This document shows, piece after piece, positions 1 to 33,701 of a stretch of DNA of 33,701 nucleotides. A program made the position numbers and the translations under genes. The stretch's first letter is position 1. Each line of letters opens with the position of its first letter. The DNA comes from Alphaproteobacteria bacterium (GTDB lineage: Bacteria; Pseudomonadota; Alphaproteobacteria; TMED109): NCBI GenBank assembly GCA_022819905.1, contig JAJEGJ010000016.1, forward strand, positions 1 through 33,701, written 5' to 3'. The notes under the pieces are model-generated. The model was not told where the DNA came from, ran no database searches, and worked only from the letters and a program-made list of their open reading frames with translations.

Positions 1-22
1 ATCCGCGACGGCACGCTCCAGG

Positions 23-137
23 GTGGCAACTTTGCCGTGGAATCAGTGGCAGCCTTCGAATGGAATGGGCGGCAACTTTGCCTTGGAATCGGTGGCAACT
101 TTCATGTGGATTGGGTGGCAACTTTCACGTGGAATAC
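23..137. repeat. Five tandem 23-bp repeats
   Basis: Units begin at 23, 46, 69, 92 and 115, so the period is exactly 23 bp. Each begins G(T/C)GGCA(A/G)C and most continue with a CTTT run and a TGGAAT or similar block. Units 4 and 5 are the most alike and unit 2 is the most diverged. There are no spacers, so this is not CRISPR. The shared GGCAACTT core also occurs in the termini of the IS21-family element at 8416-10531, and multiple short repeats at the ends are typical of that family. The likeliest reading is the terminus of another IS21-family element lying to the left of the window; the exact end is not determined. Confidence 0.7.
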
Positions 138-281
138 GCACACCCATACAGACGCCAAGCCAAAACATCAGAATTGGTGTCAGGACGCTTGTCCGCCATC
201 GAAACCATGGAGGTCGCGACTCGTCCGCTTTGAGCCGATTCGTCCGTTCCAGGTTGGTGAATTAGCTGGCCAGAAGTGGCC

Positions 282-345
282 TGTCAGTTTCAATTGGAAA
301 CTGCGCACTCTAGACAAAGGGGACATTTCTACTTTGCGTTGACCG
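282..345. repeat. IS21-end-like sequence with a 7-bp inverted repeat
   Basis: The stretch begins TGTCAGTTTC and continues with AACTGCGCACT, paralleling the left tip of the IS21-family element at 8416 (TGTCA, then AACTGCTCACT). It contains a perfect inverted repeat, CAGTTTC (285-291) and GAAACTG (297-303), around AATTG. It may be a relic IS tip, or a palindromic operator upstream of the operon starting at 554. No transposase gene is attached. Confidence 0.3.
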
Positions 346-533
346 GCGCCGTTTGGGGGATGTGATACGAGTTGCGTTGTGGTAACGTTTTGGCTTGGTT
401 GAAGTTGGAATCTAATACCCTGATTACCAAAGATATTCTGTTCCGGTTAACCTACTGCCCGTGCGATACTCGGGCTAGAACGGCCGCTGATCTGGACATG
501 GGAGCGCGGCAGGCGGAAGCCCCTAGGAGGTAG
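346..533 (+). other. Non-coding leader of the DISARM-like operon
   Basis: I see no gene here. A weak promoter-like pairing (TTGGCT at 390-395 and TAATAC at 413-418, 17 bp apart) could serve the operon, but both boxes are poor and it is only a guess. A strong Shine-Dalgarno sequence, AGGAGG, lies at 525-530 just upstream of the mini-ORF at 534. Confidence 0.3.
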
Positions 534-557
534 ATGACGTTGCGGAACGGAATGTGA
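534..557 (+). CDS. Possible 7-codon leader peptide coupled to the methyltransferase
   Basis: AGGAGG at 525-530 is correctly placed for the ATG at 534, not for the GTG at 554. That ATG opens a seven-codon frame (MTLRNGM) whose TGA at 555-557 overlaps the methyltransferase GTG at 554-556. In the methyltransferase frame there is no other start codon between the TAG at 524 and the GTG. This arrangement suggests translational coupling or re-initiation. Alternatively, ATG 534 was the ancestral methyltransferase start and a one-base change shifted the frame. Confidence 0.35.
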   Translation: MTLRNGM

Positions 558-2113
558 AACACCCGCTTATCACGGAGAAGCTGTTAAGGCTTGGTACAGG
601 CGGACGGCCTCGCGTACTGGACCTTTTTGCTGGTTGCGGGGGACTCTCTCTGGGATTTCTGACAGCTGGCTTCGAGCTCGCGGCTGCCGTCGAGAACGAC
701 TCGACCACTGCAGTAACCTACGGCAGCAACTTCCACCCGGATGACGATCGGCACCGGCTGCATCGCGACATAATGTCGACGACTCCTGGCCGGCTCGTGA
801 GGGCGCTGGGTCTGGGCAGAATGGCAGAAGCGTTCGACGTGGTCATCGGCGGTCCGCCATGTCAGGCGTTCGCGCGTGTCGGCAGGTCGAAACTACGGGA
901 GATCGAGGCGCATCCCGAGGCATTCCGCCACGATCCGCGCGCAGCGCTCTACGGTCCTTACTTGAGGTTCGTGAAGTCTTGCAAACCGATCGCGATCTTG
1001 ATGGAGAACGTGCCGGATGCGATGAACTTCGGTGGACACAATGTGCCCGAGGAAGTCTGCGAAGTGTTGGATGATCTGGGCTACGCGTGCGCGTACACGC
1101 TGTTGAACGCGGCGTTCTACGGCGTCCCGCAGACACGGGAGCGAATGTTCCTGATCGCGTACCACCGCCAGATAGGCGAAAGGGTATCGTTCCCGAAACC
1201 GACCCATTGGATCGATCTGCCGCGCGGATACGAGGGCTCGCGGCAGGTCGCTCTGAAACTGCTGTCAAATGGTGATCTATTCTCAGAAGCGCATCACTAC
1301 GTGACCCCTCCTGAAGCCTCCGACAACTTGGCACCGGCCGTGTCGGCCAAAGAGGCCATTGGCGATCTGCCGAAGATTCCAGCGCGAACACTGATGTGCA
1401 AAGGTGTGCTGAGGCGCGGCGCGCGCCGTTTTGACAGCCTGCGGCGCTACGACGGTAGGCGGCCTGTCTCGGACTATGCGAGGACCATGAAAAACTGGCC
1501 CGGGTTCGAGGCGAGCGAGGGCGTCTACGATCACGTGATTCGTTACCTCCCTAGGGACTACGCGCTGTTCGCGCGCATGAAGGAAGGCGATCAATATCCG
1601 GAAGCACACAGGCTTGCTTTGAAGATGTTCCACGAGAAGCTCGCGGAGATTGCGAACAAGGACGCGCACTTGGAGCCTGGGGCGCGGAAGTACGAAGAGG
1701 TAAAGCAAAAAATCGTGCCTCCCTACGATTCGACGAAATTCCCGAACAAGTGGCGGAAGATTGCCAAGGACCAGCCGGTGCGAACGATCATGGCGCACTT
1801 GAGCAAGGACGGATACAGCCACATACATTACGACAGCGCGCAGGCGCGGACGATCTCAGTGAGGGAGGCGGCAAGGCTCCAGTCGTTCCCCGACGGGTTC
1901 GTCTTTGCGGGAGCTATGAATAAGGCATTCCAGCAGATTGGCAACGCGGTGCCTCCGTTGCTGGCGCAGGCGATCGCAGCTGACATGAGCGCGACCATGC
2001 GGTCAGCGGCTGGCGCAGCCGTAGTGGCGCGCGCTAGAACCGCTACCGCAGTAAGAAAGACGCTGGATGCTCCTGCCGGTCGGGCGGCAATCGATACGGG
2101 TGTTGAAGCCTGA
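554..2113 (+). CDS. DNA C5-cytosine methyltransferase (DrmMII-like position)
   Basis: The 519-residue protein transfers a methyl group from S-adenosylmethionine to carbon 5 of cytosine. Conserved blocks appear in the usual order: motif I DLFAGCGGLSLGF near residue 24, motif IV GGPPCQ with the catalytic Cys near residue 101, motif VI MENVP, motif VIII QTRERMFLIA, a variable target-recognition region, then motif IX/X ending QIGNAVPPLLAQAIA near residue 465. The GTG start is the only start open in frame after a TAG at 524. It heads the operon with a vsr remnant, an SF1 helicase, drmA and drmB, which matches the self-marking enzyme (DrmMII) of class 2 DISARM. The recognition sequence cannot be read from the sequence. 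All motifs are intact. Confidence 0.92.
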   Translation: MKHPLITEKLLRLGTGGRPRVLDLFAGCGGLSLGFLTAGFELAAAVENDSTTAVTYGSNFHPDDDRHRLHRDIMSTTPGRLVRALGLGRMAEAFDVVIGGPPCQAFARVGRSKLREIEAHPEAFRHDPRAALYGPYLRFVKSCKPIAILMENVPDAMNFGGHNVPEEVCEVLDDLGYACAYTLLNAAFYGVPQTRERMFLIAYHRQIGERVSFPKPTHWIDLPRGYEGSRQVALKLLSNGDLFSEAHHYVTPPEASDNLAPAVSAKEAIGDLPKIPARTLMCKGVLRRGARRFDSLRRYDGRRPVSDYARTMKNWPGFEASEGVYDHVIRYLPRDYALFARMKEGDQYPEAHRLALKMFHEKLAEIANKDAHLEPGARKYEEVKQKIVPPYDSTKFPNKWRKIAKDQPVRTIMAHLSKDGYSHIHYDSAQARTISVREAARLQSFPDGFVFAGAMNKAFQQIGNAVPPLLAQAIAADMSATMRSAAGAAVVARARTATAVRKTLDAPAGRAAIDTGVEA

Positions 2114-2122
2114 CGAAGGGCC

Positions 2123-2661
2123 ATGGTGACGGCAGACTGGCGATCAAACGACGTACTGACTCCGCCCCAGCGCAGGCTGGTGATGAGTCGGATCAGAGGC
2201 AAGAACTGCAAGCCGGAGTTGGTTGTGCGTGGCGGGCTTCACACGCGAGGTCTGCGCTACCGGCTCGAAGTATTCAACCTGTCCGGCAGCCCGGTCATGG
2301 TGTTCCTCGGTTCACGGCGACGGTGTTTGTGCACGGGTGCTAGCGGCGCGGTCTCGGATGTTTGCTGTTCAGGTGGCCGAAGGGCGGCGCAGAGTTCTGG
2401 CAACTCAAGATCAAGCGGATTGTGGAACGGAACCGCGCCGTGCTGAGGGAAAAAGGGACGGATGGCTGGCGCGTGTTGGATGTCCAGAAACGCGCATTCC
2501 GAGGCAAGTACCGGGGAGAACTAGCAGACGTGGTGAGCGAAGGGGAGACAAATGTGCGGGTCGGCCAAGCGTATTTCGTCAAAATCGCTGAGAAGGACGT
2601 TGGTGTGGCGCGTGTTGGGCGCGCCGATTCGGCAGTGGGAGTTCCGGGGGATGCGGGTTGA
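2123..2661 (+). pseudogene. Decayed Vsr (very short patch repair) endonuclease
   Basis: Vsr nicks T:G mismatches left by deamination of 5-methylcytosine and usually travels with a C5 methyltransferase, as here. The first part reads like Vsr: an N-terminal PPQRRLVMSRIRGKN block and a KPELVVRGGLHTRGLRYRL block. Where the family has a GRPD-type motif with a catalytic Asp, this copy has GSPV. One T appears to be missing just after (about 2300-2306), which moves the rest one frame back. In that frame the family's VHGCFWH motif reads VHGC followed by TAG (about 2340), with W and H changed to R. The downstream C-terminal block (RWPKGGAEFWQLK, then GWRVL) is still recognisable. A lost catalytic residue, a frameshift and a stop make this non-functional. 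Its end overlaps the next gene's ATG as TGATG. Confidence 0.85.
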
Positions 2662-4772
2662 TGGCGCAGGTCGAGGTGCGGATTCTCAGGAAGGCAAAGG
2701 AAGTCGAGCGGGTAACGCGTCCTGTCCATTTCGTGGACGGTAAGCCCTACGTGAAGTACAAGCGGCGTCTCTGGCCGCTGGCCAACGGCGGCGAGGTTCG
2801 GCTGGATGGGGCGGAGGCTCTAGGGGCTGAAGAGGAAGACGGGCACGACCCGGTCTCGGAATTCCAGGTGGTACCGCCCGCCCTTATTGAGTGGGACGAG
2901 TCGCAGCGGAGGGTCATCGACGCCCCGGCCGAAGAACGTCTGTTGGTTGGTGCCGGTCCTGGGACTGGGAAGACAGCAGTGGCCTGCGGGCGGGTGTCGC
3001 AACTCATTGACCAATATGGCCTGGAACCGAGTCGCGTGTGGCTGATCAGCTTCACCCGGACTGCTGTGCAGGAGATTCGCGACCGGATTGCTGCGTACTT
3101 GGAGGACGCATCTGCGGCCTATGCGGTGAAGATTGCGACGCTTGACTCGCACGCCTGGACCATACATTCGGGTTTCGACGAGGGAACCCGTTTACTGGGT
3201 TCCTACGAGGAGAACATCGGGCATGTTCTGCAGCTCGTCCGGCAGGATGTGGACGTCGCCGATTACCTCGAAGGCGTCGAGCACCTGATCGTCGACGAAG
3301 CGCAGGACATAGTTGGAACTAGGGCGGATTTGGTGGTCGAGCTGGTTCGGAAGATGTCCTCCTCTTGCGGTGTGACGGTGTTTGCAGACGAAGCCCAAGC
3401 GATCTACGGATTCGCTGACGCAAAGGAAATCCGTTCCGACCAGATTGCGGACGCTCCTCAACCCCCGTTTCCGTCGAGGATCCGAAGTGGCACCGCAGGT
3501 CCGTTCCGGGAGTGCGAACTAACGGAGGTGCATCGAACCAGTTCTTCTCAGTTGCTGACGATCTTTTCCGACACGCGGCGCAAGGTGCTAACCGCGGCCG
3601 GCAAGGGAGAGGACAAGCTTGCCGAGATCAGGGATCAGATCATCAGCCTCGCGCACGGAGAGGCTCCGGCCATCGACGGAGCGGCGCTCGCGAAGCTGGA
3701 GGACACGTTTGTCCTGTACCGCAGGCGGTCCGACGTGCTTCTGACGTCGTCAATTTTGGCGCAGAACGGCGTGGCGCATCGCGTTCGAATGTCCGGACTT
3801 CCCGTGTGTCTCGCGCCATGGATCGGCGCCGCGCTGTCGGGGCACGCCAACGCAGACCTGGACCGCGAGAGATTCATGGAGTTGTGGGATGAGAACGTGC
3901 GGGGTACGGCTTTGGCAACGTGCGGGGCGGGCGAGGCGTGGACCCGTCTTGTGCGCATCGGCGGACGCACGGATGCGGTGCTGGACATGCGGCTGCTGCG
4001 TCAGCGCCTCGGCCGCAAGCAGCCACCGGCCGAAGTCTGCGATACCGCGGTAGGTGTCGGGGGTCCCATTGTGGGGACGATACACGCATCGAAGGGACGC
4101 GAGGCTGACACCGTCCACCTCATGCTGCCGGATACGCAGGGTGCGCACCTTGACCAGGATGAAGAAGCCCGAGTGGTATTCGTCGGCGCGACACGAGGAC
4201 GCGCGAAGCTGCTTGTCGGCCGTGGGTACCGGCAGCATGCCGGGCGCGTCGATGTTTCAGGCAGGGTGTTCTGTCTCCAGACGCGACGGGACTCGCCGCG
4301 CGCCCAGTTCGAGATAGGTCGCGACACCGACATCGATGCGGAAGGGTTGGCGGGTCGGCACCTGTTCGCGAGCACCGAGGCGGTTTGGGAAGGCCAACGC
4401 CGGATCCTCGGGATCGCCGATGAGCCTGCGGCACTTGTCGCCGTCTGCGATCGCGACGTCGATTTCCTATACCGGCTGAGTGAGGATGGCTCGGGACGGT
4501 GCCTAGCGGTGCTGTCCCGAAGCGTCAATAACGATCTGTTCTTCGTCGCGAATGCGCTTCAGGCCAAACTCGGCGGGGGCCGTCGGCGTCCACCCGATGT
4601 GCTCCGCCACCTGCATGTGCGCGGCGTGCGCACGGTTGTCCTGCCCCCGGATGCGCCCGAGGGGGAGCTGCTTCATGAGCCGTGGAGAAGTAGTGGGATC
4701 ATGATGGCGCCTCTGGTGCTGGGCTACACCACGTCGTTCTTCCCCCTCATCGGCAAGCGCCAGGGGCGGTGA
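2661..4772 (+). CDS. UvrD/Rep-type SF1 helicase of the DISARM-like operon
   Basis: The protein has 703 residues from ATG 2661 (an in-frame TTG sits one codon earlier). The first ~90 residues are a separate N-terminal segment. Then come SF1A helicase motifs: Walker A GAGPGTGKT (97-105), the Q/Ia region with SFTRTAVQEIRDR, Walker B DEAQD (212-216), FADEAQAIYGFAD (III), a VHRTSSS element, GTIHASKGREADTV (about 472-485, motif V) and VVFVGATRGRAKL (about 504, motif VI). It probably translocates on or unwinds DNA with ATP. No nuclease motif is obvious; the last ~150 residues have no family I recognise. It lies between the vsr relic and drmA, the stop being 1 nt before drmA's ATG, roughly where class 2 DISARM carries drmE. 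I cannot say whether it is a DrmE homologue. Confidence 0.85.
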   Translation: MAQVEVRILRKAKEVERVTRPVHFVDGKPYVKYKRRLWPLANGGEVRLDGAEALGAEEEDGHDPVSEFQVVPPALIEWDESQRRVIDAPAEERLLVGAGPGTGKTAVACGRVSQLIDQYGLEPSRVWLISFTRTAVQEIRDRIAAYLEDASAAYAVKIATLDSHAWTIHSGFDEGTRLLGSYEENIGHVLQLVRQDVDVADYLEGVEHLIVDEAQDIVGTRADLVVELVRKMSSSCGVTVFADEAQAIYGFADAKEIRSDQIADAPQPPFPSRIRSGTAGPFRECELTEVHRTSSSQLLTIFSDTRRKVLTAAGKGEDKLAEIRDQIISLAHGEAPAIDGAALAKLEDTFVLYRRRSDVLLTSSILAQNGVAHRVRMSGLPVCLAPWIGAALSGHANADLDRERFMELWDENVRGTALATCGAGEAWTRLVRIGGRTDAVLDMRLLRQRLGRKQPPAEVCDTAVGVGGPIVGTIHASKGREADTVHLMLPDTQGAHLDQDEEARVVFVGATRGRAKLLVGRGYRQHAGRVDVSGRVFCLQTRRDSPRAQFEIGRDTDIDAEGLAGRHLFASTEAVWEGQRRILGIADEPAALVAVCDRDVDFLYRLSEDGSGRCLAVLSRSVNNDLFFVANALQAKLGGGRRRPPDVLRHLHVRGVRTVVLPPDAPEGELLHEPWRSSGIMMAPLVLGYTTSFFPLIGKRQGR

Positions 4773-4773
4773 G

Positions 4774-7700
4774 ATGCGGGAGCTGCTGCTCGACCGGCTG
4801 GAACAGGATTTAATTGGTCCTCACGCTGATGCCGAAGTGCTGATGTCGCGGCCGTCGGACGTGTATCTCACCGGCATGCTATGGCCGCGTGAGAGCCGTA
4901 TGGGTGCGGAAGAGGATGAACGTTTCGGTATCGCCGGGGCGGGCCAGAGCGAGACCGACAGCGGAGGCGAGGAGGAGGAAATTTCCCTTACCGGTCTGTT
5001 CCGACCGTGTTCGGCCGGGGTGTCTTTCGCAGCGCGCGGGGAAGCCGGCAAGAGACTCGGCATCACGGTTCGCTTCGCTACGTACGAGCCGGTTCGGAGT
5101 TCTGAGGTTGAGGGAAGGAATCGAGCGGAAGCCGCAGCGATAGAGGATGGCCTTGGTGGAATTACGCGGACTGAGTGGCGACGCCGGGCGCACAACATCG
5201 TTTTGGAAAACGTCGCTCTGGAAGATGGATCGTCGTTCGTCGATCTGGAGCCATATGGCGCCCCCCCGAAGGTCAGGCTGCATGTGCGCACGGCGCCGTG
5301 GACGACTGGTCTGCTGGCCACCGTCACGCTTCTGAATGAGGCCGAACCGGACGAGGATGCTGGTCGCGAAGGGACCGAACGACTCACGCTGTTCCAGACG
5401 CGGATCGAGATACGGCCCGGAGAAGGGACTGTACTGGTCGCGAGGCCTTCGCGACGAGCGGTGCTCGATGACGATGACCGCTCGGCGGCGCTGCTCTACC
5501 GGAATGCACGTGAGTTCGCAAACGGGCATACCTGTTCGGCAGAATGGGAGAGCGTTGCCGATTCGGCGACGGCGGACATGGTGGCGACCGCATGGCTGCC
5601 GGCAACGGTTGTGCCCGCAACCCGAGCAACCGGCCACGAGGTGTTTGAATCGCTTCGTCGGGACGGGCCAACCAGCCCGTTGTCGGCCCGATGGCTCGCG
5701 ACGGCAGATCCACTCGAACTGGCCGAAGGTCTCCAACGATTGCCCGCGGTCTACGCGACTTGGCTGGGCGAAAGGGAAACAGATGCAGCTGACCTTCCCG
5801 ACGAGTTCGTGCAACAGGCGGAAAAGAACATCGCCGTGTGCCTAGAGGTCTATGCGCGCATGGCGGACGGTGCGCGTCGGATAGCTGGAGACGCGACGAT
5901 GGCTCGAGCGTTCCGGCTCGCGAATCTCGCGATTGATCTGCAGCACGGCTGGGATTATGAAAAGCAAATGCGGGGGCCATTTGAATGGCGGCCGTTCCAG
6001 CTTGGGTTCATCCTGCTGGCAGCGGCGTCGGTGGCGGATCGAAATCACCCCGAACGCGAGATCATGGATCTTCTGTGGTTTCCAACGGGTGGTGGGAAGA
6101 CGGAGGCATACCTCGCGCTGATCGCTTTTCTCGCGTTCTACCGGCGCCTTGCGGCACCCGATGGCCCGGACGCCGGCGATGGCGTTGCGGCGGTTATCCG
6201 CTACACGCTGCGACTGTTGACCACGCAGCAGTTCACTCGTGCTTCCGCGGTGGTGCTTGCTTGCGAAGCGATCCGTCGTGGACGCATCCGCGAGGCTGAG
6301 GCGTCCCGAAAAGAGCTTGGGGATACGCCGTTCTCGATCGGCCTCTGGGTTGGCGGGGAGGCGGTTCCCAACCGTGTGACCGACGCCGCGGCGGCGCTTG
6401 GCGGAGCACCGGACCAGCCGACTCCCAAACAGCTTGTGCAATGTCCTGCATGTCGGAACCCGCTGTCCTGGGAACACGACGAAGTGGCGGATGCCATCCA
6501 CACGCGATGCGAGAGTCGTGAGTGCGTGTTGATCCATCCGGAGGCACCCCTGCCGGTATGGACGGTCGACGAGGACGTGTATCGGGCGAGACCGACGTTG
6601 ATCATCGGGACGGTCGACAAGTTCGCTCAGATCGTGCGGCGTAAGGAGGTGAACGGCCTGTTCGGTCTCGACAATGGCCGACCGCCCGACCTGATCCTCC
6701 AGGACGAACTACACCTGATCTCGGGTCCCTTGGGTACGGTTGCGGGTCTTTACGAGGCGGCAATCGACCGGTTGTTCGAGTCGGGTGGAGCGCGCCCGAA
6801 GATCATCGGGTCTACGGCGACGATCCGGCGCGCCTCAGAACAGGTTGCATCTCTGTTCGACCGGGCCACTAGGCAGTTCCCGCCGTCCTGCATCGATTCG
6901 GACGATTCCGGGTTCGCTGTCGTGGACCATGATGCACCAGGGCGGGTCTACGCCGGTGTCACGACAGCCGGGCGTTCAGCGAAGTTTACGCTTCAGGCGG
7001 TGGCAGCCTCCCTTCTGCAGTCGGCTTTCGGCGGCACGACGGACGACAATGCGAGGGACCCCTATTGGACGCTAGTTTCGTATTTCAACTCGCTGCGGGA
7101 GCTTGGCGGTGCACTTGTGCTGATGCAGGATGACGTGAACGACAGTCTTTCTCTGCTCGCGGAACGCCGAGACGAGACAGCGCGCCAGCCGGAGTTAATC
7201 GAAGAGCTGACCTCCAGACGGACCCAGGCTGACGTCAGGGACATGCTGCACCGCCTTTCCATTCGCGCGGATGGTCGGGGCGCCCTTGATGTTGTGCTGG
7301 CCACGAACATGCTGAGCGTCGGAGTTGACATCCCCCGGCTCGGCCTGATGCTAGTCAATGGCCAGCCGAAGGGGATCGCCGAGTACATTCAGGCGACGAG
7401 CCGTGTAGGTCGGGGCAATGTCCCGGGGCTGGTGGTCGCCGTGCTCAACAACGCCAAGGCCCGGGACCGATCGCACTATGAGAGCTTCGCGAGCTTTCAC
7501 GAGGCGCTCTACCGGGATGTGGAACCGACCAGCGTGACACCGTTCGCGTCGAGGGCTCGGGACCGGGCGTTGCATGCCGTTTTGGTGGCGCTGATAAGGC
7601 ATCTTGTTCCCGGAATGCTGGACAGACCGGAGTTGGACGACGATGCCGTCGATGGAGCAAGACGCCTCATTGCCGATGTGGTGCGGAGGGCGAAGGCAAT

Positions 7701-7956
7701 TGACCCGCAGGAGGTCGCGGTGGCGCGTGAACTGGAGAGGCTCCTCGATACCTGGGAGCTCCGTGCTCCGGGAAGTTACTGGACCCGCCAAGCCCGCAGT
7801 TCCCTGCTTCAAGATGCAGAACGAGCAGCAACACTGCGGGCAATGGGCCGAATGCCGGGAGAAGCCTGGCCGACACTGAACAACATGCGCAGCGTCGAGG
7901 CTGGTACGCGATTCCGGCTTGCCGAAAGGCTGCGCGAACCGGACTCGGGAGGTTAG
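4774..7956 (+). CDS. drmA: DISARM helicase DrmA
   Basis: The protein is 1060 residues, within the usual range for DrmA, the SF2 helicase that with DrmB forms the DISARM core on DNA. A long N-terminal region (about 1-400) without clear enzymatic motifs precedes the helicase. Walker A is PTGGGKTEAY (from about residue 437), motif II is the unusual DELH (644-647), motif III is GSTATI, a Cys cluster (CPAC then C..R.C) lies near 560-595, and the C-terminal RecA fold shows SVGVDIPRLGLM (from about 848) and IQATSRVGRG (about 872-881). The DELH form of motif II with PTGGGKTE is characteristic of the DrmA group. The ATG lies 1 nt after the upstream stop and drmB follows 3 nt after the stop, so the genes are co-transcribed. 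It is intact, but its partner is interrupted. Confidence 0.9.
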   Translation: MRELLLDRLEQDLIGPHADAEVLMSRPSDVYLTGMLWPRESRMGAEEDERFGIAGAGQSETDSGGEEEEISLTGLFRPCSAGVSFAARGEAGKRLGITVRFATYEPVRSSEVEGRNRAEAAAIEDGLGGITRTEWRRRAHNIVLENVALEDGSSFVDLEPYGAPPKVRLHVRTAPWTTGLLATVTLLNEAEPDEDAGREGTERLTLFQTRIEIRPGEGTVLVARPSRRAVLDDDDRSAALLYRNAREFANGHTCSAEWESVADSATADMVATAWLPATVVPATRATGHEVFESLRRDGPTSPLSARWLATADPLELAEGLQRLPAVYATWLGERETDAADLPDEFVQQAEKNIAVCLEVYARMADGARRIAGDATMARAFRLANLAIDLQHGWDYEKQMRGPFEWRPFQLGFILLAAASVADRNHPEREIMDLLWFPTGGGKTEAYLALIAFLAFYRRLAAPDGPDAGDGVAAVIRYTLRLLTTQQFTRASAVVLACEAIRRGRIREAEASRKELGDTPFSIGLWVGGEAVPNRVTDAAAALGGAPDQPTPKQLVQCPACRNPLSWEHDEVADAIHTRCESRECVLIHPEAPLPVWTVDEDVYRARPTLIIGTVDKFAQIVRRKEVNGLFGLDNGRPPDLILQDELHLISGPLGTVAGLYEAAIDRLFESGGARPKIIGSTATIRRASEQVASLFDRATRQFPPSCIDSDDSGFAVVDHDAPGRVYAGVTTAGRSAKFTLQAVAASLLQSAFGGTTDDNARDPYWTLVSYFNSLRELGGALVLMQDDVNDSLSLLAERRDETARQPELIEELTSRRTQADVRDMLHRLSIRADGRGALDVVLATNMLSVGVDIPRLGLMLVNGQPKGIAEYIQATSRVGRGNVPGLVVAVLNNAKARDRSHYESFASFHEALYRDVEPTSVTPFASRARDRALHAVLVALIRHLVPGMLDRPELDDDAVDGARRLIADVVRRAKAIDPQEVAVARELERLLDTWELRAPGSYWTRQARSSLLQDAERAATLRAMGRMPGEAWPTLNNMRSVEAGTRFRLAERLREPDSGG

Positions 7957-7959
7957 CGG

Positions 7960-8415
7960 GTGGCGAACAATCGACTTGGTGAATTGCGAAGAAGCGCCGT
8001 CGTGATGACATTTGGACCGGGTTCGGTCGTCGACTTTCGGGCGGACGACGCCCCAGTGTCCGCCGTCGCGGCAGGATTGGAGGAATGGGACAGGTCATTC
8101 CCGCCCGCGGGCCTCGCCAACCCGCAGAGGATCAGTGAACCAAGGTTGCAGAGAAGGCTCTCGGTGGATGGTTTCCGTCTTCCACCAGTTATCGATGAGA
8201 ACTCGCGGGACAGGGACGGTAATCCCGACCGTCGGACGCTCGTCGCCGCACGGTTTCCAGGGTGGCTGCAGTGCCCGCAGTGCGACCGTCTGGCCCGGGC
8301 GGGCCGCTGGTCCCAGGACCCGGGACGGGCGTACCGCTATTGCGCAAGTTGCACACGCCGGGCGCCCGGTGAGCGCAAGGTGTTCGCGGTACCTGTCCGC
8401 TTCGTGATGGCCTGT
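7960..8415 (+). pseudogene. drmB: DrmB (DUF1998), 5' part, cut by IS21-family element
   Basis: This is the first 152 codons of DrmB, from GTG 7960 with GGGAGG upstream. It begins MANNRLGELRRSAVVMTFGP and contains a zinc-binding pair CPQC...CASC near residues 105-130, then ends at RFVMAC. In intact homologues this segment continues into a GH(L/I)DDFPW block, which is found on the far side of the insertion, at 10543. After 8415 the frame enters the IS tip and ends at 8511, giving a 183-residue truncated product with about 31 foreign residues. That peptide lacks the DUF1998 domain and is unlikely to support DrmA. I saw no other lesion in this part. Confidence 0.9.
8411..8415. repeat. Left target-site duplication (CCTGT)
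   Basis: CCTGT at 8411-8415 is repeated at 10532-10536, immediately outside both ends of the IS21-family element. A 5-bp duplication is within the range this family produces. The duplicated bases are part of the drmB codons for Ala-Cys. Confidence 0.85.
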
Positions 8416-8519
8416 TGTCAATGGCAACTTAAAACTGCTCACTTTTGGCAACTTAAAATTGCACACTTTTCCCGGAGGGTCGCCTCGGGTTCCGCAGTGA
8501 CCCTCGCTTGAAGGCTGTT

Positions 8520-8574
8520 CGCGTTGGGGGCCGGACGCAGGGCGCGGAGCGACCGGAGACCGGCCCCCAACGCG
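8520..8574. terminator. Strong 15-bp-stem hairpin after istB
   Basis: CGCGTTGGGGGCCGG (8520-8534) is perfectly complementary to CCGGCCCCCAACGCG (8560-8574), with 25 bases between. It lies 17 bp beyond the istB stop, inside the IS. No T-run follows on either strand, so it is not a classical intrinsic terminator. It may stop transcription in or out of the element or block read-through from drmB. Confidence 0.5.
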
Positions 8575-8591
8575 TCGCGAAGCGGGCCGGA

Positions 8592-9395
8592 TCACTTCGC
8601 CTGCCTCCGGCGGGTGGACTCCTCCGGCCGTTCGGACCGCAGCAGGTCCCGGTGCTCCCGCATCCGGTAGCTGTTGCCGCGGATGTTGACGATGTGGCAG
8701 TGGTGGAGGAGCCGGTCGATCAGCGCCGCCGCCATCACGTCGTCGCCGAGCACGCCGCCCCACTCCTCGAAGCCCTTGTTCGAGGTGAGCACCGTGGAGG
8801 CGCGCTCGTGGCGGGCGTTGATCAGCTGGAAGAACAGGATCGCGCCGTCCTGGGTGACCGGCAGGTAGCCGATCTCGTCGACCACCAGCAGTGCGGGATG
8901 CGTCAGCACCTTGAGGCGGCGCGCCAGGTTGCCCGACGTCTTCGCCTCCATGAGCGACTCGACCAGGTCCGCGAGGGTGCCGTAGTAGACGCGGCGTCCG
9001 GACTCGGCGGCGGCGATCGCCAGGCTGATGGCCAAGTGCGTCTTGCCGACGCCCGGGGGGCCGAGCAGGACCACGTTCTCGGCGCGGTCGACGAAGCCGA
9101 GCTCATGCAGGCTCTCGACCTGCTCGCGCTTGATGCTCGGCTGGAAGGCGAAGTCGAACTCGGCCAGGGTCTTCACCGCCGGCAGCCGCGAGGAGCGCAT
9201 GGCGGAGTCCAGGCGGCGGTTGTTGCGCAGCACGATCTGGGCGTCCAGCAGCCTCTCGACCGCCTCGCTGGCGGTGACGGTCCCGCCGTCGGCCTGCGCC
9301 AGGATGTCGTCCGCCACCTCAAGCGCGCCGGGCATCTTGAGGTCGGCCAGCATCGCCCGCACCCGGTCGCGCCGGTTCCTGGCCGCGGCCTTCAC
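8592..9395 (-). CDS. istB: IS21-family ATP-binding helper protein IstB
   Basis: The 267-residue protein is the AAA+ regulator that helps the IstA transposase select and engage target DNA. It shows Walker A GPPGVGKTHLA near residue 108, Walker B LLVVDEIGYLP near residue 170, a SNKGFEEWG segment near 210, and a C-terminal RLLHHCHIVNIRGNSYR block typical of the family. The GTG start (9395-9393) overlaps the istA stop as GTGA, the usual coupled arrangement. Length is normal for the family. A longer frame continues upstream in the same phase but is only the shadow of istA. Confidence 0.92.
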   Translation of the reverse strand: MKAAARNRRDRVRAMLADLKMPGALEVADDILAQADGGTVTASEAVERLLDAQIVLRNNRRLDSAMRSSRLPAVKTLAEFDFAFQPSIKREQVESLHELGFVDRAENVVLLGPPGVGKTHLAISLAIAAAESGRRVYYGTLADLVESLMEAKTSGNLARRLKVLTHPALLVVDEIGYLPVTQDGAILFFQLINARHERASTVLTSNKGFEEWGGVLGDDVMAAALIDRLLHHCHIVNIRGNSYRMREHRDLLRSERPEESTRRRQAK

Positions 9396-10411
9396 CGCGC
9401 CACCTCCGCGTAGTCGGCCAGCGAGCGCTTCTGCACCGGCACGGCGGGCCGCGCCGGCGCTGCCGGCGCCGCGGACTGCGTGGCGCCGAGGCGTCGGTAG
9501 GGCCGCCCCGCGAGCGGGCCGAGCGCACCCCTCTCGTCGCGTTCGAAGCGGTCCACCGGACGTTCGCCCGTGGTGCCGTGCACGCGCACGTTCGCGGTGC
9601 CGTCCAGCCAACGCGCCGCCTGCCCGTTGAGGTCCTCGTCGCTGGCGAACGTGCGTCCGTAGAAGAAGTTCTCCCGCAGGTAGCGGATCGGCCGCTCCAC
9701 CTTCCCCTTCGTCCGGGCCCGGTACGGCCGGCACGAGCGCGGCATGAACCCCCAGTGCGCCGCGAAGCGCAGGAACTCCGGGTTGAGGATCAGCTCCCCG
9801 CCGCCGGTGCGGTCGTCCGAGAGCACCACCGCGCGCATCTGGTCGAACAGCATCTCCCGGGGCACCCCGCCGAAGCGCGCGAACGCGCCCTCCAGCCCAT
9901 CGAACAGAACGCGCATCGTCTGCCGACGGTAGAACCGCAGCCACAGCAGCCTCGAGTGGCCCAGCACCACCAGCAGCGCGTGCCGCCGGCCCCACGGCAG
10001 CGTGAACGTGCCGAAGTCCACCTGGCCCTGGCGGCCCGGCGGCGTCCCGAAGCGGACGGTCGGCTCGACCGGCGCGCGCGGCCGCACTTGGCCGACGTAG
10101 TCCCTCACGCGGCTGTAGCCCCCCGGGTAGCCCGCCGCGCGCACTTCGTCGAACAGGCGCTGCGCCGAGAGCTGCGGATACTCCTCCAGCCGCGCCTTGA
10201 TGATCCCCTTGTACGGATCCAGCTTCTGCTTCCTGCGTCGCCGTCGCGCCGCGCCCGCCGCGCCCGCAGCAAGGTCGCGGTCCAACTGCCCCGTGGCGAT
10301 CCAGTGGTGGATCGTCCGCCGGCTGATGCCGAAGCGCCTCGACAACTCCGCCTTGCTGATCCCCTGATCGAGATAGTGCTTCAACAACATCCTTGTCTCC
10401 CATCCATGCAT
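9392..10411 (-). CDS. istA: IS21-family transposase IstA
   Basis: The protein has 339 residues from ATG 10411; an in-frame start at 10477 would add 22 residues that do not look like the family. It has an N-terminal helix-turn-helix (GISKAELSRRFGISRRTIHHW, partly shown), a basic linker, and an rve/DDE catalytic core with Asp in GQVDFGTF, Asp in LFDQMRAVV and Glu in TKGKVERPIRY. A C-terminal domain follows. It cuts and joins the IS ends. It is somewhat short for IstA (often 390-510 residues) but the catalytic triad is complete. Confidence 0.9.
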   Translation of the reverse strand: MHGWETRMLLKHYLDQGISKAELSRRFGISRRTIHHWIATGQLDRDLAAGAAGAARRRRRKQKLDPYKGIIKARLEEYPQLSAQRLFDEVRAAGYPGGYSRVRDYVGQVRPRAPVEPTVRFGTPPGRQGQVDFGTFTLPWGRRHALLVVLGHSRLLWLRFYRRQTMRVLFDGLEGAFARFGGVPREMLFDQMRAVVLSDDRTGGGELILNPEFLRFAAHWGFMPRSCRPYRARTKGKVERPIRYLRENFFYGRTFASDEDLNGQAARWLDGTANVRVHGTTGERPVDRFERDERGALGPLAGRPYRRLGATQSAAPAAPARPAVPVQKRSLADYAEVAR

Positions 10412-10531
10412 CCGGCGCCGCCCCTTCCTTGTTGGCAAGGCCAACAGGGTGGACCCGTCCGCAACCGTCGCCAACACGAAGTGCGCAATTCCTCGTTGAC
10501 AGAAATGGGAAATTTAAAGTTGCCGCTAACA

Positions 10532-10536
10532 CCTGT
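10532..10536. repeat. Right target-site duplication (CCTGT)
   Basis: This is the second copy of the CCTGT that flanks the left IS tip at 8411-8415. Confidence 0.85.
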
Positions 10537-11922
10537 TCCCGGGGACATCTGGACGACTTCCCCTGGCACGCCTGGGTCAGACACCGGGACGAGTGCAGGA
10601 AGAAGGAGCGGGCTGACCTATACCTTCGATCGGAGCGGCCTGGACTGGGCGGGTTGATTCTCAGCTGCCCCGAGTGCAAGGCGCGCCGGAGTATGGATGG
10701 GGTGTTCAGCGCGCAGACGTGGAACGGCTTTCGATGTCGCGGCCGTAGGCCCTGGCTTGCCGGGCCGAACGAGGAGTGCGACCGTGAACCGCGGGCGCTA
10801 CAGCGAGGGGCGTCAAACCTGTACTTCCCGGTCGTGGCGTCGGCGCTCAGCATTCCCCCTTGGTCCGATGCACTTCAGGAAGCGCTAGGGGTCTACTGGA
10901 ATTCGATCGTGCGGGTGGAAGCCGCTGATCGAAAAACCTTTGTCCGCGTTCTGGCGAACGGGGATTTGGCGCCAGTCATCAACGCCCTCGGCTTGGATTT
11001 CGAGGAGCTGGTCCGGCAGATCGAGAAGCGGCTGGCACGGTACGATGACGGCGCAGTTTTGGGTATCCGCCAGGAGGAGTACCGTCAGTTCGAGTCGGGA
11101 ATCGATACAGCGGAAAGAGACTCACGAGAGTTCGAGATCCGAAACGTGCGGGTGCCGGACAGTATTCGCCCGTTCTTCGACCACATCGTGCGCGTCGTAC
11201 GGCTGCGGGAGGTGCGAGCACTTATGGGCTTTACCCGGATCAATCCGCCGGGCGATGAAGAGAGTCCAGAGGTCGCGGCGATCGCTGCCGGAAACCCGGG
11301 TTGGCTTCCGGCGGTGGAGGTCCGTGGGGAAGGGGTGTTCCTGGCATTCAACCAGATGGCGCTCGGTGCGTGGGAAGCCAACGACCGGGTGATGGAACGG
11401 GCACGGCGTGTCGACGAGGCATGGCGGATTGAGTGGCGGACGAGGCACGGAGAGCAAGAAATAGCCCGGACAATCACTCCGCGGTATCTACTGGTACATA
11501 CGTTCGCACATGCGTTAATGCGCCAACTCACGCTGGAGTGCGGGTACTCGACGGCAGCCCTTCGCGAACGGCTGTACGTGAGCGAAGGAGACGGCGGGAT
11601 GGCTGGCGTGCTGATCTACACGGCGACGTCCGACTCGGACGGGACGCTTGGTGGTTTGCAACGGCAAGGAGAAGGGTACCGGATCGAGCGGGCCGTCGAG
11701 GCGTCGGTACGGGCCATGGAATGGTGTTCTTCGGATCCCGTGTGCATTCAAGACGCGATCGGGGGCTCGGACGGACTGTCGCTGGCCGCTTGCCATGCCT
11801 GCGTTCTCGCGCCTGAGACCGCCTGTGAGGAATACAACCGGTTCCTCGACAGGGCGATGCTGGCCGGTTTGCCGGAAGCGGTAGAGGTGGGATTCTTTGC
11901 GGGGCTCCTGCGGAAGGCGTGA
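10537..11922 (+). pseudogene. drmB: DrmB (DUF1998), 3' part, downstream of the IS
   Basis: This segment supplies codons 153-613 of DrmB. It resumes with SRGHLDDFPWHAWV, exactly continuing RFVMAC from 8415. It has a CPEC motif near its start and, toward the end, the DUF1998 block YLLVHTFAHALMRQL followed by GVLIYTATSDSDGTLGGL and a Cys cluster (DPVC, ACHAC, ETAC). The frame is open upstream into the IS (a start at 10393 would read through the IS tip), so a low level of a C-terminal fragment is possible. The rest looks undamaged. The stop at 11920-11922 is 1 nt before the next ATG. DrmB normally partners DrmA, so loss of the joined protein should disable the system. Confidence 0.9.
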
Positions 11923-11923
11923 C

Positions 11924-13609
11924 ATGGCTGTAATGTGGCCACGATCGCTTCCGCCCGACGTCACCGCCAACATGCTGCGGGATACGGAGTGCGAGGTGTA
12001 CCGGCGGCTGGAGACAGTGCTGGATGATTCGTTCGTTGTCTTCTACTCGCGTCCCTGGCTTGGACTCACGGAGGATGGGGAGGAGATCGATGGCGAGTGC
12101 GACTTCGTTGTCGCGCATGCGGAATTGGGGCTGTTGACGCTTGAAGTGAAGGGCGGGGCGGTCGCATACGACCCACGTAGTGAGCGCTGGACAAGTCGCG
12201 ATCGTTGGAACGTAACGCACAACATCAAGAATCCGGTTCAACAAGCACGAAGCGCAAAGCACGAGCTCTTAAAGAAGCTCAAAGACTCCTCGCATTGGAG
12301 AGCGCGATGGATCCGAGCCCGGCATGGAGTTGTGCTGCCACATTCCTCCGCACCGCGGGGAGACCTGGGGGCGGACATGCCGCAACGCATATTCTGCTTC
12401 TCGGAGACGTTTGCGCGCGGACTCGGCGACTGGGTTCGGAGTCGATTGGGGCATGGAGGGGCCAATAAGGGAAGAACGCGCGAGCTAGGCCGGGATGGCC
12501 TTCGCGCGCTCGAGAAGGTGCTTGCGAGGCCGTTCCAGCTGCGAGTCTCGCTCGGGGCAACACTTTCGCGGGACGATGCGGAACTGGAATCGGTGACCCA
12601 ACAGCAGTTCCACATTCTGCGAGCGTTGGAGGCGGTACCACGCGCTGCGATTGCCGGCGCGGCTGGTACGGGAAAGACGGTGCTGGCGATGGAAGAAGCC
12701 AGTCGTCTAGCCGAAAAAGGGGTGCGGACGCTGTACGTCTGCTATAACCGGGGCCTTGCATGCGAAGTCCGCAGTCGTATGCGAGATGGTCTGCCTGTCG
12801 CAGTGATGACGTTCCATGAGCTCTGCGCGGAGATGGCTGGCCGAGCTGGACTCTCGCGTCCGGCTGGCGTCAGTGAGAGGCAGCTTTTCGAAGAGGTCTG
12901 GCTCGAACTTCTCATGGACGCATTCGAGCGCTTGCCTGAGGAAGTGTTTGATGCAATCGTTGTCGATGAAGGTCAGGATTTCCTGCCGTTGTGGTGGACC
13001 GCTGTCGAGTCGGGGCTGAGCACGCGCGGACTGCTTCGGATCTTCTACGACAATAACCAGCGGGTGTATGCGAGCGCAGCGAATCTACCTGGGGAGATCA
13101 AGTTGGTCCCGATTCGCCTGACCCTCAATCTGCGGAACACCAAGCGAATACATGAGCTTGTCCGGAAACACTATGAGGGTCACGAGATCGAAGCTGTCGG
13201 CCCCCATGGAGTGGAGGTGCGTTGGGTCAGTGTGGAATCTCCCGGCAAACTGCAGCGTGAGGTGTCCGATTGCGTTGCGCGTCTGCATTCAATCGAGCGC
13301 GTACCAACCGGCGATATCGGGGTGCTCGCGGCAACCGAGGCGATCGTGCAATTGCTCGCGCCGCATGACCGCCTGGGTGAATTCGCAGCGGTGCGATGCG
13401 ACCAGGAGTCAGGCGGGCGGATTGTCGTGGACACGATAAGGCGGTTTAAGGGTCTGGAACGACAGGTCGTGATCGTGGCGGCGACTGGGGAATCCGTCAC
13501 GGACAAGGAACTGCCGTATGTAGCGCTGTCCCGGGCGCGTACGCATCTAGTGGTTGCTGGCGAGCCGAGGGTGTTAGACAGGATGCGGGGTGCCGTGAGG
13601 GTAGGTTGA
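11924..13609 (+). CDS. NERD nuclease-SF1 helicase fusion
   Basis: The protein has 561 residues from ATG 11924, 1 nt after the drmB stop. The N-terminal ~150 residues match a NERD (nuclease-related) domain: Asp in GECDFVV (D60) and the E-x-K pair in LTLEVKGG (E74, K76) fit a PD-(D/E)xK site. An SF1 helicase follows with Walker A GAAGTGKT (245-252), DEGQD (348-352) as motif II, an LTLNLRNTKRIHELV motif IV-like segment, DTIRRFKGLERQVVIV and VALSRARTHLVV (V/VI). It probably cleaves or degrades DNA while translocating. In classic DISARM the last gene is the PLD-family drmC; none is seen here, so this fusion may supply the nuclease function. That substitution is inference. Confidence 0.85.
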   Translation: MAVMWPRSLPPDVTANMLRDTECEVYRRLETVLDDSFVVFYSRPWLGLTEDGEEIDGECDFVVAHAELGLLTLEVKGGAVAYDPRSERWTSRDRWNVTHNIKNPVQQARSAKHELLKKLKDSSHWRARWIRARHGVVLPHSSAPRGDLGADMPQRIFCFSETFARGLGDWVRSRLGHGGANKGRTRELGRDGLRALEKVLARPFQLRVSLGATLSRDDAELESVTQQQFHILRALEAVPRAAIAGAAGTGKTVLAMEEASRLAEKGVRTLYVCYNRGLACEVRSRMRDGLPVAVMTFHELCAEMAGRAGLSRPAGVSERQLFEEVWLELLMDAFERLPEEVFDAIVVDEGQDFLPLWWTAVESGLSTRGLLRIFYDNNQRVYASAANLPGEIKLVPIRLTLNLRNTKRIHELVRKHYEGHEIEAVGPHGVEVRWVSVESPGKLQREVSDCVARLHSIERVPTGDIGVLAATEAIVQLLAPHDRLGEFAAVRCDQESGGRIVVDTIRRFKGLERQVVIVAATGESVTDKELPYVALSRARTHLVVAGEPRVLDRMRGAVRVG

Positions 13610-13721
13610 GTTCAGCGTGCGCGGTCCGCGGGACAGCTCGCGTACGTAAACAACGGTGGCAGGCGGTGGACGAGGTTAGAGCGCGCCGTAACCGTAGCAT
13701 GTCGATTGAACGGAGACAGTT

Positions 13722-14897
13722 GTGGATGTGATGACCATTTCGTTTTCTGACGCCGGTTCAGCCGACCTTAGGGTCGACTCGGTTTATCGGGGAGGGCGGA
13801 TGGGCAACGCGGGAGACGACCCGTTGCCGCACCTCCTGGAGGTGAGTAATGCCGGTGGATTTAGGTATCGAGGCCAGATCGATTCGTTGGAAATGGTTGT
13901 CCTCACGTCGTCAGGAAGCGAGCCGGATTGGCCGGACATGCTCGATAGGGAGACGGGGGTCTATACCTACTTCGGGGACAACAGGCGCCCTGGTCGTGAC
14001 CTTCACGACACGCCCAGGAAGGGTAACGAGCTTCTCAAACGGGTGTTCGAACTGGCGAGTTCCGGGGTCGAGGAACGCCGAAAGGTACCCCCTGTCTTCC
14101 TCTTCGCGAGCACGGGGGAATGGAGGGATGTCGTCTTCCTCGGACTGGCCGTTCCGGGCACCCTTGACGTCCGTGCCTCTGAAGACTTGGTAGCCATCTG
14201 GAGAGTTTCTGGGGGAAGGCGCTTTCAGAACTACCGGGCACGCTTCTCGGTTATCGACGCTCCAGTGGTGCCGAGGGTATGGATTGAGGATGTAGTCGCG
14301 GGCAATCCTCATACCACTAATGCGCCCGAGGCATGGTCAAGCTGGATCAGGACTGGCCAGCGTCGCATGTTGACTTCTACCAGATCGGTGGAGTTTCGAA
14401 AGAGAGAGGAGCAGATTCCCGGCGACTCGGGAGATCAGGCCACGTTGAGAAGAGTGTACGAGTACTTCAAAGAGGATTCCTACGGTTTCGAACGCTGTGC
14501 CGCAGAGCTCGCGAAGTTGCTCCTGCCTGACATTGCGGAACTCGATTTGACTCGGCCTTCGCGCGATGGTGGCCGCGATGCGATTGGGAAGCTGCGGATT
14601 GGGAGCGGGTCATCAGGGATCGTGGTCGACTTCGCGCTGGAGGCAAAGTGTTACGCCACTTCGAAAGGTGTGGGAGTTAGGGACGTGTCTCGGCTGATTT
14701 CCCGATTGCGCCATCGACAATTCGGCATTCTGGTGACAACAAGCTACGTCGGTCTGCAGGCCTACCGGGAGGTCAAAGAGGATCAACATCCAGTAATAGT
14801 CGTTTCAGGTGCGGATGTGGTAGAGCTACTGCGGGCCAACGGCTATTCGAGTGCTGAAGCCGTGCGAATGTGGCTGGAGGAAAAATTCGCGCCGTAA
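13722..14897 (+). CDS. AspBHI/MspJI-like modification-dependent restriction endonuclease
   Basis: The 391-residue protein should cleave DNA containing 5-methylcytosine (type IV/IIM). The N-terminal half has a YRGGRMGNAGDDPLPHLL-like opening, FRYRG, and a DDPLP...TYFGDNRRPGRDLHDTPRKGN region that I recognise from the AspBHI subgroup, where this half forms the modified-cytosine-binding SRA-like domain. The C-terminal half has a PD-(D/E)xK fold: D286 (GGRDA), exactly 20 residues, then E307-A-K309, the DX20EAK spacing reported for this family. An FGILVTTSYVG strand follows. GTG 13722 is preceded by GGAG at a suitable distance. It is separated from the operon by 112 bp, so it may have its own promoter. 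Specificity cannot be read off. Confidence 0.78.
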   Translation: MDVMTISFSDAGSADLRVDSVYRGGRMGNAGDDPLPHLLEVSNAGGFRYRGQIDSLEMVVLTSSGSEPDWPDMLDRETGVYTYFGDNRRPGRDLHDTPRKGNELLKRVFELASSGVEERRKVPPVFLFASTGEWRDVVFLGLAVPGTLDVRASEDLVAIWRVSGGRRFQNYRARFSVIDAPVVPRVWIEDVVAGNPHTTNAPEAWSSWIRTGQRRMLTSTRSVEFRKREEQIPGDSGDQATLRRVYEYFKEDSYGFERCAAELAKLLLPDIAELDLTRPSRDGGRDAIGKLRIGSGSSGIVVDFALEAKCYATSKGVGVRDVSRLISRLRHRQFGILVTTSYVGLQAYREVKEDQHPVIVVSGADVVELLRANGYSSAEAVRMWLEEKFAP

Positions 14898-15220
14898 GGT
14901 GGAAGACCATGGGAGCTGTCTGGAGCGTTCTTGGCGAATGTTGGCCACGGTGAAACCAATTGTGCCGTGGGATGTTGGTCGGTGGCATCCGGTTGGCTTC
15001 ACGAATCCAACAGTCCAACCGGCCCCAAAGGCCTACCAGCCCCCATCGCCACCACTATCCTCCACCTTGAGCAGCATGTCTGCGAACAGGAAAGGCAACG
15101 CTGCCGAGCGTCAGAGTCGATGAGGCACCAAGTTTGATTGCTCTGTCCGTAAGGCGGTTTGCCTAGCCATCCGGCGGTGTGTAGCCTTGCGCGCTTGACC
15201 TGTTAGAGAGCGCTACGCTC
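14898..15220. other. Intergenic region before the SNF2 gene
   Basis: There is no convincing gene in these 323 bp; an overlapping frame at 14851-15123 has no family features. An inverted repeat, CCGGTTGG (14989-14996) and CCAACCGG (15015-15022), could form an 8-bp stem with an 18-nt loop and might attenuate or terminate transcription. The region separates the AspBHI-like gene from the SNF2-Hsp70 pair and presumably holds the latter's promoter, but I could not place convincing -35 and -10 boxes. Confidence 0.4.
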
Positions 15221-18200
15221 ATGGCCTCGCGTTTCAATCCCAATGACCTAGTTCGGCGCAAGTCTCGACCCGACGCTGTCGGGGTGATTCGGGACGCTGG
15301 CTACCTTGAGGAAGCCACTGGCCAATGGATTTACCGTGTCCAGTTCGGCAACGGAGTTAGGGGTATTGCGGAAGAGGAGTTGGAGCGGCTTCCAGAGCAC
15401 ACCGATGCATGGGAGGACATAGCGGACGGAACATTTAGCGGCGCGGATGCATTCCGCACTTTGATGACCTTCGAGAGGCTGCGCCGTCCCCCTTCCCCGA
15501 TCGCTGCTTCATTCGGCTCTGCCAAAGCGGCTTTCTATCCCTTTCAATTCAAGCCACTGCTCAAGTTCCTTGAGAACCCGAGCAAACGGTTGCTGATCGC
15601 TGACGACGTTGGGCTCGGGAAGACCATTGAGGCCGGGTACATCATTCGGGAACTTAAGTCGCGGGTCAGCGTCGAGCGAACTCTACTCGTGGTCCCCTCC
15701 CGGCTCCGAACCAAGTGGCAGGCTGAAATGGACCGCCGCTTCGGAGAGCGCTTCGAGATAGTGACCGGGCGCCGCATAGCCGAGTTGCGCAAAGGTCTTG
15801 AAAGGGGCGGCGACTTGGAACGCTTCTCCTGGATTGTCTCCATCGAGTCCGCCCGTTCTTCCGACGTCGTGGAGTTTCTGGAGAACGTTCAGCCGCCTTT
15901 GGACATTGTCGTTGTCGATGAAGCGCATCGGATGCGCAACCCGGATACGCAGCAGCACCGTCTTGGCCAAGCGCTGTCCCGATGCGCGGAGAACATGATT
16001 TTTCTCACGGCCACGCCGGTTCAGACGGGTCTGGACAACCTCTTTCGGCTTCTGAACATCCTTGACGGATCAGAATTCCAGGACGGCGCCCTGTTCGAAG
16101 AGCAGTGCGCGGCCAACCGCCCAATCATCCGCGCGGCCACCGCGATTCGTTCGAATCCGCCCGCTGTGGACGCAGCCGTCAGCGCCCTGGAGGAGCTGAA
16201 GAAAAGTCCCTACACGCGCCGGTTAACGCAATCCGACTACTTTGCCAGCCTCGTGGAACGGTGTAGACGGGCCGAACCCTTGGACCGCGATGCACTCGTG
16301 GCGCTCCAGAGGGACATCAACGAGCTTTCGCTGACGGGCACCATCGTCAGCCGAACGCGGAAGGTGGAGGTCATTCCCGACAGAACGTTGCGCGCACCCA
16401 ATGTCGTCGCCGTTCGATTCACTGCGACCGAACGCGCCTTCTACGACTCGGTCGCGGAGCTTTGCAGCGTGATTCGTCCTGATCTCTCCGGATGGGGTCG
16501 TGCGCTCGCCGCGCTGCAGGCTTTCCGCGCAACCGCAAGCTGTATACCCGCTGCGGCCAGGGGATTCCGGGACAAGCTTGCCCGCGGCGGCTCCATCGTG
16601 GAGGGGTTGGCTCGAGACTTCGACGATGGCCTATACGACAGGGACGGTGGCGCACTTCCCCACTCAGAGAGCGTTCGCGAGAAACTCGACGAGGTCACGT
16701 CGACCTTGGAGCGACTCACGGAAGAGGACACGAAGTACGAAAGGCTCAAGGACGCCCTGCACGAAATTTGGCGGGAGGACCGCGACGCCGGACGGTCTCC
16801 ACGCAAGGTGGTCCTGTTCGCGTTCTTTAAGCCGACGCTCGCCTACCTCAATAAACGTCTCGGCAACGACCGAATCCAGTCCCGTCTGATCAACGGCGAC
16901 GTGCCGATTCCCCAGCGTGAGGCCCGCATTGACGAATTCGCGAGCGATCCGGACATTCGCCTCCTGCTCTCGTCCGAGGTTGGCAGCGAAGGGCTAGACC
17001 TGCAGTTCGCCTCCGTCGTAGTGAACTACGACCTGCCTTGGAATCCCATGGTGGTGGAGCAGCGCATCGGGCGCATTGACCGTATCGGTCAAGCAACGCC
17101 CAGAATCGTTATCCTGAACCTAGTCGCCTCGGAGACCATAGAGGAGCGCATACTCTATCGGCTCTATGACCGAATCGGCATATTCCGGGAGTCCATCGGC
17201 GAGATCGAGCCAATACTGGGCGAGTCCGTTGAAAAGCTCGCAGCGGACGCCATACGCGGCGGCTTGACCGAAGAGGAACAGCGATCACAGGCAGATGACT
17301 CGGCGGACGCTTGGAGCGACGAACGCCTGAAGGCCGAAGGTCTCGCTAACGAGACCGATAGTCTCATGGCTGCTGACCAATCCTTCCTCGACGAGATCGA
17401 GGGATTGATCGGCCGGCGCAAAGTCCCCTCCAGCGCTGAACTCCACGCCTATGTGGGCGGTTACCTTGCCGCCAACTTCGCTGGCAGCAGATTTCCCCAA
17501 ACGTTGGTCTCGCACGTCGCGGACATCCGGACGCCATCAGATGTCGGTCGGCTCGTCTTGCAGGCGTTCCCCACTGATCGGGAAGCCGGTCGTTTCGGTC
17601 GAATGCTGGAAGCGGGTGCGGTCAGGGCGACCTTCGATCAGGATGCTGCGCTCAAGCATGCCAACGCCGAGCTGATCCACTCCCGCCACCCCTTCGTCCG
17701 GATGGTCATGACGGAAGGAGACCGCGACCGAAGCACAATGCCGCGTTCGTTTGCTCTCGCCGTGAAGGCCGCTGATCTTCCCGACTCAGCCAAAGTGCGG
17801 TCTGGTGATCTCATGTTCGAGATACATCTTTTCGATACCGGCGGCATAAGACCCCGCATCAGTCTCGTCCCGCTGTTTCTCAGCGAGCAAGAGAGTTTTC
17901 TGCCCGACGCTGAATCCGAGGACTTGCTGCTGTCCATGCTCGACCATTCGTCGTCCTTGGACCCCGCCCCCCACCTCGATTCACAGTCGGTGAGCCGAGT
18001 GTCGCAGCGCCTTCGTGATCAACTAGGTTCGCGCCGGTCGACAGTCGTTTTGACGGAACGCGAGTTGAACGCCGTGCGTACCAGCCGACTGAAGACCACC
18101 CTTGCGGTGGCTTTGGACCACCGTGTCAGCGAGGCCGAGACGCGCCTCGGCTCACTTCAAGACAAAGGGGCCGCACCATTCGCCATCAAGATGGCTCGGG

Positions 18201-18322
18201 CCAAACTGGACCGTGCTAATCGGGAAAGAACGTCACGGTTGGATAGCTTGGACGAATCGTCTGATCCCGAAGTAGAGACAGAATTGGTCGCTGCGGGTGT
18301 CCTGCGCATCTTGGCGTCCTAA
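15221..18322 (+). CDS. SNF2-family helicase/translocase, DrmD- or RapA-like
   Basis: The protein is 1033 residues. Residues about 1-60 (NPNDLVRRKSRPDAVGVI, then YRVQFGNG) look like a small SH3/Tudor-like beta domain as in RapA-type proteins. The SNF2 motor follows: DDVGLGKTIEAGYI (about 127-140), DEAHRM (about 233-238), FLTATPVQTGLDNLF (about 260), VVLFAFFKPTLAYLN (about 529) and SSEVGSEGLDLQFASVV then QRIGRIDRIGQ (about 583-623). About 400 residues C-terminal to the motor match nothing I recognise and are partly coiled-coil. It should translocate on double-stranded DNA and remodel bound protein. Class 1 DISARM carries a SNF2 helicase (DrmD) of similar size. Here its immediate partner is the Hsp70-like gene 24 nt downstream. 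Confidence 0.85.
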   Translation: MASRFNPNDLVRRKSRPDAVGVIRDAGYLEEATGQWIYRVQFGNGVRGIAEEELERLPEHTDAWEDIADGTFSGADAFRTLMTFERLRRPPSPIAASFGSAKAAFYPFQFKPLLKFLENPSKRLLIADDVGLGKTIEAGYIIRELKSRVSVERTLLVVPSRLRTKWQAEMDRRFGERFEIVTGRRIAELRKGLERGGDLERFSWIVSIESARSSDVVEFLENVQPPLDIVVVDEAHRMRNPDTQQHRLGQALSRCAENMIFLTATPVQTGLDNLFRLLNILDGSEFQDGALFEEQCAANRPIIRAATAIRSNPPAVDAAVSALEELKKSPYTRRLTQSDYFASLVERCRRAEPLDRDALVALQRDINELSLTGTIVSRTRKVEVIPDRTLRAPNVVAVRFTATERAFYDSVAELCSVIRPDLSGWGRALAALQAFRATASCIPAAARGFRDKLARGGSIVEGLARDFDDGLYDRDGGALPHSESVREKLDEVTSTLERLTEEDTKYERLKDALHEIWREDRDAGRSPRKVVLFAFFKPTLAYLNKRLGNDRIQSRLINGDVPIPQREARIDEFASDPDIRLLLSSEVGSEGLDLQFASVVVNYDLPWNPMVVEQRIGRIDRIGQATPRIVILNLVASETIEERILYRLYDRIGIFRESIGEIEPILGESVEKLAADAIRGGLTEEEQRSQADDSADAWSDERLKAEGLANETDSLMAADQSFLDEIEGLIGRRKVPSSAELHAYVGGYLAANFAGSRFPQTLVSHVADIRTPSDVGRLVLQAFPTDREAGRFGRMLEAGAVRATFDQDAALKHANAELIHSRHPFVRMVMTEGDRDRSTMPRSFALAVKAADLPDSAKVRSGDLMFEIHLFDTGGIRPRISLVPLFLSEQESFLPDAESEDLLLSMLDHSSSLDPAPHLDSQSVSRVSQRLRDQLGSRRSTVVLTERELNAVRTSRLKTTLAVALDHRVSEAETRLGSLQDKGAAPFAIKMARAKLDRANRERTSRLDSLDESSDPEVETELVAAGVLRILAS

Positions 18323-18346
18323 TCCATCACCTCACAGGAGACGCTT

Positions 18347-19738
18347 GTGGCTCACCAACCCACCAATCGGCATCAGCGGCCAGCACCGGGTCGCTCAATT
18401 CCTCAGTCGGAAGAACGGTCGCGCCAACCCGACGCCTCGCGGTCGCTCAGGCTGGGCGTTGACTACGGCACTAGCAGATCAAAACTTGTGATCACCGACT
18501 ATGATGCCGTCGACGGCGACCGCAGCTTCCTTGTGCGGCCCGCATCCTCCACCGACAGCGATGACTACCTGATCCCGTCCACGGTCTGTGCCACCGAGGG
18601 CTCGCTTCGCTTTGGGTTCTCGGCCGAAGCTCGGGCGGACGAAGGCACTCCCTATCGTTCCCTCAAGATGCTCTGCGCGTATCCCGACAGATTCTATGGC
18701 GACCGTGCGCCCCTGCCGACCGGCATGAACGCCCGTGACTTGGCGACTTTGTATGTTGGGCATTTGATCACCCTTGGCCGTCAAGCTGCGAAACAGTATG
18801 CGGCGCAGCGGGACTCAACCGCTTTGTTGAGCATCACGCTGGGCGCCCCGATGGCGCAACTGGACGACGAGAAGCTGCACACCATGTTTGTCGGCATTGC
18901 CAGAGAGGCCTTTGCGCTTGCTGGCCAGCTCGATCTCCAGGACACCGTATCCATCGCCGACGCACGGGGTGCACTCAAGTCCGTCCGCGCTAAGGTCGGC
19001 CAGGAGCCTCCTCCAAGCCCGCGCGATTGGGTGCGTTCGGAGGCTGAGGCGGCGCTTTTCTGGGCACACCGATCTCCCGACATAGCAGGTGGGCGCTACG
19101 CATGCATTGACGTCGGAGCCGGAACCACGAGCGCCTCATGGTTCCACATTAGCGCGGTGAAATCCGGCGAGGTCTTGGTGAACGAGCGGCTCAGCTTCTA
19201 TAGTGCAGCGTGCGCTCCCCCAGCATGCGATGCCGTGGACCGCGTGCTCGCCACACATGTGCAGGATGTCGATACGTTGGCCGGCATCAGGGGGCGCGAA
19301 AACGAGTTACTTCAGAGCTTTCCCGATCAAGGCCGTGCGGAACTGGATAAAGTTCTTGCGGAGATCGCCAAGGTGTTTGGCGAAGCTTCTGGCAAGGCGT
19401 TCCCTAAGGACAAGAGCATCCTCAGGTGGCGTGGAATCGGTCGAGTCTTCTTTCTCGGCGGCGGCACGAAGTTGGACGTCGTTCAGCACAGACTATTGCA
19501 GGAGAAGGCGGACTGGCTCAAGAGCGAGTCGGTCGCGAATCCCGGGCTCCCTTCTGACCTTTTTGAACAAGATGGCAGCGACCTACGTGCTGACCCGGCC
19601 TTTCTGCTTGTTGCCTATGGACTGGCACGTCGCCTCGGCGACGTTCCGGACGTGTTCGCGCCCGGGCAGATAGATCCCTATACGCCGAAGTACCGTGTCC
19701 GGGATCGGGTTTCGTCCGACGACCTGTATAGCGACTGA
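18347..19738 (+). CDS. Hsp70/actin-fold ATPase paired with the SNF2 helicase
   Basis: The 463-residue protein has the nucleotide-binding signatures of the Hsp70/actin/sugar-kinase fold: phosphate-1 LGVDYGTSRSKLVI (about 36-49), phosphate-2 CIDVGAGTTSASW (about 253-265) and the adenosine motif FFLGGGTKLD (about 368-377). It is much shorter than DnaK (about 640) and has no clear substrate-binding domain, so it is an Hsp70-like ATPase rather than a housekeeping chaperone. About 33 hydrophilic residues precede the fold. GTG 18347 has a good CAGGAGA upstream. It lies 24 nt after the SNF2 gene, so they are one transcript. A role such as ATP-dependent control of the helicase is possible but is only inference. 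Confidence 0.8.
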   Translation: MAHQPTNRHQRPAPGRSIPQSEERSRQPDASRSLRLGVDYGTSRSKLVITDYDAVDGDRSFLVRPASSTDSDDYLIPSTVCATEGSLRFGFSAEARADEGTPYRSLKMLCAYPDRFYGDRAPLPTGMNARDLATLYVGHLITLGRQAAKQYAAQRDSTALLSITLGAPMAQLDDEKLHTMFVGIAREAFALAGQLDLQDTVSIADARGALKSVRAKVGQEPPPSPRDWVRSEAEAALFWAHRSPDIAGGRYACIDVGAGTTSASWFHISAVKSGEVLVNERLSFYSAACAPPACDAVDRVLATHVQDVDTLAGIRGRENELLQSFPDQGRAELDKVLAEIAKVFGEASGKAFPKDKSILRWRGIGRVFFLGGGTKLDVVQHRLLQEKADWLKSESVANPGLPSDLFEQDGSDLRADPAFLLVAYGLARRLGDVPDVFAPGQIDPYTPKYRVRDRVSSDDLYSD

Positions 19739-19763
19739 CTTTGCCTACCCCATTCATGCGGAC

Positions 19764-19802
19764 GGGATGGCGACTGCGGCCCTGCGCCGGTGCGGCCATC
19801 CC
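19764..19802. terminator. Hairpin between convergent hsp70-like and mcrC genes
   Basis: GGGATGGC (19764-19771) pairs with GCCATCCC (19795-19802), an 8-bp perfect stem with a 23-nt loop, in the 169-bp gap between convergent genes. No T-run follows, so this may be a weak bidirectional terminator. The remainder of the gap shows nothing else. Confidence 0.35.
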
Positions 19803-19907
19803 AGATCCCGACAATGTTCCCGCGCAGTTCTCGGCGTCCACTACCAGTTGGCTGGAGCCTCCGACTCAAGCTGTTCCCGAACCAGATTGCGATCTTCACG
19901 ACTCCGC

Positions 19908-20948
19908 TCAGGCTATGATCTGCAGCATGTCGTGATGGATGTCCTTCCAATCCTTGGAGAGGTCGATGCTGCGCGCCTGAATCCGGTGCCCTTCCAGGCG
20001 CACCCTCGCCGAAACCGCCTGTCCGACGGTTGGGTACAACAGGATTCCCTCGTGCAAGGCTCCGGGCGCCTCCGTGGCCTCCCGGTTCCTCAGGTAGGCC
20101 AGCAACTGGTAGAGGTGTTCCGAATGCAACTTCCCGTCGAAGCCGCCACTCAGAGCCTCGGCGTAATACTTGGCATCCATGATGATCCGGCGGTCTTCCG
20201 CTTCGAGGATCGCGTCCGCCTCCATCCGAGGCAGCTTTGACTGCTCGTCCTCGTGGGTGCCCTCCCGCGCCCACAGAATGGTGCGGCCACGGCTGTTCAC
20301 GCGGTAGCGGTCCTGTTCGCGCCGGTAGAACTCGATCACGAAGTCTTCGTACACCCTCCACATCACCGCGTCCGTCAAGCCGGCGAACCGGTGCTCACCG
20401 GACCGATCGTCCACCAACAACAGGTTGTGGACCAGCCGACACACGGACAACAGAAACCGGTAATACCGGCGGTTGCCGTCCAGTTGTACCTGGTCGAACA
20501 TGCGCCGCGTCACTCGCACGACCGTCACGCCGGAGAGCTTCTCGTACGCCCGTCGGACACCTGCCCGCACATCGCCGTCCAGATCCCGAACACGTAGCAG
20601 CGCGGACAGGGTGGACCGCAGGATCCGGTTGTGCGGCACGTCGGGCGTGAGCTCCTCGAAAGCGCACGCAACTCTGCCCCGGCTGCGCAACGCACGCTTC
20701 ACCGTGCCGCCGACGTCCACCTTCCCTCGGATGCCCGCAAGATCCTCCCGCAGGTCCCGATACCCATGATCAATCCCTTGACGGACTAGCCGGAAGGTGC
20801 CCTGGACGAGCACGTGCCCCAGCAGGTCGTGCACTCCGTCCAGTTCGTCCAAAGCGTCCAGCCGTACCAAGTCGCGCTCCTCGACGTGACGCCACGCGTA
20901 GCACAACAGGTAGTAGACGTTCGCGATCGGGATCCGGCCGGTGCTCAA
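19908..20948 (-). CDS. mcrC: McrC, nuclease subunit of the McrBC system
   Basis: The protein has 346 residues from TTG 20948, close to McrC's usual ~350. The frame is open further upstream inside mcrB, but family similarity begins at PIANVYYLLCYAW, right after the mcrB stop, and the TTG overlaps that stop as TTGA, the coupled arrangement usual for mcrBC. An N-terminal region precedes a PD-(D/E)xK nuclease core: RMEADAILEAED followed by IIMDAKYY, the Asp-x-Lys pair in the C-terminal half. With McrB it cuts DNA bearing methylated cytosines after GTP-driven translocation. The other start options give a 583-residue protein with no family support. Confidence 0.88.
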   Translation of the reverse strand: MSTGRIPIANVYYLLCYAWRHVEERDLVRLDALDELDGVHDLLGHVLVQGTFRLVRQGIDHGYRDLREDLAGIRGKVDVGGTVKRALRSRGRVACAFEELTPDVPHNRILRSTLSALLRVRDLDGDVRAGVRRAYEKLSGVTVVRVTRRMFDQVQLDGNRRYYRFLLSVCRLVHNLLLVDDRSGEHRFAGLTDAVMWRVYEDFVIEFYRREQDRYRVNSRGRTILWAREGTHEDEQSKLPRMEADAILEAEDRRIIMDAKYYAEALSGGFDGKLHSEHLYQLLAYLRNREATEAPGALHEGILLYPTVGQAVSARVRLEGHRIQARSIDLSKDWKDIHHDMLQIIA

Positions 20949-23167
20949 CGGCGTAGCTTCTCGACGAGCTCGTCGACCTGCTCGGGCTTGTCGAACCAGT
21001 ACTCGCGAAGCAGGGGAGCGATCTGCGTCTCCACGGTGTTCAGGTACCATTCGTCGTCCGCGGACTCCTCGGGCACGAAGTAGCTGTGGCCGATCTCGAA
21101 TCCGGGGCCCAGGTCCTTGTCGCCGCGGATTCGCTCGTTGAGTTCCGACATGTTCCTCACGATTCGGTCTACAAGGCCCGTGTCCAGGTCCGCTTCCAGC
21201 AAGTGTTCCCGGAACTGCCGAGTGCTGAAGGCGGGCTTGAGGGACTCGAAGGCGAACCGCCTCCGCAGCGCGTAGTCGACGATCGCCAACGAACGGTCCG
21301 CCGTGTTCATGAGTCCCAGGACGTGGACGTTGGCCGGGATGGCGAACCGCTCCCCCACCGGGCTGTAGGTCAACGGAATGGCGAAGTCCCGGCCCCGCTT
21401 GTCGGCCTCCAGGAGCATCAGCAGCTCCCCGAAGATCCGCGAGAGGTTCCCGCGGTTGATCTCGTCGATGATGAAGACGTAGTGTCGGTCCCCGTCGGCC
21501 TCCGCTCGCTTGCAGAAGTCGAGGAAGACGCCCGAACGGAGTTCGAAGCCACCTGTCGCCGTCGGTCGCCAGCCCTGCACGAAGTCCTCGTAAGCGTATG
21601 ACTGGTGGAACTGCACCATCTCGATCGCGCTCGAGTCCTTGCAGCCCATCAGGCACCACGCGATCCGACGTGCGATGAACGTCTTGCCAACCCCCGGCGG
21701 CCCTTGCAGGATCAGGTTCTTGCGCTGCGCGATGGCGGCGACCATGCGGCGGAACTGGACCTCCTCCAGAAACAGATCGTTCACGGCTTCGGCAAGATCG
21801 TACGGCTCGTGGTCCGCACCATCGTCATCCGGTCCGCCACCTCCCGTGCCAGCGTCCATCGACTCGAACACGTAGCGCAGCCAAGCCTTGTCCAGGGTGA
21901 AGCGGGTCAGCGCCTTGGTCGTGATCGGGTGTCTCAACTCGATCGCCGCATCGCAGGGATGCCAATCGACCGAGCGCGTGTTTCTGTACTCGGCGCGTTC
22001 CGGGTCGTGCACGTAGTCGCCGGTGACCTGCCCCCAACCGAGAATCGCGCTTCGTCCCCTCTTGGCCAACACGATGTCGCCGATTGCCACCTCGTGAACG
22101 AACTCCCATACCGCAAGCGACTGCATGATGGGATTCTCCCCTGCGCCGTTTGCGATGAGCGCGGCGTGAATGGCATCCCGCGACTTGTACTCGTTCAGGT
22201 CGCCGAGACCGTCCCAACCGATCGCCGCGATATCGGCTTCAAGGAACTCCGCCCACAGTCGCGCCCCCTCGCCGGGTGCGATCACCCAAGAGTCGACCGT
22301 GCCGAAGCGGTCCGCGTACCACTCGTCGTCGTCCACGTCCCGGCCACCGTCCGAACCACCTTCCTGCACTCCAGGCTGCCAGACGCTCCGCATCGCCTTG
22401 TCGTAGAAGCTGACTTCCTCCCCGGGTCGCTCCTCCTCCAACCGTGTTCGCACCTCCAGCAACGCCTTGTCCAGGAGGATCAGATCCGCCTCGCCCGAGT
22501 CGGAAAGCCCATCGGACCCGCTCCCGTAAGCCTTGACGATCTGGTACTTGTGCTGTGGCGACATGATAGGTTCGAACTCGTCCGGAAACAGCAAGTACAA
22601 GAGGGCATGCCGAATCTGTCGGCGGCGGTCGTCCTGTCCGTCCAGGTATTCCGCGAAGCCCCACGGGTCGTGCAACAGCGACTGTCGTTCGTCTCCGGAC
22701 CGTCCACACCAGTCCAGCATCATCCTGACGAGGAATCGGTACTCCCGCCACTGGTGACCCGAGTAGCCCCGCCCCGGGTGAACGATTCCCCTGTCCAGCA
22801 CATCCTCTGCCAAGGCCCAGTGATCTTTGGGCAGCGCGGTATCCGACCACTTCCAGACCGTCCTGATGCGGTCGAGCTTGGTTACGCCTCTGGTCGAATC
22901 CACGATCAGGTAGTACACCCACATCATTTCCGCCCACAGCCGCTTGGCCTCGGGCGGCGCAGGCGCAAGCTGGCCCCGGAGCTTCTCCAGGAACGACCGG
23001 TCTCTGGTCTCGTCCGGCTGCTCGACGAAGTACGTCTGTAGTTCGCCGAAATGCTTGCTGGTCCAGAGCCTCTCCTCGCCCAAGAGCGAGCCGCCTTCGA
23101 CTAGACACGTTTGTTTCCACCGCTCGGCGGCATCGAGTACCGCTGCGGCCCTTGCAGTGCGACTCAT
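20945..23167 (-). CDS. mcrB: McrB-type AAA+ GTPase with extended N-terminus
   Basis: The 740-residue protein is much longer than E. coli McrB (459). The C-terminal motor has Walker A GPPGVGKTFIA (about 488), Walker B FIIDEINRGN (about 565) and the signature MNTADRSLAIVDYALRRRF, which are McrB hallmarks. The N-terminal ~480 residues are different from E. coli: residues about 1-280 match no family I recognise, and about 291-400 (DSWVIAPGEGARLW, IAAIGWDGLGDL, VLAKRGRSAILGWGQVTGDY) resemble an EVE/PUA-like modified-base reader. Start ATG 23167 has GAGGGGGG upstream. The likely function is recognition of modified DNA and translocation to recruit McrC. The neighbouring C5 methyltransferase is on the other strand, 18 kb away. 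Confidence 0.9.
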   Translation of the reverse strand: MSRTARAAAVLDAAERWKQTCLVEGGSLLGEERLWTSKHFGELQTYFVEQPDETRDRSFLEKLRGQLAPAPPEAKRLWAEMMWVYYLIVDSTRGVTKLDRIRTVWKWSDTALPKDHWALAEDVLDRGIVHPGRGYSGHQWREYRFLVRMMLDWCGRSGDERQSLLHDPWGFAEYLDGQDDRRRQIRHALLYLLFPDEFEPIMSPQHKYQIVKAYGSGSDGLSDSGEADLILLDKALLEVRTRLEEERPGEEVSFYDKAMRSVWQPGVQEGGSDGGRDVDDDEWYADRFGTVDSWVIAPGEGARLWAEFLEADIAAIGWDGLGDLNEYKSRDAIHAALIANGAGENPIMQSLAVWEFVHEVAIGDIVLAKRGRSAILGWGQVTGDYVHDPERAEYRNTRSVDWHPCDAAIELRHPITTKALTRFTLDKAWLRYVFESMDAGTGGGGPDDDGADHEPYDLAEAVNDLFLEEVQFRRMVAAIAQRKNLILQGPPGVGKTFIARRIAWCLMGCKDSSAIEMVQFHQSYAYEDFVQGWRPTATGGFELRSGVFLDFCKRAEADGDRHYVFIIDEINRGNLSRIFGELLMLLEADKRGRDFAIPLTYSPVGERFAIPANVHVLGLMNTADRSLAIVDYALRRRFAFESLKPAFSTRQFREHLLEADLDTGLVDRIVRNMSELNERIRGDKDLGPGFEIGHSYFVPEESADDEWYLNTVETQIAPLLREYWFDKPEQVDELVEKLRR

Positions 23168-23281
23168 GCACCCCCCTCAAGTCGCCGGGGAGATTGCGAG
23201 ATTGATACGGTGAAGTCAATGCGACCCGGTCATTCCCGAACCATTCCCTCGCCTTGAATCGAGGAAGCCCCACAGAAAGCG

Positions 23282-23310
23282 TTGACACACACTGTATGAA
23301 AACCCATTAT
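23282..23310 (+). promoter_or_regulatory. Sigma70-like promoter of the type II RM operon
   Basis: A perfect TTGACA (23282-23287) is followed after exactly 17 bp by CATTAT (23305-23310; 4 of 6 match the -10 consensus). It lies 25 bp before ATG 23336, in the divergent gap between mcrB and the methylase. It is the best promoter in the window, though the short 5' leader means a weak ribosome site. Confidence 0.65.
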
Positions 23311-23335
23311 CAATCACAGCGTTGGTGTTGGACAG

Positions 23336-25138
23336 ATGTCGTCCCTATTCATGGTTGAAGCAGACCAAGGCGCGTTGATCGATTCAGCGCGCTTTACGGT
23401 TGACGATGGCCTGTCGGCGGCACGGGCACTGGCGTCGTCAGTCGATGCGGGGGAGCGGTTCGAATTCGCGCGGGCGGTGGTGCATAGCTGCATTCGCGCC
23501 TACTGGAGCGAAGTGGGGTCAACGCCTCACTGCAGTTGGCCTCTGCGCGTGCTGCCGGACGGCGTTGGGATCGCTCCGATCCCAGAGCAGGCTGAGACGC
23601 TTGCCCAGTGCATCGGCGCAGCAGCGGCGCACTTGGATCCCTTGGAGGCTGGCTATCTGGTCGGCGTGCTCTACACCACCATGATGCCCCGCGCGGCCCG
23701 GGCGAAGCTTGGCGCGTACTACACGCCCCCGGCGCTATGCGAACGGCTGCTGGACATGGCGACGGACGCGGGCGTGGATTGGGCCTCGGCGCGGGTGCTC
23801 GATCCAGCTTGTGGCGGCGGCGCATTCCTCGCGCCGGTTGCGCGGCGGATGGTGGCGGGTCGCAAAGGGCAGGATGCTCGTGTCGTACTGAAGGACATTG
23901 AGCGTCGGCTGGTCGGTTTCGAGGTGGACCCCTTCGCGGCTTGGATGTCCCAAGTGGTCTTGGACGTGGCGTTGAACGATCTGTGCCGGGAAGCGGGAGC
24001 GCAGCTTGGGTCCGTCGTGCGCGTGTGCGACAGTCTTGAGCAGGCGCCAGCGGGGGAGGGGTTCGATCTGGTGGTCGGCAACCCGCCCTACGGGCGCGTC
24101 ACGCTGTCGCCGCCGATGCGCCGGAAGTTCAGGCGCAGCCTGTTCGGCCACGCCAACCTCTACGGCCTGTTCACCGATTTGGCTCTGCGCTTCACCCGGC
24201 CGGGCGGCATCATCGCCTATGTGACGCCGACCAGCTTCCTGGCCGGCGAGTACTTCAAGGCGTTGCGCGGCTTGCTCGGCCGCGAAGCCCCGCCCGCCAG
24301 CATCGGCTTCGTTGGCAAACGCAAGGGGGTCTTCGCCGACGTGCTGCAGGAAACCCTGTTGGCCACCTATCGGCGCGGTGGCGACCCCGGCTCCGGCACC
24401 GTGCACTTCATATCGTCGGGAGAGAATGGATCGATTGAGGTAGGGGCGGCAGGCTCGTTCAGTCTGCCCGAATCCTCGGACCAACCTTGGTTGATGCCGC
24501 GCACCGAGGCACAGGGCGCCCTGCTGAGCCGCGTCGGCGCATCGCCCTGTCGCTTGGCCGACTACGGCTACAAGGTGAGTACCGGTCCCTTGGTGTGGAA
24601 CCGGCACAAGACGAGTTTGCAGGAAGGGCCGGGCGAGGGGCGCTATCCGCTGGTCTGGGCGGAGTCAGTCCGCTCCGATGGCCAGTTCGAGTTTCGCGCC
24701 GCGAAGCGAAACCACAAGCCCTATTTCCAGCCAGAGCCCGACGAACGTTGGGTGGTCACGGACTTCCCTTGCGTTCTGCTGCAAAGGACGACAGCCAGGG
24801 AGCAATGCAGGCGCCTGATCGCGGCGGAACTCCCGTCGTCCTTCCTCAAGGAGCATGGCGCGGTTGTCGTCGAGAACCACCTGAACATGGTCAAGCCTAT
24901 CAACGGCGAACCGAAGGTGTCGGCCGCCGCCCTCGCCGCATTGCTGAACAGCGAGGTGGCGGACCAGATCTTCCGCTGCATCAACGGCAGCGTCGCGGTG
25001 TCCGCCTATGAGTTGCAAGCGTTGCCACTACCACCGCTGGAGGCCATGAAGGAGATCGAACCACTCGTGCAGCGTGGAGCGGGGCGGGAGGCACTGGAAC
25101 AGGCGCTGTGCCAGGCATACGGATGTGAGAAGGGATGA
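23336..25138 (+). CDS. Type II N6-adenine DNA methyltransferase
   Basis: The 600-residue protein is a gamma-type N6-adenine methylase that protects the host from the endonuclease encoded next. It shows motif X LGAYYTPPALCERLLDMA, motif I DPACGGGAFL (near residue 157) and the catalytic NPPYG (near residue 249), followed by a long C-terminal target-recognition region including an NHKPYFQPE segment. It overlaps the endonuclease gene as ATGA, so they are translated together. By the identity of the downstream partner, the BsuBI/PstI family, its target is probably a palindrome like CTGCAG, but that is not demonstrated. The start ATG 23336 follows the promoter at 23282. Confidence 0.88.
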   Translation: MSSLFMVEADQGALIDSARFTVDDGLSAARALASSVDAGERFEFARAVVHSCIRAYWSEVGSTPHCSWPLRVLPDGVGIAPIPEQAETLAQCIGAAAAHLDPLEAGYLVGVLYTTMMPRAARAKLGAYYTPPALCERLLDMATDAGVDWASARVLDPACGGGAFLAPVARRMVAGRKGQDARVVLKDIERRLVGFEVDPFAAWMSQVVLDVALNDLCREAGAQLGSVVRVCDSLEQAPAGEGFDLVVGNPPYGRVTLSPPMRRKFRRSLFGHANLYGLFTDLALRFTRPGGIIAYVTPTSFLAGEYFKALRGLLGREAPPASIGFVGKRKGVFADVLQETLLATYRRGGDPGSGTVHFISSGENGSIEVGAAGSFSLPESSDQPWLMPRTEAQGALLSRVGASPCRLADYGYKVSTGPLVWNRHKTSLQEGPGEGRYPLVWAESVRSDGQFEFRAAKRNHKPYFQPEPDERWVVTDFPCVLLQRTTAREQCRRLIAAELPSSFLKEHGAVVVENHLNMVKPINGEPKVSAAALAALLNSEVADQIFRCINGSVAVSAYELQALPLPPLEAMKEIEPLVQRGAGREALEQALCQAYGCEKG

Positions 25139-26223
25139 TGGCGCTGCCCCCGCTTTTGGCGGTTCCCGATGTTCGCGAGAGGCTCGGCGCGATCTTCCCT
25201 GAAGGAACTCCTAACCGAAACTACGTTACCCGTGAAATCGCCGCCAAGACGGTTTTCGTGATGCTGTACATCGGTGCCGTGGAGGGCGAAGACCGATGGT
25301 TGCGGCCCGATCAGGTCACCCGCATGACGGATGCGCAGGCAGATTTGGCGGACGCTGAAGCCCGCGAACTTTGGCTGTCGGCCTCCATGCGCTTGGCCGG
25401 GGGCGACATCGCGGGACGATGGTATGCCGCCAACACCCGCGAGCCCATCAGGGACGAGACGTTACGGGAAGGATTGGTGCGCCTAGGCGCGGTGAAGGAG
25501 CGGGAGGGGCTGGCCACGACTTCGCCGCTTCCCCGCTACGCATTAGCCACGGAATTTGCAGGGTTGTTCGATCCGGGCTTGAAGGGAGAGGCCCTTTTGG
25601 AGGCGATTGAGCAATGGCGGACGGCGAATCTGTCGAGCGGCGCCTTGGCCCGGGTGGCCATCATGCGCCGTGGCGCCGCTGCTCAAGGCGAGAAGGTCCT
25701 GGTGACTTTTCCCGGTGGGGAGGCCCGCCACATGGAGCCGGGGCCGAGTTCGGTGATTTCAAAGTCCGTGGTGGAGGAGTTTGCGCCGCGCTTTTTGGAA
25801 GAGCCTGCAGTGATCTGGTTGAGCGAGAGCCGTAATCAGGTCGTGGCCCGCGATGACGATCTCGCCAAGGCAATCGGCCTGACCATCGAACCGGACCGAA
25901 ACTTGCCAGACCTGATACTGGCCGATCTCGGCCCGGCTGATCCTCTGCTGGTCTTCGTGGAGGTGGTCGCCAGTGCCGGGCCAGTAAGCGAATCGCGGCA
26001 AGCGGCGTTGATGACGGTCGCGACGGAGGCTGGGTTCGACGAAGCGCAGGTAGCATTCGTCACCGCCTATGCAGACCGCGATGACGCCGCATTCAAGGGT
26101 TCGGTAAGCGAATTGGCTTGGCGCTCATTCGCTTGGTTCATGTCGGAACCGGACCACATCGTCGTGCTGCATCAAGGCGGGGCCGCCGGGCAGATGCGGC
26201 TGTGGAACTTGATGCGCTTCTGA
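25135..26223 (+). CDS. Type II restriction endonuclease, BsuBI/PstI family
   Basis: The 362-residue protein overlaps the methylase stop (ATGA) and has the BsuBI/PstI C-terminal domain: AVIWLSESRNQVVARDD, then LPDLILADLG (from about residue 257) and LVFVEVVASAGPVSESRQAAL (about 272-290), the Asp and Glu in PD...EVV forming the presumed metal-binding site. The N-terminal ~200 residues (ATKTVF-like HTH-ish region and EREGLATTSPLPRYAL) match the accessory part of the family. Length is similar to relatives (about 310-360). It is probably specific for a CTGCAG-like site and lethal without the upstream methylase. It looks intact. Confidence 0.83.
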   Translation: MMALPPLLAVPDVRERLGAIFPEGTPNRNYVTREIAAKTVFVMLYIGAVEGEDRWLRPDQVTRMTDAQADLADAEARELWLSASMRLAGGDIAGRWYAANTREPIRDETLREGLVRLGAVKEREGLATTSPLPRYALATEFAGLFDPGLKGEALLEAIEQWRTANLSSGALARVAIMRRGAAAQGEKVLVTFPGGEARHMEPGPSSVISKSVVEEFAPRFLEEPAVIWLSESRNQVVARDDDLAKAIGLTIEPDRNLPDLILADLGPADPLLVFVEVVASAGPVSESRQAALMTVATEAGFDEAQVAFVTAYADRDDAAFKGSVSELAWRSFAWFMSEPDHIVVLHQGGAAGQMRLWNLMRF

Positions 26224-26278
26224 TCGGAGTTACCGATTCAAACCCGAACCGATAGCTCAACATTCAGTTTGTGGTGAC

Positions 26279-26779
26279 ATGAAACACGAGGAGAATTGGC
26301 TTCCAGACCTGATGATTCGCCGAGCAGAATCGTTGAGGCGGGTTGCGGAGGAGATCAGTAGAGGCGGAGAGAAGGCGGGACCCGAGGACTCTTTGCTATT
26401 TGAAGGAACGATGTTAGCCGAGCCTGTGCTCCTATCCTTGGCGGCTGAGATCGCCTTAAAGGCTTGGCAATGCCGGGAACGCAGCGGGGCGCCTGACCGC
26501 GACCATGACCTGGTGGCGCTTTTCGATGGTCTGGGCGACGAGAGTCGAAAGCGACTCGAAGAGAAGATGCCCGAACATGAAAGTCCGCTGCGCGGATTTC
26601 CCCCGGTCTATCCGGGCATGCGGAACGCTCTGACCCAATGCAGGAGTGTATTCGTAGAGTGGAGATATGCGCACGAACACCAATCGGTTAACGCCGAAGT
26701 CGGAATTCTCAACACAGCACTCAAGGCGATCATTCAAGCATACGATGACTTACTCCAAGCGGAGGCGGCGGGCGAGTAG
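26279..26779 (+). CDS. Small HEPN-like protein
   Basis: The 166-residue protein is mostly helical. It shows the pattern LSLAAEIALKAW...HDLVALFDGL seen in HEPN-fold proteins (nucleotide-binding or RNase domains), and near the end WRYAHEHQ, whose RYAHEH offers an R-x4-H arrangement like HEPN RNase motifs. ATG 26279 follows the endonuclease by 55 bp and may be co-transcribed. If the motif is real it could be an RNA-cutting back-up triggered when the RM or other systems fail. Family assignment is by eye only and moderate; no partner antitoxin gene (MNT type) is adjacent. Confidence 0.5.
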   Translation: MKHEENWLPDLMIRRAESLRRVAEEISRGGEKAGPEDSLLFEGTMLAEPVLLSLAAEIALKAWQCRERSGAPDRDHDLVALFDGLGDESRKRLEEKMPEHESPLRGFPPVYPGMRNALTQCRSVFVEWRYAHEHQSVNAEVGILNTALKAIIQAYDDLLQAEAAGE

Positions 26780-26834
26780 TTTATGGCGGCTCACCGGCAA
26801 TGAGCGGCGCGATTGTTGGTGGCCCAGATGAATT

Positions 26835-27077
26835 CAGGGACGCCGAAGCGTCCCTGGGGTGCTAATTCTCGGCAGCCGTTGTGTCCCGATGGGGCAGCTA
26901 GCCGAGGGGTGCTGATATCGCGACTGTGGGGGCTCGTGTCCTCATTGTCAACAAGAGTCACGGCGCTTCGCGCAGTCCGAGGGCTTTCCGCCCTTGATTG
27001 GGAGGTCGGAAGGCGTTTGCACAGGCGAATATGCGCGCCAATGCCGTGTTCGCTAATCTGACCCGCGCTGTGCGCGG
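26835..27077 (+). ncRNA. Candidate structured RNA (possible HEARO/omega-RNA-like)
   Basis: A chain of stems fills this gene-free stretch: CAGGGACGC/GCGTCCCTG around CGAA (26835-26856); CTCGGC/GCCGAG (26868-26873/26901-26906) enclosing TGTCCC-GAT-GGGGCA; CGCGA/TCGTG (26919/26934); CTC...GAG (26941-26957); GAGGGC/GCCCTT (26979/26990); GGCG/CGCC (27012/27036); CACGGC/GCCGTG (26959/27043) closing a multi-branch; and CCGCGC-TGT-GCGCGG (27063-27077). Three stems need G-U pairs on the plus strand that would be C-A mismatches on the minus strand, so I place the RNA on plus. The first two stems are each followed by GGGGTGCTRAT (26856, 26906). No IscB/IsrB-like protein is in the window; the HEARO idea rests only on the general form. 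Confidence 0.5.
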
Positions 27078-27086
27078 ACGTAGCTC

Positions 27087-27284
27087 TCAAGCACGCACAG
27101 CCGCATCTTGGGCGGCGGCGCGAACGTCGCCAAGCTGGGTGGTTAAAGCAGCGGTGTGCTCTTCCCGGTTGCGGGCCGGAACGATCCGTCCGCTCCCGCC
27201 ACCGGCACGGGATCGATACGTTTCAGTGTCTGTGAAGCCCTCGAGAATGAAATGTCGATGGGTCTCCGCATCTCCGTTCGCCAT
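27087..27284 (-). pseudogene. IetS-like subtilase, N-terminal stub only
   Basis: A 65-codon frame starts at ATG 27284, directly after the ietA-like stop. Its opening (HFILEGFTDTETYRSRAGGGSGRIVP, partly shown, then RNREEHTAALTTQL) resembles the N-terminus of S8 serine peptidases that accompany an AAA ATPase in IetAS defence. A complete IetS is several hundred residues with an Asp-His-Ser triad; here the frame ends at TGA 27087 and the following sequence in all frames shows no such protease. The rest has been lost, apparently where the structured element begins. Confidence 0.65.
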
Positions 27285-28271
27285 CTACTGGGGACCGTCG
27301 TGCAGGCGGGACGCAGTCGCTTTGCGCTCTTGCAGCATGGCCCGGATGGTTTTCTCGCGGCACTTGTCCTGGCCTTGGATGAGCGCGTCCTTGAGGACAT
27401 CATTGGCCGCACGGGTGATCTCGGCGTAGCTGAGGCCTTGGGCCTCCTCGCCAAGTGTGCTCCATCGGACGTGTGCTGAGTGGGGCTTCAAGCGCGTGCG
27501 GAGTAGCTTGGCCGCCTGCTCTTCGTCGGGAAGTTCGTAGTGGAGGATGTCATCGAACCGCCGGAAAAGCGCCCGATCTAGGATGTCGGGGTGATTGGTG
27601 GCGGCGACGACGAGACTGTGGGAGCGGTCCTGCTCGATCATCAGCAGAAAGCTGTTGAGTACGCGGCGAATTTCGCCGACATCGTTGGTGAGGTTCCGAC
27701 CGGAGCCAATGGCGTCGAATTCGTCGAAGAAATAGATGCCGCGTGTGCGGTGCGTGGCATCGAACACCTGCCGCAGCTTGGCGGCGGTCTCGCCCATGAA
27801 CCGGGTGATCAATCCGTCGAGGCGGACCTGCAGCAGGGCTAGGCCCAGTTCGCCCGCGAGCACTGATGCGGTCATGGTCTTGCCGGTACCTGGCGGACCA
27901 ACGAGAAGCAGCTTACGGCGCGGAGTGAGGCCTTGGTCCAGAATGCGGCCGGCGGCGCGTTGTTCACGGATGACGCGCTGCAATTGGTTTGCCAAAACCG
28001 GGTCTACGATCATGTCCGAAATTCGGTTGGAGGGATTGGAAACCTCAAGGATGTTGGCAAGCTCGCCGCGTGGCTGGCTGATGGAGACGAGTGACGCAGC
28101 GCCGCGTCGTCGCTTGGCTTCGTCGATGGCGTCTCGCAAATCGGTTGCAAGCTTGCCGTGGCCGATTCGGGCTTCGTGGGCGGCGACCTGCATGGCGACG
28201 GAGAAGAAGCGGTCGTCATCGCCGTCGATATAGGACTGGACGAGGGCCTTGAGCTGGCTTCCGCTGGCCAT
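27285..28271 (-). CDS. ietA: IetA-type AAA ATPase
   Basis: The 328-residue FtsH/proteasome-class AAA ATPase has Walker A GPPGTGKTMTAS (about 124), pore-like MGETAAKLRQVF, Walker B YFFDEFDAIG, sensor AATNHPDILDRALFRRFD with arginine fingers, and a C-terminal small domain. The first ~80 residues include a helical SYIDGDDDRFFSVAMQVAAHEARIGH segment. With a following subtilase it constitutes IetAS, a two-gene system reported to restrict phage and plasmids. Here the subtilase partner is truncated, so the ATPase is probably orphaned. The stop TAG lies directly against the partner's ATG. It is intact and full length. Confidence 0.8.
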   Translation of the reverse strand: MASGSQLKALVQSYIDGDDDRFFSVAMQVAAHEARIGHGKLATDLRDAIDEAKRRRGAASLVSISQPRGELANILEVSNPSNRISDMIVDPVLANQLQRVIREQRAAGRILDQGLTPRRKLLLVGPPGTGKTMTASVLAGELGLALLQVRLDGLITRFMGETAAKLRQVFDATHRTRGIYFFDEFDAIGSGRNLTNDVGEIRRVLNSFLLMIEQDRSHSLVVAATNHPDILDRALFRRFDDILHYELPDEEQAAKLLRTRLKPHSAHVRWSTLGEEAQGLSYAEITRAANDVLKDALIQGQDKCREKTIRAMLQERKATASRLHDGPQ

Positions 28272-28489
28272 TCAGATTCCCGAAAAGCGCAATCGCAAGG
28301 GTACGCCGCCCAGGCGGGGGGCAGAATTGGCAATCGTCGCTGCCAGGTGCGAGTGCAGCAGGCTCTGGCGAGGACTGGGCATGGGACATCACTCAGCGTG
28401 TACGTACGAATGGTATCGCATTGAGGCTGGCCGGGAAAACAGACTGACTGTCTTGGGGAAAGCGTGTGGCCAACCGGCATCGGCCCTTG

Positions 28490-28506
28490 CGGGCAGGCGC
28501 TGCCCG
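28490..28506. terminator. Short hairpin just after the Rpn gene
   Basis: CGGGCA (28490-28495) and TGCCCG (28501-28506) form a 6-bp stem around GGCGC, directly beyond the stop of the minus-strand gene. No T-run; possible weak terminator. Confidence 0.35.
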
Positions 28507-28507
28507 G

Positions 28508-29569
28508 CTAGCGATTCCGGGCCCGTTCGGCGCGGGCCAGAAACTCCGCCTCGGTGCCGCAGTCGATGATCCAATCGCCGACCTCCGCCAGGCGCGCCGG
28601 GTCGGTCACCCCGTCGATCCGCGCGGAAAGCCGCTCCGCCGCCCGCCCGCCGAACTTCCGGTCCGCCTGTCGGCAGAGCCGCGCCCGCTCGTCAGCCCGG
28701 GCCAGCGCCACGCCTTCGGTTACGCCGCGCTCCACGCCCTGGGCCATGCCCTGCTCCACGCCTTGGGCCATGCCTTGCTCCAGCCAGTGGTCAATCATGG
28801 ACTGCAACATGAACGACTTCTTCATTTCCTCAAACTCCCCAAGTTCCGCAATTTCCCGCAGCCGGTCCTTCAGGTTCGGGACTTTCGGCGACTCCGGACC
28901 CAGGCCCGGCGCCAGCGAGTGCCATATCCATTCCGCGAACGCCAACCGCAGCTCACGGTGCGCCGGCCCGCCCAGAAGCCCCGACAGTCGCCCCAGCACC
29001 GCGTCCGGGTTCCGCGCCAAGGCACCTTGGTGGACCTCGATCTGCAGCGTCACGGCATTGCGCACAGGCAAATCCTCAACCTTGGCGCGGGCCATGTCAA
29101 CCAGCGCGAAGCGGGGCCACTCCGGGCCGCCGTCCGCGGACAGGCCGGCCACGCTGGCAGGCCCCCGCCAAGGGCGCAACCCGTTGTACAGCACCACCGG
29201 CCAAACCAACGGCAGCCGCCCGTCCGGGTCCTGCCTGCCTTGGCGAACTAGGTCCCTCAGCATCAGGACAACGTAGTGGGCCACGCGCAGCGGCATCAGC
29301 GGGTCGCGCTTGCGCTGGAACTCGACCGGCACGATGAGGCTGCCGCCGCCGCGCCGCCGCACGTGCCAGACCGCGTCACCGAGGCGCCGCTTCAGACCGG
29401 GGCCGATCCACTCGGTGGGCAGGCGCTCCAAGGTGTCGAAGTCGAGGTCCTCGAACAACTCGCCCGGCAGGACGATCTCCATGAGGCCCCAGGCCATCAA
29501 CCGGAAGGCGTAGAGGTTCTTGAAGGCGGCGTCGTGGCGCCGGTTCCGCTTTTTGGTCCGCTTGGCCAT
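28508..29569 (-). CDS. Rpn-family nuclease (PD-(D/E)xK, YhgA-like)
   Basis: The 353-residue protein belongs to the Rpn/YhgA-like group (formerly putative transposases), which promote recombination or cleave DNA. It starts MAKRTKKRNRRHDAAFKNLY, a family-like N-terminus, and has a nuclease-like strand SLIVPVEFQRKRD with E-x-Q in place of E-x-K, the substitution usual for Rpn. A ~30-residue tract of EQGMAQGVEQGMAQGVERG-type repeats (near residues 265-290) is typical of these proteins and is prone to length change. The gene stands alone on the minus strand between the IetA-type gene and the metabolic segment. Its role may be in host genome rearrangement or phage response; not certain. Confidence 0.75.
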   Translation of the reverse strand: MAKRTKKRNRRHDAAFKNLYAFRLMAWGLMEIVLPGELFEDLDFDTLERLPTEWIGPGLKRRLGDAVWHVRRRGGGSLIVPVEFQRKRDPLMPLRVAHYVVLMLRDLVRQGRQDPDGRLPLVWPVVLYNGLRPWRGPASVAGLSADGGPEWPRFALVDMARAKVEDLPVRNAVTLQIEVHQGALARNPDAVLGRLSGLLGGPAHRELRLAFAEWIWHSLAPGLGPESPKVPNLKDRLREIAELGEFEEMKKSFMLQSMIDHWLEQGMAQGVEQGMAQGVERGVTEGVALARADERARLCRQADRKFGGRAAERLSARIDGVTDPARLAEVGDWIIDCGTEAEFLARAERARNR

Positions 29570-29733
29570 GCGGCCATGTTGGCGGGCGGGGTGGCCAAAG
29601 TCTGTACGTCATTGCCCCATGCGTTGTGCGAGATTGTCCCGGCGTGTCTTTCGCGATGCGGGCCGGACGGAAATCAGTGGTATTGGTGCGCCCTTGGAGT
29701 CATCCCGTTCAATTTCCATCGACAGTGCGTTTG

Positions 29734-29739
29734 TATAAT
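29734..29739 (+). promoter_or_regulatory. Consensus -10 box (TATAAT), no clear -35
   Basis: TATAAT at 29734-29739 lies 87 bp upstream of the truncated antitoxin start at 29826. A -35 is only weakly suggested (TTCAAT at 29708-29713, 20 bp away). The 29570-29825 gap otherwise holds no gene I can support. Confidence 0.35.
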
Positions 29740-29825
29740 GCGTTTGATCCGTTGCTTCAGGAACGCGCCAAGTCAGATCACTTTCTTGTTGGCATTGTGA
29801 GGCAGTTGAAGTAGGGATTGAATCC

Positions 29826-29981
29826 ATGGACGACAAACTTTTTCAAAAACTGATTGAAAGCGCTTCCCAAGCGGCTGAGATTGTGCACGGCGAGCGCGGC
29901 CCGTCGCGAATGTTCGAGGGGACATCGGATGTTGTGCGCGAAATCAGAGCGCAGACTACCCCAAACAAGGAATCACAATGA
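29826..29981 (+). CDS. Truncated HigA/YiaG-like antitoxin N-terminus
   Basis: This 51-residue frame starts at ATG 29826 behind AGGGA and reads MDDKLFQKLIESASQAAEIV then GERGPSRMFEG. This resembles the opening of YiaG/HigA-type regulators (about 90-110 residues), which have an XRE helix-turn-helix after a similar stretch. Here the frame ends where the DNA-binding domain should begin, and the stop overlaps the next gene's ATG as ATGA. No toxin gene is found upstream. It may be a remnant of a toxin-antitoxin gene that now serves as a leader for the aldo/keto reductase. Confidence 0.5.
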   Translation: MDDKLFQKLIESASQAAEIVHGERGPSRMFEGTSDVVREIRAQTTPNKESQ

Positions 29982-30946
29982 AATACAACAAGTTAGGCAA
30001 TTCCGGCTTGGATGTCTCCCGAATCTGCCTCGGCTGCATGGGCTTCGGCGATGAGTCGGGCGGCATGCAGGACTGGAGCATCGACGAGGCCGCCAGCCGC
30101 CCGATCATCGAGCGGGCGCTGGAGCTTGGCATCAACTTTTTCGACACCGCCAACGCCTACTCGCTGGGCTCCAGCGAGGAGATCGTCGGGCGGGCCCTGA
30201 GGGACATGGCCAACCGCGATGAGGTGGTGATCGCCACCAAGGTGTATTTCCCCATGCACAAAGGGCGCAACGCCCGCGGGCTGTCCCGCAAGTCGATCAT
30301 GGCGCAGCTTGATGCCTCCTTGGGCCGGCTGGGCACCGACTACATCGACCTCTACCAGATCCACCGCTGGGATGATCGCACGCCCGTCGAGGAGACCCTC
30401 GGCGCGCTGCACGATGCGGTGGCCTGCGGCAAGGTGCGCTACATCGGCGCCTCGTCGATGTGGGCATGGCAATTCAGCAAGGCGCTCTACACCAGCGAGA
30501 TGCGCGGCCTCACCAGGTTCGTCAGCATGCAGAACCAATACAGCCTGCTGCAGCGCGAGGAGGAGCGCGAGATGCTGCCGCTGTGCGCCGACCAAGGCGT
30601 CGGGGCCATCCCGTGGAGTCCCTTGGGCCGGGGCTTGCTCACTCGCGATTGGGAATCCGTGACCCGCCGTTCGAAGAGCGACCCGGCGACGGCGGCGCGG
30701 TTCAGCGAGGCCAAGGACCGGCCCATCGTCGAGCGGGTGGGCGAGGTGGCGCGGGAGAAGGGCGTCTCCCAGGCCCAAGTGGCCTTGGCTTGGGTGCTGG
30801 CCAACCCCGTCGTCGCCGCCCCGATCGTCGGCGTCACCAAGATGAGCCACCTGGAGGAAGCGGTGGCCACGCTTGATGTTGAGCTGACCGTCGAGGAAAA
30901 GCAGCGGCTGGAGGAGGTGTACACGCCCCGGGCGAACTTGTTCTAA
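29978..30946 (+). CDS. Aldo/keto reductase
   Basis: The 322-residue protein is a full-length NAD(P)H-dependent oxidoreductase of the aldo/keto reductase fold. It starts MKYNKLGNSGLDVSRICLGC. The catalytic tetrad is visible: D56 and Y61 (FDTANAY), K88 (IATKVYF), H129 (LYQIHRWD). The SPLGRGLLTRDW segment and the C-terminal SHLEEAV...EEKQRLEE block match YajO/YghZ-like members. The exact substrate is unknown; it likely reduces aldehydes or ketones in the cytoplasm. The gene overlaps the antitoxin stub by ATGA. It is unrelated to defence and marks the end of the island. Confidence 0.9.
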   Translation: MKYNKLGNSGLDVSRICLGCMGFGDESGGMQDWSIDEAASRPIIERALELGINFFDTANAYSLGSSEEIVGRALRDMANRDEVVIATKVYFPMHKGRNARGLSRKSIMAQLDASLGRLGTDYIDLYQIHRWDDRTPVEETLGALHDAVACGKVRYIGASSMWAWQFSKALYTSEMRGLTRFVSMQNQYSLLQREEEREMLPLCADQGVGAIPWSPLGRGLLTRDWESVTRRSKSDPATAARFSEAKDRPIVERVGEVAREKGVSQAQVALAWVLANPVVAAPIVGVTKMSHLEEAVATLDVELTVEEKQRLEEVYTPRANLF

Positions 30947-30988
30947 AGCGGTTCCGTGCCAGTTGGCCGCTGGGACTTGCGGCAGGCA

Positions 30989-30994
30989 TATAAT
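30989..30994 (+). promoter_or_regulatory. TATAAT -10 box before the beta-propeller gene
   Basis: TATAAT at 30989-30994 lies about 80 bp before ATG 31075. No good -35 is seen. An in-frame-looking leader of 18 codons (ATG 31022 to TGA 31078, MKQVETAFQF then PRLAGAGS) ends overlapping the beta-propeller start as ATGA; it may be a translated leader. Confidence 0.35.
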
Positions 30995-31074
30995 TTCCGC
31001 TCCTTACTCAGAGCGAGTTTCATGAAACAAGTGGAGACCGCCTTTCAATTCCCTCGGCTGGCGGGAGCGGGATC

Positions 31075-32937
31075 ATGATCTGGCGGGTTCTATTGGCCGT
31101 GGTGGCGGTGCTTGCCATAGGTGGCTACTGGTTCTCGACCCAGTTCCCCCCGGACCCGCCGGCGCCCACCGGATACGCCGTGCGGGATGCAGCCTATGAG
31201 TACGTCGCCGGGACGGGGTTTGACAACGGCCCTAACTTCGGCCGCACCACCTGGTCGGGGGCGCACCGGGATGCGCGCAACTCGGACTATGTGCCGGTGC
31301 CGTCGCCCAACGCCGTGCGGCGCACCTGGACCGGCATCGAGCGGGGCAACTTCTTCATGCCGCCGGTCATTGGCGCCAATGGCAACGTCTATGCGACCTC
31401 CGCGGGCGGGCCGGGGGAAAGCCATCTGCATGCCTTCACGCCGGGTGGCCGGTTGCTTTGGAAGGCCGCGCCGATGCAGTCGATGGACGATCTGGACTCC
31501 GCCGCCTACTTTTCCGCCCCGGTGGTGGATGTGGATGACCACCTGTACTTGGCCGATGGCAACCAGCTCTGGTCGTTCACCAACGAGGGTGCTGTGCGCT
31601 GGGTGACCGACTTGCCGGCGCTCGGCGTCAACGGCTACGTCTTTTCCGCTTTCTTCACCCATCAAGGCCATGTCGGCCTCATTTCCAGCGACGGCAAGGT
31701 GGCGTTATTTGACCGCGCCAGCGGCGAACTGGCGCTGCCGGTCCTCGATCTTCCCGGCGTGGACGGGGTGCCGTCGAGCTCCATGCCGCCGGGACTGCTG
31801 GTGGACGACCTGATCGATCCGGCCTTGCTGCAGGACAACTGGGATGCCATCTGGGGCTTCAACATGGAAGTGGCCAACACGCCTTCCGTGAGCCCGGAAA
31901 CGGGACGCATCTTCATCGTCGCCACCGGCCGGCAGCCGGACCACACCGTGCTCTATGGGTTGGACGTGCAGGAAGAAGGCATTGAGATCGCGTTTGAGAC
32001 CCAACTCGGGGTGTCCGGCAGCGGCACCAGCCCCACCGTGTCCTTCGATGGCCGTTATGTTTACGTCGTGGATGGCGAAGGGCACCTGACCGGCGTGTCC
32101 ACCGTGGATGGCAGCATCGCTTGGCAGTCCTCGGAAGTCTCGGTGATGGGGGTGTCGTCCTCCACCATGCCCGATGGCAAGGTGTTCACCTTCCAATTCA
32201 ACGAGTTGATTTGCTGGGATGGGTCGAACGGCGACGTGCTGTGGCGCCACGATCTCAACTGGATCGCTGAAGAGGAGATCACCGGCTGGCCGACGATCTT
32301 TGGGCGGCCGCAGGCGGACATCGTGTCCGGCGTCACGACCACGGTGGATGGCGTCTGGTTCATCATCAAGGCCGGCATTGAGATCGAGATCCCGGAGGAT
32401 CAGCAAGACATGGTGCAGCCGCCGGTGGCCGGATTGCCGGTCGATACCTTCAAGCAGCCGATCAAGCATTTCCTGGTGCATTACGACTACGACGGCAATT
32501 TCGTCAGCAAGGCGCCCTTCGTGGACGATGGCGCGTTGGTGGTGATGGGGCTCGATGGCCGCATGTACGCCACCACCCTGAGCGTGACCACCTCGATTGC
32601 ACATTACGGCGCCAACCCGAACATGCCGTTCTTCATGCGCAACACGCCCAAGCCCTACGGCAGCTTGGTGGCTTACGATCCGGCGTCGTTCCTCGACTAC
32701 TTCAAGGAGCTGGTGGCTTGGCATGGGAGGTTGCTGCGGGACGGCCAGCAGGCGCCCGGCCAAGCCGCGTCCCTCGCTGCGCTGCACCTTAGCCTGGAGG
32801 AGGCGCTGGCTGCTGGGGAGTTGCCGCAGGGTGAATACGATGAGCTGCGGGCGCTGGTTGCCGAGGCTCAGTCTGAACCGGAAGCTTCCGCCCGCTTGCA
32901 GGCGGTGGACGCCTTGGGGGATGCGCTGGGGATCTAG
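31075..32937 (+). CDS. Membrane-anchored PQQ-like beta-propeller protein
   Basis: The 620-residue protein starts with a hydrophobic segment (MIWRVLLAVVAVLAIGGYWF), a signal anchor that would place it in the periplasm. The body has repeated blade-like units (GANGNVYATS, VDVDDHLYLADG, FDGRYVYVVDGEGHL, LDGRMYATTL), as in PQQ-binding or BamB-like propellers. There is no Cys or His set for a PQQ dehydrogenase active site that I could identify, so an enzyme function is unsupported; it may be a binding or structural propeller. The C-terminal ~60 residues are helical. ATG 31075 overlaps a possible leader ORF stop. Confidence 0.75.
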   Translation: MIWRVLLAVVAVLAIGGYWFSTQFPPDPPAPTGYAVRDAAYEYVAGTGFDNGPNFGRTTWSGAHRDARNSDYVPVPSPNAVRRTWTGIERGNFFMPPVIGANGNVYATSAGGPGESHLHAFTPGGRLLWKAAPMQSMDDLDSAAYFSAPVVDVDDHLYLADGNQLWSFTNEGAVRWVTDLPALGVNGYVFSAFFTHQGHVGLISSDGKVALFDRASGELALPVLDLPGVDGVPSSSMPPGLLVDDLIDPALLQDNWDAIWGFNMEVANTPSVSPETGRIFIVATGRQPDHTVLYGLDVQEEGIEIAFETQLGVSGSGTSPTVSFDGRYVYVVDGEGHLTGVSTVDGSIAWQSSEVSVMGVSSSTMPDGKVFTFQFNELICWDGSNGDVLWRHDLNWIAEEEITGWPTIFGRPQADIVSGVTTTVDGVWFIIKAGIEIEIPEDQQDMVQPPVAGLPVDTFKQPIKHFLVHYDYDGNFVSKAPFVDDGALVVMGLDGRMYATTLSVTTSIAHYGANPNMPFFMRNTPKPYGSLVAYDPASFLDYFKELVAWHGRLLRDGQQAPGQAASLAALHLSLEEALAAGELPQGEYDELRALVAEAQSEPEASARLQAVDALGDALGI

Positions 32938-32976
32938 GGCGCGTAGCGGCGGTTCCATGGCACTCCACGATCCCAA

Positions 32977-32997
32977 TCGAGGGCAGGATGCCCTCGA
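32977..32997. terminator. Hairpin after the beta-propeller gene
   Basis: TCGAGGGC (32977-32984) and GCCCTCGA (32990-32997) form a perfect 8-bp stem with a 5-nt loop, 40 bp after the stop. A second strong stem follows at 32999. Confidence 0.5.
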
Positions 32998-32998
32998 G

Positions 32999-33039
32999 CC
33001 GGGGAGGGCGTTCCGAGGCTAGCCACGGCCCCTCCCCGG
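32999..33039. terminator. Second, 10-bp-stem hairpin between convergent genes
   Basis: CCGGGGAGGG (32999-33008) is perfectly complementary to CCCTCCCCGG (33030-33039) with a 21-nt loop. It lies between the beta-propeller gene and the minus-strand small membrane gene ending at 33060, so it may terminate both. No T-run. Confidence 0.5.
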
Positions 33040-33059
33040 AGGAAGGAGCCGCAACCCGG

Positions 33060-33197
33060 TCAAAGGATCCAGATCCAGAACACAACTGCGGTGGGCACGA
33101 TCCCGAGGAGCGACAGACCGATGCCGTACTTCACCACCAGCCACCACGTGCGCTCCAGCCGGAAGTCCTCCGACACCTGTTCGTACCGTTCAAACAT
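33060..33197 (-). CDS. Small membrane protein of 45 residues
   Basis: ATG 33197 opens a 45-codon frame reading MFERYEQVSEDFRLERTWWL then VVKYGIGLSLLGIVPTAVVF and WIWIL. The C-terminal half is strongly hydrophobic and would span the membrane; the N-terminal half is charged. The upstream gene's stop overlaps the ATG as TGATG. I recognise no family. GGGGGG lies upstream as a possible ribosome site. Confidence 0.55.
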   Translation of the reverse strand: MFERYEQVSEDFRLERTWWLVVKYGIGLSLLGIVPTAVVFWIWIL

Positions 33198-33391
33198 CAC
33201 GCACCCCCCATTAGGCCAACCTGGTCCAGGGCGACCAGAACCGCGGCCGTGGCCGCCATCGCGGTGAGAACGAGCCTGAACATGTCCAACACGTTGCCCA
33301 ATCTCATCCGCGCGGTTTCCGTCCGCAGTTTTTTGGTTTCCGCCTTCATGCGGTCGATCTCCAGCTCCTTTCGATTCTCTTCAGCATCCAC
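33197..33391 (-). CDS. Small membrane protein with charged helix, 64 residues
   Basis: The GTG at 33391 is chosen because GGAGG lies 7 nt upstream. An open frame to 33523 exists but the added residues look non-coding. The product starts with VDAEENRKELEIDRMKAETK, a charged likely coiled-coil, followed by a ~23-residue hydrophobic span (VLTAMAATAAVLVALDQV). Its stop overlaps the next ATG, so the two small genes form an operon. Function unknown. Confidence 0.55.
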   Translation of the reverse strand: MDAEENRKELEIDRMKAETKKLRTETARMRLGNVLDMFRLVLTAMAATAAVLVALDQVGLMGGA

Positions 33392-33701
33392 TGGCTTTCC
33401 TCCATTCGGATTCCCACCAGCGGACCCCTCCCGCTGGGATTGGAACCCCATCGGGAGGAGTGCCGCCCCGTTCGGGGCCACCATGCCAGACAGGCCAGCT
33501 TTCAAACGGGTCAATCGTAGCACCGTGCCCCCGACCGTGCGACTGCGGTGTGCTCACCGTGCAGGGCCATCCTAAAGTGGGCAAGGTGCTCGGGGGACGA
33601 CGGGGTTGGGCCGCTGAGCTGGGACATGGTTTGGCTGCCCGCGACGTTCTGGCGCGGCATTTGGCGGGGATTCGGGCCTTGGCGTTGTTTTTTGCGGTTC
33701 G
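33392..33701. other. Right edge, no gene supported
   Basis: I see no gene I can support. Longer frames here are overlapping shadows without family features, and the window ends inside GC-rich sequence. Confidence 0.4.

Follow-up and report, generated by a model that had tools for sequence, protein, structure and literature searches.

Two classes of DISARM have been published: class 1 comprises DrmD, DrmMI, DrmA, DrmB and DrmC, and class 2 comprises DrmMII, DrmE, DrmA, DrmB and DrmC. How DISARM brings about DNA destruction has yet to be settled, and the nuclease DrmC is dispensable in tested DISARM and often missing (PMC9142583). Here, we analyzed a 33,701-nt stretch of alphaproteobacterial DNA (contig JAJEGJ010000016.1; "the window"), in which an earlier note had recognized a DISARM-like operon that could be a separate subtype. 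The operon comprises genes for a C5 methyltransferase, an SF1 helicase resembling UvrD and GajB, DrmA, DrmB, and a fusion of NERD with SF1, along with the remnant of a vsr gene; the features of the locus are as follows.

554..2113, + strand: C5 cytosine DNA methyltransferase, DrmMII/type II-like (PF00145, 8.4e-57; TIGR00675 dcm, 1.9e-49)
2123..2657, + strand: vsr pseudogene, frameshifted, catalytic motifs lost (three-frame translation; Vsr profile 55 bits, fragment only)
2661..4772, + strand: UvrD/PcrA/GajB-like SF1 helicase, in the slot of drmE in DrmE-type loci (PF00580, 6e-24)
4774..7956, + strand: drmA, YprA-family SF2 helicase, short form (NF038325, 1.9e-268; PADLOC DrmA, 2.5e-201; PDB 7s9v)
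7960..8415, + strand: drmB, N-terminal piece (NF038324, 3.5e-21)
8416..10531, - strand: IS21-family insertion (istA, istB) inside drmB (IstB PF01695, 1.1e-80; TGT...ACA ends)
10532..11922, + strand: drmB, C-terminal piece, MZB/DUF1998 zinc domain (NF038324, 3.1e-130; PF09369, 2.3e-9)
11924..13609, + strand: NERD PD-(D/E)xK nuclease fused to an SF1 helicase (PF08378, 4.7e-7; UvrD_C_2, 9e-8)
13722-14897: AspBHI-type REase, following the NERD gene
15221..18322, + strand: DrmD-like SNF2 helicase, possible accessory (PADLOC DrmD, 3.2e-161)

The DISARM core, a YprA-like helicase (DrmA) and a separate DUF1998/MZB protein (DrmB), is present, as the earlier note had recognized. DrmA scored 894 bits against NF038325, just below the 950 cut-off, and matched the solved Serratia DrmA structure (7s9v) at 1.9e-141. 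A C5 methyltransferase indeed heads the operon, as in class 2; it matches the PADLOC DrmMII profile at 2.7e-73, with plain MTase_II scoring slightly higher (4e-79). The tight spacing that had been described was also borne out, with gaps of 9 nt between the methyltransferase and vsr, 1 nt between the UvrD gene and drmA, 3 nt between drmA and drmB, and 1 nt between drmB and the NERD gene. Two corrections concern the state of these genes. The identification of drmB stands, but it is not a continuous gene in this copy: the IS21-family element, flanked by a CCTGT direct repeat (8411-8415 and 10532-10536), splits it, whereas drmB is intact in relatives. Examples of relatives with an intact operon are Shinella sp. 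PSBB067 (L017:9965-18573) and Defluviimonas sediminis (L025:8100-16708). Similarly, vsr lies where it had been placed, between the methyltransferase and the helicase, but it is no functional gene; its frame shifts near 2290-2310, the conserved aspartate of the PDxVF motif is replaced by V, and a stop stands in place of the FWHRH motif. The window thus holds a decayed copy of a DISARM variant, disrupted by an IS element and frameshifts. Because drmB is cut and vsr is a frameshifted pseudogene, this copy of the operon is, judging from the sequence, probably dead.

The SF1 gene directly 5' of drmA bears on whether the locus is simply a class 2 DISARM with a diverged DrmE, adjoined by a NERD gene by chance. 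Such a reading would account for the DrmMII-type methyltransferase at the operon head, for the short form of DrmA (NF038325), and for the location of the UvrD gene in the same place as DrmE of loci L068 and L106. The earlier note had called this gene a UvrD-type helicase near the drmE slot; the helicase type was right, and the gene occupies the slot itself. Its predicted structure (pLDDT 88.5) matches UvrD/PcrA/Rep across residues 75-527 (best Z 31.6 and rmsd 3.1 over 345 aligned positions), in fold searches that covered mainly the helicase parts of the proteins; these assigned nothing to the first ~50 and last ~165 residues of the UvrD protein. Profile-profile comparison of the 703-residue protein with DrmE, using a DrmE profile built from L068, L106, L107, L099, L076, and L088, found no similarity (0.1% probability). 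Genome-wide searches gave no match to DrmE (NF038316) and none to DrmC (NF038319), the PLD nuclease of both classes. Across loci, UvrD and DrmE occurred together in 0 of 71 UvrD loci, while DrmE was found in 9 of 36 others (Fisher p 3e-5, with related loci treated as independent). The gene is clearly of the UvrD/PcrA type by sequence and fold, and by profile comparison it is not a DrmE homologue.

To follow the gene set across genomes, DrmA was taken as bait, since a tblastn search of 61 relatives with the UvrD helicase returned nothing more specific than general UvrD matches outside the window. In the DrmA-seeded scan, which drew on the top 80 of over 589 DrmA matches and searched all stop-to-stop ORFs of the loci by profile, at least 107 loci carried a full-length DrmA, and the UvrD gene lay directly upstream in 70 of them. 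UvrD, DrmA, DrmB, and NERD genes were contiguous and co-directional in at least 24 loci besides the window, spanning at least six phyla, and the drmB-to-NERD distance in these 24 loci ranged from -12 to +30 nt. Carriers include Alpha- and Gammaproteobacteria, Balneolia, Bryobacterales, Dehalococcoidia, Bacillota, and Gastranaerophilales. In the DrmA tree, a NERD tail was present in 21 of the 25 evaluable loci of the window's own clade. Distances among the four proteins co-vary over 24 loci (Mantel r of 0.92-0.96 in five of the six pairwise comparisons, reached in 0 of 2000 permutations, with related loci treated as independent). A chance placement of the NERD gene, which the earlier note had named as grounds for refutation, is contradicted by this repeated adjacency and co-divergence; together with the profile mismatch and a genome without DrmC or DrmE, the adjacency makes an ordinary class 2 DISARM highly improbable. 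The separate-subtype claim is well supported because the SF1 helicase proved not to be homologous to DrmE and the NERD placement is not chance. The variant has the DISARM core, fits neither published class (the window has no match to DrmE, DrmC, or DrmMI), and is widespread but apparently undescribed.

As had been noted, a NERD nuclease-SF1 fusion stands where a PLD-type drmC would be expected. Of 50 homologues, 49-50 keep each residue of its catalytic motif (D60, E74, K76, and Q107). Motifs I, II, and VI of SF1 helicases are near-invariant in both it and the UvrD protein, and its predicted structure has a pLDDT of 88.2. A profile search links its helicase part to human SLFN11 (3e-21). DrmC was found in none of 48 loci with NERD and in 8 of 59 NERD-less loci (Fisher p 0.007, related loci being treated as independent). 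Three observations lead us to infer that the NERD-SF1 protein is the putative DISARM effector here: its catalytic motifs are intact, its gene takes the place of drmC, and it was not found together with DrmC.

The NERD gene might instead be one of two independent units in a single operon, in which DrmA-DrmB (with UvrD) acts alone and NERD-SF1 is a stand-alone, Nhi-like or RT-associated nuclease-helicase that is merely co-transcribed. Consistent with this, PADLOC matches the NERD protein best to an RT-associated NERD-helicase (RTasNERD-Hel, 1e-55), NERD-SF1 relatives exist without DrmAB, and tested DISARM functions without DrmC (PMC9142583). In addition, Actinobacterial UvrD-DrmA-DrmB loci have no NERD beside them, which means that some UvrD-type DISARM systems can do without it. 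Against independent units stand the near-zero spacing and the correlated divergence over phyla. The reverse test is also relevant: a full-length relative of NERD-SF1 was present in 12 plasmid records, of which 7 placed it within a UvrD-DrmA-DrmB-NERD operon, 1 beside degraded DrmA/DrmB, and 2 after a giant helicase, the one tested of which was DpdJ/YprA-like. NERD is tied to DrmAB in three arrangements and also to the DpdJ/YprA-like helicase. These ties suggest that it is coupled to this family of helicases, and we regard independent units as unlikely. NERD may be a general mobile effector, as it is also found in another slot (DrmE-NERD-DrmA-DrmB) and outside DISARM.

Collectively, what the window holds is likely the decayed form of a DISARM variant that is otherwise conserved, with a UvrD, DrmA, DrmB, and NERD-SF1 core and a C5 methyltransferase/Vsr add-on. 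By analogy with characterized DISARM (PMC9142583), DrmA-DrmB would load on unmodified phage DNA with free 5' single-stranded DNA and translocate, and the UvrD-type motor may help to open or remodel the DNA so bound. NERD-SF1 would be a helicase-coupled nuclease that degrades this DNA, taking on the role that has been suggested for the PLD nuclease DrmC. The C5 methyltransferase would mark self DNA, and Vsr would repair the T:G mismatches that arise from 5mC deamination. C5 self-marking is not universal, since only 19 of 28 UvrD+NERD loci have a C5 methyltransferase nearby and 13 of 28 have Vsr. A different role for NERD-SF1, as a backup abortive nuclease that attacks host DNA when DrmAB fails, would follow the proposal of NERD as a suicidal co-effector, made for the NERD domains of BREX PglW and DndF (PMC12839542, PMC10853773). 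We consider this quite improbable, given that NERD shares a polypeptide with a motor domain of its own and keeps to the place of drmC, and that the related ARMADA defends without cell death (PMC12458937).

More broadly, UvrD-DrmA-DrmB could be a distinct, widespread DISARM branch with a NERD-SF1 effector in most phyla and interchangeable upstream modules, including chaperone-type ATPases, a joint reading that we hold only tentatively. On this reading, Actinomycetota and a few others would have a sacsin/Hsp90-like GHKL-helicase as the upstream module, Bacillota and Gastranaerophilales would have Hsp70, and Alphaproteobacteria would have DrmD plus an uncharacterized protein of ~1000 amino acids; these modules may sense infection. 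A conserved nuclease-helicase in the drmC position of many DrmC-less operons is a concrete, testable nuclease candidate for DISARM. Two detection rules in common use, one demanding DrmC and the other DrmE or DrmD, miss a large group of DrmA-DrmB systems, and DISARM counts made under them are therefore probably too low. A known "DISARM-like cassette" beside McrBC was considered as the same variant and set apart, because the legend in PMC11090510 lists SWI2/SNF2 and PglX and names no UvrD or NERD.

Defense genes continue past 13609, where the stretch described in the earlier note ends. The AspBHI-type gene lies between the operon and the DrmD-like gene, which scores 347 bits against NF038317, under the 610 cut-off. 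Further along, an Eco57I-like methyltransferase at 23336 goes with a BsuBI/PstI-type REase.

Compared with class 2 DISARM, the locus has the same separate DrmA then DrmB, C5 methyltransferase, and short-form DrmA, but a UvrD-type SF1 helicase for DrmE and NERD-SF1 for the PLD nuclease DrmC. With class 1 it shares DrmA and DrmB; a DrmD-like SNF2 gene, a possible accessory, is located 1.6 kb downstream of the operon and also beside many relatives. Unlike class 1, the window has no match to DrmMI (PglX-like adenine methyltransferase) and no DrmC, and its DrmA is without the long N-terminal part of Serratia DrmA (1060 versus 1325 amino acids). ARMADA type II (Bell et al. 2025) likewise combines a YprA-family helicase, a GajB-like UvrD helicase, and a PD-(D/E)xK nuclease. 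Its nuclease, however, is a Vsr-type domain at the C terminus of the YprA helicase rather than NERD-SF1, and it has ArmD with a RelE-like domain, a PglX-like methyltransferase, a BrxHII-like helicase, and YprA fused to DUF1998, whereas DrmA and DrmB are separate in the window and no PglX-like gene is found. TALON (Bell et al. 2025) also places a YprA-family helicase and a NERD nuclease in one operon, but it includes genes for TPR-CSD and TATA-binding proteins as well as a fused RNase H domain; none of these was seen in the window (Pfam scans of large ORFs in the operon and flank for the TPR-CSD and TATA-binding-protein genes). Finally, the NERD-then-SF1 domain order is that of the NERD-SF1 nuclease-helicases (PADLOC RTasNERD-Hel and C3a187) and Schlafen-type SF1 helicases; those proteins act alone, with reverse transcriptase, or with other partners, whereas the gene described here is fixed behind drmB.

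Profile matches bore out the gene calls of the earlier note for the window, which is one entire 33.7-kb contig of a 123-contig assembly. The operon comprises the following features:

554-2113, + strand, C5 methyltransferase
after the C5 methyltransferase and before the UvrD gene, + strand, vsr remnant, frameshifted, motifs lost
2661-4772, + strand, UvrD-type SF1 helicase
4774-7956, + strand, drmA
7960-11922, + strand, drmB, interrupted
8416-10531, IS21-family element splitting drmB, flanked by a 5-bp direct repeat
11924-13609, + strand, NERD nuclease fused to an SF1 helicase (NERD-SF1)

The genes lie 1 to 9 nt apart, so they likely form the single transcription unit that had been proposed. The earlier note placed vsr correctly but missed or omitted its frameshift and motif loss; likewise, it identified DrmB clearly but did not state the IS21-family insertion in its gene set. 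Because vsr is frameshifted and drmB interrupted, the window copy is probably non-functional. Profile searches of ORFs found intact copies among its relatives.

To characterize conservation of the gene order, we searched plasmids with the UvrD protein (tblastn); Rhizobium rhizogenes, R. ruizarguesonis, Azospirillum, and Shinella proved to share it. With the DrmA alignment, a bait that biases the sample less, we obtained 80 genome loci (the best 80 of more than 589 matches) and 18 viral-contig loci. Family profiles were run against every ORF in 111 loci, and chains of adjacent, co-directional genes were counted. UvrD was immediately upstream of DrmA-DrmB in 70 of the 107 loci with full-length DrmA. 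The suspected order, UvrD-DrmA-DrmB-NERD, was contiguous in 24 loci besides the window (including L039, with two UvrD copies), with drmB-to-NERD spacings of -12 to +30 nt; the window is the 25th if its split drmB is allowed. Three more loci (L021, L041, and L087) carry DrmA-DrmB-NERD, with UvrD absent at a contig end or placed elsewhere. NERD was immediately upstream of DrmA in 17 loci, preceded in 6 by a DrmE-family gene. Among the DrmE assignments compared with NCBIfam, those in L068, L107, and L088 were above cut-off and the one in L099 was slightly under it. Other arrangements were also seen. At L063 (14993-17104), a reverse transcriptase (PF00078, 703 aa) occupies the NERD-SF1 position behind drmB in an Hsp70-UvrD-DrmA-DrmB operon. 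Among Bacillota and Gastranaerophilales relatives, clear Hsp70 genes are found upstream of UvrD. Actinobacterial L053, L070, L077, L080, L084, L090, and L095 have NERD-SF1, DrmA, DrmB, and then a short SF1 protein without a NERD domain. The window's genome holds a second DISARM-like locus (L137, G000:C16:28000-47900, minus strand), in which a helicase piece with a relationship to the sacsin-type protein is followed by DrmA, DrmB, an SF1 protein, and finally a NERD-SF1 protein.

NERD might have been placed here by chance and be absent from nearly all related loci. A FastTree phylogeny of DrmA put the window inside a mainly proteobacterial clade (support 0.96, 29 members), in which 4 loci stop at or just past drmB and 21 of the remaining 25, by our count, have the NERD tail, arguing against chance placement. 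The exceptions are L103, with DrmC instead, and L031, L032, and L108, with neither. Most members of a Bacillota/Gastranaerophilales clade also carry NERD. In a large actinobacterial clade, UvrD was present and no adjacent NERD was found; a 1560-aa sacsin-type GHKL and helicase protein (NF047352) is often upstream. In L042-L094 (~30 loci, mostly Actinomycetota), the gene directly upstream of UvrD-DrmA-DrmB encodes such a protein of ~1560 aa, which combines a sacsin-type GHKL ATPase domain with an SF2 helicase and has a PADLOC TmtA-like N-terminus. Among 24 intact loci, pairwise protein distances correlated at r 0.92-0.96 for each of the five core protein pairs compared (all but UvrD-DrmB), and 0 of 2000 permutations reached the value; the permutations are uncorrected for shared descent, and the point tested is shared descent of the whole gene set.

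Of 50 homologues, 49-50 retain the NERD motif residues D60, E74, K76, and Q107, all of which the window protein has, and Walker A, Walker B, and motif VI of the SF1 part are near-invariant. The predicted structure (pLDDT 88.2, pTM 0.69) has an SF1 core that resembles UvrD. Human Schlafen 11 is among its best matches by both sequence profile and fold; since full-length Schlafen alignments gave an rmsd of ~14 Å, only the helicase part is comparable. As a reverse test, we examined 12 plasmid records with a full-length NERD-SF1 relative, some of them near-duplicates: 7 were in a UvrD-DrmA-DrmB-NERD operon, 1 beside degraded DrmA/DrmB, 2 behind a ~2060-2090-aa helicase (the one tested was DpdJ/YprA-like) with a DrmD-like/~1000-aa protein pair nearby, 1 behind a DUF3883 protein that weakly matched the sacsin type, and 1 near a type III-B CRISPR locus. 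Among 385 genomes of the host's class, the window's own included, strong DrmA matches occurred in 8 and strong NERD matches in 7, and the two genes adjoin in G124 and G186. From these contexts, NERD-SF1 is not a random neighbour, and we infer a putative defence effector that prefers YprA-family helicases.

The UvrD gene could have been DrmE under another name. Profile-profile comparison found no similarity between the two families (probability 0.1%) but did relate UvrD to the SF1 part of NERD-SF1 (99.7%), and the predicted UvrD structure (pLDDT 88.5) matched UvrD/PcrA/Rep over residues 72-539, ruling this out, as the earlier note had supposed. Its report of no PLD-type drmC also held: neither DrmC nor DrmE was detected in the window's whole genome at E 0.01. 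Across loci, DrmC accompanied NERD in 0 of 48 (8 of 59 others) and DrmE accompanied UvrD in 0 of 71 (9 of 36 others), with p-values that ignore relatedness.

Accessory genes were more variable. Among 28 UvrD+NERD loci, a C5 methyltransferase (METHYLTRANSFERASE) was near 19 and Vsr near 13, each on either strand and either side; a C5 methyltransferase-McrB-McrC-Vsr cassette occurred twice (L016 and L038). Vsr commonly partners C5 methyltransferases, so its occurrence needs no special explanation. Directly downstream of the operon is a modification-dependent restriction gene of the AspBHI type (13722-14897; PF18062, Mrr_cat), which could be self-toxic beside the operon's own methyltransferase unless the methylated contexts differ. 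After a DrmD-like gene, a 463-aa protein (18347-19738; N-terminal LGVDYGTSRSKLVI) without a Pfam match looks actin/Hsp70-like. Divergent DrmD-like SNF2 and ~1000-aa protein pairs, the latter without a Pfam or NCBIfam match, flank alphaproteobacterial systems (L019, L027, L028, L029, L032, L034, L039, L104, and L108; also L146 and L148), among them a giant DpdJ/YprA-like helicase with NERD. The region 20945-29569 adds more defence genes, encoding a McrB-like AAA protein, an Eco57I-like methyltransferase with a BsuBI/PstI-type endonuclease, an IetA-like AAA protein, and a YhgA-like transposase.

DrmAB binds unmodified 5'-overhang DNA and is ATP dependent; no essential nuclease has been identified in DISARM, and DrmC is dispensable (PMC9142583). 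In the proposed system, DrmAB would recognize and open phage DNA, UvrD may assist as a second motor, and NERD-SF1 would degrade the opened DNA. Nuclease-helicases including Nhi and Hna are activated by the SSB of phages (PMC10732053), which makes SSB-coated single-stranded DNA a plausible second cue.

The portion of the main text of Bell et al. covered here does not describe the UvrD-DrmA-DrmB-NERD set; an earlier mention elsewhere is possible. Published DISARM classes need DrmC plus DrmD/DrmMI or DrmE/DrmMII (PADLOC definition, PMC9252829). DrmC is in both class 1 and class 2, whereas the window genome lacks DrmC and DrmE; the mismatch noted earlier thus stands, and the operon, judged by its core features, is best classed as a DISARM variant outside both classes.

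What the first reader, a model, noticed from the sequence alone, without database searches (positions are those of the whole stretch)
15221..19738. SNF2 helicase paired with a short Hsp70/actin-fold ATPase in a defence island
The two genes are 24 nt apart and separate from the DISARM-like operon. The motor has DrmD/RapA-like features but there is no DrmMI next to it; its partner has all three ATP-binding signatures of the Hsp70/actin fold but not the Hsp70 substrate domain. I know of no established two-gene defence system of this type. An ATP-dependent switch on a DNA translocase is an appealing hypothesis.
Basis: partly seen in the sequence, partly recalled or inferred. Interest (0 to 1): 0.62.

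Follow-up and report, generated by a model that had tools for sequence, protein, structure and literature searches.

The report
SNF2 motor paired with Hsp70-type ATPase
A DNA-moving motor protein and a stripped-down Hsp70 ATPase are encoded side by side in at least six bacterial phyla, usually among anti-virus genes, and look like one two-part machine that nobody seems to have described.

Summary
The SNF2 gene (15221-18322) and the Hsp70-like gene (18347-19738) form a module found in 28 distinct loci: chromosomes of at least six phyla, plasmids, one viral contig. Both genes are always on one strand, from 29 nt overlapping to 98 nt apart. From the motor side, 21 of 22 clade loci have the partner; the other is cut by a contig end. 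From the Hsp70 side, 6 of 9 non-DnaK hits lie beside an intact motor (one already known), 2 beside a motor-less relative, 1 is a fragment. The motors form one clade (SH-aLRT 95) and the two proteins' distances track each other (r 0.92). The partner is a catalytically complete Hsp70 nucleotide-binding domain (DnaK Z 28) without substrate domain; the motor is RapA-like. No third gene recurs. PADLOC would call the motor 'DrmD' (PDLC02623), but that profile appears to describe this family; in one cyanobacterium the pair sits inside a DISARM operon beside a canonical DrmD. I read it as an uncharacterised two-gene candidate defence module in which the Hsp70 domain gates the translocase. Pairing is shown; defence is likely; the switch is inferred and untested.

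The parts
15221..18322 (+). SNF2-family motor, 1033 aa, RapA/BrxHII/DrmD-like architecture
   Evidence: Pfam SNF2-rel_dom 1.9e-21 and Helicase_C 7e-20; PADLOC PDLC02623 3.2e-161; model pLDDT 79, full-length match to RapA 8spg (771 residues, Z 21.7, rmsd 10.1)
15248..15388 (+). N-terminal small beta-barrel (aa 10-56), probably Tudor-like
   Evidence: strands E10-13 to E54-56 in the model; a Tudor domain at this place in BrxHII/RapA is described in PMC12839542 (passages read); the Tudor fold itself was not searched separately
15533..17170 (+). SNF2 motor core (aa 105-650): GLGKT, DEAH, TATP and QRIGRIDRIGQ motifs intact
   Evidence: invariant columns K134 T135 D233 E234 A235 H236 Q614 R615 G617 R618 R621 Q624 across 17 aligned sequences
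17423..18313 (+). C-terminal alpha+beta region (aa 735-1031) with a long helical hairpin (aa 921-1012); candidate docking surface for the partner
   Evidence: model secondary structure; part of this region is what motor-less relatives keep; docking is inference
18347..19738 (+). Hsp70-type nucleotide-binding domain protein, 463 aa, no substrate-binding domain
   Evidence: model and DnaK match; family invariant residues G37 D39 G41 T42 K46 K107 P168 E232 D255 G257 T260 G371-373 A423 G425 L426
18440..19672 (+). Hsp70-like NBD proper (aa 32-442)
   Evidence: aligned range of the DnaK/BiP matches
19709..19735 (+). C-terminal tail (aa 455-463) after a low-confidence linker; related to a tail motif common in the family
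   Evidence: [STDG][KR][DE] within the last 8 residues in 14 of 26 members (shuffle mean 1.1, max 6); the looser form [FYVLI]x(1-3)[KRSH][DE] in 18 of 26, window included (mean 3.8, max 10). The window's own tail lacks the strict form
14964..23253 (.). block shared at 92.4% DNA identity with a distant genome (L011): pair plus convergent McrBC, without the DISARM-like operon or the PstI-like RM system
   Evidence: blastn; a 12-kb stretch of that genome matches the window's genome only in four pieces of at most 630 bases at 67-70%

Best explanation
The two genes encode the subunits of one machine: a RapA/BrxHII-type SNF2 double-stranded-DNA translocase and an Hsp70-type NBD that serves as its dedicated regulatory ATPase, not as a chaperone. 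Shown here: near-obligate co-localisation, co-inheritance, preserved catalytic residues in both, absence of a substrate domain and of any recurrent third gene. Inferred: the NBD binds the motor (its C-terminal tail and the motor's terminal domains are candidate contacts), and its ATP/ADP cycle opens and closes like Hsp70 or actin, holding the motor off on self DNA and releasing or coupling it on invading DNA. The motor then acts by translocating and stripping or blocking phage transcription and replication complexes. Neither protein has a recognisable nuclease domain, so DNA loss would need host nucleases. The setting among restriction, BREX-, Hma- and DISARM-type genes and on plasmids makes anti-MGE defence the likely role. 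My estimates by step: obligate partners 0.9, defence 0.75, NBD as motor switch 0.45.
For: SNF2 side: of 17 clade loci from the genome scan (L027 placed by score, not in the tree), 16 have the Hsp70-like ORF adjacent and 1 (L018) is cut by the contig end; 5 of 5 clade loci read from plasmids have it. Hsp70 side: 10 new genome hits at E<=1e-8, of which 6 lie beside an intact SNF2 (one, G856, appears to be the already known L004 plasmid), 2 beside a motor-less SNF2 relative, 1 is a fragment, and 1 is DnaK itself. Viral scan: the one confirmed hit (L090) is also paired. Tree: 27 partnered motors plus the cut one form a clade, SH-aLRT 95. Distance correlation r 0.92 over 24 pairs, 0 of 10,000 permutations. 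Same strand in 28 of 28; SNF2 first in 25, Hsp70-like first in 3 (L003, L027, L125), so adjacency survives a swap of order. Catalytic residues as in DnaK. Neighbours include Type I RM, PglX, Type IIG, Hma, Mko, TmtA and DrmD/DrmA homologues. No neighbour family recurs in more than 3 of 23 loci clustered.
Against: No experiment. Motor-less relatives beside the partner (L128 with both ORFs open; L129 with a frameshifted Hsp70-like gene) suggest that the partner can be retained without a motor. No complex was modelled (only single chains are offered), so contact is inferred. The distance correlation also reflects shared descent, which linkage alone would give. I ran no control for how often PADLOC families occur beside random genes. 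The strict tail motif is absent from the window protein.
Confidence: 0.5

Rival explanations
1. The Hsp70-like protein is the sensor or effector in its own right (recognising or remodelling a phage protein or nucleoprotein), and the SNF2 protein is a DNA-bound scaffold whose motor is secondary. It would work without gating translocation.
For: L128: a 501-aa open ORF keeps the SNF2 N-terminus (aa 1-91) and C-terminal part (aa 743-936) but no recognisable motor, beside an intact Hsp70-like ORF; L129 shows the same trend. Several family members carry long N-terminal extensions, up to 428 residues. The tails are conserved in many members.
Against: Motor motifs are invariant across 17 aligned sequences; no substrate-binding domain; only 2 of 9 non-DnaK Hsp70-side hits are motor-less, and one of these is decaying.
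Confidence: 0.2
2. The pair is an accessory module of DISARM and similar systems: a second DrmD-like motor with its regulator, added to a larger defence operon rather than acting alone.
For: In G827 the order is drmD, SNF2, Hsp70-like, drmMI, drmA, drmB, drmC, all on one strand. In the window a DISARM-like operon lies upstream. PADLOC's DrmD profile PDLC02623 scores 1632 bits on the G827 copy.
Against: DrmA homologues occur in only 2 of 28 paired loci within the flanks held (flanks of some loci are short). The near-identical L011 block lacks DISARM. The tree places the pair's motors apart from the DISARM-associated SNF2 L085. The window's drmB is interrupted by an IS21-type element.
Confidence: 0.15
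3. It is not defence: a RapA-like housekeeping or plasmid-maintenance motor (RNA polymerase recycling, repair) with a regulatory ATPase.
For: RapA is the only listed structure match spanning the full length and the best sequence match in the PDB.
Against: Very patchy occurrence: 2 of 384, 8 of 292, 3 of 274, 2 of 198 and 1 of 200 sampled genomes, centre genomes included; plasmid carriage; defence-gene neighbours; below the RapA cut-off.
Confidence: 0.1

Closest known systems
DISARM DrmD (PADLOC; NCBIfam NF038317)
   Same: RapA-type SNF2 motor; PADLOC PDLC02623 'DrmD' matches full length; in G827 the pair lies inside a DISARM operon
   Different: Below the NCBIfam DrmD cut-off; no DrmA in 26 of 28 loci; Hsp70-like partner; in G827 a separate canonical DrmD is present too, so PDLC02623 appears to describe this family rather than DrmD proper
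RapA (E. coli) and BrxHII
   Same: Predicted architecture: N-terminal barrel, SNF2 core, C-terminal alpha+beta region (PMC12839542 passages)
   Different: Dedicated Hsp70-type partner; not a RapA by NCBIfam score
Hsp70/DnaK NBD
   Same: Fold and catalytic residues
   Different: No substrate domain; 14% identity; extra invariant K46 and a GGG motif; no GrpE or J-domain gene was recognised beside the pair (neighbours were annotated only in part)
CnuD/CnuCD of CoCoNuTs and McrB-Hsp70 fusions (PMC11090510, passages)
   Same: Hsp70-like domain in a predicted defence system
   Different: Those keep a substrate domain and HEAT-like repeats, go with McrB-like GTPases and have a degenerate Walker A-like motif; here NBD only, intact residues, SNF2 partner
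GAP1-N2 conflict systems with a second gene for HSP70 lacking its peptide-binding domain (PMC7159879, passages)
   Same: NBD-only Hsp70 in a predicted conflict system
   Different: GTPase-centred, with a full HSP70 and GrpE; no SNF2 pair in the passages read
PDC-M61 (PADLOC candidate, B subunit Hsp70-like)
   Same: Hsp70-like second component; PDC-M61B matches an extra Hsp70-like gene upstream of the pair in L016 (1.8e-29)
   Different: The window protein matches only weakly; the A subunit was not found in this genome (whose positive control also stayed silent)

Membership tests
DISARM | DrmA helicase (and DrmB) encoded with the module | tested here: not met
   DrmA homologue within the flanks held in 2 of 28 paired loci (window, L126); absent from the L011 block. 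Flanks are short in some loci
DISARM | motor is DrmD by curated cut-off | tested here: not met
   NF038317 347 bits against cut-off 610; PADLOC, which has no cut-off here, calls it DrmD
Hsp70 | actin/Hsp70 NBD fold with D, K, E, D, T catalytic residues | tested here: met
   Z 28.3 to DnaK; D39, K107, E232, D255, T260 align with DnaK
Hsp70 | substrate-binding domain | tested here: not met
   chain ends at 463, NBD at about 442; all 21 members of A3 end shortly after the NBD
Hsp70 | ATPase activity and J-protein/GrpE dependence | not testable with these tools
   needs biochemistry
RapA | full-length architecture | tested here: met
   8spg aligned over 771 residues, Z 21.7, rmsd 10.1
RapA | curated RapA score | tested here: not met
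   PRK04914 196 bits against 576
RapA | binds RNA polymerase | not testable with these tools
   needs biochemistry
PDC-M61 | PDC-M61A partner and strong PDC-M61B match | tested here: inconclusive
   PDC-M61B 7e-6 only; PDC-M61A no match in the genome, but the positive control was silent too
Anti-phage defence system (any) | protects cells against phage or plasmid | not testable with these tools
   context only

The most novel reading that the evidence does not exclude
This is a prokaryotic counterpart of the actin/Arp-SNF2 arrangement of eukaryotic chromatin remodellers (that arrangement is recalled, not tested here): an actin/Hsp70-fold ATPase that has lost its chaperone part and become the obligate regulatory subunit of an SNF2 DNA translocase, forming a nuclease-free two-gene immune system. 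Neighbouring motor lineages have taken an HSP90/sacsin-type ATPase (L007-L009) in the same place, so coupling DNA motors to chaperone-fold ATPases would be a general principle.
Probability: 0.25. Interest if true: 0.85.

Novelty: new variant of a known kind. Interest (0 to 1): 0.66.

Why it matters
If the pair works as proposed, bacteria use an Hsp70 ATPase clock to control a DNA motor, something so far associated (from recall) with actin-related proteins in eukaryotic remodellers. It also gives a minimal two-protein system for testing how a helicase without a nuclease could stop phages. At once useful: the PADLOC profile PDLC02623, labelled DrmD, appears to describe this family, so such motors may be reported as DISARM remnants.

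Tried and rejected
tblastn of the window Hsp70-like protein in plasmids found nothing, and a single-protein search in 398 genomes of the phylum found only the window itself: the family is too divergent, so I came to it through the motor.

Considered and rejected: a chance neighbour pair (28 loci); the Hsp70-like gene as a DnaK paralogue (the one DnaK-like hit above the threshold, G1313, is clearly DnaK and lies apart in score, 36 bits); the pair as a CoCoNuT or PDC-M61 system. UvrD-type partners in L022 and L052 and SACS/HSP90-type partners in L007-L009 are real exceptions in neighbouring lineages, outside the clade.

A conserved third component was sought and not found (clustering at E 1e-6 on ORFs of 150 aa or more, 23 loci). 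An Rfam scan of the window gave nothing. The promoter and terminator scan was at chance level. A tblastn of the L090 partner in phages found nothing. Paper searches found no description of an SNF2-Hsp70 pair; only open-licence PMC papers are held, and papers were read as passages only.

Rows set aside: L001, L124, L132, L134 and L137 duplicate other loci. L027 was left out of the tree (motor split in two ORFs), and motors under 250 bits were left out of it. L017 and L019 (broken Hsp70-like genes), L027 and L031 were left out of the distance test. 111 of 143 neighbour ORFs listed were given to the family scans (size limit). Only 8 of 544 plasmid records with an SNF2 hit were read. The first DrmA/DrmB scan missed the loci fetched later; searches corrected it and found the G827 DISARM case.
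Full report
What is there. The window holds an SNF2 gene (15221-18322, 1033 aa) and, 24 nt downstream on the same strand, a 463-aa gene (18347-19738). Pfam finds SNF2-rel_dom and Helicase_C in the first and nothing in the second. PADLOC's best match to the motor is 'DrmD' PDLC02623 over nearly its full length (3e-161), but the curated DrmD model gives 347 bits against a cut-off of 610 and RapA 196 against 576. So the motor is DrmD- and RapA-related, but it is not a DrmD or a RapA by NCBI's curated cut-offs.

The partner is an Hsp70 NBD. The AlphaFold2 model (16-sequence alignment; pLDDT 79, pTM 0.81) matches DnaK: Foldseek E 1e-12 and Z 28.3, rmsd 3.9 A over 332 residues at 14% identity. The family profile also finds Hsp70s by sequence (mortalin, 2.8e-7). 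In an alignment with a DnaK found and identified, 15 of the 19 inspected conserved positions are identical, including D39, K107, E232, D255 and T260. I equate these with E. coli DnaK D8, K70, E171, D194 and T199 from recalled numbering. The invariant lysine is the Hsp70 catalytic lysine, which favours 'Hsp70' over 'actin'. All 21 aligned members end shortly after the NBD, so no substrate-binding domain exists. Many members end in a short motif: [STDG][KR][DE] in the last eight residues in 14 of 26, against a shuffled mean of 1.1 and maximum of 6; the looser form, which includes the window, in 18 of 26 (mean 3.8, maximum 10).

The motor. The model (pLDDT 79, pTM 0.68) has an N-terminal barrel, the SNF2 core, an alpha+beta region and a long C-terminal helical hairpin. 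Among the listed PDB matches only E. coli RapA spans the model nearly end to end (8spg: residues 62-1033, 771 aligned, Z 21.7, rmsd 10.1). That large rmsd reflects domain movement or model error, so I rely on the domain order only. The Tudor - SNF2 - inactive REase - alpha+beta order has been described for BrxHII and RapA (PMC12839542, passages read).

Pairing, from the motor side. The closest plasmid relatives of the motor are followed by Hsp70-like ORFs in Shinella, Cyanobacterium HL-69, Sphingobium and Aminobacter, and preceded by one in Leptolyngbya. A genome scan with the motor alignment kept 80 loci. Of the 17 that fall in the same clade (L027 by score only), 16 have an adjacent Hsp70-like ORF and L018 is cut by the contig end. 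Neighbouring lineages differ: L007, L008 and L009 have SACS/HSP90-type ATPases, L022 and L052 UvrD-type helicases. The tree of 66 motors places the 27 partnered motors plus L018 in one clade with SH-aLRT 95 (quick method, no bootstrap, some long branches).

Pairing, from the Hsp70 side. Searches of 384, 292, 274, 198 and 200 genomes with the Hsp70-like profile gave, besides centre genomes and the already known G405, 10 hits at E<=1e-8. G501, G827, G856, G916, G985 and G1276 lie beside an intact motor; G856's contig has the length and content of the L004 plasmid, so it is probably not independent. G909 (L128) and G987 (L129) lie beside an ORF that matches only the motor's ends: aa 1-91 and 743-936 in L128, about aa 794-947 in L129 (numbering of the query motors). 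G943 is a C-terminal fragment. G1313 is DnaK. In the viral collection 71 stretches matched a pattern and one was confirmed, also paired. In total 28 distinct loci hold both genes: window, L002-L006, L010-L017, L019-L021, L025, L027, L031, L032, L038, L090, L123, L125, L126, L127, L135. L017 and L019 have broken Hsp70-like genes, L027 has a split motor, and L031 starts inside the motor.

Arrangement. In all 28 the genes share a strand. SNF2 comes first in 25 and the Hsp70-like gene in 3 (L003, L027, L125), all three with a long N-terminal extension (192 to 428 residues before the DxGT motif). Spacing runs from a 29-nt overlap to a 98-nt gap in the 27 that can be measured. Pairwise distances of the two proteins correlate at r 0.92 over 24 pairs, 0 of 10,000 permutations as high (max 0.36), and 0.91 without L010 and L011. 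This shows co-inheritance; it does not by itself show contact. Origins named include Candidatus Binatota, Pseudomonadota, Myxococcota, Thermodesulfobacteriota, Planctomycetota and Cyanobacteriota.

Context. Neighbouring ORFs (111 of 143 listed) match PADLOC families for Type I RM, Type IIG, PglX, DrmD/DrmA, Hma, Mko and TmtA, a few members each; Pfam adds ResIII, PLD, HsdR, integrase, resolvase and terminase domains. Examples: a Type I restriction enzyme beside L020, PglX beside L015, PDC-S68 beside L025, and annotated Hachiman HamA near L006. I ran no random-gene control, so this is descriptive. No neighbour family recurs in more than 3 of 23 loci.

Relation to DISARM. In the window the pair lies about 320 nt after a methyl-directed restriction gene that follows the DISARM-like operon, whose drmB is interrupted by an IS21-type element. 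A block of 8.3 kb, pair plus convergent McrBC, is 92.4% identical in a genome labelled Candidatus Binatia, while a 12-kb stretch of that genome matches the window's genome only in short pieces at 67-70%. This suggests recent transfer of the block, or a mis-binned contig; only one stretch was tested. DISARM is not part of the block. Against full independence, in cyanobacterium G827 the pair sits between drmD and drmMI in a complete DISARM operon with drmA, drmB and drmC. PDLC02623 scores 1632 bits on that copy and 479-1632 on the paired motors of the searched genomes, against 477 (the UvrD-partnered L052 genome) or less on the rest (479 and 489 are the two halves of one split motor). The profile therefore appears to describe this family.

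How it may work. See Best explanation. The steps shown are pairing, folds and catalytic residues. The steps inferred are contact, switching, translocation and defence. The motor-less L128 locus is the main result against a simple switch. The parallel with actin-related proteins on eukaryotic SNF2 motors is recalled knowledge.

Literature. Ten searches and passages of six papers (PMC11090510, PMC12458937, PMC12839542, PMC7159879, PMC9142583, PMC3710099) gave Hsp70-like domains in CoCoNuTs and GAP1-N2 systems and RapA-like motors in BREX-, DISARM- and ARMADA-type systems, but no SNF2-Hsp70 pair. Papers outside the open-licence library were not seen.

Noticed in passing
window 8511-10400: The DISARM-like drmB is split: N-terminal part at 7960-8511, C-terminal part at 10393-11922, with an IS21-type element between (rve transposase 9392-10477 minus; IstB domain in ORF 8592-10853 minus). 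The system is probably inactive here.
   Followed up: partly
window 14964-23253 and L011 6738-15028: Pair plus convergent McrBC is 92.4% identical between two otherwise distant genomes, suggesting recent joint transfer or MAG mis-binning.
   Followed up: partly
L128 6499-8004 and L129 6133-7776: Cyanobacterial relatives of the SNF2 gene that keep the motor's ends but have lost the recognisable motor, still beside the Hsp70-like gene.
   Followed up: partly
L007 10843-13968, L008 11045-14386, L009 10785-13889: Related SNF2 motors have a SACS/HSP90-type ATPase (PADLOC TmtA) in the partner position.
   Followed up: partly
L126 1717-17228 and L146 9680-12417: The pair is embedded in a complete DISARM operon beside a canonical DrmD; PADLOC profile PDLC02623 'DrmD' appears to describe the embedded SNF2.
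   Followed up: yes
L016 349-1680: A second, different Hsp70-like gene (PDC-M61B type) directly upstream of the pair in a Ramlibacter MAG.
   Followed up: partly
L029 3756-8512: A distant SNF2 gene outside the clade followed, with 4 nt overlap, by a 441-aa Pfam HSP70 protein without substrate domain: possibly an independent origin of the same combination.
   Followed up: no
window 23336-26223: A methyltransferase and BsuBI/PstI-type restriction endonuclease pair next to McrBC, so this island carries at least four defence modules.
   Followed up: no
L090 4933-9326: The pair occurs on a viral-collection contig; whether it is a phage or a host island was not checked.
   Followed up: no
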